NCBI GenBank assembly: GCA_020050835.1
Contig: JAGVKB010000103.1
Coordinates: forward strand, 1 to 64,000
Reading direction: 5' to 3'
Length of the DNA stretch: 64,000 nt
Source: Candidatus Obscuribacterales bacterium
GTDB taxonomy: Bacteria > Cyanobacteriota > Vampirovibrionia > Obscuribacterales > Obscuribacteraceae
Positions 1-64,000 of this stretch are shown here, piece after piece. The notes under the pieces were generated by a model, which was not told the DNA's origin, searched no databases, and saw only the letters and a list, made by a program, of their open reading frames with translations. Made by a program: the position numbers and the translations under genes. The number at the start of each line of letters is the position of its first letter. Position 1 is the first letter of the stretch.

Positions 1-58
1 AAAGCCTTGGGCGGTAAGAGACTCGAACTCCTAACCCCTTCGGTGTAAACGAAGTGCT
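1..58. repeat. attL: displaced copy of tRNA-Val 3' end
   Basis: These 58 bases are identical to 46640-46697, where they form the 3' part of an intact tRNA-Val. Here the match stops within the anticodon arm side of the tRNA and the sequence diverges at base 59, so only about 51 nt of tRNA are present. This is the typical scar of site-specific integration into a tRNA 3' end. The repeat may extend left of the window. Confidence 0.9.
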
Positions 59-193
59 TCACGTATTTCTAGGGGTTTCCGGACTTTTTACCAATTCATC
101 TCTTTACTATCCGTCATACCCTAAGATAATGTACTAGTCGGGCATATTTGGCTTTCTGGCATTCCTCATGTCATCCGACCATTTGTCGCGAAA

Positions 194-277
194 GTTGAAC
201 ATAGGTTGAACACGATTTGACTTGGAAGCGCCATATATTCCATAATTATATTCTGAAAGCATCAAAACGGTTGAACA
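194..277 (+). repeat. Arm-type integrase site cluster, left end
   Basis: GTTGAACA occurs three times (194-201, 205-212, 270-277). The 20-mer at 194-213 holding two of them recurs exactly and in the same orientation at 46600-46619, just inside the other element end. Tyrosine integrases with an N-terminal arm-binding domain use such short repeats near both att cores. The binding role is inferred. The third copy lies only 17 bases upstream of the integrase start, so integrase could also repress itself. Confidence 0.6.
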
Positions 278-293
278 TGGAGGCGATTTTTCG

Positions 294-1547
294 ATGGAAA
301 GCCCGAAAACCTTCAATTTCACAAAGGCTAGGATCGAGGAACTTCCGGTGCCCAGTGCTGGACGCGCCACCTACAGCGATGTAGGCGTCGATGGCTTGGC
401 ATTGATTGTCTATCCATCGGGTACAAAGACCTTCCATCTTATCAAGAAGCTGAAGCGGTCTAACAAAACGATAAAGCCAAAGCTTGGGAAGTTTGGCGAG
501 ATCGATGTGGACACAGCAAGAAAGCTTGCCATGAAGATGCTCTCTGAGATCGCTCAGGGAAGTGATCCGGATGAAAGCTATCGTGCGCTGAAAGGCGAAG
601 TCACTTTGGGCGAGCTGTTCGACCTGTACATAAAGGAATATGCCAGGCACCATTGTGCAACCTGGAAGGACATGGTGGCAAATTTCAATCGCTATTACGG
701 GATATGGCGCGACAAGAAGGTTTCGACAATTAAGAAGGCCGATATTCAGAGCCGAGTGAATGAATTGGGACGTGAGCGCGGGCAGCACACCGCCAACCGC
801 AGCCTCGATGATTTGAGAGCAGCCCTGGGCTGGGGGCGCAAATACGGTTACGTCAAGGGTGAGAACGCAGCTTCCGAGATCGCTAAGTTCAAGACGCAAT
901 CAAGAGAGCGCTTCCTCAAACCGGAGGAAATGTCAAAGTTCTTTCAGGCACTGAAGAAGGAGGAAAACATTTCCTTCCGAGACTATGTATATTTGAGCCT
1001 CTTTACCGGCGCCCGGCAAGCCAACGTGCTTGCGATGCGCTGGGATGAGATCGATTTTGATCTCGGGACCTGGCGCATACCGAAGACAAAAACCGGGAAA
1101 TCGCAGATCGTCCCCCTCACGAGTCAGGCTCTGGACGTACTTGTCGAACGGCGCGAATCGACCAAGAGTGATTGGGTGTTTCCTAGCAAGAGTGCTTCTG
1201 GTCACGTGGTCGAACCAAAGAATGGCTGGAGAAGCCTCCTGAAACGAACAGGACTCAGCGATTTACGGATGCACGATTTGCGTCGCACGCTAGGAAGCTA
1301 CATGGCGATGAACAACCAAAGCTTGCACATGATCGGACGAGTCCTGGGACACAGTTCGGCAGCTTCAACTCAGATATATTCGCGGTTTGCAAACGATCCT
1401 GTTCGCCAGGCCATGGAGAGCACCCAGTCGCAAATGATGGCCATGGCTGGACTACTGCCTGCTAAGGCAAAGCCGAAGCCGAAACCGAAGGCCAAGGGAA
1501 AAGGCAAGTCCAAACCCAGCACAAGTCCTTTGAAGCGCGTTAAATGA
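294..1547 (+). CDS. int: Tyrosine recombinase / P4-type integrase
   Basis: Catalyses integration and excision of the element at tRNA-Val. An N-terminal DUF4102-like arm-binding domain (about residues 15-95) is followed by a core-binding SAM-like domain (about 100-195) and the catalytic domain. The catalytic set is visible: R241 (TGARQANVLAMRW), H327 and R330 (HDLRR), H353 (LGHSS) and nucleophile Y362 (QIYSRF). The last 35 residues are an unusual lysine/proline-rich tail, probably for non-specific DNA contact. It is 236 bp from attL and reads inward; in the circular form it would lie beside the tRNA-derived core. The start has a GGAGGCG-type site about 10 bases upstream. Confidence 0.95.
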   Translation: MESPKTFNFTKARIEELPVPSAGRATYSDVGVDGLALIVYPSGTKTFHLIKKLKRSNKTIKPKLGKFGEIDVDTARKLAMKMLSEIAQGSDPDESYRALKGEVTLGELFDLYIKEYARHHCATWKDMVANFNRYYGIWRDKKVSTIKKADIQSRVNELGRERGQHTANRSLDDLRAALGWGRKYGYVKGENAASEIAKFKTQSRERFLKPEEMSKFFQALKKEENISFRDYVYLSLFTGARQANVLAMRWDEIDFDLGTWRIPKTKTGKSQIVPLTSQALDVLVERRESTKSDWVFPSKSASGHVVEPKNGWRSLLKRTGLSDLRMHDLRRTLGSYMAMNNQSLHMIGRVLGHSSAASTQIYSRFANDPVRQAMESTQSQMMAMAGLLPAKAKPKPKPKAKGKGKSKPSTSPLKRVK

Positions 1548-1743
1548 CTAGCTGCGGGCACCGGTTGGGTTGCTTACCGGGACCATAAGCATTTTTCTAC
1601 GATGACGATAAGTAGGCGTTGAGTTTTGGGGTTTGTGAGGTCAAAGTGCGGCTATTTTGCAGCCACAGGCGTCAGGCTGATTCTTGTGGATTGGCCGGTT
1701 TAATGGGGTATATTGCCTGCAAGAAAAGGAGGTGCGTGTTAGC

Positions 1744-4014
1744 GTGGACAGCCTTGTTCCGATCCTCCAGAATTCAATAACCCGCGAAATTGATTGCATA
1801 CTTTACGATCAAAACAGACTCGTGACCGTGCACAATGGTGCGCAAATTGCCCGATCCGAAGGTGAGTTTGTCTATTCGTTCAAAGCAGAACTTCGTTCCA
1901 CGGTTCCTCCTGAGTCTCCCATCTACGTCCACACTGTGGGACAGAAGCCCATTGCCGGCACCTGGATCAGCCAAGATGACTTCGATGTTCTTCTATCAGT
2001 TAAGGAATCAATCGGAGATCGGCTTGAACGCGCCAAAATATCAATCGACCTTACTTTCATACTCAGAGCTTTGCATGACAGGCTAAACACTCCTGATAAT
2101 AGCGATGTGCGCCCTGAGCTTTTCTCGAGCACTCCTAGACATGTGGCATTTAATCCGGAGAACTTGAATAGGTCGCGCACCTGCCTTGATAATTTGAGAC
2201 TTCCGAGGAATAGCAGTCAGGACCAAGCGATACGAGATTGCCTAGAACAAAGTGTACACTTTGTCTGGGGACCTCCGGGAACAGGCAAAACCGCAAATCT
2301 CGCTCAGACTTGTCGGGCACTCGTTGATCAGGGTGAAAGAGTGTTGGTCATGTCGCATGCTAATGGTGCCGTCGATGTAGCAGCATTACGGATCGCCAAA
2401 GCTGTTGAGGATTTAGAGATACTGCGTACCGGTGGCATCCTCAGGATAGGAATTCCGCAAATGCAGGAGGTGCGAGACTGCCACCACATTAGTGCGCTGG
2501 GTACGCTTAGGCGACTGAACCCAGAGCTAATTGAAGCACTTGAGCGAGCAGAGCAAGAACGGCGGAATCTGGGAAGATTGCTTCAAGAGCAACCGCAGAA
2601 CGAAGAATTACGGCAGCGGCTGGACGCAGTTCGAAGTCAAATTGGTACAATTCGTCAGCAGGTAAAAGACGCGGAAGGCGCGCTGATCAAACGAGCCAAT
2701 GTGATCATTGCGACGGCATCGAAGTTTGCAATAGACGATCGCATTTGGGATTGGAGGCCGCATAATATCATTGTCGATGAAACGAGCATGCTTGGTTTTC
2801 CATTCGTTTACGCTGGTGCAAGGCAAAGTACGAAACGATTATTGTTGTTCGGCGATTTCCGTCAGCTGCCGCCGGTTTGCGTGTCCGACGAGCCAGAAGT
2901 GCGCGAATGGTTGGGGCGGGATGCCTTTGATATAGTCGGCATTCAAAAAAATGTAGATCAGGGACGAGCCGATGTCCGCGTAAGCCTACTTGATACACAA
3001 TATCGCATGCATCGTGAAATTGGAGCAGTCGTAAGCAGGTTCAGTTATGGTGGCATGCTCAAGACAGACGATGCAACTCACAAGGCAACCCTAAAGGCAT
3101 GCAGTCTTGAGCCAGTTCCAGATAGCCCAATTGTGATCGTTGATACCTCCTTTGCTCAGGCAGCCTGCGTTCAAGAGCGCAAGAAGGGCTCGTTTTCTAG
3201 AGTAAATTTCATTCATGCGCTTGTAGTTCTCGACACATGTAAGTCGATGCTATCGAGCGGCGCTCAGAAGATCGCCGTTATCACGCCCTATCGAGCGCAA
3301 GCAAAGCTGCTTTCTCATCTCACAAAGGCATTCGATTTGGATGCTTATATTACCGCTGCTACTATCCATCGCTTCCAAGGCGCGGAAATGGATTGCGTCG
3401 TCCTTGATCTTGTGGATGCGTTACCCCAAGAGCGAGCAAGCAGGCTGACCGGCACCGATCCAGAAACGGCCACACGCCTCCTGAATGTTGCGATCTCCAG
3501 AGCCAAAGGAAAGCTGGTAATTGTTGCTGACCTTTCCTTTATCCAGGCATATCATACGGGGCGGTCGCCTGCGGCCAAGCTTCTGCAACTGGTGCGTGAT
3601 TACGCTTCCATAAAACCACCCTACGGAGCACTGGAGCATCCAAGTATCAATTGGTGCGAAAATTGGTTTTCAGCTCAGGTTCCCTTGTACATCGAACTTC
3701 AACGAATGACTGAAGCGGATGTAAGCATGCCGCGGGGGCTAACGCCTAGCAGGCAGCTAGCGGCTAAACTGTCCGAATTGCGTCCGCGCCCCAGGACCGA
3801 CGGTCAACCGCCGGGACGAAGCGAACCATTCTTCTTGATTCATTCAAACCAAACGATGATGCTTGGCGGAAGGCATGAGGACAGTCCAATTGCCATCGTG
3901 ACGGGAACGGTTCGAGAGGCAGTTGAACGTGCCATAATCGGCGACGGTTTAGATGCCACACCGCGATTTAGAGGTCGGAGGCAAGTACCAAATGGCGTTC
4001 CTAATTCCCGATAA
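1744..4014 (+). CDS. SF1B Upf1/Dna2-like helicase (AAA_11/AAA_12)
   Basis: A nucleic-acid helicase of the Upf1-like branch. Walker A is GPPGTGKT near residue 176, Walker B reads VDETS, and later motifs are LFGDFRQLPPV, QYRMH, ITPYRAQ, HRFQGAEMD and AISRAKGK, all in the expected order, so the motor should be active. The roughly 170 residues before the motor and the last 150 show no domain I recognise. GTG at 1744 is preferred because AAGGAGGT sits 10 bases upstream; an upstream in-frame start at 1684 lacks such a site. The gene overlaps the next helicase gene, forming a two-gene operon. Such cargo pairs are often phage-defence genes, but no named system was recognised. Confidence 0.85.
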   Translation: MDSLVPILQNSITREIDCILYDQNRLVTVHNGAQIARSEGEFVYSFKAELRSTVPPESPIYVHTVGQKPIAGTWISQDDFDVLLSVKESIGDRLERAKISIDLTFILRALHDRLNTPDNSDVRPELFSSTPRHVAFNPENLNRSRTCLDNLRLPRNSSQDQAIRDCLEQSVHFVWGPPGTGKTANLAQTCRALVDQGERVLVMSHANGAVDVAALRIAKAVEDLEILRTGGILRIGIPQMQEVRDCHHISALGTLRRLNPELIEALERAEQERRNLGRLLQEQPQNEELRQRLDAVRSQIGTIRQQVKDAEGALIKRANVIIATASKFAIDDRIWDWRPHNIIVDETSMLGFPFVYAGARQSTKRLLLFGDFRQLPPVCVSDEPEVREWLGRDAFDIVGIQKNVDQGRADVRVSLLDTQYRMHREIGAVVSRFSYGGMLKTDDATHKATLKACSLEPVPDSPIVIVDTSFAQAACVQERKKGSFSRVNFIHALVVLDTCKSMLSSGAQKIAVITPYRAQAKLLSHLTKAFDLDAYITAATIHRFQGAEMDCVVLDLVDALPQERASRLTGTDPETATRLLNVAISRAKGKLVIVADLSFIQAYHTGRSPAAKLLQLVRDYASIKPPYGALEHPSINWCENWFSAQVPLYIELQRMTEADVSMPRGLTPSRQLAAKLSELRPRPRTDGQPPGRSEPFFLIHSNQTMMLGGRHEDSPIAIVTGTVREAVERAIIGDGLDATPRFRGRRQVPNGVPNSR

Positions 4015-5839
4015 TCTGAAAAGCAGAAACGATGTGCCCGCTATGATTCGACGGACTGTGAGTGCGTTTCAAGTCGGATTAGATGATTCCGCAGTAGTTT
4101 GGTATGAACCGTTGTACGACCGTTCCGGTGAGAAACCGCACCTGGTTGTCATGCTTCCGGATAGGGGCATCGCAGTGCTGGAAGTCGTAGATGCGAAAAT
4201 CGCTAAATTTATGGGGATTTTTAAGGGCAAGCCACAATTCATTCGCGATGGACAAGAACTACCAAATCCGGTGGATCGCGCTCATAAGCTAGGGCAGTTG
4301 CTTGCTAAGAGGTTACAGTCTGAACCGCGAGTTGCGCACCTTAATATGCGGGTTGCTGCCGGTGTTTGCTTCGCCAATCTAACATCACATGAGGCTGCGG
4401 AGAAGGGAATCACTGCTGTCATTCCGGCGGAGTTTTGTGTTTTTAAAGAAGAAATCGATGCAGCCATCGCCGGTACGGGAGAGGCGGCGCTTATGCGAGC
4501 CTTCACTCGATTACTCGGGCCGTCAGTGATTGATTTGATTACTTCAGAACTCGACAAGACTTTGCGCGGTTTGATCCAACCAGACACTGTTATAGGTTCG
4601 GTATTCGGCGGGGGCGTAAATCAGCTACAGATTTTCCGGCCGCCGTGCTCCGAAACTGAGATTCTTCGCGTTATGGACTTACAGCAGGAGTCCTTAGCGA
4701 AAAGCCTTGGCGATGGACATAGAGTAATTCGAGGAGTTGCAGGTAGTGGAAAAACGCTGGTATTAGTCTTTCGTGCAAGGCTACTTGCGGAGAACTTTCC
4801 TAACAAGAAGTTCCTGCTTACCTGTTATACGAAAACTTTGGCGTCACAGCTAAAGACGCTGCTAAACCGCTGCCCGAACGTGGACGTCATCAATCTACAT
4901 GCACTCATGTACGAGGTAATTACGGCGGCTCGTCTGCCTAAGCCGAATCTCAGTGATGGAAATTTTTCCGAAATGGCTCCTGTCGCGCTCAAGGCTTTGG
5001 ACAGGGGCGCTGGCCCAAGGTATGATGCGGTATTAGTCGATGAAGCTCAGGACTTAGAGACCGACGAACTGCAGTTCATTACCAGACTGTTGAAGGACGG
5101 TTGCGAGGACTTAGTCATCGTGGCTGACGCAGCTCAGAATATTTTCAAAAGAAAGTTCAGTTGGAAGCGGGCCGGCGTTAGGGCTCAAGGGCGAACCCGT
5201 CTGCTTCGAATCAATTACAGAAATACGAAAGAGATACTCGAATTCGCATCGCTGTTCTTGCTGAATAGCAAACAGCTTCGGGCAGATGACACTCCTGATT
5301 ACGAAGACGAGAATACTGTAATACCGCCTGAGTCGGCTAAGCGTTCAGGGCCGACTCCACAGCTGGAAATTGTGGCTGATGTTGAGACTGAGATAAGACG
5401 AACGGTTGAATTAACTCGCGAATGGCTGGGCAACATTGGACCGTATGAGAAGATCGCTGTCCTCTATCCTGGAACGGATCGGAAAGATAGAGGTTACTTG
5501 CTCGCGAGAGACCTCAGAGCAGCAGGAGTAGATGTGTATTGGGCCACTGATAAAAAGAATAAGGGAGCGAAAGCTGGCATGGCCACTGCAACTGAACGAG
5601 TGATTCTTTCTACAATCCACAGTTGCAAGGGACTAGAGTATCCACATGTAATTATTTGCGGCGTTTGGAAAGACAAAGCAGAAGCCGAGGAAAATCGTAA
5701 GCTGGCCTACGTCGGCATGACAAGAGCAACAGATCGCCTTAATATCATTACGCGACAGGGACACGATTTGCTTGAAGATCTGATGTCAGCGAACCAGACT
5801 GCCAACTCAATCCCGATTGCCACATTACCAAGTCAATAA
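3992..5839 (+). CDS. UvrD/Rep-type SF1A helicase with NERD-like N-terminus
   Basis: The C-terminal two thirds is a UvrD-like motor: Walker A GVAGSGKT, Walker B VDEAQDLE, LRINYRNTKE, STIHSCKGLEYPHV and the final AYVGMTRA motif. The first ~150 residues resemble a NERD nuclease-related domain (PDRGIAVLEVVDAK, then NPVDRAHKLGQLL), although the usual E-x-K core is altered here, so nuclease activity is doubtful. ATG 3992 is chosen because GGAGG lies 10 bases upstream; this overlaps the previous gene by 23 bases and implies translational coupling. NERD-helicase fusions are known in mobile elements and defence islands. The partner function with the Upf1-like helicase is inference. Confidence 0.8.
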   Translation: MAFLIPDNLKSRNDVPAMIRRTVSAFQVGLDDSAVVWYEPLYDRSGEKPHLVVMLPDRGIAVLEVVDAKIAKFMGIFKGKPQFIRDGQELPNPVDRAHKLGQLLAKRLQSEPRVAHLNMRVAAGVCFANLTSHEAAEKGITAVIPAEFCVFKEEIDAAIAGTGEAALMRAFTRLLGPSVIDLITSELDKTLRGLIQPDTVIGSVFGGGVNQLQIFRPPCSETEILRVMDLQQESLAKSLGDGHRVIRGVAGSGKTLVLVFRARLLAENFPNKKFLLTCYTKTLASQLKTLLNRCPNVDVINLHALMYEVITAARLPKPNLSDGNFSEMAPVALKALDRGAGPRYDAVLVDEAQDLETDELQFITRLLKDGCEDLVIVADAAQNIFKRKFSWKRAGVRAQGRTRLLRINYRNTKEILEFASLFLLNSKQLRADDTPDYEDENTVIPPESAKRSGPTPQLEIVADVETEIRRTVELTREWLGNIGPYEKIAVLYPGTDRKDRGYLLARDLRAAGVDVYWATDKKNKGAKAGMATATERVILSTIHSCKGLEYPHVIICGVWKDKAEAEENRKLAYVGMTRATDRLNIITRQGHDLLEDLMSANQTANSIPIATLPSQ

Positions 5840-5898
5840 GTGTCGTTGACAATTGAAGTGCCGCATGAGTCGCTTGATGGCAAATTGCCGACACCATC

Positions 5899-6948
5899 CT
5901 ATCGCTGTAACTGATCCAGCTTGTCTTGTGCTACCGCCAACTCACGCTGCGCATTTTCCAGATTGCGCTGCTGAAAGTCGCTGTAATCGCGGAGCTTGTT
6001 CTTCTCGAATTCGCTGACGTATGGGTCGGCAATCTTCGCTTCAAGCTGGGCAATCGTGTTTGTGCAGTGGTCTATGATCTTCTGATTTCGGTCGATGGCA
6101 AGTCGGGTGAAATATATGTCTTGTTTGCGTTGCTCATCTTCTCGTTGATGTTGCTTGCGTTCCTCCTGGTCCATGAACTTTCGCCAGGATGTCGGATTTC
6201 CGCCTGGGAATCGGTACTGCCAGGGAATGTAGGGATTATCAGGATCGTCAGCCGCAGGCGGATTGCCCGAGCTTACAGGTGGTGGCGGTTGTGGATTAGG
6301 AACGCTTTCAGTTTGAGGACTCTGATTGTTCCACTGGCGCTGGATGTCACCAACAAGGTTTCTTGCAGCAACACCGAGAAATGCAAAGCCCAGAAGCAAG
6401 GCGAGAGCTGCACCGGCAGCCATTGCTACTTTCCAGCGGAGTTTCTCTTCTTTCAGGGCTTGGGCCTGTTTGAGGGCGTCCTGTGCTGCTCGGTTGGAGG
6501 CTTCAGCAGCGTGCCATTGTTCGTCTGCTTTGCGAGCTGCTTCGGGGGCCGACCGGCGCGCTTCTTCTTCCGCCTTGCGGCATCGTTCTTCGTGTCGGCG
6601 TCGCGCCTCCTCTTCGCTGGTCTTATCTTTGCTGTTGGTACCATGGTTTCCTGAGCTGGTACCTGAACCGCTAGCGCCTTGGTAGTCCGTATGTTGCCCG
6701 GACGTTGCTGTCGGCCGGCAGGTGCAAGAAGCAGTTGCCGTGTGTCCGTTTTCGAAGTGGCTCTTGAGTATGTCGTAAGCATGGTTAATGCGTTTTAGTT
6801 CCTCTTCGGCCTCGCGACGCCCGGCTTCGTTTTGCATGCGGTCTGGGTGCCAGACCATGACCAGCCGTTTATAGCGACGCTTGACCGTCTCGAACGAGGT
6901 GCCCGGCTCCAGACCGAGCACCTGATAAGCCTTGTGTAGGGGATTCAT
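5899..6948 (-). CDS. Membrane-anchored J-domain (DnaJ-like) protein
   Basis: A J domain occupies about residues 5-65 with an intact HPD at 34-36, so it should stimulate a DnaK-type Hsp70. No G/F-rich or zinc-finger DnaJ regions follow. Instead there is a Ser/Gly linker, a charged Ala/Glu/Arg coiled coil (about 112-172), one transmembrane helix (about 174-196), a Pro-rich stretch and a second charged helix. The ATG at 6948 shares an ATGA overlap with the gene before it, which fixes the start. It is the last gene of the leftward mobilisation operon. A J protein anchored in the membrane beside a coupling ATPase suggests a role in substrate unfolding or transfer-complex assembly; this is inference. 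Confidence 0.85.
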   Translation of the reverse strand: MNPLHKAYQVLGLEPGTSFETVKRRYKRLVMVWHPDRMQNEAGRREAEEELKRINHAYDILKSHFENGHTATASCTCRPTATSGQHTDYQGASGSGTSSGNHGTNSKDKTSEEEARRRHEERCRKAEEEARRSAPEAARKADEQWHAAEASNRAAQDALKQAQALKEEKLRWKVAMAAGAALALLLGFAFLGVAARNLVGDIQRQWNNQSPQTESVPNPQPPPPVSSGNPPAADDPDNPYIPWQYRFPGGNPTSWRKFMDQEERKQHQREDEQRKQDIYFTRLAIDRNQKIIDHCTNTIAQLEAKIADPYVSEFEKNKLRDYSDFQQRNLENAQRELAVAQDKLDQLQR

Positions 6949-7619
6949 GAGAACACCGCCTTTATTACATCGCCCAAGAGTCCGATAAGAGCGAGGGCGC
7001 TGAGACCGATCAGCCACCAGGGGGGTGCCGATAATGTGGTATCAGCAGGATTGCCGGTTTGCACTCCAGGTCCCAGCGCTGACTCGACAGCGTTAGCGAC
7101 ACCGGAAACTATCGAGTCGCATGCGGCGAAGTTTGCGCCCTCTACCTTTGGGCAGAAGTCGAATTGCACGATCACGCTATCATTGCTGATTGCCTTGACT
7201 TGAACCTCCAGCCCGATAAATCTCTGGAGGCGTTCCTTGCGGGTATGAATGTGGCCGCGGGCATCAGCCTCGAAGTGCGTATGTTCATCGGTGAACCGGA
7301 GATTGGCGGTAACCCGGCCAGACTGCGTGTCGGCTGTCACCACGTGCCATTTGTCACCGAAGTTATAAGAGACCTCCGCTAGGAAGTCGCGAATCATTGC
7401 GAATGCGATCCTCGCCGGAACCTTGTATTGCTTCGGTACGGGGTGCAGGAAGTTGTATCGCTGCACGCGTGCCTGATGAAAGAAGGGCCATGCGGCCCAA
7501 ATACCGAGCACCAACCCAGGAAACGCGCCTGCATCTTTGTTATGCAGAATGACTTCGCTGATGAATGCTCCGCTGAAAAGGAATACAAATATTCCCAGCC
7601 CTATTCCTAGTGCCATCAT
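6945..7619 (-). CDS. Three-TM membrane protein of the transfer operon
   Basis: No family recognised. Two hydrophobic segments lie at the N-terminus (about residues 3-25 and 32-46) and one at the C-terminus (about 203-221). Between them is a soluble domain of ~140 residues rich in beta-type sequence. A second Met follows the first, so the start may be 7616. It overlaps the J-domain gene by four bases and begins three bases after the stop of the TPR-like gene, so the three are co-translated. Position in the mobilisation operon suggests an inner-membrane partner of the coupling protein. Confidence 0.75.
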   Translation of the reverse strand: MMALGIGLGIFVFLFSGAFISEVILHNKDAGAFPGLVLGIWAAWPFFHQARVQRYNFLHPVPKQYKVPARIAFAMIRDFLAEVSYNFGDKWHVVTADTQSGRVTANLRFTDEHTHFEADARGHIHTRKERLQRFIGLEVQVKAISNDSVIVQFDFCPKVEGANFAACDSIVSGVANAVESALGPGVQTGNPADTTLSAPPWWLIGLSALALIGLLGDVIKAVFS

Positions 7620-7622
7620 TGT

Positions 7623-8183
7623 TCACCTGCCCTCGGCGTCAAACCCGACGCCATAATCGTCAACATCACAAGCTCTGCACCACACGTGTTGGCAGGCGTT
7701 GATGATTTCTCCGGTCCGTTGAAAGTGCTTCAGCTCTTCTTCCGCTGAATAAACTTGGTTGCTGTTGATACCCCACTGTTTCATGAGGTATTCAACGTTC
7801 TGCTTCAATTGGGTCTCGGCGTCAACGAGTCTTCCTTGAGCAGCAAGCAACTTTGCCAGTGATACGGATAACGTGGCGGCATTTGTAGCCATGTCGTTTT
7901 TGTCGAACAGTCTGATCGACTCAAGATATGACCACTCTGCGAGCAGCGGCTCGCCGAGGCTTGTATATAAACCGCCTAAACAGCAGAAGGCCCAGGCGGC
8001 ATCAAACAAGTCTTCTTTAGTTGTGCCGTCTCTTTTTGTATCGACGATTTCGTGAAAACGACGAAGAACGATTTTTACATCATGTTCGGTGGTTGCTGCA
8101 TCGATCATTCGGTGCAACAGTATGTAAGTTTCGGTTTGCATAATTGTTCGTAGCTCCTCAGAAGCCTTTCGGCTCGTTTGCAT
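7623..8183 (-). CDS. TPR-like helical protein
   Basis: A helical protein of 186 residues with tetratricopeptide-like pairs in the middle (around LFDAAWAFCCLGGLYTSLG and ATLSVSLAKLLAAQGRL), suggesting a scaffold for protein contacts. The C-terminus has Cys and His residues in a short tail. The ATG lies inside the stop of the coupling-protein gene (TGATG), indicating translational coupling; an internal Met at 8141 is an alternative. Exact function unknown. Confidence 0.7.
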   Translation of the reverse strand: MQTSRKASEELRTIMQTETYILLHRMIDAATTEHDVKIVLRRFHEIVDTKRDGTTKEDLFDAAWAFCCLGGLYTSLGEPLLAEWSYLESIRLFDKNDMATNAATLSVSLAKLLAAQGRLVDAETQLKQNVEYLMKQWGINSNQVYSAEEELKHFQRTGEIINACQHVWCRACDVDDYGVGFDAEGR

Positions 8184-10144
8184 CAGTCGCCATAATCGGG
8201 ACCGCTAGATGCTGGTTTCTTGAATTGGCGATTTGCTTCTCGGTCTTTCGGACCGTTGCGTTCGCCATTCGATGTTTGCTTTTCATTACTGCGTTCGCGC
8301 CGCGCCCGTTTTTCTGATTGGTTGCGGTTTCCAGATTTGCGTCGGTAGTCTGTATGTTGCTCACTTTCCTCGGTTTCTGCGCGGGAGATATCTCCACGTC
8401 GCCGGACAAAGTCACTCACGGCATGTCGCTGTCGTTCCGGCGCATCGTAGGCAAGAGCTTGCTCGTATGCAGTCGGCGAGGTGAGTGGCAATTTGAGTGG
8501 CTTGGTATCCGCCGTGAAGACGATTACCTCATTCTTGAGATTTATCAACTCATCTGGCGTGATGAGAGCACGCCCCTGGACAAGCTCGTGTACTCGGCCG
8601 CTATCGTTTACAGTCGCCTCCTCGACTGTGGTTCGGCCAATCGCCTCACTTAATTGCCGCGCCTCCACAAATGTCTTCTGCTTGAAGTAGACTTGCGTTG
8701 CCGGCATGTCGATAATGATCTGTGCTTCCCTTCGGCTATACACCTGCTCAAGTTGGAAGTAATTTTGAAACCCGAGAACCAACCCGATTTTGTTCTTCCG
8801 AATGATCGAGAGGGTGTCGCTTATGCTCGCTATTTTGCCGAAGTTGGTGAACTCATCGAGCAGCATCGTCATCGGATGGTTCATCTCATCTCTAATTTCC
8901 AGGATGTGATCGAGCAAGAAATTCACCATCAACGAACCAATCAACTTGCTATCTCTGCTGCGGCTCGGCACTGCGATATAGAAGGTAAACAGATGGTCTT
9001 TGAGCGAGTCCAGGTCTATATCTGTGGTCTCCGTCAACGTCACCATTTGATCGGTCATCCACGGATTGAGTTTGGTGATGAGCCCCGAGAAGACGCCATA
9101 TCGAAAGTCGGTCTCGCCGCTCAGTCTCATCCACCCTTCAAATTCCATCTGCGCTACTTTGGACGGACTGTTACGCAACACCTTCGCCAGCCGATCCGGT
9201 CCTGTGAGTAGGAGCCAGCGCAAGGCACCGAAGTGACCGTACTGCTGCTCGCTTGCTGCGGCATGAAGTATCAGCGGAATCAGGAGCAATTTCTCTGATC
9301 GATTCCATGTTTGCTCATACTTTCCTTCTGATGGTTCTCCGTTGAGTATGATCAGGTCCGCCAGTTTTTCGGCGAGTTGCGCCTTCAGTTCTTCCGGTGC
9401 GCGTCGCACGCGATCAATCGGATTGATTCTGTGCGAGGTCATATCGGAGGGATTGAAGCAGTAGATCTGGTGCCCAGCCATCTTTCGCCATCCAGACGTG
9501 AGCTTGTATAACTCGCCAGCTTCATATCCAGGAGTTGCCTCGGTCACAATCATGCTTGTGCCCAGACGTTCGACAAGTTGCGGAATAAAGAAGCCGCGCG
9601 ATTTGCCTACGCCAGTACGGCCGCATACAAGAGCGTGGGCATGTGTCCATAACTCAGGGACTTGCAGATATTGGCTATCGGGGGTTCTTCCGATAATCAG
9701 CCTCTTTGGATCGACGCGGCGCTGGACGTATCCGCTTGCCGTCAATTCCGCCACAGTTCCCCATTGAGCTGCTCCATATACTGTGCTCGTTTGTTTATGC
9801 TTCTTGGCGGCTGTCGCTCGGTCGGCATCTTTCTGCAGTTCCAGAAGTATCTGGTCGCAACGTTGCTGGCATTCAGATTGAGTGCCAGACCCCTTCCTTT
9901 CCTCGATGTTGACCATCACTAGGATGTCGCCACGTTCGGTCGGGTTCCAGCGCAGAACCACGCGATACTCATGACGCCACCAATCGCGGCCGACCTGCTC
10001 ATTCAGGTGCTCGACAGCCAGTATTTGATCGAGTTGTCTGCTAGCCCGTGATACCTGGTAGCCAAGCCGGTCAAGCACATTGACTGCCAGTACCGGAAAA
10101 TCGGAAATGCCTGTTTGTACAATTCCTGAATCGTTTACTTGCAT
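8183..10144 (-). CDS. Type IV coupling protein, VirD4/TraG/TraD-like, no N-terminal TM
   Basis: An ATPase that links the relaxase-DNA complex to a secretion channel. Walker A is GRTGVGKS (175-182) and Walker B LLDEF (428-432); QVYFKQKTFVEARQLSEAIG and the TPDELINLKNE region match the TraG/TraM-recognition part of the family. The usual N-terminal membrane anchor is absent: residues 1-150 are soluble. The last ~100 residues are charged and disordered. GAGGT lies 8 bases upstream of the start. It follows the relaxase by six bases. The two membrane proteins downstream may supply the missing anchor. No VirB4-like channel ATPase is seen, so it probably docks to a foreign or distant channel. Confidence 0.9.
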   Translation of the reverse strand: MQVNDSGIVQTGISDFPVLAVNVLDRLGYQVSRASRQLDQILAVEHLNEQVGRDWWRHEYRVVLRWNPTERGDILVMVNIEERKGSGTQSECQQRCDQILLELQKDADRATAAKKHKQTSTVYGAAQWGTVAELTASGYVQRRVDPKRLIIGRTPDSQYLQVPELWTHAHALVCGRTGVGKSRGFFIPQLVERLGTSMIVTEATPGYEAGELYKLTSGWRKMAGHQIYCFNPSDMTSHRINPIDRVRRAPEELKAQLAEKLADLIILNGEPSEGKYEQTWNRSEKLLLIPLILHAAASEQQYGHFGALRWLLLTGPDRLAKVLRNSPSKVAQMEFEGWMRLSGETDFRYGVFSGLITKLNPWMTDQMVTLTETTDIDLDSLKDHLFTFYIAVPSRSRDSKLIGSLMVNFLLDHILEIRDEMNHPMTMLLDEFTNFGKIASISDTLSIIRKNKIGLVLGFQNYFQLEQVYSRREAQIIIDMPATQVYFKQKTFVEARQLSEAIGRTTVEEATVNDSGRVHELVQGRALITPDELINLKNEVIVFTADTKPLKLPLTSPTAYEQALAYDAPERQRHAVSDFVRRRGDISRAETEESEQHTDYRRKSGNRNQSEKRARRERSNEKQTSNGERNGPKDREANRQFKKPASSGPDYGD

Positions 10145-10150
10145 GTGTTG

Positions 10151-11704
10151 TTACCTCATGAAATCAAGGCCGCGGTCTCGTTTCTCGCGTTCTTGCTGTT
10201 TGTCCTTGCGCCGTTTCTTGCGCGTCTCTTTGTTTTCGTCGATGGCCTTGTCTATGTTGTCGATGGACTCCTGATCCCGCGCCTTTTCATCGTGGGTGCG
10301 ATCAGGTTTCACGTACTCTTGATGCCTGTCCTTCTTGGCGGTCTCAAGTCCGTCTCTCGCTTCTGCCAGTCGGTCGCGATTGTGTCGTAGGTCGATCCAT
10401 CTAACGAGCTCATTGGCGATTGAGGCGCCTTGCATAAAGAGGCCCACGACAGGATTGGACATCATCTGCTGCTGGAGAGAATCTACGTAGCGGTTTGCAT
10501 TCGGCGATGTCTTGGCTGCTCCGTCTCTCTCAAACTTCTTTTTGGATAGCTCCAATTGCCGTTCAGTAACCCCTGCCCATCGCGCCCGGTCGGCATTCTC
10601 GATCCAGCCTCTGAGCTTCTGATAATCGTTGATTGGCAGACGCTCTGCGTTCTCCTCCCGTAGCTTGTTGGCCAATCCGGTCAGTTTCTTGTACGAGGCA
10701 CTCTTGCTGTATCGCTGGCCTTGATACTCGAAGTAATCTCGTTGCTTCTCGGGTGCTTCTTTCGTCGGAGCGGCATCGCCTCCGTTGCGTTCTGGCTCCC
10801 TCAAGCGCTCCTTCTCTTTTATCCAGGCGACAAGCTTCTTGTATTCCGGCAACGGTATGCGCTCATCATGGTTGTCCCAGAGATGTGTGTTCAATTCTCT
10901 GAGTTCAGACAGCGTGTTCTGCCTGGACCACTCTTTGCCGGCGGCGTTTATCGTGTCGTAGAAATCTTGTTTGTCAGATTTTCCGTCTCTGGCTTTCTCA
11001 AGATTGCGATTCCTTTCTTGCTCCTCTTTCTTCCTGCTCCATTTGCTGTACGGTTCGTACTGCTCCCTGATTACCTTGCCGTGCATCCAAGGCAGCTCCA
11101 AGCCTTCCTTGATTCGCTCTTGCCGTCTGGACTCCCGTTCCTTCTTGAGAGCTTCGAGACGGTCTCCCTCTTTGCGCTTCCGTTCCTCTCGCGCTCTCTC
11201 CATTTCATATGGCTGCCAGCGTTCGAGGTACCGGTCACCCCATTCGCGGAGCTTTGTATAGTCGGACTTCTCGATTCGGACGGTTCTGCCATTCTTATCC
11301 TCACCGAGAACGACGACGTGGATGTGATGGTGAGCAGTATTCTTGTGTTCCACCGCCATCCACGTCAGAGCAAGGCCTTTCTCGGCAGCAAGATGCTGCA
11401 TGACCTCACGCGTGTACTGCATTTTGTCAATCGGATCTATCTCCGGCGCAAGCGTCAGCTTGTGCACCACCACCTTGCTGTCCTCAAGTTCTTTGATCGC
11501 CTTTCTGAGACTGCGCCCATCCAGGTTGTCTTCCAGCTCATCGAAGAACTTTCTGCCGCCTTCCTCCCGGTCATCTCCTGGTCGATGCTGAATGTACTTC
11601 ACGTGAGCAAGAGCGCGCTCGACGGCCACTCGCTTCGGAGAGCGGCCGCCTACACGACTCTTCTTATCTCTTGCCGAGATATAACCATGAATAACGACTG
11701 CCAT
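10151..11704 (-). CDS. MobA/VirD2-like relaxase
   Basis: DNA nickase that starts transfer at oriT. The metal-binding HUH triad is visible as H120 then HHHIH at 125-129 (EHKNTAHHHIHVVVLG), within a ~165-residue N-terminal relaxase domain. A tyrosine near residue 37 (HVKYIQHR) is a candidate nucleophile. The remaining ~340 residues are highly charged coiled coil, with two similar segments (YKKLVAWIKEKERLREPER and YQKLRGWIENADRARW) that look like an internal duplication. The ATG overlaps the stop of the mobC-like gene (TAATG). Family assignment within MOB classes is uncertain. Confidence 0.88.
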   Translation of the reverse strand: MAVVIHGYISARDKKSRVGGRSPKRVAVERALAHVKYIQHRPGDDREEGGRKFFDELEDNLDGRSLRKAIKELEDSKVVVHKLTLAPEIDPIDKMQYTREVMQHLAAEKGLALTWMAVEHKNTAHHHIHVVVLGEDKNGRTVRIEKSDYTKLREWGDRYLERWQPYEMERAREERKRKEGDRLEALKKERESRRQERIKEGLELPWMHGKVIREQYEPYSKWSRKKEEQERNRNLEKARDGKSDKQDFYDTINAAGKEWSRQNTLSELRELNTHLWDNHDERIPLPEYKKLVAWIKEKERLREPERNGGDAAPTKEAPEKQRDYFEYQGQRYSKSASYKKLTGLANKLREENAERLPINDYQKLRGWIENADRARWAGVTERQLELSKKKFERDGAAKTSPNANRYVDSLQQQMMSNPVVGLFMQGASIANELVRWIDLRHNRDRLAEARDGLETAKKDRHQEYVKPDRTHDEKARDQESIDNIDKAIDENKETRKKRRKDKQQEREKRDRGLDFMR

Positions 11705-12144
11705 TATCCATTCACCACCGCTTTCATGCGTTCCGCAAGTTCGCGCTCGTCATTCTCAACATGTCGAGCCATTCTTTGCTTGGCTCTAACTGCCGCTTCT
11801 TCAAAAGCCTTGCGAGCGTTTTCATCATCGGGCAGAGACATCCAGCTAAGCTCATAAAGTGTGCCGATTGCTCTGCCTTGTCTTGCCAGCATCTTGCAGA
11901 TTCGATCGACGCCGGCATTGATTGCTTTGACGGTCTGGTCAGTTGTGTACTTCATAGCCTTAGCTAACTCGGTTTGACTGGAGTCTCCTTTGATCTCTTC
12001 GTAATGGTTCAGATACCATCGGAGTGCTTCGCGGGCGAAATCGGATCTGCTTTTCTGAGCTGTACCTGCGAAGGCGTTTAAGCGATCCATATCGGACGGT
12101 GAAAGTCGGGTTTCAATTTTGGGATCTGGTTTCTTTCTTGACAT
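11704..12144 (-). CDS. MobC-like relaxosome accessory protein (ribbon-helix-helix)
   Basis: A small protein with an N-terminal ribbon-helix-helix segment (KIETRLSPSDMDRLNAFA, then RSDFAREALRWYLN) and a helical C-terminal half. Proteins of this kind bind oriT and help the relaxase melt DNA. The start at 12144 (MSRKKPDPK) is favoured by AAGGAG 6-7 bases upstream; a longer frame from 12261 has no such site and would cover the oriT-like region. It is the first gene of the leftward mobilisation operon. Confidence 0.8.
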   Translation of the reverse strand: MSRKKPDPKIETRLSPSDMDRLNAFAGTAQKSRSDFAREALRWYLNHYEEIKGDSSQTELAKAMKYTTDQTVKAINAGVDRICKMLARQGRAIGTLYELSWMSLPDDENARKAFEEAAVRAKQRMARHVENDERELAERMKAVVNG

Positions 12145-12195
12145 AAAGTCTCCTTGCCTGGGGCAAAAGGCTTGTGGGACAAGGCATCGACGCGC

Positions 12196-12325
12196 GTGTG
12201 CCTGGCTATAAGCGAGCATCCGAAAAGTGTGCCTGGAGCAAAACGCTGAACTGGCGGGCATTTTCGATGAGCGTGCCTACGCTCTGTATCTTGCATTACC
12301 GTACGGTCAAGCCTCCCGGTAATGC
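12196..12325. other. Candidate oriT
   Basis: The non-coding stretch before the mobC-like gene holds a direct repeat GTGTGCCTGG at 12196-12205 and 12227-12236, and a perfect 8-bp inverted repeat GCATTACC / GGTAATGC at 12293-12300 and 12318-12325. TATCTTGC at 12287-12294 resembles the IncP/VirD2-type nic core (ATCCTGC-like) and touches the inverted repeat. Position next to mobC and relaxase genes supports an oriT. The exact nick site is inference. Confidence 0.5.
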
Positions 12326-12453
12326 TCGCTTCGCTCGGGGTCGCTTGCGCGTCGTTTCCTACTCCGCGCGGCAGCACCACAGGCGGTTACTCCAGATTAG
12401 ATGGAAGTGTCAATTCTGCGATGCAGATGCATGTAGTTGCGTGGTTGTTGATA

Positions 12454-12723
12454 TCACTTGATCTGTCGATTAGAGCCCGATTGCAGCCCGGCAGCGAAAG
12501 CTTGGACTCCGGAGACGAGCACACTCAGTACCACGCGGAACAGAGTAGTTATAAGGGCACAGAGGAGGCTTATAACAGCCATTACGATCTGACCGACAAT
12601 GTCGAACATTGGCTTCAAAACCATGCTCGGATTTCCTCCAGCAATTCCAACAAAGACCATGAGCATGAAGATAATGAGAAGAATCTGCTCGATGAAGCCG
12701 AGCGGTGAATTTACGTGTTCCAT
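12454..12723 (-). CDS. Small hydrophobic membrane protein
   Basis: 89 residues with two or three hydrophobic helices (about 9-28, 38-60 and 62-80). AAAGGA stands about 8 bases before the ATG. It lies upstream of the oriT-like region on the same strand as the mobilisation genes. Size and hydrophobicity would suit a small pilin or channel subunit, but no pilin motif is seen and the family is unknown. Confidence 0.6.
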   Translation of the reverse strand: MEHVNSPLGFIEQILLIIFMLMVFVGIAGGNPSMVLKPMFDIVGQIVMAVISLLCALITTLFRVVLSVLVSGVQAFAAGLQSGSNRQIK

Positions 12724-12768
12724 AATCGGTTCCTTTGAAATGAACGGTTGCCTGTGAATGACATGTTG

Positions 12769-13005
12769 TTATTGGAGCGGCTCATAGTACCCCTCCGCAT
12801 GCTTGGCAATGAAAGAGTCGAGATCGGCTTTTCTGTAGCGCACCATTCGGCCGATTTTTATGCAGGGGACTTGACGTCTTCCCGTGCATTTCCAGGCGGC
12901 GAGAGTCTGCTCAGACACTCCAAGATAAGTGGCGGCCTCTCTACGCGTGAGAAGCTGGGAGCGAGACATGTTCGCTCCTGACGGAAGATCATCCGTTGGT
13001 TTCAT
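12769..13005 (-). CDS. HTH_17 / excisionase-like DNA-binding protein
   Basis: A MerR/excisionase-type helix-turn-helix: LLTRREAATYLGVSEQTL, then KIGRMVRYRKADLDSFI. GAGG sits 9 bases upstream of the ATG. It is clearly paralogous to the protein at 24225-24473 (same WKCTGR, KxGRxVxYRKxDLDxFIA pattern). Likely functions are recombination directionality factor for the integrase or regulator of the mobilisation region. Confidence 0.85.
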   Translation of the reverse strand: MKPTDDLPSGANMSRSQLLTRREAATYLGVSEQTLAAWKCTGRRQVPCIKIGRMVRYRKADLDSFIAKHAEGYYEPLQ

Positions 13006-13109
13006 ATTTTAATACCTCAGAAAACTGGTTCAGCGAACTGGCGGCACCACATGATGAACAGTGATTCGTGCTCGCAAGCTCACTGAGAATTGAAGATTGA
13101 AAAGTGAAT

Positions 13110-13142
13110 AAAGAAAAAAGCCCAAATCAGCAAATTGATTTG
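13110..13142 (-). terminator. Intrinsic terminator (minus strand)
   Basis: CAAATCA (13123-13129) pairs with TGATTTG (13136-13142); on the minus strand the hairpin is followed by GGGCTTTTTTC. A good rho-independent terminator for leftward transcription entering the HTH gene region. Confidence 0.7.
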
Positions 13143-13574
13143 AGCGGAGAAAACATGTATTTATTTTGATGGGCGGGCAACGCGGCTCATGCACCATCAA
13201 TCACGGTCGATACTACTATTGTACCGCCCGGTTTCGAGTTTCTGACCATGGGGTTGCTGCTGAGCCCGACCTAGTGAAAAGGATAGGTGGGTTATGTTCT
13301 TGGTGCAAAACGTGCCCCGGAAAGGCACGAAATGCACGGAAAAGATAACCTGCCAGAGTTTAGGCTGCGCCGAGACGGAAACTGCGCAATAAAGTTCCCA
13401 GGGTTTTCACCATTCTAGTTTGGGCATCTGTCTGAGAGACTGGTTTTGGTGGTTGGACCGGAATACCGGTCGCCCAACAGTGACGCCCCAGAAGTCGAGC
13501 ACGCTTTCCGGCCGTTGAGCGCTTTGTTATGCGCCAGCGGCTTTTAAAGAGACCTGTTCTCTGGAGGAATGTTC
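13143..13574. other. Non-coding stretch between terminator and small gene
   Basis: About 430 bases with no supported gene. The last 15 bases carry GGAGGA, the ribosome site of the next gene. No repeat or RNA gene was recognised. Confidence 0.4.
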
Positions 13575-13907
13575 GTGGAAATTAAACTGACGCTCGTCAC
13601 AAGGCGAAACCCGAAAACAGTAAAAGGGTTTGATTCTACCGTCGGCGCAATTATTGACGCCGATAATAACCTGGTCGCTCTGGTTCCCGTAACTCGGATG
13701 GACTGGGTTTACGATTGCCTAACGGCAAAGACGAAGACAGATCACCTCTTCACCATTCTGTCGAAGATGACAGACGAGACGATTCATCTCTGCTCAAGCT
13801 GTAAGCGGAACGCCGCCGAACCTGAAGCAGTTGAAGAGAGAAGCGATCCAAGAGTGATACGCTTCAATTCTGCAAGACGCAAGGCATCGCGAGCGGTGCC
13901 TGTCTAG
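13575..13907 (+). CDS. Hypothetical protein, 110 aa
   Basis: No family recognised. The N-terminal ~75 residues look like a compact beta/alpha fold (EIKLTLVTRR, then GAIIDADNNLVALVPVT), followed by a CxxC pair (HLCSSCKR) and a basic tail. GTG 13575 is preferred, since GGAGGA ends six bases before it, whereas the ATG at 13569 directly abuts that site. It reads opposite to its neighbours. Confidence 0.5.
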   Translation: MEIKLTLVTRRNPKTVKGFDSTVGAIIDADNNLVALVPVTRMDWVYDCLTAKTKTDHLFTILSKMTDETIHLCSSCKRNAAEPEAVEERSDPRVIRFNSARRKASRAVPV

Positions 13908-14640
13908 CTTCACTAACTGCGCGGCAATAGCCGCCATCATCTAACTATTCGTCGTGCCGACTTCTGCGGGTGCCACCATTTACCAATCCAGATCACTTCC
14001 GGCATGCTCCACTGATAAGTGGGGCATGCCCTTTCTATTGCCATGCAGCAAAGTGTTCTTGGCAGCGTACAAGAGGATTAGCTAGCTCGTTTCAGGGAAT
14101 TCTTGCCAGTCTCCAGCGCGGCGGCGGCACCGCCGCGCAACAAGAGGGTGGCGGGCGGGGGTGAGGGCTGGCTTTGGCCCTTCTATCGGAGTTTCGCCAG
14201 CAGCCTCCTGGGGCCTGCCGAGCGAGCACCACAGACAGTATCACCACATTTCGCGATCTCCGATGCCACCATTTTGCCCATCGCGCAGCGCCAGGGCGCT
14301 CGAAACCAGCAACTGCTGGGCATCAAGCCACAGTGGCAAAAGTTCCCCAGGCGCAGCCGCGGCGAGTGACAGGGACATCTGCTCCGCAGGTCCGCCAGCG
14401 TCGGGCAGCCGCCATAAAGAACATTGACAGACGGGCTGCCCGCCAGCACCTGCAGCACTGCCAGAAAACCCCGCAAGCAGGGGCCTCGCCGTCAAATAAG
14501 GCAAAGCGTAGCTGTGCATAGATGGATTGACGGCGGGTGCGCGGGGTAGGCTTGTTGCCAGGCAGGTAGCGAAGGGCAGCCCTCCAATGGATGACTCCGG
14601 GGCAGGACTTGAGCGGACCAAGGACAACAGTGGCGACGAG
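13908..14640. other. GC-rich region without a convincing gene
   Basis: Open frames exist on both strands, but none has a ribosome site or a recognisable protein. A perfect 9-bp hairpin GCGCGGCGG / CCGCCGCGC occurs near 14117-14139 without a U-tract. It may be decayed coding sequence or a structured RNA; nothing decisive is seen. Confidence 0.4.
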
Positions 14641-14693
14641 AAGAAAAAGAAAAAAGACAGAAACAGAAGCTTGCGGCTCCTGTCTCTGTCTTT
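14641..14693 (-). terminator. Intrinsic terminator of ssb
   Basis: Arms at 14653-14666 and 14680-14693 pair over 14 bp with one G-U pair. On the minus strand the hairpin is followed by TTTTTTCTTTTTCTT. It starts six bases after the ssb stop codon. Confidence 0.85.
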
Positions 14694-14698
14694 GTGAT

Positions 14699-15088
14699 CT
14701 ACGCGGACTTGCGAGACCGGCTCTTGGGCTGTTCTGTACTGCCATCGGTCGCAGATTCAGCGACTGGCTTGGGTCCGCAGAGGTGGAAGCTCGTGAGTTT
14801 GAGAATCGGTTTGTGTACTTCAACCTTGACTCCGTCAACTTCCTTGGTGAAGACGTTTATTGCAAGTCGGCCGGTTAAGAGGACCTCACGTCCCTTGGTG
14901 ATGGTCTGCATCACACGTTCGCCAAGACCGTTCCAGGCGTCAACATCTATCCAGAGAGTGGATTCTTCGTTGTTGGAGAACTCCCTCACTCCGAGGCTGA
15001 ATTTGACCACTTTGTTACCTGTGTCTGGGAACGAGACAGTCTTGGGCTTTTGTCCTGCGTATCCGATGATGGTTAGTTGGTTGTTCAT
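14699..15088 (-). CDS. ssb: Single-stranded DNA-binding protein
   Basis: An OB-fold SSB: NNQLTIIGYAGQKPK, then KVVKFSLGVRE and TLWIDVDAWNGLGERV, the usual SSB core. At 129 residues it is short, and the C-terminus is SRSRKSA rather than the acidic DDDIPF-type tip, so it may not recruit the host proteins that bind that tip. ATG 15088 is preferred because GGAGGT lies 7 bases upstream. It probably protects transferred single strands after entry. A dedicated terminator follows. Confidence 0.92.
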   Translation of the reverse strand: MNNQLTIIGYAGQKPKTVSFPDTGNKVVKFSLGVREFSNNEESTLWIDVDAWNGLGERVMQTITKGREVLLTGRLAINVFTKEVDGVKVEVHKPILKLTSFHLCGPKPVAESATDGSTEQPKSRSRKSA

Positions 15089-15419
15089 TTTCGGCACCTC
15101 CAGTGCGTTTTAGGTGCCAATGTCTCAGCACAAGCGTAGCCGCCCTGCGCTTTCTGGAGATTGCAAGGTCGCGTAAGCGCCTCGTAGAGGTCCACCTTGC
15201 GGTCGGAAGAAAGTTGTGCTTTTCTCGGCGCCGTTAAAAAAAGCGCGGAGGTGATAGAGAAGGAATAAGTAACAGGAAAGACGGAAGCAGGCAAGGGCCT
15301 TAGCCATTAAGTTTCCAGACATACAAGTAAGTTGCTATTCAAATGTCGGAGTGAGGGAATAAGCAAAAACAAGAATCCACTCCTCAAATGTTGATGCCTG
15401 GAAATCAAAAGAAGTGTGA

Positions 15420-15655
15420 TGAAGACCTACAGGACGTGCAGTCCGGCACCGGGAACTTGCACAAGAAGATACACCTGGAAGTTAGGAGTCGAAGTACACA
15501 AACCGGTTGCTCACGAGCTTCTTCTCCTGTTGCGGACCGACAGACGCATAAGCAAAGACGATGGCATTGGCAGCCCAAGAGCCTGGACTGGCAAGTCATC
15601 AACAAAGACAGAGATGGGAGTGAAAGTACAAATAACTTCTGTCTTTCGAGGAGCT
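15420..15655 (+). pseudogene. Decayed ssb 3' fragments
   Basis: On the opposite strand to ssb, 15430-15545 aligns by eye with the ssb region coding for GREVLLTGRLAINVF to VEVHKP, including the shared stretch GAAGTACACAAACCG and then CACGAGCTTC, but with indels that break the frame. A second weaker echo (TKTEMGVKVQ) lies near 15605-15635. It looks like one or two inverted, decayed partial duplications of ssb. A pairwise alignment would decide. Confidence 0.45.
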
Positions 15656-15759
15656 ACAGGGGCGGGGGCGGTGTGCAACCTGCCAGGTGGGAATCATGAG
15701 GATTTGACAACACAGGGAATGTTGATTACTGTTTTGTCTTTGGTGATAGGGACAACGGA

Positions 15760-16404
15760 GTGTCTGATCAGAAGTTCTCTGATTACGAGAGGTTGGCGTT
15801 TTGGGAAGTCTATGACAACAAATGCCTTTATTGCAAAAAGGCAATAGCGGACATAGACCAGATGAATATTGATCATCTGATTCCTGAGAAGATCAGCGCC
15901 GACAAACTGGAAAAGGCAAAGAAATTGTACGGGTTGCCGAGCGATTTTGCTGTTGACCTGTACCGTAACTTGGTGTCAGCGCATTATACGTGCAACAACC
16001 TAAAGAGCGATCTTTTTGCATCTGAAATCCACTCTGGACTGACTCAAATCTACCTACAAAAGGCAGAGCTTAAAGCGGTCAGGCTTGAGAAGGAACTGGA
16101 AAAGCTAAAAGGACAAGATGTCCTAAGTAAGTTCAAAATGTATGCGCGTTCAGGGCTACGAAAAGGCGTTGTTACGCATGGGGATCTTGAGAAAACGATA
16201 GCAGATTTGAAATTGGAATTTCCGATGAATCTGACGACGACAATGAGCGCGTCATCATTGTTAGTTTCAAGCGTGTTGCCAGATGCGGACGCAGCCACGC
16301 AGACTTTAACACCATCCAGTCCCTGGTGGTCTAAAGCGGCTGCACCCGGGTCAGACATCACGAAAGGCAAGCAGCCGTTTAGACGGCACGGGAAGGGTAA
16401 ATAG
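15760..16404 (+). CDS. HNH endonuclease
   Basis: A complete HNH signature: CLYC, then NIDHLIP and RNLVSAHYTCNNLKSD, within the first 90 residues. The zinc pair CxxC and the CNxxK end fit metal-dependent HNH nucleases. The C-terminal ~120 residues are helical then disordered and basic. The predicted GTG start immediately follows GGAG, too close for normal initiation, and the frame stays open upstream to 15700, so the true 5' end is uncertain. It may be a homing-type or defence nuclease. A strong terminator follows. Confidence 0.8.
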   Translation: MSDQKFSDYERLAFWEVYDNKCLYCKKAIADIDQMNIDHLIPEKISADKLEKAKKLYGLPSDFAVDLYRNLVSAHYTCNNLKSDLFASEIHSGLTQIYLQKAELKAVRLEKELEKLKGQDVLSKFKMYARSGLRKGVVTHGDLEKTIADLKLEFPMNLTTTMSASSLLVSSVLPDADAATQTLTPSSPWWSKAAAPGSDITKGKQPFRRHGKGK

Positions 16405-16422
16405 ACGGGGAGTTAGAAGCCA

Positions 16423-16450
16423 GGAAGGACGCTGCAGCGTCCTTCCTTTT
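16423..16450 (+). terminator. Intrinsic terminator after HNH gene
   Basis: A perfect 24-base palindrome (16423-16446, centre CTGCAG) followed by TTTT on the plus strand. It ends 46 bases after the HNH stop codon. Confidence 0.85.
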
Positions 16451-16473
16451 AGCAAAGCTTCATTCGTCCGCGA

Positions 16474-16950
16474 TCAATAACCGGTCCAGGATTCGTCCTG
16501 TCCTTCAGCTTGTCCACGCAGACATGCCTCAAACACACCGGCGGCATCAGAGTGTTTGTGGCGGCAGCCGCAAGCTTGCTTCAGCACCGGTTTCCTCTTC
16601 GTGGGTGTTGAGACTGGGGGTGCCGACACCTGGACGTTGACGCCGGTAAGAAGCTTGCTCAGAGTCTCATTGATCAGTTTGGCAGTGTTCTTCTCGATCA
16701 ATGACCAGTCGATGGTGTCGATTGCAGAAGGCTTGTGCTGTATCTTTCGGGCGAGCTGCCAGATGTAGTTTGCCTTCAGAAACAGTTGCAAGATGAGCCG
16801 TGATTCGGGGTGGTAGTAGTTGGCCCTGGTCACAGCCTCAAACTGCTCCGGAGTGAGAAGCTCAAGCGGCAAATCCTTGAGTATCAAGGCATTGCTGGTT
16901 TTGGTCTTTGTTGTGGAAGTTGTCTTCTTGGTTGTTGGACGAGTACTCAT
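16474..16950 (-). CDS. Hypothetical protein, 158 aa
   Basis: No family recognised. A Thr/Lys-rich N-terminus (STRPTTKKTTSTTKTKTS) is followed by a helical part (LTPEQFEAVTRANYYHPE, then QLFLKANYIWQLARKI) and a Cys/His-rich tail (ACGCRHKHSDAAGVFEAC) that could bind metal. The start at 16950 has GGAG seven bases upstream and shares an ATGA overlap with the preceding gene. Confidence 0.6.
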   Translation of the reverse strand: MSTRPTTKKTTSTTKTKTSNALILKDLPLELLTPEQFEAVTRANYYHPESRLILQLFLKANYIWQLARKIQHKPSAIDTIDWSLIEKNTAKLINETLSKLLTGVNVQVSAPPVSTPTKRKPVLKQACGCRHKHSDAAGVFEACLRGQAEGQDESWTGY

Positions 16951-17291
16951 GTGCATTCTCCATTTGCTGTAAGTAGGTTCTCTGCTTCCGAATCCGACCT
17001 GGCATAGAGCAGCCAGACAGAGCCTGGCGCTTCCTGGACAAGCCATTGCCCGGCACGTGTAAGCCGGGCTCTGTGATGACGACCGAGCAGCTCTTTTCTG
17101 ATGGCCTTGCGCCTTACCGTCTGCGACGGACGGTTGGCTCTGTTCAAGTCACGGGCATTGAAGCGCTTGCGGGCTTCAAGATAAGCAGCCTCGATTGCCT
17201 TTTGTGCCAGATCCCTGGCATACGCGCCTTCGAGATGAGGCAAGCCGAGCTCAGCCGCTTCGGTCAATCTGCACAAATGCGAAAGTTTCAT
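16947..17291 (-). CDS. Hypothetical basic helical protein, 114 aa
   Basis: Not recognised. Arg/Ala-rich and probably fully helical (YLEARKRFNARDLNRANR), with basic patches suited to nucleic-acid binding. The ATG at 17291 has GGAGG four bases upstream, and the gene begins ten bases after the radC stop. It overlaps the next gene by four bases, so radC and these two form an operon. Confidence 0.6.
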   Translation of the reverse strand: MKLSHLCRLTEAAELGLPHLEGAYARDLAQKAIEAAYLEARKRFNARDLNRANRPSQTVRRKAIRKELLGRHHRARLTRAGQWLVQEAPGSVWLLYARSDSEAENLLTANGECT

Positions 17292-17301
17292 AGCGCCTCC
17301 A

Positions 17302-17577
17302 CTAGAACAAGTCAGGATAAGACTCACGGATGCTTGATACCTGCCTGTAAGAGACAATCAGGTGGTCGAGAATTTCCACCCCAAGCAATTTGCCGGCACC
17401 GACAAGCTGTCTGGTTGTCTGAAGGTCTTCGGGGCTTGGGTCGGGCGATCCAGCCGGGTGATTGTGCGCAACAACGATGCAGTACGCATTGCTGAGCAAG
17501 GCGGCCTTAAACACCTCTCTTGGGTGAACCAGGCTTGCCGACAGGGTTCCATGAGAAACTACGTGATAGCCCGTCAA
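17302..17577 (-). CDS. radC: RadC (JAB domain), C-terminal fragment after frameshift
   Basis: Holds the JAB/MPN core of RadC: VHPREVFKAALLSNAYCIV, then AHNHPAGSPDPSPED, with the zinc-binding H-x-H and following Asp present. It is the out-of-frame continuation of 17507-17767. Mobile-element RadC proteins are usually about 150-160 residues, which is the length of the two pieces joined. The start given is a TTG inside the overlap and is unlikely to be used on its own. Confidence 0.75.
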   Translation of the reverse strand: MTGYHVVSHGTLSASLVHPREVFKAALLSNAYCIVVAHNHPAGSPDPSPEDLQTTRQLVGAGKLLGVEILDHLIVSYRQVSSIRESYPDLF

Positions 17578-17767
17578 TTGATTCCTGGCATCGAGGTGCA
17601 GAGCAACGAAATGTTCTTCTCAGATGCTTCATCGGTTCCAGGTACTGGGTGAGGTCTTCAGGAGTGCGAATACCAGGTAGCGGGTCCTGCGATGGCTCTC
17701 GTAAAATAGCGAGCTTTATCTGCGGGATCTTGTACTTGAGATGTTTCTTCAGGGTCCGCGTGTTCAT
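17507..17767 (-). CDS. radC: RadC N-terminal fragment with frameshift
   Basis: Begins well (AGGAG six bases before ATG 17767) and reads IRTPEDLTQYLEPMKHL, the usual lead-in to RadC. From about 17620 the frame gives unrelated sequence, while the next frame gives EEHFVALHLDARNQLTG, exactly the expected continuation. One inserted or two missing bases at about 17617-17621 explain it. Either the gene is broken or the assembly has an indel there. Confidence 0.7.
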   Translation of the reverse strand: MNTRTLKKHLKYKIPQIKLAILREPSQDPLPGIRTPEDLTQYLEPMKHLRRTFRCSAPRCQESIDGLSRSFSWNPVGKPGSPKRGV

Positions 17768-17839
17768 AATTTCTCCTTCAAAAAGAACAGCCGGGACGGC
17801 TCAGAAGCTCATCCCGGCTGGGGGTTAGTGATGACTTGC

Positions 17840-18061
17840 CTAGTTGATGGCAGCGACAAGAGCCGTTTCGTCTTTGCGCTGACCGGCGATCAGCGAAAGC
17901 GGCGGCGCTGTAACTGGCGCACCGATGCTCTGAGCACGCTCTAAATGAGTCCTCAGCGCCTCGCGGATAAGCTCGGATCTTGTCTGCGATCGATAATCAG
18001 CAAGTAGATCGATCTGGTCGAGAAGACGCTCCGGTATTCCGATTAGGATTTTTCTCTTCAT
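17840..18061 (-). CDS. CopG-like ribbon-helix-helix regulator
   Basis: KRKILIGIPERLLDQIDLLA followed by RSELIREALRTHLE is a classic CopG/Arc-type fold. ATG 18061 has GGGAG seven bases upstream; longer frames run into the structured leader. Its 5' leader is nearly the same as that of the GP88-like gene at 23431, so the two genes probably share regulation. It could be a transcription regulator or a lone antitoxin; no toxin gene is adjacent. Confidence 0.75.
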   Translation of the reverse strand: MKRKILIGIPERLLDQIDLLADYRSQTRSELIREALRTHLERAQSIGAPVTAPPLSLIAGQRKDETALVAAIN

Positions 18062-18106
18062 GGCATTTCTCCCTGTAAGTACGGCGTTTTCGCCTCCTGC
18101 GGGGGA

Positions 18107-18236
18107 AAGGGGGAGGCTCTGCGCGTCAAGCGCAAAGCGGCTCAGGAGCACACAAAACAGCGCGATCTGCTTGACGCGCGGTGGCGCATCCCCCTTATAC
18201 TTAAAAGGCGAACAACGCTAAGAATGGCTGTGCAGC
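18107..18236 (-). repeat. Structured promoter-leader repeat, copy 1
   Basis: This 130-base unit recurs at 23472-23601, each copy 41-46 bases upstream of a leftward gene. On the minus strand it has a promoter-like pair (TTAGCG, 16 bases, TATAAG), then a leader whose ends pair: AAGGGGGA with TCCCCCTT and GCGCGTCAAGC with GCTTGACGCGC. The long hairpin would end shortly before the ribosome site of the downstream gene. Confidence 0.6.
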
Positions 18237-18521
18237 AGGACAGCAGCAAGGATGAATTACTCTGGAAGCACAGTTTCATTTGAGTAATTTCGGTAAGCTC
18301 GTGAGTCAAGATCATCGAAATCGAGCCCAAGTAAATCGCAGAGATGCCTGATATCTGCGAGCAAATCAGCAATGCCATCTTCCGGGCACTGCGACCAATC
18401 GCTTCTCAGTAAATGGTTGCAATGGCCTTCCCCCCAGGGCAGAAGAGCGCTGGGCAGCACGTCGCTTGTTTGCAAATGCAGAGGATACTGTGGCGCACGG
18501 AAAATTGGTTGACGAGGCCTC

Positions 18522-18570
18522 TTGACGTACCGGTACGGGTTCGGGTACGATGTCGGTACATCTACCGGTA
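18522..18570 (+). promoter_or_regulatory. Promoter with CCGGTAC operator repeats
   Basis: TTGACG (18522-18527) and TACGAT (18546-18551) are 18 bases apart. The region carries the palindrome GTACCGGTAC at 18527-18536, a second TACCGGTA at 18563-18570 and two further GGTAC steps between them, so a dimeric repressor overlapping the promoter is likely. The following gene may be its own regulator. Confidence 0.6.
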
Positions 18571-18592
18571 CATTGAGCAAAGGAAAGCACCC

Positions 18593-19273
18593 ATGGCACG
18601 TCCAGGAACCAGTAAAATTGATTTTTATCCCGATGAAGAGGTTCAGGAGCTGTTGAAAAATTTGCCCCCGAACACGAGGAGCGCCACTTTGAATAACCTT
18701 GTAAAAGCCTATTTGTCGCCCGATCTAACTGAGCGGGAAGATGCCGAAGCAATGTTGGCTGAAATAATCAGGCGTCGAAACAACACCAGTAAATCGAGAT
18801 ATGCGGGTAGCTTTGTTGATACGGCGAACTTGTTGCAAGCAGTTTTCATTTATCTGTGCAAGAAACACAACATTGAATTCTTTCGCGAATCCGCTCGATA
18901 CGGCACCGTCAAATTATCGCAGGCCCTGAGGGAATTCAATATAGCGCCTGACGATGAGAATCTGACGGAAAACGTTCTGGTGCAGAGCGCTTTCTTTAAA
19001 ACGGTAGGAGAGATGCGGTTCTGGCAATCGCAATTAGCGGTTGGCTTGCGCGAGGATGAGGTGCACATTTTCGCCGAGAAGTGGAAGTCCGGGCATCCAC
19101 CGTTGCACGATGGGCGCATAGTCATTATCGAAATAGGGACGGGAACTGCTGATCAAGCGATCAGCCAGTTTGTATATGAGATCAAGGATCATTATTTAGA
19201 CAAAGGGCAACCATTTGTATGCCGCTGGCTTGAAGATGGCGAGACGAAAGAGCGGCATCTGGCAGGGCGCTAA
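18593..19273 (+). CDS. Hypothetical protein, 226 aa, possible RHH N-terminus
   Basis: Family not recognised. The first ~45 residues (KIDFYPDEEVQELLKNLPPN, then SATLNNLVKAYL) resemble a ribbon-helix-helix DNA-binding segment, followed by a helical and mixed region. ATG 18593 is chosen because AAAGGAAAG precedes it and the promoter with operator repeats ends just upstream; a longer frame would run through that promoter. Likely an autoregulating accessory gene. Confidence 0.65.
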   Translation: MARPGTSKIDFYPDEEVQELLKNLPPNTRSATLNNLVKAYLSPDLTEREDAEAMLAEIIRRRNNTSKSRYAGSFVDTANLLQAVFIYLCKKHNIEFFRESARYGTVKLSQALREFNIAPDDENLTENVLVQSAFFKTVGEMRFWQSQLAVGLREDEVHIFAEKWKSGHPPLHDGRIVIIEIGTGTADQAISQFVYEIKDHYLDKGQPFVCRWLEDGETKERHLAGR

Positions 19274-19384
19274 GCGACGGTAAAGCGGTGTCTAGCGTCT
19301 TTATCAGGGATGCTTAAAGAAAGTGGGCTCAGGTATTGCTGTGAGGCAGTAGCAGCAAGGTTCTTGGAATCAATTTATACCTGC

Positions 19385-19433
19385 TTGCAACTCGGTATAA
19401 ATGTGGTATAATAATGGTAGAAACGCAGGAGGT
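19385..19433 (+). promoter_or_regulatory. Promoter and ribosome site of REC-Xre/RES module
   Basis: TTGCAA (19385-19390), 16 bases, TATAAT (19407-19412), then AGGAGGT at 19427-19433 six bases before ATG 19440. The -10 region sits in a direct repeat of GGTATAA, which could be the operator for autorepression by the antitoxin. This fixes the start at 19440 rather than further upstream. Confidence 0.75.
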
Positions 19434-19439
19434 CTAACA

Positions 19440-20180
19440 ATGATTGAGCGTTACAATGCCGCTATCCTGGACCCGGATGCTTGTCTCGACAATCTGAGGC
19501 AGGCCGCTGGTGCTGCCCAGCTAACCTTAACGCCGGCAGCGTCAGCAGAAGAATTGATCAATTCGGTTGTCGTGGATGAACCTGACGTTGTGCTGCTTGA
19601 TTTAGAGATGCCTGGGCTTTCTGGCTGGGAACTGATAAAGCGCTTGCGTGAGGTCAGTCCTGGGATACCCATATTGTTCCTGTCGGCAAATCCCGATTGG
19701 TCGGCTCTGGAGCGCGATCCATTGATAGAAATGGTTAAGAGTCCCTGCGATCCAAATGAAGTAATCCATCGAATTTTGCGACTTGTGCACGGCGTGTCGC
19801 AAGAAGACAGCAGTCACCGGTATCGCCTGCCGAATCTTGTCGTTGATGAATTGAGAAGCGACAGTGGGCGGATCGACGCCAAATTGGTGGCAGACATGTT
19901 CGACATATCTGTACCTGTTTTGGCGCGTGTCATTGGAGCTGGTGAGCAGGCTCTATACAAAACACCGGACGCCAAATCAGTGCAATCCAAGCTAGTGGAC
20001 TTTGAGCGAATTGCCTGGGGTCTGCTTAAACTTACAGGGTCTGTAAAAGGGCTTAGGATCTGGCTAAACGCTCCAAATCCAGAGCTTGATAAAGAGCTGC
20101 CGATAGATTACATCAAGGAGGGTCATGTCGAGGATGTTGCAGCTATGGTTGAGGATGCGTTGTTAGGACACCCGAGTTAA
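19440..20180 (+). CDS. Receiver-domain Xre/MbcA-type antitoxin
   Basis: Residues 1-115 form a response-regulator receiver domain with D11, phospho-acceptor D54 (LLDLEMPG), S82 and K100 all in place. Residues ~150-246 match the Xre/MbcA/ParS toxin-binding domain (AWGLLKLTGSVKGLRIWL, then PIDYIKEG and a final VEDVAAMVEDAL). The usual N-terminal Xre helix-turn-helix is replaced by the receiver. Its stop overlaps the start of the RES toxin gene (TAATG). It should bind and neutralise the toxin; phosphorylation control of that is inference. No histidine kinase gene is nearby. Confidence 0.8.
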   Translation: MIERYNAAILDPDACLDNLRQAAGAAQLTLTPAASAEELINSVVVDEPDVVLLDLEMPGLSGWELIKRLREVSPGIPILFLSANPDWSALERDPLIEMVKSPCDPNEVIHRILRLVHGVSQEDSSHRYRLPNLVVDELRSDSGRIDAKLVADMFDISVPVLARVIGAGEQALYKTPDAKSVQSKLVDFERIAWGLLKLTGSVKGLRIWLNAPNPELDKELPIDYIKEGHVEDVAAMVEDALLGHPS

Positions 20181-20800
20181 TGCATCCAGAGGCTAACTTG
20201 CCGGCAATCATCGCAGGGTTGCCGGTGCAACCGTATAACGGAACTTGTTACCGGCTTGTCGATTTTGCCGTACTGACTGGTTACGACCCGATGATACCTC
20301 TGTACACGTTGGGTCCTGGACAGAAGGGACAACGCTATACACCGAAAGGCGGGCCGAATGCTCTTTACGCTGCCGAAGACATAGTTACCGCTCACGCAGA
20401 GTATTTTCGGATCGACCGTATCGTTTTGGCAGCAGATGCAAGCTATCACTTGCTGGCTAATCCGACTGTTCAGTTAACCATTCAAGTAAATTTAGAGCGT
20501 GTTTTGAACATAGCAGATCCAGATATCCAAGCCGCTCTCGGGACCACCGTGGCGGAGCTTACCGGACCCTGGCGCAAGCAGATGATCAAGAAGTTGTTTT
20601 GCCCAACGCAAGTGCTGGCTACGGCTGTCTTTGCACACGGGGCAATTCAGGCATTGCGCTATCCATCTGCTCGTGGTGCGGAATATTGCAACTTGATCAT
20701 TTGGGAAGAACGGCTCGCACTACCATCTTACATACAGGTAAAAGATTCGACGGGAAGTCTGTCAGCAAGGATACCCGCCAAACGCATTTATCGAAAATGA
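20180..20800 (+). CDS. RES-domain toxin
   Basis: RES toxins degrade NAD+ and stop growth. The signature is visible: YRLVDF, then GQRYTPKGGPNALYAAED and AHAEYF, placing the conserved Arg residues near 25 and 52 and the Glu near 74. At 206 residues it is a usual length. Translation is coupled to the antitoxin by the one-base TAATG overlap. The C-terminal part (CNLIIWEERLALPSYIQVKD) also fits the family. Confidence 0.8.
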   Translation: MHPEANLPAIIAGLPVQPYNGTCYRLVDFAVLTGYDPMIPLYTLGPGQKGQRYTPKGGPNALYAAEDIVTAHAEYFRIDRIVLAADASYHLLANPTVQLTIQVNLERVLNIADPDIQAALGTTVAELTGPWRKQMIKKLFCPTQVLATAVFAHGAIQALRYPSARGAEYCNLIIWEERLALPSYIQVKDSTGSLSARIPAKRIYRK

Positions 20801-20870
20801 CTTCGTTAGTGCGGACAAGGACAACGAATTATCAGAGACACTGATGCAGGAGTTCCCCGAAACGTAGACC

Positions 20871-22517
20871 ATGACTAATGAAGACAGATTTGTGCCAAAA
20901 GGATTCTCGCCTTCTGACGATCAGGAAGACGAGGGCAATGTAATTCTTCAAAATCTGGTTCGACGGAACCCAAAAGTAAAATTACGTCTTGGTGGAAATG
21001 ATAAGACCCCCAACCGGGATGGGTTTATCGAGCTGCGCGCTGAGAAGCATGTGATAGGCAAACTAGAGATCCAAGTGAGGCCGGTCGATAGCGAGCGGAA
21101 GAAACAAAACCGTTTGTGCTATCAACTTGACGCGTCTCTCATTGGACACAGCTTGGTTGCGGGCTTGCCTTTCATTCTGGTTTGCTACGACAGGGAATCC
21201 GACAAAGCATATTGGAAGCACATCATGGAAGCACTTTTTGATGGTGCCAAGCCGGATCAACAGACTAAAACTGTGGAATTTGTCGCCGAAGACGAAATTG
21301 GCGATGGGCTGTCGTATACCGATAGTTGGCTTCAATTGGTGCGTGAGCATCTGGAAAAATTGAAGGGGAATCTGCCAAATGAAATGAATGACCTGAAGAT
21401 AGCACTTCTAAAAGATGTGGATGAGCCTGATCGACAGGCATTGCAAGAATTCATTGGCTTAATCAATTCAGAGTTTGACCTGCACTGGGCTCAAATCAAA
21501 GAACAGTTTTTTCCAGCTTTGTGGAAGTTCGGCGTGCTACTTATCCAACGGCACGCCGAGTTCAATGCCTGGGTGTTTCAAGTTTACTCAGTGCGGAAGG
21601 GCGGTAATGCTCCCCTGGTGATGGCTGGACCAGAACTTGACCCAAGAGAAACGGCCGCTGATGCATTTGGACGTAATGCTTTTTCAACTTGCTTCACTCG
21701 CATGTTCAACCCCGTAAAAGACGCAGCCGGGTTTGTTCATTCGATAGTCTCAGAAGCTGTGAAAGCTCATCTTTTTGAGCCTGATAGCGAAGCCTGTCAG
21801 ACTGAACATGCGTGGGCCGCATACAGAGCCTTTCCGACGTTAGAGAAATCCGTCAAAAAGGAAACGCTGCAAATAGAGCTTTTGCTTGAGGAATTGTCGA
21901 CTTTAGATCTTAACGAGCTCGGGATTCCCGAATACTACTTCCATGATGCGCAAATAGCCTGTGATAACGGGATTGTAGCGTGTCAACGTCTTTTAGCATT
22001 GGGAAAAGACAACGTCAAAAATCTATACGTTGGAAATGAGTGCCCAATTGCTATGTATGAAGGACAAACGCAAACCAATCTTCTGAAGAATTTGGAGACT
22101 GTTCTAAAACAGCTGCTTCCCGAATATCAGCGCTTCTTAAAATCGAATGGGCTCAGTTTCTTGGGAGAGCAATGGTTCGATCAATCACTGGCGGTAGTCT
22201 TCGTAATTAAGCCACGCCCCGAGGGCAGAGTCACCTACGACTATTACTTCGTTGATTATGACGGCGACGGGCCAAGAATTCGTATAGTTAGTGAAAGCAG
22301 CGTCGACGCAAAGGACATGTTCTTGACCAAGGAAGTAACTATTGAGGGCAAGAAGGTTGCGGTGCACAGTATGCAGCATCGGATGGCTCCTACCCAAATC
22401 TTTTCATACACGCCGTTGCGCGACGTGCTGCTCGAAATGTTGACAGAGGATATTGAAGAGTATTTCAAAGCGATAGAGAAGAAAGGCAGGAAGTCTCAAC
22501 CTTCTTCGATTATCTGA
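20871..22517 (+). CDS. DUF4365-like protein, 548 aa
   Basis: Residues ~25-130 resemble DUF4365, a PD-(D/E)xK-type domain found in defence genes: NRDGFIELRA, then KLEIQVRP and LPFILVCYDRESDKAYWKHI. The usual QVK lysine is R here, so catalysis is uncertain. The remaining ~400 residues are mixed alpha/beta with no motif I recognise. Only a weak, distant ribosome site is seen before the ATG. It is on the same strand 70 bases after the RES toxin. A defence effector role is inference. Confidence 0.6.
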   Translation: MTNEDRFVPKGFSPSDDQEDEGNVILQNLVRRNPKVKLRLGGNDKTPNRDGFIELRAEKHVIGKLEIQVRPVDSERKKQNRLCYQLDASLIGHSLVAGLPFILVCYDRESDKAYWKHIMEALFDGAKPDQQTKTVEFVAEDEIGDGLSYTDSWLQLVREHLEKLKGNLPNEMNDLKIALLKDVDEPDRQALQEFIGLINSEFDLHWAQIKEQFFPALWKFGVLLIQRHAEFNAWVFQVYSVRKGGNAPLVMAGPELDPRETAADAFGRNAFSTCFTRMFNPVKDAAGFVHSIVSEAVKAHLFEPDSEACQTEHAWAAYRAFPTLEKSVKKETLQIELLLEELSTLDLNELGIPEYYFHDAQIACDNGIVACQRLLALGKDNVKNLYVGNECPIAMYEGQTQTNLLKNLETVLKQLLPEYQRFLKSNGLSFLGEQWFDQSLAVVFVIKPRPEGRVTYDYYFVDYDGDGPRIRIVSESSVDAKDMFLTKEVTIEGKKVAVHSMQHRMAPTQIFSYTPLRDVLLEMLTEDIEEYFKAIEKKGRKSQPSSII

Positions 22518-22621
22518 AGGTGAGCTGGTGATCTATGGTGGCAGAACCGGAAACAGATTGGTTTCTTCAAACTGCTGCAAGGAAACTCTAATGAGCTCAA
22601 TTTGCCCTTGCAGGAAAGAAA

Positions 22622-23431
22622 TTAGCCAGGCAAGCAAAGACTGCATGACTGACATGGCCTCGGAAGAGATCGGCTTGACTGCAGTGGAAAAGCAGAAGTT
22701 GTGATCTGCGGGCACAACGTCAGCGGGTCAGCTTTGAGCGGTGCCACATGATGACCGCCGCGGTGATAAGGGAAGCTGATGATCTGGCCCGGCTGCACCT
22801 GTTCTTGAATCGCAGGCAGCAGCTCGTCAGAGAGTTCGTCTTCCGCTTGCTGCAGCAAAGCTAGCTTCCAGACGCCTGGATAAGCGGCGAACGCATGCAA
22901 GCCTCGCTCGAAGTTATCGTTGTCGATACTGAGAAATCCCTGGCAATTTGGCAGTGATGCAAGCTCCGACAGAGCCTCCAGGAGCCCAGCTTCAAGGAAG
23001 CTGCGAGTATAGAACCACAGGGCACATTTTGGCCGTTCACGAGCAGCAAGTAGCCATGCACGGGCATAGGAAACGCGGTGGAAGTCCCCCAGATCGTGGA
23101 TACGCAAGGTGAACGGGAGGTTTGTCGGCTCACCAGTTATTTGTGCTGCAAGCCAGTCAACTGGTCGCGCCTGGTCGATGAGTGCGAGGAGATTCTGAGC
23201 AAGCAGCTCCGGACCGCCTTTGTCGAGCAGGAATTCTATCGTCCTGAAGTTGCGCTCGCGCTTGTGTCTTTGAGCATCAGACCGGTATCTGACGCCATTG
23301 CCGTAGCAGAGTCTTATGCAAACACCGGTTGCATGTATGCAGGATTCTCTGCGAGAGAGTGTGAACGCCGGCCCTACTTTAGAATTTTGGGTCAGCTCAA
23401 GACCGTAGTCGTGTGTGTGTGCAGCTACCAT
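22622..23431 (-). CDS. GP88-like protein
   Basis: The sequence from KVGPAFTLSRRESC to CIRLCYG gives a Cys cluster (C-x6-C-x3-C), followed by LRIHDLGDFHRVSYARAWL and ALWFYTRS, the pattern of the phage GP88 family; the C-terminus ends with a second Cys cluster (CQSCSLC). Metal or iron-sulfur binding is likely but the biochemical role of the family is not established. ATG 23431 has AAAGGAGG five bases upstream; the frame further upstream runs into the shared leader repeat. Confidence 0.65.
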   Translation of the reverse strand: MVAAHTHDYGLELTQNSKVGPAFTLSRRESCIHATGVCIRLCYGNGVRYRSDAQRHKRERNFRTIEFLLDKGGPELLAQNLLALIDQARPVDWLAAQITGEPTNLPFTLRIHDLGDFHRVSYARAWLLAARERPKCALWFYTRSFLEAGLLEALSELASLPNCQGFLSIDNDNFERGLHAFAAYPGVWKLALLQQAEDELSDELLPAIQEQVQPGQIISFPYHRGGHHVAPLKADPLTLCPQITTSAFPLQSSRSLPRPCQSCSLCLPG

Positions 23432-23471
23432 TTGTGCCTCCTTTCCGAGCGGATTTCGCCCTAACGGGGGC

Positions 23472-23601
23472 AAGGGGGAGGCTCTGCGCGTCAAGCGCAA
23501 AGTGAGACTGGAAGGCACAAGAAAAAGCGGTTTGCTTGATGCGCGGTGGCGCATCCCCCTTATACTAAAAAGGCGAAAAACGTTAAAGATGGCTGTGCAG
23601 C
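23472..23601 (-). repeat. Structured promoter-leader repeat, copy 2
   Basis: Second copy of the unit at 18107-18236, same orientation relative to its gene. The first 31 bases are identical between copies, as is most of the promoter end (TTAACG, 16 bases, TATAAG here). The middle differs, while outer and inner pairing arms are kept apart from one base. Confidence 0.6.
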
Positions 23602-23741
23602 GGCACAGTGCACTCCTTCGCGGTCGTCCCGTTTGTCTTGACCGCACTGCAAAAAGTGAGCGGCCGAAGGCGCGCAAGTTTTACTGCTGCCGTCTATTGC
23701 CCGCCTTGGCTCGCAGCCAAAATAGCGGGGCAAGTCAAGAC
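23593..23741. other. Hairpin-rich non-coding region
   Basis: Contains CTGTGC/GCACAG (about 23593-23608), TTGGCT/AGCCAA (about 23706-23720) and a long-range pair GTCTTGAC/GTCAAGAC (23635-23642 and 23734-23741). No gene is supported from 23432 to 23927. It could be a small RNA or an upstream control region. Confidence 0.35.
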
Positions 23742-23927
23742 GGGTCGTTTGAGAAAATCAGCCCAGTAAAAGACCGGCGTGACGCACATTGGCGTGAGCC
23801 GGCATTTGGGGGCCGTAAGCTGTTGAATCTTTTAGATTGATTGTTTCCATGATACTTCTCCTTTACGGAACAAGGAGAGAGTCCATATCGAACACCCTCC
23901 TTGTCGGAAAGATATTGAGATTGATGT

Positions 23928-24161
23928 TCAGTACTTGAAACAGATCCCTGATTCAGGACGTTTTTCCTGCAAAGCAGGAAATGTGCTCTTCTTGATCAAC
24001 TGCGCGATTCCGCTTGCCGTTAGCATGATGCGTTGCTCGATACGAACAACAGGCAACTTCCGCTGCTTGATGAGCCGTCGGATTGTGTGCTCGGACATAT
24101 CGAGGAGCTTGGCGGCATCGCGCACGGTGAAGAGCTGAAGATTGCTCTTCGCTTGTGACAT
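23928..24161 (-). CDS. HTH_17 / excisionase-like protein
   Basis: LFTVRDAAKLLDMSEHTIRR followed by KLPVVRIEQRIMLTASGI is an excisionase-family winged helix. ATG 24161 has GGAGGT a few bases upstream. It is one of three such proteins in the element and the most diverged. It lies 63 bases after a second HTH gene and probably shares its transcript. Confidence 0.8.
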   Translation of the reverse strand: MSQAKSNLQLFTVRDAAKLLDMSEHTIRRLIKQRKLPVVRIEQRIMLTASGIAQLIKKSTFPALQEKRPESGICFKY

Positions 24162-24224
24162 GCGACCTCCAATTATGATTAGAGCGGGAGCCACTATAGC
24201 CCCCGCCCGTGTAGAATGTTGTTA

Positions 24225-24473
24225 TTATCTTCCGCTGAAAAGGCGGTTGGCGATAAAGGCGTCTAGATCAACCTTGCGGTACTTCACCAATCTGCCCATC
24301 TTCACAAAAGGCAGTCCATATCTGCCTGTACACTTCCATATTGCCAGGGTATTTTCAGCGATTCCGAGATAAGCAGCAGCTTCTTTGCGTGAAAGAAGCT
24401 CATTGTTGACGAGAGAGAAACCTGCCTTCGCATCAGCCTTGTGCGAGGCAGAAAAGGGTATTGCGTTGTCCAT
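24225..24473 (-). CDS. HTH_17 / excisionase-like protein
   Basis: LLSRKEAAAYLGIAENTLAI then KMGRLVKYRKVDLDAFIA: same family as, and closely related to, the protein at 12769-13005. AGGAG lies six bases before the ATG. The duplicates suggest that one may act in excision and others in transcription control. Confidence 0.85.
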   Translation of the reverse strand: MDNAIPFSASHKADAKAGFSLVNNELLSRKEAAAYLGIAENTLAIWKCTGRYGLPFVKMGRLVKYRKVDLDAFIANRLFSGR

Positions 24474-24505
24474 TATGTACTCCTGTTGCCACCAAAGTGG
24501 CCAAT

Positions 24506-24539
24506 CAAAAAGAGGAGCAGCTGTTTATGCTTGCTCCTC
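24506..24539 (-). terminator. Intrinsic terminator (minus strand)
   Basis: GAGGAGCA (24512-24519) pairs with TGCTCCTC (24532-24539); the minus strand then reads CTTTTTG. It separates the thermonuclease transcript from the downstream HTH genes. Confidence 0.7.
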
Positions 24540-24754
24540 GAAAGAGAATGAAGATTGAGAGATGAATCGAGTGGATTGTGTTTCGCCGGCAAGGGTTCGA
24601 TTCGGGAAGTGTTCTTTGCGTGCTCGGCGAAAAGTGGTGCCATTCCAGCACTCTATTTTCAGCTTAGCGCCAGCTCCTGGAAATCGATAATGGGGTAAAC
24701 CCTAGATTTCGAAATTGCGTCGATGGCGCTGCGATTATTCGGGAAATTATCTTG

Positions 24755-25273
24755 CTATTGGTGAGCGAGCGTTCTTGAGCGTATTTGGTGTCTGTACTCC
24801 CACGGTGGCAGTGGATCTTCGGCACTCCAAATTCCTACTCGCTCGGCGCGAGCAGTTCTCTCTAACTGAGCGAGGCGTTGGTCCGACGAATATTTTCGGT
24901 ACCACCAAGCGTAGCCCGCCCGAACAAGCTCTGCATTGACGTCACGCCCGTCAGGTAAAAGAACCTCACCTATGGTTCGTCCATATCTGTCAGTGGCATC
25001 AGAGGACACAGTCACGTTCTGTCCCCAGACCAATGTTGAAGTAAATTGTTTGGCGCGCATGCCGAAAGCTTGCGACTTCTCCGGGCAATCTATGCCGGTC
25101 AAGCGTATACGCTCTGGACTGCCATCGTGCAACACCTCAATGGTGTCACCGTCTAAAACACGCACGCACTTGCCAGTGAACTGTTCGGCAAAGCACGGCG
25201 CATTTGCAAAAAACATGCACGCTACGAGCGAGAGAAGTATTTTTCTTATGCGGGCCAGCTTCATTGGCTTCAT
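24755..25273 (-). CDS. Exported thermonuclease (SNase family)
   Basis: A staphylococcal-nuclease fold enzyme that cuts DNA and RNA with calcium. The N-terminus is a signal peptide (KILLSLVACMFFANAPCFA). Family motifs follow: VRVLDGDTIEV, RIRLTGIDCPE and DRYGRTIGEVLL, which include the catalytic Arg, Asp and Glu residues. Length 172 is normal. No clear ribosome site precedes the start; Met4 is an alternative. Such nucleases are common cargo on conjugative elements; the role may be DNA clearance outside the cytoplasm. Confidence 0.9.
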   Translation of the reverse strand: MKPMKLARIRKILLSLVACMFFANAPCFAEQFTGKCVRVLDGDTIEVLHDGSPERIRLTGIDCPEKSQAFGMRAKQFTSTLVWGQNVTVSSDATDRYGRTIGEVLLPDGRDVNAELVRAGYAWWYRKYSSDQRLAQLERTARAERVGIWSAEDPLPPWEYRHQIRSRTLAHQ

Positions 25274-25560
25274 CCCGGACTGTCTTGGGATCCTTTAGTC
25301 CTTGACTTTCCCGGTTGCCAAGCAGGCCAATCGGTTTACCAGCCTCGTGTAACGGGAGTGCGGCTATTTTGCACCCCAAATTTACAAGAGCAGGTGTCTT
25401 ACGAGGGGCTTGAAATCCCGTCGGGAAGCACTGTGATGGGTTGCAGAGAGGCACAGTCAAACGATTCCTGGGGTTGCCAGGGGAGATTATCGACATCATA
25501 GATCTGGGTATCAAAGGAATGAGCGAAGTTCGGGTAATTCGAAGAGAATAAAGGTGCTGT

Positions 25561-25911
25561 ATGGGATTCCGGTTCCGCAAATCAAAAAAACTCGGACCGT
25601 TTCGATTCACTATGAGTAATAGTGGTATTTCGTCAAGCGTCGGAGGCAAGGGGTTCCGGTACACAAAGAGAGCCGACGGCAAGACGCAGATATCAGTGGG
25701 CATCCCCGGCTCAGGTTTGTACTACACCGAAACCATCAAACAAAACTCGTCCAATGCCGCTAGTGGGACCAATGGGAATTCTGCTTCGTCAAATAGCAGG
25801 CAGGTAGCCCAAGGGGGACTGAACAGCTCCCGGCATGGGTGGCTGATAATCGCAGTTCTGTTGGCTGTTTTGCTCTCAGTGCTGCAGTACCTAGGCGGAT
25901 TAGTCAGGTAG
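25561..25911 (+). CDS. DUF4236 protein with C-terminal TM helix
   Basis: The start GFRFRKSKKLGPFRFTMSNS and the GISSSVGGKGFRYT and GIPGSGLYYTE segments are the DUF4236 signature. A Ser/Asn-rich linker and one TM helix (about 94-110) follow. Function of the domain is not established. It is the last gene before the nine-gene cluster and on the same strand. Confidence 0.85.
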   Translation: MGFRFRKSKKLGPFRFTMSNSGISSSVGGKGFRYTKRADGKTQISVGIPGSGLYYTETIKQNSSNAASGTNGNSASSNSRQVAQGGLNSSRHGWLIIAVLLAVLLSVLQYLGGLVR

Positions 25912-26032
25912 CCCTTCTATCGGAGTCGAGATCCAGTGGAATCTATTCTGACGACAAACCGAATATATCTTGCAGTATCAACCTCTAGGCTAACGGTGAG
26001 AAAGACGATCTGGCTGGGCGAGGGACTGATGG

Positions 26033-27301
26033 ATGAATGATTTTCGATTTGTTCACGCAGCAGATCTCCACATTGATAGTCCCTTCAAAGGAGTCACTGC
26101 GCAATCGAAAACGGTAGCAGAAGCTTTGCAGAACGCTACGCTACAAGCATTTGATAACATCGTAGACCTGTGCATCGACAGCGAAGCAGACTTTCTAATC
26201 GTTGCCGGCGATGTTTATGACGGCGCCGATAGAAATATTCAGCCGCAACTTGCCTTTTATGACGGGCTTAAGCGTCTAGCGGATAAAGGTATCCGGTCCT
26301 TCGTCATTCATGGCAATCACGATCCACTAGGCGGTTGGGCAGCGTCATTGGATTGGCCGGATGCGGTCACAATTTTTGCTAGTCGTGTTGAGTCCTATAC
26401 CTTTGAAAAAGGCGGACACGAAGTCGCAACGCTGGCGGGCATCAGCTACCAGAATTCACGTGAGGATCGTAATCTGGCCAGATTACTCGCTGCATCAGAC
26501 TCTGCGCGTAGGAGTGATCTCTTCCAGATCGCCGTCCTTCACTGCAATGTGGGCGGAGACAAGGCGCATGCAAATTACGCACCGTGCTCGCTGGATGAAT
26601 TGATCGGGCATCAGTTTGATTACTGGGCATTGGGACACGTGCACGAGCGTAAGGTAATGTGTCAAGAACCGTGGGTTGTGTATCCAGGGAATTCGCAGGG
26701 TCGCAGCGTCCGCGAAACAGGTGCTCGCGGATGTTACCTGGTTGAAGTTTCTGGCAAACGATCGCTGCGTTTAGAATTTATGTCTACTGATTGCGTCCGT
26801 TGGATGCTAGGTGAGGTTGATGTTAGTAGCATCGGTGCTCTGAACCAGCTTGAACAATCGCTTTGCGCAAAGGCGGAGGAGCTGGCCAAGGACTCACAAG
26901 GACGACCGATCATTTGTCGGTTGGGGCTGGTCGGGCGGTCGTCGTTGTATCACGAAATGAATGATCCACAACGGCTTCAGGATCTTACGCATTCTGTGCG
27001 GGCCAAGCTACAGCATTTGAAGCCATTCGTCTGGGTAGAGTCAATTGATTTTGACTGTCGACCACAGATTGATATTGAGCAAGCTCGGGAGCGCGAAGAT
27101 TTGCTCGGATTCGTACTCAAGGAAGGCAGTACGATTGCGCAGTGCTCAAACTTATCAGCCGAGGTCAGTGAACTCTTAAAGCCACTGTTCCAAACCAATG
27201 CATTGGGCCGGTCAATGCTGAGTATGCCTAGCGATACGGAACTTAAGAAGCTGTTAGAAGAGGCGGAATTGGCGTGTATTGATCTGCTGGAGAACGGATA
27301 A
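26033..27301 (+). CDS. Mre11/SbcD-like nuclease (YhaO type)
   Basis: A calcineurin-like phosphoesterase of the DNA exonuclease branch. Metal ligands are seen in order: D11 and H13 (ADLHID), D60 (AGDVYDG), N95/H96 (GNHDP), H170 (VLHCN), H202 and H204 (GHVH). The ~200 residues after this are typical of YhaO/SbcD capping regions. Its stop overlaps the start of the ATPase gene (TAATG), the usual arrangement for a Mre11-Rad50-like pair. First gene of a nine-gene rightward cluster. The substrate is probably DNA ends or invading DNA. Confidence 0.9.
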   Translation: MNDFRFVHAADLHIDSPFKGVTAQSKTVAEALQNATLQAFDNIVDLCIDSEADFLIVAGDVYDGADRNIQPQLAFYDGLKRLADKGIRSFVIHGNHDPLGGWAASLDWPDAVTIFASRVESYTFEKGGHEVATLAGISYQNSREDRNLARLLAASDSARRSDLFQIAVLHCNVGGDKAHANYAPCSLDELIGHQFDYWALGHVHERKVMCQEPWVVYPGNSQGRSVRETGARGCYLVEVSGKRSLRLEFMSTDCVRWMLGEVDVSSIGALNQLEQSLCAKAEELAKDSQGRPIICRLGLVGRSSLYHEMNDPQRLQDLTHSVRAKLQHLKPFVWVESIDFDCRPQIDIEQAREREDLLGFVLKEGSTIAQCSNLSAEVSELLKPLFQTNALGRSMLSMPSDTELKKLLEEAELACIDLLENG

Positions 27302-30300
27302 TGCACATCAGCGAGATTAACATCACCGGATTCGGCATATTTGCGAATTTCACCATGAGTAAGATCTCGCCAGGGCTCGTGGTTATATGTGGCGACAATG
27401 AAGCTGGGAAGTCAACATTGCTCAACTTCGTGAGAACTATGTTCTTCGGACCATCACCTAAACGATCCGATAAGAAGTGGCCACCCGTGCGCGGTGGCAC
27501 GCATGGTGGCAGCCTAATTGTTGAAACCAGGGAAGCTGAGAGACTAACAATTAATAGGCGCCTTACCGGACGTCAAACAGATTTGCAGCTGTTCGACAAG
27601 CTTGGTAGAAACATCGATGCAAGTAAGCTGGATGATCTGTTATCCGGTGCAACAAGGGAGCTTTTCACAAACATTTATGGGTTTAGCCTCTACGAGTTGC
27701 ATGAGATAGAAATGCTGGAGTCCGAGCAGGTGAAAGCCGCGCTCTATGGCGCTTCTCTTGGGTCTAGCATTTCGGCCTTGCCGCGGGCCCAACAAAAGAT
27801 TGACAAGCGTATAGATGAGTTGTTTAAGACTCGAGGTACCGATCCATTACTAAACAAGAAGCTGGCTGAATTGAGTGATCTCAAAGAAACTATAGAGCAA
27901 GTTTCGGACAGCGTGAAGGCGTATGAGGATCTTCAAATCCAAATCACCGAATTGGACAGGCAAATCAGAAAAGAAGAAGTCCAACTGGAAACGAAGGATG
28001 AGGAACTTGCAAATCTTCGACTCTTACTCAAGCACTATCCGGACTGGCTAGTCTTGCAGTCAACGAGAGCGGAACTGCTACAAATTCCGAAAGAGGTGCG
28101 CGCAATGTCAGACGACATCGCGCAAGCGTTTGAGAAAAACATGTCATTGGTGAATGTATACGAGGAGAAACTATTAGAGGCTCAAGGCACCTATGATAAG
28201 TCCGCGGTAGAGATGGAATCCCTTAGACCGAACGAATCGATTCTTGCAAATCAACAAGAGATCACAAGACTCTTCCGAGTACAACAGCAAGCTTCACTGT
28301 CGTTAGACAACGCTGATACTCTCAACAGAGAACTAGTCGGGCTTGCGGATAAGATGTCGGCGCATATTCAGATTCTTGGAGCAGGATGGGATAGCGCTCG
28401 TATTCGGAAAATTCGGGCCCTGGAGATTGACACGTCCGTCATTCTAGATTATCAAAGTAAGTTTTCGGATCTGGAGAGCCGACAGAAATCTTCGGAATCA
28501 GCTACAGAACAGACAAAGGCGCAGCTCGCTGAGCGAATACAGATACTCGAACAAAAGAGAAAAGAACTTGCCAATATCGTTCTGGATGAGACTCAGTACG
28601 ATAAGCGGATCGAAAAATCGATTCGAGCAGGATTGGACAAATTCGTCAGTTGTGCTTCTCGACTAATTCCGAAACGACAGGAGGAAGCAACTCTACGGGC
28701 GACCGTGGAGCAGTCATGCAAGCAAATGCTGGAATCGCTGCAGGCAACAACCTTGCCCTCATGGTTGTCATTTATGACGAATGTCGTTGCGGGCGCGACT
28801 CCATGCTTGAGCGATGTGGAGAGCACAAAAACGATCAAAGCGGAAGTGGTGGCGAATCACAAGGAGGTCATGTCCAAAGCAAGTCACGATCGTGTCTCTA
28901 CTGATAAGCAAGTAGCTGCGTGTGAAGCAGAACTCGCTAAACTACTTGTAGACGAGCAAGACCTTGGAGTTCAACAAGGTGGCTTGCCTTCTCCAGACGA
29001 AATTCCTTCCGCAGAACTCATTCAGGATATTCGAGAGCAATTGATCAGGCTTGAGCAAGCTGCCGGTACGAGGGCGGAATGTCGCCAGGATATGGATACC
29101 CAGCAAGCTAATTATGTCACGCAAAAGAAGGACCTGGGCATGGATATTGAAGATCAGATTCTTCGATCCATTGACCTGGTTTCATTACGGTCGGCGACCG
29201 CAGCACATAAGGACAACTGCAAGAATCTGGAGAAACAGATTTCCGAGGGAAAGACCACACAACGAATACTTGACCAAGCGAAGGAATCACTGCAAACGAA
29301 CTATGATCGCGTACAACTGAAACTCACCGAACTCCCGCCAGAAGTGACGGACTCAATGGAGCCAGATGAGAGACTGAGGGAACTAGAACGTCTTAAGGAG
29401 CGGCTGTCGAGACTTAAGGATGTCGACTTGAGGCTTGAGTATACGCGGCAACGTCTGGATGACATGAAAGTTTCGCGAAGCAAACTCATGGAATCGGTTC
29501 AAGCAAAGAATCAGCGACAGGCACAAATAGCGGTTGCCGCTGCGCTGCTGCTGGGAATTGGGCTAGCCACAGTTCTCGGGATTTATGTGAATTGGCCGGT
29601 CGGAGCGATAGCTCTTGCCTTGGTCGTCGTAGGAGCAATAGTAATTGTCCGTTCAGCAAGAAAAGGCACTGACACGCTAAGTGCCGTCGGAGAGATTGAT
29701 GAACAAATCAATACCCTAGAACGTACTTACAGTGAGGATCAGAAAAGCAGGAAGGAAATACATGAGGAGGTAGTTGCCGCTGCGTCCGCACTCAATACAG
29801 ATCCCAGTGTTTCGCTCGAAAAAGTGGATGAATATGTCGGGGAGGTCCGGGCTTACAAGCGCGCATCAGAGGAGCGTACCCAATTACTGTCCGAGACAGC
29901 TGGACTTTTAGAGGCGATTACGGAAAAGGATAGGCTGCTAAACGAAACTCAAGAAGCGCTGGCGCTGCTACAGGCAGAACTCAGCGCGGAACTGGAGCAA
30001 TTGCAAACTCACTTCGCACAGGCTCAGGTTCCTTTGGGCGAGGATCCCTCGAAAGATATTCAGAATATTGAGAAGCTACAAGCGTCATTAGAGCTATTGC
30101 AAGCCAGCAAGGCACGGGATATTCAAGCTTCGAATAATTTTTCATCGGTTGTGCGACTGGTGTGCCAAAAGTTATGCATTGATGAAGCTCTAGATCAGGT
30201 ACAGCTTATCGCAGCAGCAAATCGGTGGATACAAGAGGCGGAAGTACTACGGAAGAATGTGCAAGAAAGAGAAATTATCTGCGATCGTTCGCAGCAACTG

Positions 30301-32070
30301 TCAATACGCCTGGCTGAGAAAAGAAGGGAACTTGACGACCTGAAAACTCGGCTATCTGAATGTGACAAACACTGCCGTGATCAACAAGCCGAGTGGGCGC
30401 GCTGGTTACAGGAATTGGAAATTCCAGGGAGCTGTTCTTATGACGGTGTACTGCGGTTCGCGGATGAATTGGCAGCTGTAACGCCGACGCTCGAAAGACT
30501 AATTGTGATCGTGGAGGAGCTCGGGCTGCTCCTTGCGGATATCAGTGAGTATAAGGCGATGGTACAAGAAGTACCCGCGCTTCGCGAGGCGTGTGGTCAA
30601 GACGACACTCGACTGATGGAAGGACCGATAAGGACTTTCTTGGATTCGTGCGATGTTCAAGAGGAACTGAGCAAGAAGCAAGCGTTGCTGCTGAAGGAGG
30701 TCGAAGGTGCTACCAACGCCAAGGAAGATTTCGAAAAGTCTCTTCGAAATGCGGAAGAGGAGGTTGGCCGCGTGCTTGATGGCAGGCAAAGAATTAGTAA
30801 TGAATGGAAAGGATGGTTGATTGCTCAGGAACTAGACTCTTCGATGGATCCGTCATCCGCCGATAGCCTACTGAAAAAGGTCCAAGATGCCGCTAGTACG
30901 GATTCTCAAATTGAAACCAAGCAAGCAACCTTGAGGACATGCGAAGAGTTTGTTCGCAAATTCAATGATGATGTTCGACGGTTGGTGGACATTCTCGACA
31001 GACAAGAACCTGCGAATAAGGATTTCTCAGGGGAGTCCATGAGGATATACAAGGAGCTGCAGGAAGAGAACCAAAAGAAAGCCAAGTTTGAGAGTGCAGC
31101 GGAAGTGGCTGCAGCACAGAAGGCAGCCGTGGATAAGGCACGGGAGGAACTATCGCAGACTCAACAGGAAATGGACCGGCAATTGACTGAATTCGGATGT
31201 GCATCGACGGATGATTTCCGCTCGCGATATGAGTCTTACAAACGCGTAGAAGAACTCGTTCGAAACGAGCGCAACAGTGAGGAAACCTTGTTCAAGCTTC
31301 TTGGTGTGCAAGACGTACAGGGACTTGAAGATAAATATTCAAAGTTTGATGCAGATGAAGCGGCGGGAACAGTGCAAGGTTTGGAACGCAGCGTGAACTC
31401 TCTCAAGGAAAAGATCAATGGCATTGCAGATGGTGACGCTAGTGGAGACCCAGGCTTACGGCATCAGCTTTCTTCTCTGATCACGCAGCGTGAGAATCTA
31501 AAGAAGTCAGAAGACCTGCGGAAACTAAGGTTGAATGAGCAGAGATTGATTGCCGAAGCAGGTAATCTCGCCAACGAATGGATTCGACTGATGCTTGCAA
31601 GCTGTCTATTGGACAAGGCAAGAGAGAGGTTCGAGAAAGAAGGTCAGCCACATGTGGTGGACCTGGCATCTCAATACTTTGAGCACATTACCGGCGGATC
31701 CTACACGCGCGTTATTGCCAGCCCGGAAGGTCGGTCAGGAAAGATTGAGGTTCTTAGCAGGAACAACGAGCGATTGAGCGTTGATGTGCTCAGCACTGGA
31801 ACTCAAGAACAGCTATATCTTTGTCTGCGCTTTGCATTTGTCAATCATAGGGCCACTACATGCGAACCATTGCCGATCATTATGGATGATGTTTTGGTCA
31901 ACTTTGATGCCAATCGTGCGATGGCTGCAGCTCAGACAATATGTAAGTTGGCAGAATCCCATCAAGTTTTGTTTTTTACATGTCATCCCGCAACCGTCAA
32001 GCTCTTGCTGGATGGGAAGTCTGATACACCGATGGTGAAAATAGAAGCGGGCAGCCTTATAGCCGTATAA
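27301..32070 (+). CDS. Rad50/SbcC-like ATPase (YhaN type)
   Basis: At 1589 residues this is a long-armed SMC-like ATPase. Walker A is GDNEAGKST (31-39); the C-terminus has the signature LSTGTQEQLYLCLRFA and Walker B PIIMDDVLVNFD, with FFTCHP as the switch. Between them is ~1400 residues of coiled coil, interrupted by two hydrophobic helices (AQIAVAAALLLGIGLATVLG and then PVGAIALALVVVGAIVIV), as in YhaN, so the arm apex is probably membrane inserted. It should power the YhaO-like nuclease. A membrane-bound nuclease complex next to ZorAB genes is notable. Confidence 0.9.
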   Translation: MHISEINITGFGIFANFTMSKISPGLVVICGDNEAGKSTLLNFVRTMFFGPSPKRSDKKWPPVRGGTHGGSLIVETREAERLTINRRLTGRQTDLQLFDKLGRNIDASKLDDLLSGATRELFTNIYGFSLYELHEIEMLESEQVKAALYGASLGSSISALPRAQQKIDKRIDELFKTRGTDPLLNKKLAELSDLKETIEQVSDSVKAYEDLQIQITELDRQIRKEEVQLETKDEELANLRLLLKHYPDWLVLQSTRAELLQIPKEVRAMSDDIAQAFEKNMSLVNVYEEKLLEAQGTYDKSAVEMESLRPNESILANQQEITRLFRVQQQASLSLDNADTLNRELVGLADKMSAHIQILGAGWDSARIRKIRALEIDTSVILDYQSKFSDLESRQKSSESATEQTKAQLAERIQILEQKRKELANIVLDETQYDKRIEKSIRAGLDKFVSCASRLIPKRQEEATLRATVEQSCKQMLESLQATTLPSWLSFMTNVVAGATPCLSDVESTKTIKAEVVANHKEVMSKASHDRVSTDKQVAACEAELAKLLVDEQDLGVQQGGLPSPDEIPSAELIQDIREQLIRLEQAAGTRAECRQDMDTQQANYVTQKKDLGMDIEDQILRSIDLVSLRSATAAHKDNCKNLEKQISEGKTTQRILDQAKESLQTNYDRVQLKLTELPPEVTDSMEPDERLRELERLKERLSRLKDVDLRLEYTRQRLDDMKVSRSKLMESVQAKNQRQAQIAVAAALLLGIGLATVLGIYVNWPVGAIALALVVVGAIVIVRSARKGTDTLSAVGEIDEQINTLERTYSEDQKSRKEIHEEVVAAASALNTDPSVSLEKVDEYVGEVRAYKRASEERTQLLSETAGLLEAITEKDRLLNETQEALALLQAELSAELEQLQTHFAQAQVPLGEDPSKDIQNIEKLQASLELLQASKARDIQASNNFSSVVRLVCQKLCIDEALDQVQLIAAANRWIQEAEVLRKNVQEREIICDRSQQLSIRLAEKRRELDDLKTRLSECDKHCRDQQAEWARWLQELEIPGSCSYDGVLRFADELAAVTPTLERLIVIVEELGLLLADISEYKAMVQEVPALREACGQDDTRLMEGPIRTFLDSCDVQEELSKKQALLLKEVEGATNAKEDFEKSLRNAEEEVGRVLDGRQRISNEWKGWLIAQELDSSMDPSSADSLLKKVQDAASTDSQIETKQATLRTCEEFVRKFNDDVRRLVDILDRQEPANKDFSGESMRIYKELQEENQKKAKFESAAEVAAAQKAAVDKAREELSQTQQEMDRQLTEFGCASTDDFRSRYESYKRVEELVRNERNSEETLFKLLGVQDVQGLEDKYSKFDADEAAGTVQGLERSVNSLKEKINGIADGDASGDPGLRHQLSSLITQRENLKKSEDLRKLRLNEQRLIAEAGNLANEWIRLMLASCLLDKARERFEKEGQPHVVDLASQYFEHITGGSYTRVIASPEGRSGKIEVLSRNNERLSVDVLSTGTQEQLYLCLRFAFVNHRATTCEPLPIIMDDVLVNFDANRAMAAAQTICKLAESHQVLFFTCHPATVKLLLDGKSDTPMVKIEAGSLIAV

Positions 32071-32220
32071 GCCTGCTGCTTCGTTTAGGTGAGGTGGGGT
32101 GTGAGCACAGGTGCGAGGACATATAGTAACTAATTGGAACGGGTCGTTGCCAAGCGGTGCACATATTCTGCAGTGTGACCCGCTACGATTGGAATAGAGG
32201 CAGCCAAGCCAGGTTGTAAG

Positions 32221-34107
32221 TTGATAGCTCTGGTTGAGTTCCGGGAACAACTGGCCTGGTTGGGCTATTTGGACCGCGGGGAGGTAAAGGACCAGGTGTT
32301 AGCATGGTTTGAAAATTTACTTCCGTGGTTAGCGAGTTCATCGTCCATTTTGGGCATGCCGTGGGCAGCGGTAGTTTTTGCAGTCCTTTCGTTTGCCTTG
32401 TTTGCCTGGAACTTAATTTCTCTGGCAATCGAAACGTCGCTAGTGAGTTTTGCGCTTGAGAGTGCTCTTGCGCAGGTAAGAAAGTCTCCGTGTCCGTTGA
32501 CTTCGAAGGGATTGCAGGAATTACATAAGGGTCTTTCCCCCAGCAAGATTTTGGGAGAAGCCTGGACTGAATTTTATGAGACACTAATTTACCCAGATCC
32601 GATGTCGGAACCGGATGGAAAGGTTCTGAATGTGCGTCAGTCCAACGAGCTTTTGAACGAAGCTACGATTGCGGGAGAGCACTTAGATTTCGGATGGTAT
32701 GGGGCCGTTCCGGGGATGCTTACGGCCCTTGGACTGACAGGGACGTTCGTTTCGTTGTACCTCGCACTCTCATCGCTGCAAATTGATGTGGGCTCTGGAA
32801 TGATTCTCGATGCGCATCTATCGGCATTCATCAACAATCTTGCGGGTAAGTTTGTATCGTCGATCTGTGGGATTGGCTTCGCCATCGTATTTGTGATGGC
32901 TGAGAAGTGGAGTATGGGGGGTATACACAAGGGCTGTGCTGCACTCCAGACTGAGCTAAACAAGCGCTGTACATACGGGTCGCAAGAGGTGCTTCTGCAT
33001 GATGTTTCTGCAAAGATCCAGGAAGCCTGTCAGGCTGTTGCTGGATTAAAAGCAGAGCTTCCGCGATACATCAATGAAGGTCTTGAGACTTCTGTGTCGG
33101 GTCCCATTGCACAAATTGTTTCGCGTGTAGACGAACTCGCCAATATCGTGGACGAGCAAGCAAAAAAACGGGAAGAGTCAATAACACGGCTCGTCACCAC
33201 AGTAGTCCAAGCTTTCAAGCAGGCACTATTCGATGCAACAAACAAAGAATTCGACTTGCTAGCTACCGCACTAAGTAAAACGTCAGGAATAGTCGACAGC
33301 CTTAACGAAAAACTGTCGCAGTCGATTGGACAACAAGAATCTTTGATCAAAGCGCAGAAAGATCAAACGGATGCGTTCGTCAAGGGAACTCGTGATGCTC
33401 AGATTCAGTTGATGGACACATTGAAAGATCATTGCGAATCACTGCTGAAGGCACAGTCAACTGAAATTGAGACACTATTGCAGTCGATTCAAACCGCATC
33501 GAATCAGATGGTGAAGTCAAATGAACGTGTATCAGATGCGCTACTCAGTAAACTGAACGAGCATATAGCGAAGTTCATCTCCCAGATGGAGTCAAATTCT
33601 TCGAAGCAACTGCAGCTAATGCAGAATTCTCATGAGTACATGGTCAATAATCTGGAGACATGGATCGCTAGCGCGACGGAAGACTTACAGAGGCTCGTAA
33701 AACATATTGGTGAAGAGTCTCTGCGTGCAGAAGAGAGTATAACGAAAGTTGCACAAAACATTGCTGCACTAGAAAACCTTGCTCAGTCCAATTCGAAGAT
33801 ATCCTCGGATGGGACTGCTGTGATTGGTGCACTACAGGACATTCTCAAGTCTGTTGCAGAAGCGAACGTTACCGTCAATAAGAATTTCAGCCAGGCTGAA
33901 TCCTTTGTTCTCGAACTAGGTGACTGCTACAAACAACATAGAGATCTGATGGCTGCACAGGAGCAATTCATCGAAAAGGCTGTAGGAGCTTATGAACGGC
34001 TGGGGCTGGCAATCACAGTCTCGAACGGATCCGAGCGCTCTGATGAGAGCGTGGCAACAGCAGTCGTAGCTAGCTCGGGCGGAGACGGCAGTACCACGGA
34101 GCGGTAG
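32221..34107 (+). CDS. ZorA-like MotA/ExbB-family motor protein
   Basis: Three hydrophobic helices: about 48-70, 160-184 and 206-226. The second and third carry the ZorA/MotA pattern GAVPGMLTALGLTGTF and FINNLAGKFVSSICGIGFA. Residues ~235-600 form a long coiled coil, as in Zorya ZorA, where it projects as a cytoplasmic tail. It should pair with the ZorB-like protein to form a proton-driven stator-type motor. The only plausible start in frame is TTG 32221, with CCAGG eight bases upstream; a stop lies upstream at 32176. It is separated from the ATPase gene by 150 bases. Confidence 0.85.
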   Translation: MIALVEFREQLAWLGYLDRGEVKDQVLAWFENLLPWLASSSSILGMPWAAVVFAVLSFALFAWNLISLAIETSLVSFALESALAQVRKSPCPLTSKGLQELHKGLSPSKILGEAWTEFYETLIYPDPMSEPDGKVLNVRQSNELLNEATIAGEHLDFGWYGAVPGMLTALGLTGTFVSLYLALSSLQIDVGSGMILDAHLSAFINNLAGKFVSSICGIGFAIVFVMAEKWSMGGIHKGCAALQTELNKRCTYGSQEVLLHDVSAKIQEACQAVAGLKAELPRYINEGLETSVSGPIAQIVSRVDELANIVDEQAKKREESITRLVTTVVQAFKQALFDATNKEFDLLATALSKTSGIVDSLNEKLSQSIGQQESLIKAQKDQTDAFVKGTRDAQIQLMDTLKDHCESLLKAQSTEIETLLQSIQTASNQMVKSNERVSDALLSKLNEHIAKFISQMESNSSKQLQLMQNSHEYMVNNLETWIASATEDLQRLVKHIGEESLRAEESITKVAQNIAALENLAQSNSKISSDGTAVIGALQDILKSVAEANVTVNKNFSQAESFVLELGDCYKQHRDLMAAQEQFIEKAVGAYERLGLAITVSNGSERSDESVATAVVASSGGDGSTTER

Positions 34108-34117
34108 AGGTTGAGAG

Positions 34118-34876
34118 ATGCGTACCAGCTCACACGAATCACCATTCCTCGCATCCATCACGGACCTGATGACTTCACTTGCAGTGATTTTCATTCTCTT
34201 GCTAGTTCTTTTGATTGCACATTACTCCCGGCAGATTGCAGTTCTAAAGGAACAAATACAACGGGTTCAGAGCGTGAAGGATGAACTGAAGTCGGAACTT
34301 GAAAAAAAGGGTTATAAGGCAGAAGATGACCCTAGGGACGTACTTGCGATCGTCTACCATGCCCAGAGCGAGAAGCTGCAATTCGATGTGGATAAAGCAG
34401 ATATGAAAGAGGCAGGACAGACCTTTCTCAGAGACTTCATTCCGAGACTAGTCGATGTTATTGGGGAGAAGAAGTTCTTAACGAATGTGGAGTCAATTCT
34501 CATAGAAGGGCACACTGATTCGGATGGCGATGACGAGCACAATTTAAAGCTTAGCCAGGACAGATCGTTTGCAGTGTTGAAGTTCGGACTCAACGGCTGC
34601 GGTTTAAATCCACGGAACCGTGAGCACTTTCTATACCTAACATCTATCAGCGGAAGAGGCAAACGGGGACTGTTACCTCTCGGCGCTAGGCCGGGCTTTG
34701 AGAATAAGACTCGCAGCCGCAGGGTTGAATTTGTCATAAGACTGAAGTCATTTGAGCAGCATGCCGACGCTAGAAGTCTGCTCAATGAGGAGAGCAAATC
34801 AGGAGAAGGTGCGAAGGTCGTGCCGGGATCGGCAAGACCAATGCCAGCGCCAGCTGGTAGAGCACCATTACTTTAA
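34118..34876 (+). CDS. ZorB-like MotB/OmpA protein
   Basis: A single TM helix (about 18-36) is preceded by D16 in SITDLMTSLAVIF, the position of the proton-carrying Asp of MotB/ZorB. A short coiled stalk leads to an OmpA-type peptidoglycan-binding domain (IEGHTDSDGDDEHNLKLSQD, residues ~129-149, and a SRRVEF end). It should anchor the ZorA-like channel to the cell wall. The gene starts ten bases after zorA-like. Confidence 0.88.
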   Translation: MRTSSHESPFLASITDLMTSLAVIFILLLVLLIAHYSRQIAVLKEQIQRVQSVKDELKSELEKKGYKAEDDPRDVLAIVYHAQSEKLQFDVDKADMKEAGQTFLRDFIPRLVDVIGEKKFLTNVESILIEGHTDSDGDDEHNLKLSQDRSFAVLKFGLNGCGLNPRNREHFLYLTSISGRGKRGLLPLGARPGFENKTRSRRVEFVIRLKSFEQHADARSLLNEESKSGEGAKVVPGSARPMPAPAGRAPLL

Positions 34877-34888
34877 GAGGAGAAAAAA

Positions 34889-35710
34889 ATGGCCTATACA
34901 GCAGAAATTAGCAGAAACAATCCGACCTGTTTAGTTTTCATGATTGATCAATCTGGTTCAATGGCTGATGCTTTACCTGATGGCTCGGGACAGAAGGCGA
35001 ACGCTGTTGCAGATGCAATCAACAAGCTGCTTCAAAACTTCATTGTTAGAAACACTGCAACTGAGGTTGTGTATGATAGGTTTCATATATCCGTAATTGG
35101 ATACGGCACCACAGTCGGACCAGCATTTGGAGGCGCTCTTAAAGGAGAGGGCATCGTCCCGCTTAGTGTTATAGCTGAGCATCCGCGCATGGAAAGTAGA
35201 ATGAAGAAGATGTCTGATGGTGCCGGGGGAGTCTTCGAACAGCAGGTCACTTTTCCCGTTTGGTTTGATCCAATAGCCAATGGATCTACTCCAATGGGAC
35301 AGGCATTTGATCAAGCGGCTGCGGTCGTTTCGGGCTGGCTCTCAGCGCATCCCGGTTGTTTCCCACCCATCGTCCTAAACATTTCCGACGGAGAACCAGA
35401 TGCTGATCCTACCAGTGAGGCCGATCGACTAAAACGCCTGAGCAGCAATGATGGTGAGGTGCTGGTCTTCAATGCACACGTTTCATCGGAAGGTGGTGCC
35501 CCTATCAAGTACCCGGAAAGCGATGCCGGGCTCCCAAATCCTAATGCGAAGCTTCTGTACAAGCTAAGTAGCGTGCTACCACAAAAGATGCGCGACCTTG
35601 CCAAGCCAGAATTTCAATTACCAGAGAATTCGCGAGGGTTTGTTTACAACGGTGACCTAGTAGACATTATCAATTTTCTCGATATCGGTACAAGGGTGGC
35701 TGCGAGGTGA
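34889..35710 (+). CDS. TerY-type von Willebrand A protein
   Basis: A vWA domain with complete metal site: DQSGS (20-24), T134 (GSTPMGQ) and D167 (NISDGEPD). TerY/YegL-type vWA proteins occur with a PP2C phosphatase and a kinase as the TerY-P triad, which is exactly the order here. AGAGGAG lies six bases before the ATG. The protein is cytoplasmic (no signal or TM). It may be the phosphorylated switch or scaffold of the triad. Confidence 0.9.
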   Translation: MAYTAEISRNNPTCLVFMIDQSGSMADALPDGSGQKANAVADAINKLLQNFIVRNTATEVVYDRFHISVIGYGTTVGPAFGGALKGEGIVPLSVIAEHPRMESRMKKMSDGAGGVFEQQVTFPVWFDPIANGSTPMGQAFDQAAAVVSGWLSAHPGCFPPIVLNISDGEPDADPTSEADRLKRLSSNDGEVLVFNAHVSSEGGAPIKYPESDAGLPNPNAKLLYKLSSVLPQKMRDLAKPEFQLPENSRGFVYNGDLVDIINFLDIGTRVAAR

Positions 35711-35717
35711 CTAGCGC

Positions 35718-36473
35718 ATGCAATTGTTGGTGCGTCAGTACGTAGTGCCAAAGGAGGGAAACAGCGAATCTGAATGTGAAGACGCCTGTTCGGATCCCAT
35801 GCCGGACGGTCAATTAATTCAGCATTTTGCTGTTGCCGATGGTGCGACGACTTCGGCGTTTTCTAGATATTGGGCAACCTTGCTGGTCAGTGCATACAGC
35901 GTAGGTGATTTCCTCGGCGACAAGATCGAGGATTGTGTGTCTGAACTTCAGAGGCAATGGCATGAGCACGCGACCGGCCGTGCAAGGAGCTGGTTCGTTA
36001 AAGAGAAAATCCTTGGGGGTGCACACGCAACTCTCGTAGGATTGACGCTCTTCGACAAAGAAGCTGACTCCGACTTGGCAGGAAAGTGGCGCGCTCTTGC
36101 TGTGGGTGACGCGTGCCTATTTCACGTGCGGAATGGAAACTTGCTGGAATCCTTTCCTATCTTGGATGCTAAAGGATTTGATAATTCGCCGGTGCTTATC
36201 TCAAGCATCCATCCACCAAGTAGGGTTAAGAGTGACTTGCTGGAGCGGGAAGGAGACTGGTTACCCGGCGATATCTTTTTGCTTATGACAGACGCTATCT
36301 CTTCCTGGCTACTGTCAAACCATAAGGAAGGAGTTGATCTCCTTGAGCGTCATGCAGGCACAAAGGAGGATTTTCAACACTTGATCGACGAGTTACGTAA
36401 GGCCAGGGATTTGGAGGGAGTGCCGATTCTAAAGAATGACGACGTTACTCTGATGCGAATAGAAGTTTCATGA
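35718..36473 (+). CDS. PP2C-family protein phosphatase
   Basis: PP2C metal and catalytic motifs appear in order: E21/D22 region, ADGAT (40-44), AVGDACLF with D131, LMTDAIS with D192 and NDDVTLM with D241/D242. The usual TDG is TDA. Length 251 fits YegK-type phosphatases. It should reverse phosphorylation by the kinases encoded next. The gap to the vWA gene is seven bases. Confidence 0.88.
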   Translation: MQLLVRQYVVPKEGNSESECEDACSDPMPDGQLIQHFAVADGATTSAFSRYWATLLVSAYSVGDFLGDKIEDCVSELQRQWHEHATGRARSWFVKEKILGGAHATLVGLTLFDKEADSDLAGKWRALAVGDACLFHVRNGNLLESFPILDAKGFDNSPVLISSIHPPSRVKSDLLEREGDWLPGDIFLLMTDAISSWLLSNHKEGVDLLERHAGTKEDFQHLIDELRKARDLEGVPILKNDDVTLMRIEVS

Positions 36474-36482
36474 TGGGTTGAC

Positions 36483-37898
36483 ATGTTCCTACCAAACGCG
36501 CAGCAATACCAAGAAGCAGTGCAGAATCCGCGATTCGTGTTCGACGATCCCGAGCTGAAGTTGTGCGTGCCGTATGTAAATAAGTTCAATATGCCGATTA
36601 GTTCCGCGGGCGGCTTCGCAATTGTCTTTAAATTCAAAGGTACCGGAAGGGATTGGGCAGTACGCTGTTTTACGCGTGCGGCTGGAGATCAGGAACAAAG
36701 ATACGCTGCCATTAATGCCCACATCAAAAGCTGCAAGCTTCCGTACACGGTGAGCTTTGACTATCTCAGAAAGGGCATCTTGGTCAATGGGAAGTGGCAT
36801 CCGATACTAAAGATGGAGTGGGCTGAGGGCCAGCGACTAGACTCGTTTATCTGCACTCATCTTAATCAACCTGACAAGCTCGTTGACATGTCCCATGCAT
36901 GGCTGAAGATGGCTGCGGATTTGAAAGCCGCTGGTATTGCGCATGGCGACTTGCAGCATGGAAATGTGTTGGTACACAATGGGCGATTACGTCTAGTGGA
37001 CTACGATGGTATGTATGTGCCGAGTCTTCGGGGTAAACCGGCGAACGAAGTCGGCCACCGCAATTATCAGCACCCTTCAAGAAATCAAAAACACTTCGAC
37101 TTGTACCTGGACAACTTCTCGGCGTGGGTCGTCTATATGTCGATGGTCGCGCTGTCGGTCGAACCCATGCTATGGACTAAGCGAACAGATGACGAGAGTT
37201 TGCTAGTTGGATCTACGGATTATCATAATCCTGGGCATTCACAAGCACTGATTCATCTGCGTTCGCACAGTGATGCACGAATCAAATCACTGTCAGCAAA
37301 ACTCGTGGATATGCTGTCAGTCCCAGTGGAGAAAGTACCGGAGCTGACACCCACGACCGTCGGCACTATGCCAGCTAAGGTCGGGGCACTCCCTGCTTGG
37401 TTATATGCTTACAAAACCGCCGGAGCTCCTGCAAGCAATTTGTGTCCTCGCTGTAAAGGTAACCTGGTTAAGAAGACTCACCGACAACTTCAAATGCAGT
37501 TTTGGGAGTGTTCTAATGCACCTGCTTGCCCTTACAGGCGCGCTGACTCCGACGGCGTGCAGCCGACAGTAAGTCAGCCACTTCCGGCATCCGGAACGCT
37601 ATTCCCGGGGCCGCAATCGGCAACAAATGTTGGGACAACCAGTACACCAAATCCGATCATTTCATCAACTCCGGTAGCAACGCCCACGTCTGGTGTATCG
37701 CAGTCTCCTAAGAAGCGAGGACGAAAACCTTCGACGTCAACAACAAAGACACGGACGCGGAAGCGGTCCACGCCATTGGTGACTCTCGCTATTGACGAAT
37801 GTGACATTTGTGGAAGCAAGCTACAGGTAGTGAACGGTGCGCAGAGTTTTTATGTGTGCACAAACTATCCTGCGTGCAATTTTACCAAGCCTTGTTAG
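36483..37898 (+). CDS. YegI-type protein kinase with two zinc ribbons
   Basis: A eukaryotic-type Ser/Thr kinase domain (about 35-285): SAGGFAIVFK loop, catalytic loop HGDLQHGN (D156, N161) and VDYDGMYVP with D173. The ATP-binding Lys position reads AVRCF, with R61 in place of Lys. The C-terminus has two topoisomerase-type zinc ribbons (CPRCKGNLV ... CSNAPACPY and CDICGSKL ... CTNYPACNF) joined by a Pro/Ser/Thr linker with a basic KKRGRKPS motif. These ribbons may bind nucleic acid, giving a possible sensor. Third member of the TerY-P triad. Confidence 0.9.
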   Translation: MFLPNAQQYQEAVQNPRFVFDDPELKLCVPYVNKFNMPISSAGGFAIVFKFKGTGRDWAVRCFTRAAGDQEQRYAAINAHIKSCKLPYTVSFDYLRKGILVNGKWHPILKMEWAEGQRLDSFICTHLNQPDKLVDMSHAWLKMAADLKAAGIAHGDLQHGNVLVHNGRLRLVDYDGMYVPSLRGKPANEVGHRNYQHPSRNQKHFDLYLDNFSAWVVYMSMVALSVEPMLWTKRTDDESLLVGSTDYHNPGHSQALIHLRSHSDARIKSLSAKLVDMLSVPVEKVPELTPTTVGTMPAKVGALPAWLYAYKTAGAPASNLCPRCKGNLVKKTHRQLQMQFWECSNAPACPYRRADSDGVQPTVSQPLPASGTLFPGPQSATNVGTTSTPNPIISSTPVATPTSGVSQSPKKRGRKPSTSTTKTRTRKRSTPLVTLAIDECDICGSKLQVVNGAQSFYVCTNYPACNFTKPC

Positions 37899-37907
37899 GT
37901 GACCTCA

Positions 37908-40202
37908 ATGCAATGGCCATCAGCAGCCCGATACAGCAGCGCACTCATGGAGTCGAGAAAGTGTCTCGACGATAAAGAGTTGCGTGCCGCCGAACTCAGT
38001 CTGGATTGGTGGTCTGGGCAGCCGTACTGTGTTACGGGCGATTCCGCCGTTGTTTACCAACTAATAACGAAGAAACAATCCTTTGCTATCAAGTGCTATA
38101 CGACTGACATTCCATCACTAATTGAGCATTACCAGCAATTACAAATGTTCTTTTATAGCAGGCGTAATCAGCTGTTTGTGTCACCAGAAATTATTCCGAA
38201 GGGGATTCAGATCAGCAAGCAACGCTTTCCGATCTTGAAAATGGATTGGGTTGAGGGAAAAACACTCAGGCAATACGTCTCAGAGAACATCAACAAGCCG
38301 AACGTGCTGCTGGAAACAGCTCATAAACTAGCACAGGCCGCAGCTGTACTCAGGGACTATAACTTTGTCCATGGGACCGTGAATCCCGACAACGTTCTTG
38401 TTACCAAGGACGTACTGAAGTTAGTTGATTATGATTTCTCATTCGGCGCCGGAATTCAGATGCCACTCTATCGGCCGGCAGAAAGCTTGTTCCTGCACCC
38501 CCAGTGCAAGGATGGATCAAGTTTGAACGACAATTTCGCTTTCCATGTCCTGTGCACGACGCTAATCGTATTGGCCTTTGAACCGCAGCGCCTACGGCAG
38601 TCCGACGGGCTTGTATTTCAGCAAGAGGACTTCAAAGATCGCGAAGGGTCCCAACTGTTTGCACATCTCCTGCAACATCCGCATGGAAAAGTAAGAGAGA
38701 CTTGTCAGCGCCTTGCTGAAGTTCTGACTATGCCCCCAGATGATGTGCCCGGTGTAGAGCCGGGCGCTGTGAGCACTGACATACCACTGATTGCGGTTCC
38801 GAAATGGCTTAAGTCTGACATTGGCTCGCAAGGCGAGACTACTGCGTTGGATCACGGGCAAGATCAGCGGCAGAACGAAGTGACGACCTTGAGAGATTAT
38901 AGGACCGAACTGCAGGAGGTCTTATCGTCCATAAAACCCTCGTCGCAGCCCGGACAGGTCAATGTGCTTGGGCTTACACCTGCGGTGGCGAGGATAATTG
39001 CTCCCGTATCGATCATTCTCATGCTGTGTAGTCTAGTTGCGATGGCCCACTACTTTTGGCTGAGTGTTTTGTTCGATTTGTCCATGATCTTGGCAAACGT
39101 GGGTCTATGGTACCACTTGTACAGCATCGATCCTGAGATTCACGCAATGAGGGCAAGCCAGGAGTCGCTGACCAGCAGCCTTACAAGGCTTCATTCAATT
39201 CAAGAATACCTTTCCGAGCTTGCCTCACAAATCGATTACGACGGACGCGTGCTTGATACCGAGGTAGTCGAGGAGTTAAAAAGGCAAAAGACAATTTGCA
39301 TTTCCGCAAGTTCGCAGCTGGCTACGATACGAGGTGCTGTTTCACAAAAGCTGGCGGCGCTAGCCACTGCGCACCAGGCAAGAATAGCGTTGCTTTCGGA
39401 GACACGGCGGGGCGACGTTTCGGACCTGGAATCAAGCGTTGGTAAACGATTGGGAGAAATAAAGGAAGATCTGAGCGAAATCGCAGTCAAGGAAGCAATG
39501 GAGCTCAACGTAGCATTAGAAAGTGCGCAGCGACAATACCTAGAACGTGAACTACGAAATTGCACAATTGTAAGTTCATCGGTGATGGCGATTGACGAGA
39601 ACACTGCCGGTCTCTTGTCGGTCTCAGGAGTAAAGAGCGCATGGGATGTGGACGATAGTCGTTTGTCCACCGTGAACGGTTTAAAGCAGTCTGCTCATAA
39701 ATCGCTTGTTCATTGGCGTCGATACCACGAGAAGCAGGCAGAGCTTACGAAGCCCGTGTTTCTCAATGCCGCAGAAAAGGCAAGTGCGACCAAAGAGTTG
39801 AATAGAACTCGGAATCAGCTTCTGCAGGAACGGAAGCGACTAGAGGAGCATTATGACCAACAAAGGGAGGAAATCGAAGAGCTACATCGAATCGCGTCAC
39901 TCCAGCTAGAACGGTTACGCGGGCAAGCCGACGCTCAGGCACGGAGGGATGCAGAGATTGAAAGCTGGCAGAGCAGTCTAGACTGCGCTGTTACAGAGAG
40001 CAAGAGATTGGAACAACACATCGCTGTTGAGCGTGCACGGCTCAGCAAGATAAGAGCAGAGATCGAGGATGGGAAGAGAGACTGTGTTTCCAAAGTACAG
40101 ACCCTGGAAGGGATGCTCGAATCGTCTGCTCCTGCGAGCTTCAAGGAATATGTGCGAGGACTATTGCGGTACTCGGGTAGGTCAAGGGCGAATAACGCCT
40201 AG
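37908..40202 (+). CDS. Membrane-anchored coiled-coil pseudokinase
   Basis: The first ~290 residues follow the same kinase fold as its neighbours and keep the ATP Lys (FAIKCY, K62), N162 and D174, but the catalytic HGD is HGT (H155-T157 in HGTVNPDN), so catalysis is probably lost. Two adjacent TM helices lie near residues 358-405, then ~350 residues of coiled coil. ATG 37908 is preferred because AGGTGA precedes it; a GTG at 37899 directly follows the previous stop. It may act as a scaffold or allosteric partner tying the signalling triad to the membrane motor. Confidence 0.8.
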   Translation: MQWPSAARYSSALMESRKCLDDKELRAAELSLDWWSGQPYCVTGDSAVVYQLITKKQSFAIKCYTTDIPSLIEHYQQLQMFFYSRRNQLFVSPEIIPKGIQISKQRFPILKMDWVEGKTLRQYVSENINKPNVLLETAHKLAQAAAVLRDYNFVHGTVNPDNVLVTKDVLKLVDYDFSFGAGIQMPLYRPAESLFLHPQCKDGSSLNDNFAFHVLCTTLIVLAFEPQRLRQSDGLVFQQEDFKDREGSQLFAHLLQHPHGKVRETCQRLAEVLTMPPDDVPGVEPGAVSTDIPLIAVPKWLKSDIGSQGETTALDHGQDQRQNEVTTLRDYRTELQEVLSSIKPSSQPGQVNVLGLTPAVARIIAPVSIILMLCSLVAMAHYFWLSVLFDLSMILANVGLWYHLYSIDPEIHAMRASQESLTSSLTRLHSIQEYLSELASQIDYDGRVLDTEVVEELKRQKTICISASSQLATIRGAVSQKLAALATAHQARIALLSETRRGDVSDLESSVGKRLGEIKEDLSEIAVKEAMELNVALESAQRQYLERELRNCTIVSSSVMAIDENTAGLLSVSGVKSAWDVDDSRLSTVNGLKQSAHKSLVHWRRYHEKQAELTKPVFLNAAEKASATKELNRTRNQLLQERKRLEEHYDQQREEIEELHRIASLQLERLRGQADAQARRDAEIESWQSSLDCAVTESKRLEQHIAVERARLSKIRAEIEDGKRDCVSKVQTLEGMLESSAPASFKEYVRGLLRYSGRSRANNA

Positions 40203-40211
40203 AGGTGGATT

Positions 40212-41327
40212 ATGGGATGGCCATCAGCAGCTGAATATTTGGAAGCTTTGCAGTATCCGGAATTTAGTTTCGAAGATCCCGAGTTGCGCGGCGGTATTAC
40301 ACAGGTGGATAAGTTCGGGATGCCCGCCGTTAGCTCAGGACATTTCGCCAGCGTATTCTCTCTGGACTGTGCGGGTAAGCGGGTAGCTGTGAAATGCTTT
40401 CTGCAAAATCGTCCAGACCTTCGCCATAGGTACAAAGAAGTTGCGCACCATCTTACATCGTCGAAGCTTCCCTATACCGTGCAATTTGAATATATCGAGA
40501 GGGGAATTCAGATAGACCTGGCATGGTATCCGGTGCTCAAGATGGTATGGATTGAGGGAGATACGTTTCTTTCATACGTAGATAAGCACGTCAACGACAA
40601 ACCGAAACTTTTGGCGTTATCGTCACAGTTCAAGCAAATGCTTAAAAGGCTCAGCTATGCCGGTATTGCGCATGGTGACCTACAGCATGGCAACATACTC
40701 GTTGCCGGCGATAGTTTGAAGTTGGTTGACTATGATGGAATGTATGTTCCGGCGCTGAACGATCTTGAGGCGAATGAGAACGGACTCGGATGTTACCAGC
40801 ACCCGAAGCGAACTTCTAGACATTTTGGTCCCTATCTAGATAACTTCTCCGCTTGGTTGATTCACGCTTCTCTGGTTTGTTTGGCCATCGATCCGTCTCT
40901 TTGGGATGGACAAACTTTACAGCGAGAACATTTTCTGTTTCGGGAGGAAGATCTCCTAAATCCACCAGGTTCGGAACTACTGGAACGCTTGTCCACGCAT
41001 AGCTCTGCGCAGTTGAGGACTATTCCAGATACCCTTGACCGCTTGCTTAGAATGTCGCCTGAAGAAATTCCACCAATCGATGAGATTGCAATAACTGGCG
41101 TGCACATAGACCAGACTCTTGAAGAACACTTCAAGAAACTTGGGCTGCAGGCCTCGGCTTCCGAGAAGCAGATTCATGAGGCTGTCCAAGTCTGGCAACG
41201 GGTATGGGCACCGGAGCATTACAAACACAACAAAGGATTGGCAAAGAAAGCATCCGAAAAAATGGCGTCGATTAAGGAAGCGTTGGATGCAATTCGCCTT
41301 GCGGAGAAGGCGGCCGCTAGCGTCTAA
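40212..41327 (+). CDS. Protein kinase with degenerate J-like C-terminus
   Basis: A second complete kinase closely related to 36483-37898: SSGHFASVFS, VAVKCF with K61, HGDLQHGN (D156, N161) and VDYDGMYVP (D173). The C-terminal ~70 residues (LEEHFKKLGLQASASEKQIH, then VWQRVWAPEHY and SEKMASIKEALDAI) resemble a J domain in spacing, but the HPD is absent. No zinc ribbon. AGAGGTGG lies just before the ATG. Last gene of the cluster; it converges on the WYL genes 45 bases away. Confidence 0.85.
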   Translation: MGWPSAAEYLEALQYPEFSFEDPELRGGITQVDKFGMPAVSSGHFASVFSLDCAGKRVAVKCFLQNRPDLRHRYKEVAHHLTSSKLPYTVQFEYIERGIQIDLAWYPVLKMVWIEGDTFLSYVDKHVNDKPKLLALSSQFKQMLKRLSYAGIAHGDLQHGNILVAGDSLKLVDYDGMYVPALNDLEANENGLGCYQHPKRTSRHFGPYLDNFSAWLIHASLVCLAIDPSLWDGQTLQREHFLFREEDLLNPPGSELLERLSTHSSAQLRTIPDTLDRLLRMSPEEIPPIDEIAITGVHIDQTLEEHFKKLGLQASASEKQIHEAVQVWQRVWAPEHYKHNKGLAKKASEKMASIKEALDAIRLAEKAAASV

Positions 41328-41371
41328 TAATGGAGATACATGATTACGACCCGCGTTGCTTCAGTAATCGT

Positions 41372-42049
41372 TTACTCGTCGCGCACTCCGGTGCATTCAG
41401 TGATCGACGTCAAGGAGATTGATACACTGGATTCGTCTTCCGCATGGCCACAAAGATACCATTGGCAGTTCTGAAAGCTGAGAAACTGCGGCGACAGCTT
41501 ACGACAACGCTCCTCATTATTAGGGTGGGTAGCTATTTCCAGAGATTTCTTTGCATGACAGGCCTTGAGTAAGTTTAGAAAAAGCTTTAGGCTGATCGGT
41601 GGTGGCTTGTCTTGAAAAGAAATGGCTGCAGATAAGGTGAAGCACTCAGGGGCAAGCTTTTGAAGTGCACTGAAGGACAGAGGATCAAATGACGGACCAC
41701 CGTAATGCACGAGCATCTGTTGTCCAGTCAGCAGGAGGAGATATTCCTCGGTTGTTAATTGGAAGGCTGGAAGCTCTTGTCGCGGGCTGGCATTGTAGTA
41801 GCCATTACGTCCTTTGTGAAAGCGAATGTCCATTCCTAGCTTGTCTTTGAGTTCTCGGATATCCTGATAGAGGGTTCTGCGCTTAATTTCAAACATGGCA
41901 CAGAGATCGCTGACGCCGGGATATGTGCCCGCGCGGATACGCCTATCTATCAATACTAATCGTTCTAAGCGTGATGGCAAGTTGTGCCTGCGTGGAAATT
42001 GGCGACTGCTAATTCCAGCATAGTGGCCGCGGCTGCAAAATATATTCAC
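41372..42049 (-). CDS. Short WYL-type regulator lacking C-terminal extension
   Basis: An N-terminal helix-turn-helix (VSDLCAMFEIKRRTLYQDI) is followed by a WYL-like part (FQNCQWYLCGHAEDES), but the protein stops shortly after, at 225 residues against the usual ~320, so the WCX extension is missing. The frame begins with GTG and no clear ribosome site is seen. It lies 26 bases after the full-length WYL gene. It may be a truncated paralogue that modulates its neighbour. Confidence 0.7.
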   Translation of the reverse strand: MNIFCSRGHYAGISSRQFPRRHNLPSRLERLVLIDRRIRAGTYPGVSDLCAMFEIKRRTLYQDIRELKDKLGMDIRFHKGRNGYYNASPRQELPAFQLTTEEYLLLLTGQQMLVHYGGPSFDPLSFSALQKLAPECFTLSAAISFQDKPPPISLKLFLNLLKACHAKKSLEIATHPNNEERCRKLSPQFLSFQNCQWYLCGHAEDESSVSISLTSITECTGVRDE

Positions 42050-42075
42050 TGCCCGGATTGGCCGGGTAGAGTTTA

Positions 42076-43089
42076 CTAAGCGGTTAGAGACGTAGAGTCC
42101 GATAATCGAGTCTTGGGGCGTTTATAGAGGCGCGATCCTTTGGCGAATTCCTGGGCTAGCATGTCGCGCAGCTCCGGGGGCTCCAGTACCTCTGCATTGG
42201 CTCCATGCTCCAATACCCAGCGTTTGACCTCATCTAGTCTGTGGGTCTTAAACGACAGAGTACAACCGCCATCCTGATGTTGTGTGAGCTTTTGGGAGAC
42301 ATGCCATTTACGCTCGCAGACATAGCGAGCTGCGATGGCATTGAATCTTATGGTGACTTCTTGTTCGGGATCACCGTGTTCCAGCAAGAAGGCTGATGAA
42401 ACCCAACCGTCGATTTGCTCTGGACTGAATCTCAATTCGTATTGACCTTCTCGCAGTTTGTACGACATCATTCGGTGCAGGGCAAACATGCGCATGTCGG
42501 TCCGTAGGTGGCAGTATGCCACCACATACCAGGCACCTCGACTTTCTACCAGCCGGTAGGGATCAATCTGTCGCCTCGTGGTCGTGCCGTTATGCGCCGC
42601 AAAATACTCTATATCTGCCGGCCTATTGGTTTGACACGCCCGATTGAAGTCGAGAAAGGTTTGCCTGGGTATTGTGACGATGCCAGCAGGCTTAAATTTC
42701 ACGATTGAGCGTAACTCATTCATGTCAATTTTGATCCGGTCAGGGAGCCGATCGCAAATTTTCTCAATTGCCCTTCTCAGGATGGGCTCGAAAGTCGTCC
42801 CGGTATACTCTGCAAGCATGTCTTTGCCGAGGGTGATAGCGAAAAGCTCGCCAGTATCAAGCTCGAATTCGAGCAGCTGTTTCTTCGGATTCCGATTGAT
42901 ATAACCGGACCTGAAGTGGTCGTAGAAAATATCCTGGCCTGTGCGCTCTCGAAGAAGCCGCAAATCATCGTATACCGTTCGCTTTCCGACTTCGAAAATG
43001 CGGCAAAACTCTTCGACGCTCGGACAGCGTCCCTTATTGATCATTTCAGCCATAGTATGCAAACGCTCGAATCTTTGCACCGCGGACAC
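42076..43089 (-). CDS. WYL-domain transcription regulator
   Basis: A full-length WYL protein: helix-turn-helix (VEEFCRIFEVGKRTVYDDL), WYL core (DPYRLVESRGAWYVVAYC ... MFALHRM) and a WCX C-terminal region (EVTIRFNAIAARYVCERKWH). WYL regulators such as CapW and BrxR sense nucleic-acid ligands and control defence genes. Its position after SIR2-HerA suggests it controls that operon or the nine-gene cluster. The start is GTG 43089 or the GTG nine bases further in. Confidence 0.85.
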   Translation of the reverse strand: MSAVQRFERLHTMAEMINKGRCPSVEEFCRIFEVGKRTVYDDLRLLRERTGQDIFYDHFRSGYINRNPKKQLLEFELDTGELFAITLGKDMLAEYTGTTFEPILRRAIEKICDRLPDRIKIDMNELRSIVKFKPAGIVTIPRQTFLDFNRACQTNRPADIEYFAAHNGTTTRRQIDPYRLVESRGAWYVVAYCHLRTDMRMFALHRMMSYKLREGQYELRFSPEQIDGWVSSAFLLEHGDPEQEVTIRFNAIAARYVCERKWHVSQKLTQHQDGGCTLSFKTHRLDEVKRWVLEHGANAEVLEPPELRDMLAQEFAKGSRLYKRPKTRLSDSTSLTA

Positions 43090-43266
43090 CCACCTGGTTG
43101 ATCTCGCCTACCTATGCTATGGATGACGTTTACATATCGCTTATACCCGCATACCGATGTCCGGAAAGCCATACTGATGTATGCCTGACGCGCATTGGCG
43201 CAATTCCATTTGCAAAGGTTCATGGAATTGTTGTCCAGCTCGGCGGTTTTGAGGGTGTACAAAGAT

Positions 43267-43650
43267 TCAATCGCAATTTGGCTGCTGGTCAGTCCGCGCA
43301 CCACGGGTTCTACTTTGTTTGCGAAGAGATTCCACGGCGCGTGAAAGTGCCAGAACATCAGATTTCCTCGTCGCCCATTCAGTCCAAAAGTCTCGCGTGG
43401 CGCTGTCTGGCTTTATAGTCGGGATATCAAGCTTTATGCGCGACGGAATGAGAATTGCATCTCCGAGTAAGATTGCCTCACCTGTATCGAGCAACGGCAA
43501 GACATCCGTCATCCCGACCATGGATTCCGGCACCAAATGTCTCACAACGCTTTGATCATCTCCGTTGGTCAGTCGCAATACCAGGAAATTGTTGCATTGG
43601 CTCAGAATCGTCCGGCTAACATCACTTGGACGCTGGCTAACTACGAGCAA
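43267..43650 (-). CDS. herA: HerA C-terminal fragment after frameshift
   Basis: Out-of-frame continuation of 43641-45050. It begins LLVVSQRPSDVSRTILSQCN and NFLVLRLTNGDDQSVVRHL, which is the standard HerA segment that directly follows the KEGRKYG motif. The start shown is a TTG in the overlap and is probably not a real start. Together with the N-terminal piece it makes a HerA of normal length, about 593 residues. Confidence 0.75.
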   Translation of the reverse strand: MLVVSQRPSDVSRTILSQCNNFLVLRLTNGDDQSVVRHLVPESMVGMTDVLPLLDTGEAILLGDAILIPSRIKLDIPTIKPDSATRDFWTEWATRKSDVLALSRAVESLRKQSRTRGARTDQQPNCD

Positions 43651-45050
43651 AGAGACTCCATACTTGCGCCCTCCTTCGCAATTGTTTCAAACACGGCGAG
43701 GGCACGTTTCTCTACTGCATCCGCGTCTTCCCTTACTGGTAGATAAATGTGCGCTTCGTCACATACGATCGCCAGTGGAGTTCGCTGAGTGGGCTCCATC
43801 CAGAATTGCACATCATAGAGGAGGCGAGCAAACACGCCTGCAACTATAGGCAGGACATCCGGTGGCACTTCAGAAAAGTCGACGACCTTGATTCCACGGG
43901 AATCTGTCTGGGTTGAGAGCATCAGTGCTCGTATGAAATTAGACAACCAGTCGTAATCCATCGATTCACCAGGCGGTTGAAATAGAAACCCGTATCGTCG
44001 ATCTGCCATTTTTGCTTCAAGTCGAGAGATAAATCTGGTTAACTTGCCATGCCACTCTCCCTGTTTCTCGGTTGTTTTGCCAGGCACCATTTGAGTGTTA
44101 TCGTCCTTCAGCCGGGATATGAGTTCAGGCAGCTCATATGGAATCGGTGAATCAACTGTGAAGGTGGACAGAACATCAGTCTTCTTCTGAGATTGCAAGT
44201 ATGATTCTTTCAACTGTTGAACGTGGAATGTGAATCGAGAACTTTGGTTAGGAGCATTTTGATCGGTTCGGTCAACAAACATTGAGATCATCTCTTCTCG
44301 ATTCAGCAGCCAATAAGGAAGAAATATCGCTCCTGCTTCCGGTTGGTCCAAATCTCCTGGTCCTGCAATCTTAAATCGTTGTGCAAAGGCACCGCTTTCT
44401 GTGCAGAGTGGAGAATATTCTCCATGCATGTCCAACACAATGATGTTGACGTGTGGCAAGCGGCTTGCACGCTCCAATATTAAGGCCACTGCCCAACTCT
44501 TGCCAGAACCTGTACTGCCCAACACCGAAGCATGTCGCTGGAAGAATCGATCGCCACTCGCTATGGCTAAGGCGCTTCTGTCGGCTACAAAACGTCCGAG
44601 TTGAAGCCGCTCGGATTCCTTAACGTCTCTGGAAAGCAGATTCATCAAGTTCTGCAGATTCTTGCCTGCGATTACATAACAGTCTCTATCTATCTGCGGA
44701 AATGAGTCCGCACCTCGCTTGAAAACATTGTTGTCATCGCCGTCCACCGTTCTATATGTGCCGACCACTACTGCTCTAACCGTATCCTCTAGCGCTTGTC
44801 CTAAGGGAATGTTACCTTCCTTATCCTCCTCCTCTTCCAATAGCTCCTCTTGCGTGTTCCGAGTGATGCGTTCCACTATGGCAACTAAGTATTCCTGCTG
44901 GGTTTGTCCCCGCAGCGCCACAAGGTTCCCGACGGCCAAGCGTGTAAGCAAGCTGTGGTCTTCTACATCGACAAATACTCGGCCTGTATCAACCATGGAT
45001 ACTCGCCCGAGTTTGTCAGTTTCTTCGAATAAAAGGGCTACTTCCGTCAC
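43641..45050 (-). CDS. herA: HerA-like ATPase, N-terminal part, frameshifted
   Basis: A FtsK/HerA-type DNA translocase: N-terminal HAS barrel (about 1-60), Walker A GSTGSGKS (178-185) and Walker B IVCDEAHIYLP. The frame ends IAKEGASMESLCS, whereas the next frame reads RKYGVSLLVVSQRPSDV; one missing G in the G-run at 43669-43671 accounts for this. GTG 45050 shares a GTGA overlap with the SIR2 stop. SIR2-HerA pairs are the Nezha anti-phage system. Either the gene is inactivated or the assembly has a homopolymer error. Confidence 0.85.
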   Translation of the reverse strand: MTEVALLFEETDKLGRVSMVDTGRVFVDVEDHSLLTRLAVGNLVALRGQTQQEYLVAIVERITRNTQEELLEEEEDKEGNIPLGQALEDTVRAVVVGTYRTVDGDDNNVFKRGADSFPQIDRDCYVIAGKNLQNLMNLLSRDVKESERLQLGRFVADRSALAIASGDRFFQRHASVLGSTGSGKSWAVALILERASRLPHVNIIVLDMHGEYSPLCTESGAFAQRFKIAGPGDLDQPEAGAIFLPYWLLNREEMISMFVDRTDQNAPNQSSRFTFHVQQLKESYLQSQKKTDVLSTFTVDSPIPYELPELISRLKDDNTQMVPGKTTEKQGEWHGKLTRFISRLEAKMADRRYGFLFQPPGESMDYDWLSNFIRALMLSTQTDSRGIKVVDFSEVPPDVLPIVAGVFARLLYDVQFWMEPTQRTPLAIVCDEAHIYLPVREDADAVEKRALAVFETIAKEGASMESLCS

Positions 45051-46087
45051 GGTTCCAAAACCTCACGTACGAATGTTGCTATGTCCCATAACTCAAGACC
45101 GGAAAAATGGTCGTGCCCGGTTGGCGAAATTGTCTTGAACCCACCTGTGTCTGCCACAACTGCCAAAGTATTCGGCGATTGTTCCACGATAGCTTGCGCG
45201 TTTGGTGTCAATCCGTGTGTCAAGATTAGGCACGGCTTTCCCTTTTTGATCTGCGGGCTTAGATGTGTTTCCAAATGATCGTCATTAAAGCCATATCCGA
45301 CGACAAAGAATCGTGCTGCAGAGTCAATCGCTTGATTAGCACCTTCTCGTTGTGCATCGAATGGAGCGTCGTATCCGCGTCTGTACTTTGCCAGTCCAGG
45401 CGTGATGATATAAGGCGGCAACTCCAGCGGAATATGACACTGGATTGGCGAGCCGTTTAAGGCATACCAACCTAAGCTGCCATGTGGCTTGAACAGGGAA
45501 ATTCGTTTGCGATACTCAATCTTGAGCTTCTTGCCGCGCGCAACCGACTTAACGAATGATTTTCTCGATAACTCTGCGTCTAGATTCGCAGCGAAATTGC
45601 CGCAAAACATTGTGTCGACTCCATAGCCGGCAATTTCGGCGGCGACTTCAATAAGCCTGTCGTAGTTGGTAGTCACGATCGGAAGCGGCTTGTTTGGCTC
45701 GGGATTTAGGTGTGGTAGCAATTGTGCCATACGTAGCGAGCGGCTCTTTGAAAAACATTCCTGAATTGTCTGGCGTTCGGACTGTTCTATGTGCTGCGCC
45801 ACGACCGCCCTTATAAGCGTTTCCAATTCCTCACTTACTTTTACATCTTGAAGCGCGCCTTCCAGTCCTCGGCCTGCATCAAATTGTTTGATGACTTGCT
45901 CCCAGTTAGCCTGATCTTTAGCGTCTATCGACTTGGGAATCTCAGATTTGAGAATTTCCTCAAGGCGTCCCATACTCGGCAGCCCTTCGGCCACTGATAA
46001 TCCTGAGCCAACGACAAGCAACAGTCCATCACTGAGATGTGCCTGCAGCCGCTGTTTGAGTTCGTGGAGCTTCAGATTGTCGGGCAC
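45047..46087 (-). CDS. SIR2-like NAD-hydrolysing defence protein (Nezha-type)
   Basis: The SIR2 fold is shown by VGSGLSVAEGLPSM (27-39, NAD loop), TTNYDRLIE with N141, KPHGSLGWY with H202 and VVGYGFNDDHLE. In SIR2-HerA systems the SIR2 subunit degrades NAD+ and HerA forms the partner ring; infected cells stop growing. The start is GTG 46087 with AGGTGA just upstream. Its stop overlaps the HerA start. It is the first gene of a leftward operon closest to the attR end. Confidence 0.88.
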   Translation of the reverse strand: MPDNLKLHELKQRLQAHLSDGLLLVVGSGLSVAEGLPSMGRLEEILKSEIPKSIDAKDQANWEQVIKQFDAGRGLEGALQDVKVSEELETLIRAVVAQHIEQSERQTIQECFSKSRSLRMAQLLPHLNPEPNKPLPIVTTNYDRLIEVAAEIAGYGVDTMFCGNFAANLDAELSRKSFVKSVARGKKLKIEYRKRISLFKPHGSLGWYALNGSPIQCHIPLELPPYIITPGLAKYRRGYDAPFDAQREGANQAIDSAARFFVVGYGFNDDHLETHLSPQIKKGKPCLILTHGLTPNAQAIVEQSPNTLAVVADTGGFKTISPTGHDHFSGLELWDIATFVREVLEP

Positions 46088-46377
46088 ATCTTCACCTAAG
46101 CAGCGAACGAACCTCGCGGTAACAAGTCACGGTATGGGCCGCGCGGCATCTTCAGCTTAATGGTCGAGGCGGGGAACACTACCAACTGCCTCTGATTTTC
46201 TTAAGGAGAAGCGTAGCAAAACGCCGGCGACAGATATCCAGGCAATATACCGAGTATCGAGGTTTAACCGGAGGACATAAGCACCGGAACCGATCCCAGT
46301 TCAAAATCGGTATCCAGCACGGGGGACCATAAGACCTCCGAGAATGATACTACGGGCGGTGACACAAAGAGTTTATC

Positions 46378-46448
46378 CGCCTGCATCATTTCGCGCGTGC
46401 GCCTATCGTGGATCTTTCCTCGGATTGAAATTCGGAATGATGCAGGCG
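46378..46448. repeat. Perfect 13-bp inverted repeat near attR
   Basis: CGCCTGCATCATT (46378-46390) and AATGATGCAGGCG (46436-46448) pair perfectly, with three more near-matching bases inside. The rest of 46088-46599 holds no supported gene. It may be a control site or part of the recombination region. Confidence 0.5.
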
Positions 46449-46599
46449 TGTTTTGGCGGACTGACTCATGGTGCGCAGTGAGGCGTAACAGTCTTCGTGC
46501 TCACTTTATCCGAGTGCCCTGGGCGACCACTCGGTGCGAAGCAATGCGATGTGCCATCACACTCTCGACCATGAACATTGCCCATGTTTTATCGAAATG

Positions 46600-46619
46600 G
46601 TTGAACATAGGTTGAACAC
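46600..46619 (+). repeat. Arm-type integrase site, right end
   Basis: Exact copy of the 20-mer at 194-213, with two GTTGAACA units, 20 bases from the att core. See the left cluster for the argument. Confidence 0.6.
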
Positions 46620-46639
46620 ACCCTATATCCGATCCCCGA

Positions 46640-46697
46640 AAAGCCTTGGGCGGTAAGAGACTCGAACTCCTAACCCCTTCGGTGTAAACGAAGTGCT
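46640..46697. repeat. attR: 58-bp core in intact tRNA-Val
   Basis: Identical to bases 1-58. It covers the tRNA from its 3' end through the anticodon arm plus seven bases beyond. The chromosome resumes beyond the tRNA 5' end, so the element lies between the two copies. Confidence 0.9.
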
Positions 46698-46718
46698 CCA
46701 CCATTGAGCTAACCGCCC
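46647..46718 (-). tRNA. tRNA-Val (anticodon TAC)
   Basis: A complete 72-nt cloverleaf: acceptor GGGCGGT/ACCGCCC, D stem GCTC/GAGC, anticodon stem CTTCG/CGAAG with loop TTTACAC, T stem AGGAG/CTCTT with loop TTCGAGT. Anticodon TAC reads valine codons. CCA is not encoded. It is the integration target, restored by the element's own core copy. Confidence 0.95.
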
Positions 46719-46884
46719 GCAAAATGCGTAGAGGACAGTTTAACATGACCGGAGTAAAAGAGCTGAGGAGTGGCTAGGGACCAGGTCTAAGGCGAAACAA
46801 TTGGTAAGAATCGGTGGTTGGGGTGCCACGCCCGACTCTTTACAGCCGGCTATAGAAAACGGTAAACTCTACCATCCCTTCCGG

Positions 46885-46934
46885 AAGCTCGAAAGTTCGG
46901 TTTCAGCCGGGGGCTGCCCGATTCGAGCTTTTTT
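46885..46934 (+). terminator. Intrinsic terminator-like hairpin
   Basis: AAGCTCGAA (46885-46893) pairs with TTCGAGCTT (46922-46930), with a GC-rich inner part, followed by TTTT on the plus strand. It may end a small RNA; otherwise 46719-47031 holds no gene I can support. Confidence 0.5.
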
Positions 46935-47031
46935 GAAAAATAAATTGTTGCTCAGTGACATTTTCTGATTTCTGGGAACAATTGTAGTGACAAATATGCC
47001 TTACAGGCAGGCCCCGTCCACGGAAGGAGTT

Positions 47032-48021
47032 ATGGTGTCCCCGGTTTCAATCCGACTTTTGCAGCCTCTTCAAAGGGCGAGTGTTGCGCTCATTTCAATG
47101 TTGCTCTTTGTCGCTTGCATGTTCTCAAGCTCGCTAACAGTAAGCGCTTCACCGGAGAGATTTTTCGCCTTCGACAAAGTAAGAGAAGATCGGATGGCGT
47201 GCCGAGGCCGAGTTCGCCGCTTTGAGATGTATATCCCAAAGCGAGACGCGAGCACCCAGTCGGCATCATTCCCACTAGTCGTTCTTGTGCACGGGTTCAT
47301 GCGCAAGCCAAAGCACATGCGGCACAACGCCGAATACCTGGCAGCACGGGGTATCTTCGTTCTCGTTCCGGAAATGGATCAAATGCTCTGGGGTTACGAT
47401 AAGCGCGGCAAGAATATGGACGAAGTCACCGATCTCATAAAGTGGTTTCTTCCTCGCGCTTCAGATCCTAAGGATGTGTTGTATGGTGCCTTCGATGCTA
47501 ATCGAGTCGGCATGTGGGGACACAGCTCGGGCGGTCCGATCTGCATCGAGGTAATTGTCGATCTGCAGAAGCAAGGGATAGCAATCGATTCAATGATGCT
47601 TCCTGACGGGATTGTCTGGCCAAGGACAATGGAACGCCTGAGTCAGCTCCAGCCTTTAGATGTATTTAGCGTCCGGTCCGAACCAGCTGTCTGCAATCAA
47701 CACGCCAGCGTTTTGGGGTTATTGGAAAAGCTCCCGTTCTCTTACCAGGACTTTAAGGTAAACGGCGCCAAGCACTGTGACCCGGAAAACCCTACCAACT
47801 GGGGCTGCAAGTGTATTTGCGGGAAATCGAAGGATGAGTACAGGAATATCTTCGTTCGTCTCATGTATGTCTACTTCAAGGACCGACTGAATGCTCCCTC
47901 GACCCCGGACAGCCATCCCACACTGGAAGCCACTCTTCGGCAGTTCGAGACAAACAAGAAGATTACTCGAGGCATAGGGCCGGCAACCGCCAACGTCCAG
48001 CAAACAGCCCGTTCTCAGTAA
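47032..48021 (+). CDS. Exported alpha/beta hydrolase
   Basis: A serine hydrolase fold with nucleophile elbow WGHSSGG and oxyanion segment VLVHGFMRKPKHM; the layout resembles chlorophyllase/dienelactone-type alpha/beta hydrolases. The N-terminus has a signal peptide (VALISMLLFVACMFSSSLTV). AAGGAG lies just before ATG 47032 and five bases before GTG 47035; either may be used. A Cys cluster (CDPENPTNWGCKCICG) near residue 255 may form disulfides. First chromosomal gene beyond the tRNA. Substrate unknown. Confidence 0.75.
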   Translation: MVSPVSIRLLQPLQRASVALISMLLFVACMFSSSLTVSASPERFFAFDKVREDRMACRGRVRRFEMYIPKRDASTQSASFPLVVLVHGFMRKPKHMRHNAEYLAARGIFVLVPEMDQMLWGYDKRGKNMDEVTDLIKWFLPRASDPKDVLYGAFDANRVGMWGHSSGGPICIEVIVDLQKQGIAIDSMMLPDGIVWPRTMERLSQLQPLDVFSVRSEPAVCNQHASVLGLLEKLPFSYQDFKVNGAKHCDPENPTNWGCKCICGKSKDEYRNIFVRLMYVYFKDRLNAPSTPDSHPTLEATLRQFETNKKITRGIGPATANVQQTARSQ

Positions 48022-48056
48022 GCGGACAGCCGGAATTTATCAGTCGGAGCTCGGAA

Positions 48057-49445
48057 TTACTGTCGGGGCTCCGTATCAACCTTGAGGAAGTTGTAGAGCA
48101 CGAGCGGCTTACCACCATTCTGTTCAAGAATAATGCGATCCGGTTTCTTGTGCACGACATACGTGTAGAAGGGAGCAAGATTAGTCGAATCTGACAGCAG
48201 TCCGGCTATAACTGGCCATGCAATCCCATGTCCGAGGTCCTCGGTCACAATGTCCGTTACGTCAATCAGTCTCGACTTGTTTCCGAATTCTCGTTCGAGA
48301 CCGGGATATTGTGCGCTCCAACCTCGAACTGCGTCAAAGTCATTCATGCCATTTTTGAGTAAGATGCCGGAAGTATTTAGTGCAACATTCATCCAGAAAG
48401 AGCCAGAAATCATGTCGCTGAAGCCGGTCTTACTGGCTGGTCTGTTTGCTGGCGGGTCGAGTGGCCGACCCAATCTCGGTTGTCCGTTGAGCATTTGCGA
48501 TGCCATCAGCGGCCCGTCCTTATCTGAAACAATTACGTACATGGAGCCGGAGATTTGATTCTCCATATTGGAGGTAAATTGCTCGGCCGTATGGAAGTCG
48601 ACATCGGCGGAGGCAACGAAGAGATTGCGAACACGACCGGCGACACTTGCATCTGGATAGCGGCCGAAAAATGAAACCAGATAGCGATTACCCATGCTGT
48701 GTCCAATCACATCCAGCGTCGCGGCTGGATTCTTTTCTTGCAGCATTTTGACCAAGAATGTACGGAAGTAACTCTCGCTCCAATCGAGATTCGTAACGTC
48801 GGCGGAGTACTCCGCAGTAGATCCCGCTGATGGCCAGGAGAACATCACCGGAAACAGCTGGCTGTTTGATTTAGAATTGCGTCTTTGAAATTCATCAACG
48901 ATCAGTGCAAAATCTTTGAGCGCCTCCTCGAAACTGATATCGTATCCGTGAACATAAATTAGTATGTTGCCGCATTGCTCGCGGTACTTTCTTACAAAGT
49001 CCCCTTCGGGAATACTCTCTACATCGACCAGCGGTGCTTGATACCAAACATCACTGTTCGCCTTGATGGATGATTTTAATTCCGTTGCCGAACGCGCATT
49101 GAATGTGCGGCCGAGCGTATTCGGACGCGCCAGGCAGGCGTATCCGTAATCGGTTGAACCCGATCCAATGTCGAGATGACGTTTACTGCCATAATTTGGG
49201 CTGCGAGTAGTTCCTTCATTAAGTCTCGTAGTTGCGAAATAAATCCTTAGATCTGACGAACTGCAGGGGCGAAACGCATAAGGAGGAGCAGTCGGCCGAC
49301 TCTGACCGCTCACTTGCTCGGGAGCGCCGGTTGCCAGTAGCACAAGTAAGAGGGACAACAAGAGAATGATTGTAAGTGGTCCGGGCGGAGAGGGACGGCG
49401 CCTTGCTCGGGTGGCTGCCAGAGATTCAGTCAAATTCCATTTCAT
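48057..49445 (-). CDS. DUF900-type alpha/beta hydrolase
   Basis: After an N-terminal membrane or signal helix (LTIILLLSLLLVLLATG) comes a DUF900 alpha/beta hydrolase: ILIYVHGYDISFEEALKD, SWPSAGSTAEY and the nucleophile motif IGHSMGNRYLV, followed by VASADVD. Probably exported or membrane attached. It converges on the previous hydrolase gene with 35 bases between. Substrate unknown. Confidence 0.8.
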   Translation of the reverse strand: MKWNLTESLAATRARRRPSPPGPLTIILLLSLLLVLLATGAPEQVSGQSRPTAPPYAFRPCSSSDLRIYFATTRLNEGTTRSPNYGSKRHLDIGSGSTDYGYACLARPNTLGRTFNARSATELKSSIKANSDVWYQAPLVDVESIPEGDFVRKYREQCGNILIYVHGYDISFEEALKDFALIVDEFQRRNSKSNSQLFPVMFSWPSAGSTAEYSADVTNLDWSESYFRTFLVKMLQEKNPAATLDVIGHSMGNRYLVSFFGRYPDASVAGRVRNLFVASADVDFHTAEQFTSNMENQISGSMYVIVSDKDGPLMASQMLNGQPRLGRPLDPPANRPASKTGFSDMISGSFWMNVALNTSGILLKNGMNDFDAVRGWSAQYPGLEREFGNKSRLIDVTDIVTEDLGHGIAWPVIAGLLSDSTNLAPFYTYVVHKKPDRIILEQNGGKPLVLYNFLKVDTEPRQ

Positions 49446-49588
49446 GCCCGTGTCTCCGCCGTTCGTTCAGGTTATACCCGTCGATTGGATAGGCAAGCGC
49501 TGTTAAATCGGTACGTTCCAGAGGTACCTCGATTCACTTATGGTCCATTGCTGTAGATTGGGCATTGCCGTAGAATTGCACGCTAGCA

Positions 49589-50116
49589 ATGTCTGCCTTC
49601 CCAGCCTGCTGCTCCTTTGTGAATCAACAGGAACAGATAGCGCCGGAAGCCTACGATTTTGATGGAGACGAGAAATTGACTACAAAAGCACCGACTACGG
49701 ATTATACGCATACGCTGTCACTCGAGCATGAAATCACCGTTCGCACTTATGACATCGATTACGCAAATCATGTGAGTAATATTCGCTATCTTTATTGGTT
49801 GGAAGACATGCGAAATATGTTGTTTGAAAAGTACTTTCCGCTCGAACGGTTTATGGCGAACGGACAGGGACCGGTAATCGCATCAACTCATATCGAATAC
49901 AAGCGACCGGTGAAATTGTTCGATAAACCGAAGGCGTATATGTGGGTAAGTCATATTGGAAACGCTAGTCTGACGATTGAGTGTGAGATCAAGGTCAATG
50001 GAGAGTTGTCCACTTACGCGAGGCATGTCGGAGTGTTTGTCGACCTTGCCAGCGGGAAGCCGGTTCGGATTCCTTCTATATGTAAGGATACGTTCAAGAA
50101 CCTAACTGTTAAATAG
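49589..50116 (+). CDS. Hotdog-fold acyl thioesterase (4HBT-like)
   Basis: The core TYDIDYANHVSNIRYLYWLE is the 4HBT/acyl-ACP-thioesterase pattern, with the catalytic Asp and the N-H-V-S-N helix start; THIEYKRPVKLFDK and a C-terminal strand complete the hotdog. It hydrolyses acyl-CoA or acyl-ACP. The first ~45 residues are not part of the domain, and the true start could be further in; no strong ribosome site is seen. Confidence 0.75.
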   Translation: MSAFPACCSFVNQQEQIAPEAYDFDGDEKLTTKAPTTDYTHTLSLEHEITVRTYDIDYANHVSNIRYLYWLEDMRNMLFEKYFPLERFMANGQGPVIASTHIEYKRPVKLFDKPKAYMWVSHIGNASLTIECEIKVNGELSTYARHVGVFVDLASGKPVRIPSICKDTFKNLTVK

Positions 50117-50386
50117 ATCGACTTGCCGTCAATCAGTGCAAGGAAGTCTGGTGGTACCAGTCGAGGCGTAGATTTCCTCTCGTTCGTCAAGCCGGCACAA
50201 ATTGTTGCTGCAATACATTTGTTTCTTGAATCTTGAGAAATCTAAATCGGACTTGCCTAAAATTTCCGGCAGTAAAGTAATTCCTTCTGTCGGGACCCAA
50301 AGGTTCCTTCATTAGGCAACTCCCCGGTGGTGAGGCAAACGCGGAGCAGCTGTTCCGTTTTTACTTACATCACAGGGGGAGCTGTA

Positions 50387-53011
50387 ATGAGCTCACACGA
50401 TCAACATGCGGACCAATGGTCCGAGACCCGGAATGATAACACCAAGAAAATTACCGAAGCGGTCATTTCAGAAGTCTCAGCAGGAAAGCAAGATCTTGTA
50501 ACCGGAATCCAAAGGGCAATCGCCGATCTGAAGGCGGGCGGGCGAAGCAGCATCACAGACGAGTTTGGAAAGCCACAGCTTTTCGACTCCGATCGAACCA
50601 CTGCGCGTGCTACTGAAACACAGGCGACGAACCACAATCAGCAGGACACAGCGCCGGCTGAGTCCATGCAGGCACCTAATCAACGACATGGTGCGGTGCT
50701 TGCAGAGACGTTGCAAGCACCCAGCCAGCGTCATGGCGAAGTTCCTGCGGAGACTCTGCAGACAACCGGCAATCATCCAGAAAGGGGCGGTGTCGAGTCA
50801 CAGCATAGCGGCGGTGACGGACCGGCATCTCCTCATCGGAATCGGCACAACGGTAATGATTCGCCACACGAACGTGAAAGACCGGGCGACCCACCTCGGG
50901 TGATCAGTATGCCCGAAGAGCCGGTACGAGTTTCCACTGATACTGCCTATCGCGGAGAATACATTACCCGCGATGTAAATCCATCTGAGCATACAGTTCA
51001 TAGTGGCGATACGGTTCAATCAGTTGCCCGAGCGCACCTCGGAACTGGCGCTACTGACGAACAAGTGCAGAGCCACGCTCGCGAGATCGAGCGGGTGAAT
51101 CATCTGCGCACTTCCGATCAGTTGAGAGAAGGACAAGTTCTGACGATGCCCGGGCATACTCTGGACGGTGGTTATGTAACCAAGGATGCGACCGGCGCAT
51201 TGCATACGCGTTGGCAGGAAGGAAGCGAGCGCGTCGAAGGGATTAATGGCACCGGATACGTGCGGCATCCTGCAGCCGATGGCGGTTACACTCAACATAA
51301 CTGGGGACGACTTCCGGAAAATAACTACGACATTACGCGAACCGCAGATGGGCACTATCTCGTCGCCGACCGTCCTGGTGATGTTCCGAGAGAATCTACT
51401 AATCCTAACGATCCGCGCGTTGAGCACGCACGCTTGAGCGATCTGGCTGAATCGAGAATTAGCAATCCCGACGACCTCGCACGCTTTCGTAGAAACATGG
51501 CTCAATTCGAGCAGCGTGCTCACGATCAGCACCTACCACCAGAAGAGGTGTCCCGAACATATCAGCAGATTGAAAGGCTGTTGGAGCATAGCGGACGAAG
51601 TCAGGTACCCGAGAACAGGCGGATCGAGCTAGCCCAACAAGTGATGGAGCAAGCTGCAGATCCTACTTCGATCGACCAGGGCTATCACAGCACATGCAAT
51701 GTGGCCGCCGTCGAATCACGGCTATATACGAGGAATCCCTCAGAAGCTGCCCGACTCGTAACCGAAGTTGCCACCACCGGACAGTTTACAGCTCGTGATG
51801 GCACCGTCGTAACTCCGCCTGCAAACAGCGTGCGTCCCGACAGTGAGGGCAGCGCGCATCCACCAGGCTACAACAGCCGGTCATATGCGAGTCAGATCTT
51901 TCAAGTAACAGCGGTCAACATGCACTACCAGACCAATCCTTATGTCTATACCGATTCGCGCGGGCACGAACATACAGTTCCGCCCGGAGGAATGCGTTAC
52001 GAGCAGAGCCATCATGTAGCGCCGCCCGATACAGGTGAGCGCTTGATCGATACGACCAGACATCCTCCGCGCACAATAGAGCGCAGTCCGGAATTGAGCG
52101 AAGATCAGATCGCTTTGGTCAACAACAGACTGACTGGTGAAAGCGGCCACGACATGGTGATCGGACACAGGGACACATTATCGGGCGATGTAAATGGATC
52201 GACCGCAATCACAAGCGAACAGGAGTTAAACGATCGGCTCGAACGGGCTTCCCGGGAAGGAAAGCTGCCGGTCATCGTCCGGGTGGAATCAGGCAATCAA
52301 CCCTGGTTTCATGATTCCGGCGGCGGCTCGGCCGGTGGGTCGGATGGAGCGCACGTCGTTTGCGTAACCGGTTATGAGGCAGGTCCACCGGCGCGGGTTC
52401 AGATTGATAACCAATGGGGAGAGCAGGCTGACCACCTGGGTAAAAGAAGCATGTCCGTCCATGACCTCTATCAATCGATGCGAGTGCCGGACAATACCGA
52501 CCAGCTCGCCCAGCTCCAACGCGATGTCGATTACGACAGAGCCCACAATTCAATCGATACTCGTAAAGAGTTCGAGGTATTACGACTGCGACATAGCCTG
52601 CCTGCCGATGATCCAAATCATCTCAATGATGCAGACTACAACCGGCTGGTCAACGAACAGATCGACCAGGCTGGGCACAGATGGACCCAGCAACGCGCTG
52701 ACGGTAAGTTGAACCAGTCGGAGTTTGACAACGGCCGGCGCGAAATCGGTGATATCGCCCGCAGTCAATCATTCGACCGCCGGCTGGAGATTATTGAGCG
52801 CTGTCATACGGCTGGCGCTATTAATGATGTGGAGTACGACGGCTCTCTCACGAATGCCATTCGAGACTCTCGGAGTAAATGGGCTGAGGAAGACAGACGG
52901 GGCACAGGAGACAGCGGAGAAAGGCGCCGGGCCAGGGCGGCGATTGAAAGAATGCTCAATGCTCTGCCGGCAGACAGGAGGCGGGCAGTGATCGCCAATT
53001 CCCGGGAGTAG
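50387..53011 (+). CDS. LysM protein with papain-like C-terminal domain, paralogue 1
   Basis: An N-terminal helix shared by the family (GIQRAIADLKAGGRSSITDEFGKP) is followed by a low-complexity part, a LysM domain (HTVHSGDTVQSVARAHLG ... GQVLTMPGH) and a C-terminal region of ~450 residues. There C437 (HSTCNVAAVESRLY), H656 (AHVVCVTGYE) and N675 (IDNQWGE) are arranged as in papain-type peptidases. No signal peptide is seen. GGGGGAG lies five bases before ATG 50387. Unlike the other two paralogues it is not followed by a small partner gene. Confidence 0.7.
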   Translation: MSSHDQHADQWSETRNDNTKKITEAVISEVSAGKQDLVTGIQRAIADLKAGGRSSITDEFGKPQLFDSDRTTARATETQATNHNQQDTAPAESMQAPNQRHGAVLAETLQAPSQRHGEVPAETLQTTGNHPERGGVESQHSGGDGPASPHRNRHNGNDSPHERERPGDPPRVISMPEEPVRVSTDTAYRGEYITRDVNPSEHTVHSGDTVQSVARAHLGTGATDEQVQSHAREIERVNHLRTSDQLREGQVLTMPGHTLDGGYVTKDATGALHTRWQEGSERVEGINGTGYVRHPAADGGYTQHNWGRLPENNYDITRTADGHYLVADRPGDVPRESTNPNDPRVEHARLSDLAESRISNPDDLARFRRNMAQFEQRAHDQHLPPEEVSRTYQQIERLLEHSGRSQVPENRRIELAQQVMEQAADPTSIDQGYHSTCNVAAVESRLYTRNPSEAARLVTEVATTGQFTARDGTVVTPPANSVRPDSEGSAHPPGYNSRSYASQIFQVTAVNMHYQTNPYVYTDSRGHEHTVPPGGMRYEQSHHVAPPDTGERLIDTTRHPPRTIERSPELSEDQIALVNNRLTGESGHDMVIGHRDTLSGDVNGSTAITSEQELNDRLERASREGKLPVIVRVESGNQPWFHDSGGGSAGGSDGAHVVCVTGYEAGPPARVQIDNQWGEQADHLGKRSMSVHDLYQSMRVPDNTDQLAQLQRDVDYDRAHNSIDTRKEFEVLRLRHSLPADDPNHLNDADYNRLVNEQIDQAGHRWTQQRADGKLNQSEFDNGRREIGDIARSQSFDRRLEIIERCHTAGAINDVEYDGSLTNAIRDSRSKWAEEDRRGTGDSGERRRARAAIERMLNALPADRRRAVIANSRE

Positions 53012-53243
53012 ACCGGCAGTTCTTGATTAGCAACAATTTTCACCTAGCCGTCTGAGACCCGCCTAGAATATTAGGTGGAGCGATAGACCGACTCATGACA
53101 TTAAAAATCAATGTCACCGGCCTAATTTCTCCGCCGGGCTGGTGAATGAGTCAGGCATGGGGTAAAACTTTGCCCCATTAGCCTTCGGGGGAGCTTTAGG
53201 TGAGAATCCAGACAGCACCCAACACAATAACTGAGGAATGGTA

Positions 53244-56200
53244 ATGACTGCACAAGAGAACAAGGTTGAGCAGAGTACCGAGAGTCGGAGCGACTCGACA
53301 ACTAAGACCTCCGAAGCGATGGTCAAAGAGTCGGAAGCTGGCAAGGTCGATCTCGTCTCAGGTATCAAGAAGGCGATTGAAATACTCAAAAATGGCGGGC
53401 GCAGCGGAATTACCAACGAATTCGGAAAACCGCTATTGTTTGACGAAGGTCCGGAAGCAGCGGTTAAACGAACTGGACCTGGCGATGCTCAGCAAGGCAA
53501 GACGTATCTCAGCGGTGAAATCAAGGCGGTTAAATCGCAGATAACCGGCGAGATCAAGATTCCTTCTTCAGTGCAAAGGGCAGGCGAATCAGGTACCTGG
53601 CAGAATCCGGCAGCTGCATTGCCGGATTTGGGCATTGGAGACAAAGTTGATCCTCGCAGTCTTACTTTGCCTGACAAGAGTATGGCTGACACACCGGTCG
53701 ACCCAAGAAGCCTTACTCTGCCGGACAGGGAGATAATCGACAACCTTGTCGGGGGTACAACCAACAACGCAGCAGACTTTCAGATTCCAGAAGCAATCAA
53801 AGAGATTGCCAAGAGTATCGGCGACCGGGAATTCAAAATTCCCGAGTCTGTGCAAGATGTCGCCGGCACAATTGGTGAGATCGCGGCTGCTATTCAGAAA
53901 CAGACTATCAGCGAAGCAATCAATCAGATCGGTGGGGCGGTCGCTGAAGGACTGTCACGCATTCCAGAGGCTATAACCGATATCGTCGGTCGCATTGATG
54001 AAGGAACAGCCAAGATACCCGAAACCGGTAACGATGTCGGCGGTCGCATCAATGAAGGAACAGCCAAGATACCCGAAACCGGTAACGATGTCGGCGGTCG
54101 CATTGATGAAGGAACGGCCAAGATACCCGAAACCGGTAACGATGTCGGGGGTCGCATTGATGAAGGAACGGCCAAGATACCCGAAACCGGTAACGATGTC
54201 GGCGGTCGCATCAACGAGGATACCTCCATTCCCGGTCCCAAGCGAGATGCGCCGACTGATGCCACGACAGCGCGCGGCGACCAACCGGTCGTTCAAATGG
54301 AGGCGGAAACGATCACCGTATCTCCGGATGTTGCCTATCGCGGCGAAGTAATCAATCGTGACGTAGATCCGTCACAGCGCGTCGTAGAACCGGGAGATAC
54401 GTTGACGGTGATCGCTCGCGATCACCTTGGACCGGGCGCCACGCCCGAGGAGATTAGAAAACATGTTACGGAAATCGCCAGAGTCAATCATATAGAGAAC
54501 CCGAACCGGATCGAAGTCGGACAACAACTGGTCTTGCCTGGTCATACCGCCGATGGTGGCTTTGTGTCGCGCGATTCATCGGGAGCAGTTCTCACACGCT
54601 GGCAAGATGGTACGGAGCGCATCGAAAACAGTGACCATACCGGCTTTGTGCGCAACCCCAATCCGGATCATAGCGGTGCTTACACCGAGCATCACTGGGG
54701 ACCGCAGCCGCAAGACAACTTTGAGGTGACACGCACTCAAGATGGACGCCTTCTATTCGCCGACAGACCGGGCGAACAGCCTAGAGAGCTTTATGATTCA
54801 CCGCAGGTACAACAAGAGCGCGAGCGCCTGCAAGAACAGGCTGAATCCCGAATCACAAATCCACAGGAACTGGCTCAATTCCGGGCTCACATGGCGGAAT
54901 TCGAGCATCGGGCGCACGAGCAGGGTCTTTCTCAGGAAGAAGTTGCTAAGTATTATCACGAGGTCAATCGACTGCTTGAAAGTCGGGGCGACCAGCCGGT
55001 TTCACAAAGTGAGCGCGTCGTTCTGGCCGAGCAGATCATGCAACAGGCCGCGCATCCAACCTCAATCGACCAGGGACAGCACAACACCTGCAACGTCACC
55101 ACGGTTGAAGCACGCCTTTACACGAGAAATCCGTCTGAGGCTGCAAGGCTGGTAACCGATGTGGCCACCACCGGACAATTCACCGCTCAGGATGGCACAG
55201 TGGTAAATGTTCCGCCAGGCAGTCTTGGCAGAGACAGCGAAGCACAGGGCAATCCACCCGGCTACGGCGATCGTTCTCACGCCAGCCAGATTTTCCAGGT
55301 GACCGCCGTCAATCTGCACCACGCGACAACTCCGTTTCAATACACAGACAGTGCCGGAGTCGTTCACAACGTGCCGGCTGGTGGCATGCGTTACGAGCAG
55401 GTTCCTAATCCGGTTCCACCGGATACTGGAGAGCGGCTTTACGACACCACCACCACTCCGCCCACGCTGGTCAAGAATGAGCCCGATTTGACCGATGATG
55501 GCATTGTGCGAGTCAATAATCGATTGACCGGCGACACCGGTACCAGTGTCATGATCGATCACAGCGAATACGTCTACGGTAATGCTTCCGGTGTAGATAC
55601 CGTCTCCAGTGAGCAACAGTTGAACGATAAGATTGCGCAAGCAGCTCGTGACGGCAACCTGCCGATCATCATCGGTGTGCACACAGGCAATGAGCCGCTG
55701 CTCCATGATTCGGGTGGCGGCGAAGCTGGTGGCTCGGGTGGCGGGCATGTCATAACAGTCACCGGCTACGAGGCAGGACCGCCAGCTCGGGTTCAAATCG
55801 ACAATCAATGGGGCGAGCGTGTTGATTATCAAGGTAATCGCTCGATGTCTGTGCACGACCTCTATCTCACCATGCGACCGCCAGACAATGCCGGTCAGAT
55901 CGCCGATTTACAACGCGATGTCGATTGGGACAGAACGCACGGCACAATCGACACTCGCAAGGAGTTTGAGCTCTTGAGACTTAGGCACGATCTTCCAGCC
56001 GGCAATCCAAATCGCTTGAGCGACGCTGATTACGATCGGCTCATGCGTGAGCAGATAACCGCTGCCGGTGATCGTTGGGAGCAACAGCGAGCCGATGGCA
56101 CATTCAACGAAGCTGAACATGACAACGCAATGCAAAAATTGAGAGACGTAGAGCGGGCGCAACCGCCAGATCGCCGTCTTGGCTGGATCGAGCATATGCA

Positions 56201-56408
56201 TAGCGAAGGGCTGCTGACCGATGAGCAATACGACAGAGAGTTAACTCGGTCAATCCTTAGTGCCAAAGATCAATGGGCTCAGGAAGATGCCAACACACCG
56301 CCTACTGGCAATGCAGCCGAAAGGCAGCGCGCTCGCGTTGCTCTGGAACGAATTCTCAATGCGATTCCGGAGGATCGCCGTCAAGCTATTTTGGATAACT
56401 CACAATAA
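53244..56408 (+). CDS. LysM protein with papain-like C-terminal domain, paralogue 2
   Basis: Same plan as the paralogues: N-terminal helix (GIKKAIEILKNGGRSGITNEFG), LysM domain, and C616/H835/N854 papain-like set. The inserted region of ~200 residues is special: degenerate amphipathic segments (IPEAIKEIAKSIGDREFKIP) lead into more than four copies of an 18-residue repeat. Start at 53244 rather than 53238, because GAGG is seven bases upstream. Followed 46 bases later by a small partner gene. Confidence 0.72.
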   Translation: MTAQENKVEQSTESRSDSTTKTSEAMVKESEAGKVDLVSGIKKAIEILKNGGRSGITNEFGKPLLFDEGPEAAVKRTGPGDAQQGKTYLSGEIKAVKSQITGEIKIPSSVQRAGESGTWQNPAAALPDLGIGDKVDPRSLTLPDKSMADTPVDPRSLTLPDREIIDNLVGGTTNNAADFQIPEAIKEIAKSIGDREFKIPESVQDVAGTIGEIAAAIQKQTISEAINQIGGAVAEGLSRIPEAITDIVGRIDEGTAKIPETGNDVGGRINEGTAKIPETGNDVGGRIDEGTAKIPETGNDVGGRIDEGTAKIPETGNDVGGRINEDTSIPGPKRDAPTDATTARGDQPVVQMEAETITVSPDVAYRGEVINRDVDPSQRVVEPGDTLTVIARDHLGPGATPEEIRKHVTEIARVNHIENPNRIEVGQQLVLPGHTADGGFVSRDSSGAVLTRWQDGTERIENSDHTGFVRNPNPDHSGAYTEHHWGPQPQDNFEVTRTQDGRLLFADRPGEQPRELYDSPQVQQERERLQEQAESRITNPQELAQFRAHMAEFEHRAHEQGLSQEEVAKYYHEVNRLLESRGDQPVSQSERVVLAEQIMQQAAHPTSIDQGQHNTCNVTTVEARLYTRNPSEAARLVTDVATTGQFTAQDGTVVNVPPGSLGRDSEAQGNPPGYGDRSHASQIFQVTAVNLHHATTPFQYTDSAGVVHNVPAGGMRYEQVPNPVPPDTGERLYDTTTTPPTLVKNEPDLTDDGIVRVNNRLTGDTGTSVMIDHSEYVYGNASGVDTVSSEQQLNDKIAQAARDGNLPIIIGVHTGNEPLLHDSGGGEAGGSGGGHVITVTGYEAGPPARVQIDNQWGERVDYQGNRSMSVHDLYLTMRPPDNAGQIADLQRDVDWDRTHGTIDTRKEFELLRLRHDLPAGNPNRLSDADYDRLMREQITAAGDRWEQQRADGTFNEAEHDNAMQKLRDVERAQPPDRRLGWIEHMHSEGLLTDEQYDRELTRSILSAKDQWAQEDANTPPTGNAAERQRARVALERILNAIPEDRRQAILDNSQ
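53988..54221 (+). repeat. 54-bp in-frame tandem repeat
   Basis: Four nearly identical 54-base units (starting 53988, 54042, 54096, 54150) and a partial fifth encode GRI(D/N)EGTAKIPETGNDVG. Differences between units are few, so the array is young or kept uniform. Confidence 0.9.
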
Positions 56409-56453
56409 CGCCGGCAACCCGATTAAGACATTATTTCAATGAAGGAGAATGGC

Positions 56454-57077
56454 ATGGGACCTAGCGATATGCCCAAAGAACCACCGAAACAATCGGAAGT
56501 GCGCCCGGCGCAGACCAGCTCAGACGTGAGCAAGTTTCTTGACCAGTGGGTCAAACCGGATCCGCACAAGACTAGCGCGATCGTCAGCATTGGTCAGGTC
56601 GATACACTGAAACTTCCACCCGGGTGGAAGGAAGGACAATCTCTCAAACCGACCGGAGGAGCTAGCCTGCTTCGTGAGTTTCATCCGACCGACAACAAGG
56701 ACGTCAAACTTTGCTTCTTCTACCGTGGTACCAGGATCAGCGAAGCTGGCGGGAAGGATTTCCACAAGATCATCGAACAGCCGCCGCACATTCTCAGCTC
56801 GTCCGAGGTGGAATCGTTGCGTGAGACTTTGCGAGAAAAGGCCAATCCGCAGGAGTTTAAAACGCTTGTGGCGAAGACAGAAGACATCGATGGCAAGCGC
56901 GTGCTGGTGATTGAAGGCAGTTACTCTAAGACTGATACGGAGTCTAGAACGATCTTGGTAGATTCGGATGGTAGCGGAACAGCCGTTCAGGAAATTTTCT
57001 ATCAGGCTCCAAAATCTGATTATGCGCAACACCTTCCGGTGGCGATTGCAGCATTGAAGTCAATTCGCTGGAAGTAG
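56454..57077 (+). CDS. Small partner of LysM/papain-like protein, paralogue A
   Basis: 207 residues, closely related to 59976-60602 (shared MPKEPPKQ, FYRG, ESLRE, DSDGSG and KSIRWK end). No family recognised; likely a compact cytoplasmic alpha/beta protein with a disordered start. AAGGAG lies seven bases before ATG 56454. Position directly after a large putative peptidase suggests a chaperone, inhibitor or immunity role; this is inference. Confidence 0.65.
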   Translation: MGPSDMPKEPPKQSEVRPAQTSSDVSKFLDQWVKPDPHKTSAIVSIGQVDTLKLPPGWKEGQSLKPTGGASLLREFHPTDNKDVKLCFFYRGTRISEAGGKDFHKIIEQPPHILSSSEVESLRETLREKANPQEFKTLVAKTEDIDGKRVLVIEGSYSKTDTESRTILVDSDGSGTAVQEIFYQAPKSDYAQHLPVAIAALKSIRWK

Positions 57078-57087
57078 AGATAATTCG

Positions 57088-57108
57088 GGCGATGCATGGC
57101 ATCGCCCC
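57088..57108 (+). terminator. Hairpin after partner gene
   Basis: GGGCGATG and CATCGCCC pair perfectly around CATGG, 11 bases after the stop codon. The U-tract is poor, so it may be a weak or factor-dependent terminator. Confidence 0.4.
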
Positions 57109-57296
57109 TACGCTTTAGGACCGGTCGGAACCCCTTTTAGACCGAATGGCAACCCTGACCACCTTTCCAGATCTGGAGCCCAGATTTTTACCCCAGATTC
57201 GCAGCTCGGATCTTCAGCCAGGAGTCTTAGATAAAGAAATCACAAGTCTCGGAATCTTCCCTCCCAATCCCTTTTAGTTAGTGTCGAGGAACCGCA

Positions 57297-59936
57297 ATGA
57301 GTGCACAAGAACAGAATGTCGAGCAAAAAAGTGACAGCCGGAGCGACTCAACAACAAAGACTCCGGAATCAGCAGTAAAGGAAGCATCAGCAGGTAAGGA
57401 AGACCTGGTATCCGGCATCAAAAAGGCAATCGATCTACTGAAGAACGGTGGACGAAGCGGAATTACTAATGAGTTCGGTAAGCCCCTGATTATCGATGAG
57501 ATGATTGATAAACAGTCCAAACAATCGAATGACTTGCAAACTTCGAAGCGGTTCGTTACTGGTGAGATAAAGGCCGTCAAATCATTCATTACCGGTGAAA
57601 TCAAGATTCCGGATGTCTTCGGTCAGGCAAGGATGTACAACGAGAATGTAGTTGCTCCGATTGCCTCTCAGTTCAAGGATGTCTTGCAGGCGGCGCAATC
57701 GCGAGATACATCGACATCCCAAGCCACGGACGCACAATCTTCTCAACCAACAGACTCCAGGAAAACAGCGGCGGACGGCCCGCAAGAAGCCAGCAAACCC
57801 GCCGGCGATCGCGGTGCAGTTCAAATGGACGCCGTTACTATTACTGCCTCACCAGACATTGCTTACAAGGGAGAAGTAATCAACCGAGATGTTCCGCCGG
57901 GAACTCATACGGTCGAACGCGGCGACACTTTGACCAAGATCGCCAAGGAGCATCTCGGGCCTGGGGCTACTCCGGAAGAGATTCGCGCTCATGTCAAAGA
58001 GATCGCCCGCGTCAATCACATTCCGAACCCAGATCTAATCAGAGACGGCCAAGAGCTCGTTCTGCCAGGACATACTGCCGACGGTGGCTTTGTCACCAAA
58101 GACAACGCTGGTTCGACTTTGACGCGCTGGCAAGATGGCACTGAGCGTGTGGAGAACAAAGACAAGACTGGATTTGTCCGCAAGCCGGCCGAAGATGGTA
58201 GCGGTGCCTACACCGAGCATCACTGGGGTCCGCAGCCCGAGAACAATTTCGAGCTGACTAAGACCGCAGACGGGAAGTTCTTGTTTGCCGACAAACAAGG
58301 AGACCAGCCCAAGGAGTTGTACGATCAGGAGAAAGTTCGCACAGAACGCGAACGGGTCATGGAGCAAGCCGAGTCCAACATAACCAATCCAGAGGAGCTG
58401 GCAAAATTCCGGGCTAACATGGCGGAATTCGAGCAGCGAGCCCACAAGCAAGGACTGCCGCCGGAAGAAGTCGCCAAGTTTTACAGCGAGACAAGCCGGT
58501 TGCTGGAAAGCAAAGGCGATCAACCTGTATCTCAGAAAGACAGAACCGTGCTCGCCGAGCAACTGATGGATCAGGCGGCCCATCCGACTCAAGTCGATCA
58601 GGGCTATCACAATTCCTGCAATGTCACGACGGTCGAATCGCGTGTATACACGCGCAATCCATCCGAAGCCGCTAAAATGGTGACCGATGTGGCCACCACC
58701 GGCCAGTACACCGCTCGCGATGGTACGGTGGTTACCGTTCCACCCGGTAGTTTAACGAGGGACAACGAAGCTCAAGGCAATCCGCCCGCCTATGGCGAGC
58801 GTTCGTATGCCAGCCAGGTCTTCCAGGTCACCGCTGTTAATCTGCACCATCAAACTACTCCGTATACATACACAGATAGCGCCGGCACAGTTCATAATGT
58901 TCCGGCCGGCGGAATGCGTTACGAGCAGATCCCTAATCCGGTCTCGCCGGATACTGGTGAGCGTCTCTATGACACAACGACCAATCCACCCACGCTCGTA
59001 GGAAGGTCGCCCGCTCTCACTGATGATGGCATTGTCCGCGTCAACAATCTGATCACTGGAGACACCGGCACAGGCGCGATGATTGATCACGCCAAATGGG
59101 TATACGGCGACAAGACCGGTGTCACCACCGTCAACAACGAAAAGGAGTTCAACGAGCAACTCGCCAAAGCGCAAGCGGAAGGCAGAATGCCGATCATCAT
59201 CCACGTCCATACCGGCAATGAGCCGTTCTTGCACGATTCAGGCGGCGGCTCGGCCGGCGGCTCCGGCGGGGACCACGTCGTCACTGTCACCGGCTACGAA
59301 GCTGGACCACCGGCGAAAGTCCATGTGGACAACCAGTGGGGTGAAGGAGTCGATTATCAGGGCAACAAGAGCATGTCTGTCCACGACCTTTACGGCGCTA
59401 TGCGTGGTCCGACCCATCCCGATACGATCGCCGATCTCCAGAAGGATGTGAAATGGGATAGAGAACATGGAACGATTGACACCCGTAAAGAGTTCGAGTT
59501 GCTCCGCCTGGAGCACAACTTGAAGAGTCCCAATCCAAACGCCATCAGTGATGCCGATTTCGATCGCTTGATGAAGGAGCAGATGACCGCTGCCGCCGAT
59601 CGTTGGAAACAACAGAAAGCCGACGGTACGCTAAACGAGGCTGAGCAGAGAAATGGCATGGAAAAACTAATGGATATGGTGCATTCACAGCCACCGGACA
59701 GGCAGTTGGGTTGGATCGAGCACATGCATAAGCAAGGTTTGCTGACCGATGCGCAGTACGATACGGAGATCACCAAGTCAATCGTCTCTTCGCGCTCACA
59801 ATGGGCGGCTGAAGATGCAAATACTCCTTCCACCGGTAATCCGGCTGAAAGGCGGCGGGCTCGTGCTGCTTTGCAAGATATGTTGAATGCGTTGCCAGCC
59901 GACAGGCGCCAAGCGATTATGGACAATTCTCGGTAA
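57297..59936 (+). CDS. LysM protein with papain-like C-terminal domain, paralogue 3
   Basis: The most regular member: N-terminal helix (GIKKAIDLLKNGGRSGITNE), LysM domain (HTVERGDTLTKIAKEHLG ... GQELVLPGH) and a C-terminal domain with C441 (HNSCNVTTVE), H660 (DHVVTVTGYE) and N679 (VDNQWGE). Conserved WQDGTERVENKD and TEHHWGPQPENNFE segments link LysM and the catalytic part. GAGGA is six bases before the ATG. LysM suggests peptidoglycan binding, but no export signal is seen. Followed by a small partner gene. Confidence 0.72.
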   Translation: MSAQEQNVEQKSDSRSDSTTKTPESAVKEASAGKEDLVSGIKKAIDLLKNGGRSGITNEFGKPLIIDEMIDKQSKQSNDLQTSKRFVTGEIKAVKSFITGEIKIPDVFGQARMYNENVVAPIASQFKDVLQAAQSRDTSTSQATDAQSSQPTDSRKTAADGPQEASKPAGDRGAVQMDAVTITASPDIAYKGEVINRDVPPGTHTVERGDTLTKIAKEHLGPGATPEEIRAHVKEIARVNHIPNPDLIRDGQELVLPGHTADGGFVTKDNAGSTLTRWQDGTERVENKDKTGFVRKPAEDGSGAYTEHHWGPQPENNFELTKTADGKFLFADKQGDQPKELYDQEKVRTERERVMEQAESNITNPEELAKFRANMAEFEQRAHKQGLPPEEVAKFYSETSRLLESKGDQPVSQKDRTVLAEQLMDQAAHPTQVDQGYHNSCNVTTVESRVYTRNPSEAAKMVTDVATTGQYTARDGTVVTVPPGSLTRDNEAQGNPPAYGERSYASQVFQVTAVNLHHQTTPYTYTDSAGTVHNVPAGGMRYEQIPNPVSPDTGERLYDTTTNPPTLVGRSPALTDDGIVRVNNLITGDTGTGAMIDHAKWVYGDKTGVTTVNNEKEFNEQLAKAQAEGRMPIIIHVHTGNEPFLHDSGGGSAGGSGGDHVVTVTGYEAGPPAKVHVDNQWGEGVDYQGNKSMSVHDLYGAMRGPTHPDTIADLQKDVKWDREHGTIDTRKEFELLRLEHNLKSPNPNAISDADFDRLMKEQMTAAADRWKQQKADGTLNEAEQRNGMEKLMDMVHSQPPDRQLGWIEHMHKQGLLTDAQYDTEITKSIVSSRSQWAAEDANTPSTGNPAERRRARAALQDMLNALPADRRQAIMDNSR

Positions 59937-59975
59937 TTTGGACGACCTGATGACAGGAAGTAAAAGGAGAAAGTT

Positions 59976-60602
59976 ATGAGCGACATGCCCAAAGAACCGC
60001 CCAAACAGCCGGAAGTCGGGCACGAAAACACGAGCCCAGAGGTTTCGAAATTTCTTGATGAGTGGATTAAGCCGAAACAACCTGCTGCCGGCCGTCCATC
60101 TGACAATGTGAGCATCGGTCAGGTTCATGAGATGAAGATTCCGTCAGGATGGATGGAAGGTCAATCTGTTAAACCGGTCGGCGGCTCGAGCCTGTTTAGA
60201 GAGTTTCATCCCAGCGAGGACCCAGAAGTCAAACTCTGCTTTTTCTACCGCGGTCGACGAGTCAGCGATCAATCCGCCAAAGCCTTCCACTCGGCACTCG
60301 AGCAGCCCGCTCATACACTTAAGGCCAATGAGCTGGAATCCCTGCGCGAAGTGCTCCGGGAGAAGGGAAATCCGCAGCAATTCAATATCACCGCCGCCAG
60401 GACGGAGGATTTGAATGGTAAGCGAGTATTGGTAGTGGAAGGCAAGTATCTAAACACCGAACTAGAGAGCCGTGCTCTATTTGTAGATTCCGATGGCTCA
60501 GGTTCGGCTGTCCAGGAAATCTACTATCAGGCTCCCAGAGCGCAGTACGCCCAAAATCTGCAGGCAGCAATTGACGCGATGAAGTCAATTCGCTGGAAGT
60601 AG
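59976..60602 (+). CDS. Small partner of LysM/papain-like protein, paralogue B
   Basis: 208 residues, paralogue of 56454-57077, with the same order of conserved segments and the same KSIRWK C-terminus. AAGGAG lies six bases before the ATG. The repetition of the large/small gene pair indicates that the two products act together. Confidence 0.65.
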   Translation: MSDMPKEPPKQPEVGHENTSPEVSKFLDEWIKPKQPAAGRPSDNVSIGQVHEMKIPSGWMEGQSVKPVGGSSLFREFHPSEDPEVKLCFFYRGRRVSDQSAKAFHSALEQPAHTLKANELESLREVLREKGNPQQFNITAARTEDLNGKRVLVVEGKYLNTELESRALFVDSDGSGSAVQEIYYQAPRAQYAQNLQAAIDAMKSIRWK

Positions 60603-60656
60603 GTACTCAAGAGTCCCCAGGAATATTCACGCGGTGACTTGACACTGCCATTAGGT

Positions 60657-60693
60657 AGCTGCGACCATTTTCGTTATGAAAATGGTCGCAGCT
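60657..60693. promoter_or_regulatory. Perfect 16-bp inverted repeat upstream of fur-like gene
   Basis: Arms 60657-60672 and 60678-60693 pair perfectly around GTTAT. The centre CATTTTC-GTTAT-GAAAATG has the size of a Fur-family operator and lies 57 bases before the regulator's start. It could also be the terminator of the partner gene, although no U-tract follows. Confidence 0.5.
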
Positions 60694-60749
60694 TTCCGGG
60701 TCGAAGTTTGTAATCTAAGCGGTCTAAGCACTGCAAAGGTTGCGCTCCC

Positions 60750-61190
60750 ATGACTCAATCTAGAAAACCGGCGGAAGATAGCACGGTTGTCCAAAAACTG
60801 ACGAAGGGCTGCCGAAGCGTTCTCGAGGTACTGCAAAGAAGCGAGAACTTGACGAGCGCTCAAGATATTTTCAGCATTATGCGACAGGAAGAGCCGTCAG
60901 CTCCGGGCTTGACTACTGTTTACAGATCGCTTGAATCACTCGTCAGCCTTGGGCTGGTTCAATCAGTAGACGTCGGTGATGGTGAAAAGCGCTACGAGGT
61001 AGTGACGCCCGGCGAGCACCATCATCACCTGATCTGTCAGTCATGCAACTCCAGCATTCACCTGGACCAATGTGTCCTGGAAGATTTGGAACGATCGATT
61101 AAGACTAAGTACGGTTTTGTCGTAAGCTCGCATGTGCTGGAAGTCTTTGGAACTTGCCGGAATTGCCTCAAACCGGGCGCTAAGAAATAG
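60750..61190 (+). CDS. fur: Fur-family metal-responsive regulator
   Basis: A winged helix with the recognition helix GLTTVYRSLESL, then the metal site HHHHLICQSCNSS and a second zinc pair CRNC at the C-terminus, all typical of Fur/Zur/PerR. Length 146 is normal. Which metal or signal it senses cannot be told from the sequence; the four-His run and two Cys pairs are compatible with Zur. An inverted repeat just upstream may be its autoregulatory site. Confidence 0.88.
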   Translation: MTQSRKPAEDSTVVQKLTKGCRSVLEVLQRSENLTSAQDIFSIMRQEEPSAPGLTTVYRSLESLVSLGLVQSVDVGDGEKRYEVVTPGEHHHHLICQSCNSSIHLDQCVLEDLERSIKTKYGFVVSSHVLEVFGTCRNCLKPGAKK

Positions 61191-61290
61191 CAATTGCGGT
61201 GCTCCAATCGTGAGAACCGTATTGCAAGCAGTTTATATAACGCTTACAGTTTGATTACGAACGGGGCTCCCGGCTCGCGGCAGTGAAACA

Positions 61291-61587
61291 ATGCCGGTGC
61301 TGGCAGGCGCATGCTTGCTTGTTGGTGAAGGAAAACGAATCTTGATGTGGCTTGTTGCCTGGTATTTATTTTGCGGAATCTTGATCGTCAGTCTGCTGGG
61401 GATCTGGCGTTGGCTCAACCAGCCGAGGTTTCGCGATGAGATGGGGGACATCACCACTGAAGTCGGATATGAAGAAGACTCGCTGGGAAATGTCATCCAT
61501 CAAGAGTACGGTTCGGGAGTCAATCCAGAATCGATAGACGCTCACATTGCAATCGGCAGCCGTGAAGGTTCGGGGTTGCTCGGCTGA
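61291..61587 (+). CDS. Small single-TM protein
   Basis: Not recognised. One strong TM helix (LMWLVAWYLFCGILIVSLLG) and an acidic C-terminal tail. The start could be 61291 or the Met at 61345, which would give a protein beginning directly with the helix. It lies between the fur-like and moaC genes on the same strand. Confidence 0.5.
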   Translation: MPVLAGACLLVGEGKRILMWLVAWYLFCGILIVSLLGIWRWLNQPRFRDEMGDITTEVGYEEDSLGNVIHQEYGSGVNPESIDAHIAIGSREGSGLLG

Positions 61588-61633
61588 TACACTTATGCTC
61601 ACGCGACATTCTCAATGACCGGAGGGATGCTTT

Positions 61634-62578
61634 GTGCGTGATGTATCTAAGAAGATCAAGACTTTGCGAACAGCGATCGCTCAGGCTACGCTAAAGACGA
61701 GCCCGGAGACGATCGCACTGATCAACAGAGGTGAGATTCCGAAAGGCGACCCTCTGCCGGTGGCGAAAGTTGCCGCTATTCAGGCTGCTAAGAACACAAG
61801 CCAGATCATTCCATATTGCCATCCATTGCCAATTGAGTATGTCGGGGTCGAATTTGAGCTTGGCGCTAACACTGTCGTTACCACTGTAACGGTCAAAGCT
61901 ATCTATAAGACGGGAGTTGAGATGGAGGCGCTGACAGCTGCCTCAGTCGCTGCTCTTACCCTATACGACATGATGAAAATGTTGGACGAGGAGATGGAGA
62001 TCTCCGGCGTCAGATTGCTGGAAAAGATGGGTGGCAAGTCAGATTTCAAGCAAGACTATGGTAAGCCGCTGAGAGCCGCTGTAGTAGTGATGTCTGATTC
62101 AATCGCCGCCGGTAAGAAAGATGATTACTCCGGCAAGCTTATTTTGGATAGACTCACAGCCGAAGGCGTGGAAATTGCCGACTATAAGGTTATCGCAGAC
62201 GATCTCGACACGATAGAAACGACTTTGCGTGATTACGCCGATGTTGCAAAAGTCGATCTAATCATGACCACCGGCGGTACCGGCTTGAGCCCTCGGGATT
62301 GCACGCCTGAGGCGATGAAGCGCCTGATTGAGCGCGAAATTCCAGGGATTGCAGAAGCAGCTCGGTCTTACGGACAGGAGCGCACACCGTACTCGATGCT
62401 GTCGCGTGGAGTTTCAGGGGTGAGAGGTCAAACCGTGATTGTGAATCTGCCGGGCTCCAGAGGAGGCGTTGCAGATTCGCTAGATGCGCTGATTCCGTCG
62501 CTCTTGCATTCTTTCCATGTATTGCGCGGCGGCGGGCATGCTGCCAAGCAGAAGTCATTAGCTGAGCATAAGAAATAA
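61634..62578 (+). CDS. moaCB: MoaC-MoaB/MogA fusion, molybdenum cofactor biosynthesis
   Basis: Residues 1-~145 are MoaC (IIPYCHPLPIEYVGVEF, then YKTGVEMEALTAASVAALT), the cyclic pyranopterin monophosphate synthase step. Residues ~150-310 are MoaB/MogA (VVVMSDSIAAGKKDDYSG, MTTGGTGLSPRDCTPEA, NLPGSRGG), the molybdopterin adenylylation domain. The N-terminal FxHxxxxGxxxMVD segment of MoaC is shortened to MRDVS. GTG 61634 has GGAGG eight bases upstream. Bifunctional fusions of this type are known in several bacteria. Confidence 0.92.
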   Translation: MRDVSKKIKTLRTAIAQATLKTSPETIALINRGEIPKGDPLPVAKVAAIQAAKNTSQIIPYCHPLPIEYVGVEFELGANTVVTTVTVKAIYKTGVEMEALTAASVAALTLYDMMKMLDEEMEISGVRLLEKMGGKSDFKQDYGKPLRAAVVVMSDSIAAGKKDDYSGKLILDRLTAEGVEIADYKVIADDLDTIETTLRDYADVAKVDLIMTTGGTGLSPRDCTPEAMKRLIEREIPGIAEAARSYGQERTPYSMLSRGVSGVRGQTVIVNLPGSRGGVADSLDALIPSLLHSFHVLRGGGHAAKQKSLAEHKK

Positions 62579-62758
62579 GACGCCAGTTTTCAGTGCGGAA
62601 TTTCCCACGGATGGGCGTGAAACAACATCGCCAATCTAAGTGAAACACAGTAATATCTTGGCATCGATTCAGCTCAGGTGGTCAAAGTGATTAATCAAAG
62701 TGCGGCGTCAGAAGATATATTGATTAGTGGACAGCTTTCAAGCCACGAGGAGCCAGGC

Positions 62759-62983
62759 ATGTCAACAATCACTGACGACCTGACAACTGCTCAGTTACTG
62801 AGAATTGCCGCGGACTACAATTCGCAGAAAGTCTCCTTGACGGACGACGAGCGCCTTCAGCTCGTGGCACTGCTCAAGAAGCGCGCAGAAGACGAACTCG
62901 ATTATGGGCAAGAGATTGAATGCGAGACCGTCCGCGTAGTCAGAAGAGTGACCGGAGCGGTCGGAGTATTCTTCAAATCGTGA
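62759..62983 (+). CDS. Small hypothetical protein, 74 aa
   Basis: Short helical protein (LTTAQLLRIAADYNSQ, then DDERLQLVALLKKRAEDEL) with a beta-like end. GAGGAG lies six bases before ATG 62759, so this start is preferred to an upstream GTG. No family recognised. Confidence 0.6.
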   Translation: MSTITDDLTTAQLLRIAADYNSQKVSLTDDERLQLVALLKKRAEDELDYGQEIECETVRVVRRVTGAVGVFFKS

Positions 62984-63060
62984 ATGTGACACCATCCTTG
63001 GTGCCGCACGTACTTTCCTGGAAGCTCTTGTCTAGTTAATCAGGTTTCAGCCAGCCTATC

Positions 63061-63114
63061 AATGCTACCAAAATGCATACCGCCCCAGATTGTGCGGCAT
63101 GGGGCGGTAGCATT
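63061..63114 (+). other. Overlapping alternative hairpins
   Basis: AATGCTACC (63061-63069) pairs with GGTAGCATT (63106-63114), and TACCGCCCCA (63078-63087) pairs with TGGGGCGGTA (63100-63109). The two pairings share GGTA and so compete or stack, as in attenuators or small RNAs. No gene follows closely on the plus strand. Confidence 0.4.
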
Positions 63115-63160
63115 GGCGGTGCGCAGAGATCAGGTGCAGTCTCGCCCGCCGAGTCAAAAG

Positions 63161-63346
63161 TTACTTGCTAAACAAGGAGCGCTCAATCGTTTTCCTAGCC
63201 GCAATGGCAGGAACGCGAAGCTTTTCGGGAACGGTAATCGGTTTTAGGGTCCAACGCATCCTTTCTAGAATTGCCTGGGCCAAGAGTTGATCTATTAACT
63301 CAGACGTACCGGAACTGAGAAGATTGAATTGACCACTGACCAACAT
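63161..63346 (-). CDS. Small hypothetical protein, 61 aa
   Basis: A short protein (LVSGQFNLLSSGTSELIDQL, then a basic amphipathic part) with GGAGG seven bases before its ATG, which is the main support. No family recognised. Confidence 0.5.
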   Translation of the reverse strand: MLVSGQFNLLSSGTSELIDQLLAQAILERMRWTLKPITVPEKLRVPAIAARKTIERSLFSK

Positions 63347-63463
63347 CGATGCGCCTCCGTTTCTGTCTGACTCCTCCTCGACGAAGGGAGCAAGTCAAAT
63401 TAGACCAGCTGGAAGATTAAATCGAATGGCTAGCCGATAATAGGGAAGTGGATTGGAGAGACT

Positions 63464-64000
63464 TTACTTTTGCCCGCTTCCCTTGAGCTTTCCGTACACT
63501 TCCTTTGTCTCGAGCAACTGACCGCGGCTGCTCCCTTGTTGATTGGTTAGAGGAGCATATCTGGCTACGGCGGGATTGCCGGCTGGCGAACCGCTGCTGT
63601 GCTGCTCGGTTGCCGGCGAAGTGCTCCTCAGACGCCCAAAAACATCCCCTCGCGCTTGTCTTTGCGTACCTTGGCCGTCTTCGCGGGTTGGCTGTCTGAG
63701 CTGACCGCTGACGTAGGATCTTTCGCTTCCCGCCTCCGTCACATGAACCGGCTTGGTGTAAATCGGGCGGCCAGACACTTGCGTCTCGATCTGCGTAGGT
63801 TTTGAATAGAACGGACGGCCAGACACTTCCGTATCGATGTGCATCGGCTTTGGATACAGAGGCCGTCCGGAGACTTCCGTATCGATGTGATTTGGTTTGA
63901 TATACGGTGTTCTATTTACTTCGGTGTCGATATGAATCGGTTTGACATAGTGGGAGCCGCTTGAAGTCTGGGTCGGAGCATGCAGATAAGGCTGCCCGGT
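63464..64000 (-). CDS. Repeat-containing protein, partial (5' end beyond window)
   Basis: The frame stays open to the right edge, so the start lies outside. It carries a 16-residue repeat of the form HIDTEVSGRPxYxKP, at least four times, followed by a Gln/Ser/Gly-rich tail with RQPTREDGQGTQRQ. No enzyme motif is seen. Probably a structural or surface-type protein; function unknown. Confidence 0.6.
   Translation of the reverse strand, partial: TGQPYLHAPTQTSSGSHYVKPIHIDTEVNRTPYIKPNHIDTEVSGRPLYPKPMHIDTEVSGRPFYSKPTQIETQVSGRPIYTKPVHVTEAGSERSYVSGQLRQPTREDGQGTQRQARGDVFGRLRSTSPATEQHSSGSPAGNPAVARYAPLTNQQGSSRGQLLETKEVYGKLKGSGQK
63738..63940 (-). repeat. 48-bp coding repeats
   Basis: Successive units encode IHIDTEVNRTPYIKP, NHIDTEVSGRPLYPKP, MHIDTEVSGRPFYSKP and TQIETQVSGRPIYTKP. 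The first is one residue shorter. More units may lie beyond the window. Confidence 0.75.

What the first reader, a model, noticed from the sequence alone, without database searches (positions are those of the whole stretch)
26033..41327. Nine-gene cluster joining a Mre11-Rad50-like nuclease, a ZorAB-like motor and a TerY-P kinase/phosphatase module
Seen: nine rightward genes, mostly 7-12 bases apart or overlapping, encode in order YhaO-like nuclease, YhaN-like ATPase, ZorA-like, ZorB-like, vWA, PP2C, zinc-ribbon kinase, TM coiled-coil pseudokinase and kinase with J-like tail. Known: Zorya systems pair ZorAB with nucleases or helicases; TerY, PP2C and kinase form a conserved triad; Mre11-Rad50-type complexes sense DNA ends. 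Inference: this is a membrane-anchored anti-phage system in which the motor senses envelope disturbance, phosphorylation sets the threshold and the nuclease is the effector. I do not recognise the full set as a named system, but cannot search.
Basis: partly seen in the sequence, partly recalled or inferred. Interest (0 to 1): 0.92.

Follow-up and report, generated by a model that had tools for sequence, protein, structure and literature searches.

The report
Zorya-type motor operon with kinase module
A bacterial defence-type membrane motor (ZorAB), normally paired with DNA-cutting partners, is here encoded in one conserved seven-gene operon with a protein-phosphorylation module in their place, suggesting that phage attack at the cell surface could be relayed by kinases; the DNA-cutting pair next door is an optional neighbour.

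Summary
All nine genes are present as described. They fall into two modules. ZorA-ZorB-TerY-PP2C-kinase-pseudokinase-kinase is a tight operon (gaps 0-12 nt) found in the same order in three genera of the host family, although ZorA identity falls to 32% and pseudokinase identity to 23%. In one of the three the contig ends inside gene six. The YhaO-YhaN pair is separate. It lies 150-225 nt upstream here. In a second genome it is divergent, with a RecD2 helicase gene and another gene between. It is absent from the third contig, and elsewhere it occurs without ZorAB. Among 14 ZorAB loci examined, ten carry ZorD (most also ZorC), three carry the TerY-P module instead, one carries neither, and none carries both. 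In the ZorAB tree the three form one clade beside type I Zorya. The motor aspartate, the polar ring and most peptidoglycan-binding residues are kept. Best reading: a Zorya variant in which TerY-P phospho-signalling occupies the ZorC/ZorD slot, with a conserved membrane pseudokinase. The nuclease pair is at most an optional partner. It sits in a defence island with a complete SIR2-HerA pair. No experiment supports function, other phyla could not be searched, and no held paper describes this combination.

The parts
32296..34107 (+). ZorA-like motor subunit (first listed start TTG 32221; GTG 32296 after GGAGG preferred); MotA/ExbB-type TM core with polar ring T175, S213/S214 and a long coiled C-terminal tail
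   Evidence: PADLOC ZorA1 3.5e-24; PDB ZorA chains 8vvn 6.7e-16, 8qyk 1.7e-7; start and gap; conserved TM motifs
34118..34876 (+). ZorB-like subunit: TM helix with conserved Asp16 and OmpA-type peptidoglycan-binding domain (GHTD, NL.LS..R, SRRVEF)
   Evidence: PADLOC ZorB1 1.5e-43; OmpA 2.2e-8; 8vvi 4e-15, 8qyd 1e-11; motif alignment over 13 ZorAB
34889..35710 (+). TerY-like vWA protein (DxSxS MIDAS motif DQSGS)
   Evidence: PADLOC TerY 1.1e-89; 58-76% identical in G028/G016
35718..36473 (+). PP2C-type phosphatase, metal-binding Asp motifs present (ADGAT, GD, NDD)
   Evidence: PADLOC PP2C 1.8e-24; PP2C_2 3.9e-6; sequence
36483..37898 (+). STK1: Ser/Thr kinase with catalytic HGDLQHGN, C-terminal Topo-type C4 zinc ribbons instead of an OB fold
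   Evidence: PADLOC STK_OB 4.5e-76 over model 1-291 of 562 only; Zn_ribbon_Top1 9.2e-13
37908..40202 (+). psK2: pseudokinase (HRD Asp replaced by Thr: HGTVNPDN) with TM segment(s) and long coiled-coil C-terminus; listed GTG start 37899, probable start ATG 37908
   Evidence: STK_OB 2.5e-37; HRD Asp lost in all homologues T/S/N; helical coiled-coil model, low confidence; start repeat
40212..41327 (+). STK3: Ser/Thr kinase, catalytic HGDLQHGN, short degenerate J-like tail (no HPD)
   Evidence: STK_OB 6.6e-73; DnaJ 0.004 below cut-off
26033..27301 (+). YhaO/SbcD/Mre11-like nuclease, all motifs intact; neighbouring module, not core
   Evidence: Metallophos 4.8e-16; sbcd 7.1e-17; motifs
27301..32070 (+). 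YhaN/Rad50-like ATPase, 1589 aa, with TM pair 743-786 in mid coiled coil; overlaps YhaO stop; neighbouring module, not core
   Evidence: AAA_27 5.6e-21; Walker A 31, LSTGT 1497, LPIIMDD 1524; TM

Best explanation
A seven-gene Zorya-type defence variant, ZorA-ZorB-TerY-PP2C-STK1-psK2-STK3, in which a TerY-P phosphorylation module occupies the operon position that ZorC and ZorD hold in type I Zorya. Proposed working: ZorB senses or engages disturbed peptidoglycan at the site of phage entry and opens the ZorA5B2 ion motor (inferred from Zorya literature and from conserved residues). Rotation or rearrangement of the ZorA tail is passed in the cytoplasm to the membrane-anchored coiled-coil pseudokinase psK2, which scaffolds or allosterically controls the active kinases STK1 and STK3, while TerY (a metal-dependent vWA adaptor) and PP2C keep the pathway off or reset it (inferred). 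The output is phosphorylation of host or phage targets by the kinases, with the STK1 zinc ribbon possibly bringing it to nucleic acid (inferred). YhaO-YhaN is a separate end-processing nuclease module. It may be an extra effector where present, but it is not required. Shown here: gene content, order, spacing, conservation, replacement of ZorC/ZorD, intact motor and kinase sites, loss of the catalytic Asp in psK2. Not shown: antiphage activity, protein contacts, direction of signalling.
For: Same gene order with short gaps or overlaps in three genera (window; G016 split over contigs C27 and C233, the latter ending inside psK2; G028 contig C198) while ZorA identity is 50% and 32% and psK2 43% and 23%. 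Across 14 ZorAB loci, ZorD (+/- ZorC) in ten, TerY module in three, neither in one, never both; zorC follows zorB directly in the type I loci as terY does here. The three ZorAB form one clade (88/91; 100/99 with G011) next to type I G026. The TerY tree also groups the three (89/70), and both trees pair G000 with G016. Full-length psK2 matches occur only in these three of 50 family genomes. The psK2 HRD Asp is T, S or N while all 27 related kinases examined keep Asp. Motor Asp, Ser/Thr ring and peptidoglycan residues conserved match those needed for Zorya defence (PMC11890865). Neighbouring SIR2-HerA and WYL genes indicate a defence island.
Against: Only three genomes, one family, one clade; G016 is split between contigs. 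TerY-P is common in the family without ZorAB (30 of 50 genomes have TerY), so the triad has another life. A TerY-PP2C-TM-pseudokinase-kinase cluster without ZorAB exists (G028:C340, L146), so psK2-like proteins are not specific to the motor. No dedicated effector domain is recognised. No functional data.
Confidence: 0.6

Rival explanations
1. Nine-gene single system: motor senses, phosphorylation gates, YhaO-YhaN nuclease is the effector.
For: YhaON of this subtype is rare (three of 50 family genomes at 49% identity or more) yet lies within 5 kb of ZorAB in two of three ZorAB-TerY-P loci; nuclease and ATPase motifs intact; same strand, directly upstream here.
Against: G028 contig has the seven genes with no YhaON in 3.5 kb upstream or 5.8 kb downstream; G016 has it divergent with RecD2 and another gene between; G011 and other genomes have YhaON without ZorAB, one beside R-M, GmrSD-like and Mrr genes; gap of 150-225 nt in the window. 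G028 is only 66% complete, so absence elsewhere in that genome is unsure.
Confidence: 0.17
2. Composite defence island: ZorAB has lost its partners and merely sits in front of an independent TerY-P antiphage triad; no mechanistic coupling.
For: TerY-P works alone as antiphage module (Gao et al. as cited in PMC11090510); stand-alone triads are frequent in the family and in cyanobacteria.
Against: Tight co-operonic order preserved over deep divergence in three genera; genes overlap in G028; parallel ZorAB and TerY trees; full-length psK2 only with ZorAB.
Confidence: 0.13
3. Not defence: an envelope-stress or metal-stress signalling system in which a stator-like complex reports cell-wall state to a TerY-type phospho-switch.
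For: TerY-P triads are linked to metal sensing and stress (Anantharaman 2012 as cited in PMC11090510); kinase and TerY paralogues are numerous in this family in ordinary chromosomal settings.
Against: ZorAB clade nested with type I Zorya rather than MotAB/TolQR; patchy distribution (three of 50); SIR2-HerA and WYL neighbours.
Confidence: 0.1

Closest known systems
Zorya type I (ZorA-ZorB-ZorC-ZorD)
   Same: ZorA and ZorB homologous, same order, intact ion-channel and most peptidoglycan residues; ZorAB tree places the three beside a type I locus of the same family
   Different: No ZorC (EH signature) or ZorD (SNF2 helicase/nuclease); a vWA-PP2C-kinase-pseudokinase-kinase block takes their place
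Zorya types II and III
   Same: ZorAB core
   Different: No ZorE HNH nickase; no ZorF/ZorG
TerY-P triad (PADLOC TerY, PP2C, STK_OB; Gao 2020; Anantharaman 2012)
   Same: All three proteins present and adjacent with strong matches
   Different: Kinase ends in zinc ribbons rather than OB fold, as in CoCoNuT-associated TerY-P (PMC11090510); two extra kinases, one a membrane pseudokinase; joined to ZorAB
CoCoNuT types II/III-A with embedded TerY-P
   Same: TerY-P with zinc-ribbon kinase used as module in a larger defence operon
   Different: No McrBC-type GTPase, helicase or HEPN gene among the nine; motor instead
YhaO-YhaN / SbcCD / Mre11-Rad50
   Same: Genes 1-2 match in motifs, order and overlap
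   Different: Very long YhaN (1589 aa) with TM pair in mid coiled coil; a neighbour, not shown to be part of the system

Membership tests
Zorya (ZorAB core) | ZorA: MotA/ExbB-type TM core with long cytoplasmic tail | tested here: met
   PADLOC ZorA 3.5e-24; PDB ZorA hits; coiled tail from residue ~260
Zorya (ZorAB core) | ZorB: TM Asp and peptidoglycan-binding OmpA domain with H, T, L, R, R residues | tested here: met
   Asp16 and H132, T133, L145, R149, R201 conserved; the position of the last Arg (R259 of ZorB I) is Val206, with Arg at 208
Zorya type I | ZorC and ZorD encoded after zorB | tested here: not met
   No ZorC/ZorD match in window genes by PADLOC or phmmer; present in ten sister loci as positive control
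Zorya type II | ZorE HNH nickase | tested here: not met
   No ZorE match among the nine genes or the ten neighbours scanned
Zorya type III | ZorF (DUF3348) and ZorG (DUF2894) | tested here: not met
   No match
TerY-P triad | Adjacent TerY-type vWA, PP2C and Ser/Thr kinase | tested here: met
   1.1e-89, 1.8e-24, 4.5e-76, consecutive genes
TerY-P triad | Kinase C-terminal OB fold (antiphage form of Gao et al.) | tested here: not met
   STK_OB matches only model 1-291 of 562; C4 zinc ribbons instead
Antiphage defence system | Protection against phage in a test host | not testable with these tools
   No experiment; only defence-island context
SbcCD / Mre11-Rad50 type pair | Phosphoesterase motifs and Rad50-type split ATPase in overlapping genes | tested here: met
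   DLH, GDVYD, GNHD, HCN, GHVH; Walker A, LSTGT, LPIIMDD
SbcCD / Mre11-Rad50 type pair | Zinc hook at coiled-coil apex | tested here: inconclusive
   A TM pair lies at 743-786 in mid coiled coil; a zinc hook was not searched for
Functional J domain in gene 9 | HPD motif and DnaJ profile match | tested here: not met
   APE in place of HPD; DnaJ E 0.004 below cut-off; G028 tail no match

The most novel reading that the evidence does not exclude
A stator-type ion motor that senses phage attack at the cell wall and signals through a eukaryote-like kinase/pseudokinase/phosphatase cascade, with phosphorylation itself as the effector output in place of DNA cleavage: a Zorya type with a signalling rather than nucleolytic arm.
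Probability: 0.4. Interest if true: 0.8.

Novelty: new variant of a known kind. Interest (0 to 1): 0.62.

Why it matters
In Zorya the link between the membrane motor and the DNA-attacking proteins is not fully settled. A natural variant in which the nuclease arm is replaced by kinases would separate sensing from killing. It would test whether the ZorA tail is a general signalling output, and would give a motor whose activity could be read as phosphorylation. It would also extend TerY-P from a metal or stress and restriction accessory to a motor-coupled module. The conserved membrane pseudokinase is an obvious candidate adaptor to test.

Tried and rejected
(1) Nine genes as one operon: rejected as stated because of the 150-225 nt gap, the different G016 arrangement, and absence from the G028 contig. 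(2) YhaON as housekeeping in the family: rejected; the close subtype is in only three of 50 genomes and the wider one in a few more. (3) ZorB profile search over the phylum: swamped by MotB/OmpA proteins of Gastranaerophilales-like genomes and other cyanobacteria, little use. (4) ZorA in class Cyanobacteriia: no match in 390 genomes at 1e-10; TerY in 38 of 390, none of the 13 neighbourhoods fetched carrying ZorAB. (5) Plasmids, phages, IMG/VR: no ZorAB-TerY combination; TerY-P on Calothrix and Acaryochloris plasmids without ZorAB; one IMG/VR Zorya I. (6) Other phyla could not be used as a search centre. (8) Promoter scan: no excess over shuffles. (9) Papers: none found joining Zorya with TerY or Mre11 as a system; the 2012 TerY paper and Hu et al. 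Nature are not held, so prior mention cannot be excluded.

Full report
Setting. The window is contig C94 of a 7.0 Mb, 154-contig genome. Relatives in the same family and class carry titles such as Candidatus Melainabacteria and Vampirovibrio, and genome sizes suggest the Obscuribacteraceae of class Vampirovibrionia (the family name is my inference). No tRNA or integrase marks the edges of the cluster itself; a tRNA-Val lies at 46647.

Observation. All nine ORFs are present on the + strand. Pfam, NCBIfam and PADLOC scans give: Metallophos/SbcD for gene 1, AAA_27/AAA_23 for gene 2, ZorA, ZorB, TerY, PP2C, and STK_OB for genes 7, 8 and 9. Gene 1 has DLH, GDVYD, GNHD, HCN and GHVH, and gene 2 has Walker A, LSTGT and LPIIMDD, so both look catalytically intact; gene 2 has two TM segments at 743-786. 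Gene 7 has zinc ribbons (Zn_ribbon_Top1 9e-13) where the PADLOC STK_OB model has its OB half. Gene 8 has HGTVNPDN where active relatives have HGDLQHGN. Gene 9 has an intact kinase and a tail that hits DnaJ at E 0.004, below cut-off and without HPD. The likely starts are GTG 32296 for ZorA, after GGAGG, and ATG 37908 for gene 8, where the first 20 nt match the start of gene 9 at 90%.

Two modules. Gaps from ZorA to gene 9 are 10, 12, 7, 9, 0 (9 from ATG 37908) and 9 nt, but YhaN to ZorA is 150 or 225 nt. In G028 the same seven genes run ZorA-ZorB-TerY-PP2C-STK1-psK2-STK3 with overlaps of 4-14 nt or gaps of 8-9 nt; upstream is an AAA_21 ATPase and a WYL-type regulator, downstream a peroxidase, and no YhaON. 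In G016 contig C27 carries ZorA and the start of ZorB, and contig C233 carries ZorB-TerY-PP2C-STK1-psK2 up to the contig end; the contigs share about 180 nt with one mismatch. There YhaO-YhaN lies about 4.4 kb from ZorA on the other strand, with RecD2 and an unknown gene between. A YhaO of this subtype (49% identity or more) is in three of 50 family genomes: the window, G016 and G011. In G011 it sits beside type I R-M, GmrSD-like and Mrr genes with no ZorAB or TerY. More distant YhaON pairs in G006, G026, G041 and G004 also lack ZorAB and TerY nearby. G011 and G028 belong to the same genus, yet each assembly shows only one of the two modules. G028 is 66% complete, so this is suggestive only.

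The kinase module stands where ZorC and ZorD stand. I collected the genuine ZorAB loci found by searches of the family, class and IMG/VR and scored their neighbours. Ten have ZorD, most with a recognisable ZorC (G026, G086, G091, G069, G824, G082, G727, G058, IMG/VR contig, Vampirovibrio DET50b, the last with a partial ZorB). Three have TerY-PP2C-kinases and no ZorC/D. One, G011, has neither but has an Hsp70/MreB-like ATPase and an AAA+ gene upstream. PADLOC confirms G026 as ZorABCD, with ZorD 1e-209. A ZorA+ZorB tree puts the three TerY-linked loci together (88/91), G011 as their sister (100/99), and the type I locus G026 next (85/97). The simplest reading is that a type I-like ZorAB lineage in this family exchanged its downstream arm once. 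In the TerY tree the three also group (89/70), and in both trees the window pairs with G016 to the exclusion of G028, as expected if ZorAB and TerY have travelled together.

Motor residues. The ZorB TM Asp, the ZorA Thr and Ser/Thr ring positions and the ZorB GHTD, L, R and SRR residues are kept in all three. PMC11890865 reports that the corresponding ZorB D24, H186, L199, R203, R254 and R259 are needed for defence, that ZorAB is a 5:2 ion-driven motor and that the ZorA tail is essential. Only the R259 position differs here (Val, with Arg two residues on). The motor is therefore predicted to be functional.

Pseudokinase. In all three loci gene 8 has lost the catalytic-loop Asp (T, S, N), while all 27 other TerY-linked kinases examined keep it. 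Matches covering the whole psK2 profile occur in exactly the three ZorAB-TerY genomes of 50 (one cut by its contig end); all other listed matches cover essentially the kinase domain, although the family is rich in such kinases. A more distant TM pseudokinase (HGNISLDN) occurs in a TerY-PP2C-pseudokinase-kinase cluster without ZorAB in G028:C340, so a membrane pseudokinase is a recurring TerY-P accessory and not unique to the motor. The AlphaFold model (three rows, pLDDT 57) supports only the layout: kinase-like domain, TM helix at 361-381, long helices to the end.

Context. Downstream, on the other strand, are two WYL-type regulators (41372-43089) and a complete SIR2-HerA pair (43641-46087; PADLOC HerA 3e-169, SIR2 3e-124). 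TerY itself is common in the family (30 of 50 genomes) and present in 38 of 390 Cyanobacteriia genomes; in every TerY neighbourhood fetched outside the three loci there was no genuine ZorAB pair.

Mechanism proposed. Envelope damage engages ZorB; the ZorA5B2 motor opens; its cytoplasmic tail acts on psK2 at the membrane; STK1 and STK3 become active against PP2C, with TerY as adaptor; phosphorylation of host or phage proteins, perhaps near nucleic acid through the zinc ribbons, halts infection. The first two steps rest on Zorya work and conserved residues; the rest is inference from gene content. No nuclease is constant in the three loci, which argues for phosphorylation as output or for a host-encoded effector. 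YhaON may add DNA processing where present.

Limits. Three genomes in one family; one split assembly; no search of other phyla; the AlphaFold and literature resources were partial. No held paper joins ZorAB with TerY or kinases as a system, but the most relevant 2012 TerY paper and the Nature Zorya paper are not held, so I do not claim that the association has never been noted.

Noticed in passing
window 43641-46087 (-): Complete SIR2-HerA defence pair downstream of the cluster (PADLOC SIR2 3e-124, HerA 3e-169).
   Followed up: partly
window 41372-43089 (-): Two adjacent WYL-type regulators, the first apparently shortened; a 34% identical WYL-type protein lies near the G028 locus (L020:2649-3093), so a shared regulator is possible.
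   Followed up: partly
L146:2715-9054 (G028:C340): TerY-PP2C-TM coiled-coil pseudokinase-large kinase cluster without ZorAB, with a J-like protein nearby: a second TerY-P form with a membrane pseudokinase.
   Followed up: partly
L022:5208-14001 and L023 (G011:C61): ZorAB sister clade without ZorC/D, preceded by genes for a radical-SAM-like protein (by eye), an AAA+ ATPase, a HEAT-repeat protein and an Hsp70/MreB-like ATPase: possibly another Zorya variant.
   Followed up: partly
L156:1354-15381 (IMGVR_UViG_3300042516_006151) and L173 (G058:C1): Type I-like Zorya next to a Cas9-like gene (HNH_4, weak RuvC_III) with Cas1 and Cas2; one copy is on a contig filed as viral.
   Followed up: partly
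G028, G011, G015, G023 genomes: Large expansion of TerY-type Ser/Thr kinase paralogues (up to 21 or more scored matches per genome) in this family.
   Followed up: no
L070:3294-7921 (G016:C70): Caspase-domain (Peptidase_C14) protein, and a second that looks similar by eye, downstream of a YhaN C-terminal half, probably the rest of the G016 YhaN gene.
   Followed up: no
window 18100-18243 and 23465-23608: 144-nt direct repeat, 84% identical, 5.4 kb apart, upstream of the cluster; may mark an insertion or recombination.
   Followed up: no
window 20871-22517, 22622-23677, 24755-25273: DUF4365 protein, GP88-domain protein and a staphylococcal-nuclease-like gene upstream: further island-type content.
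   Followed up: no
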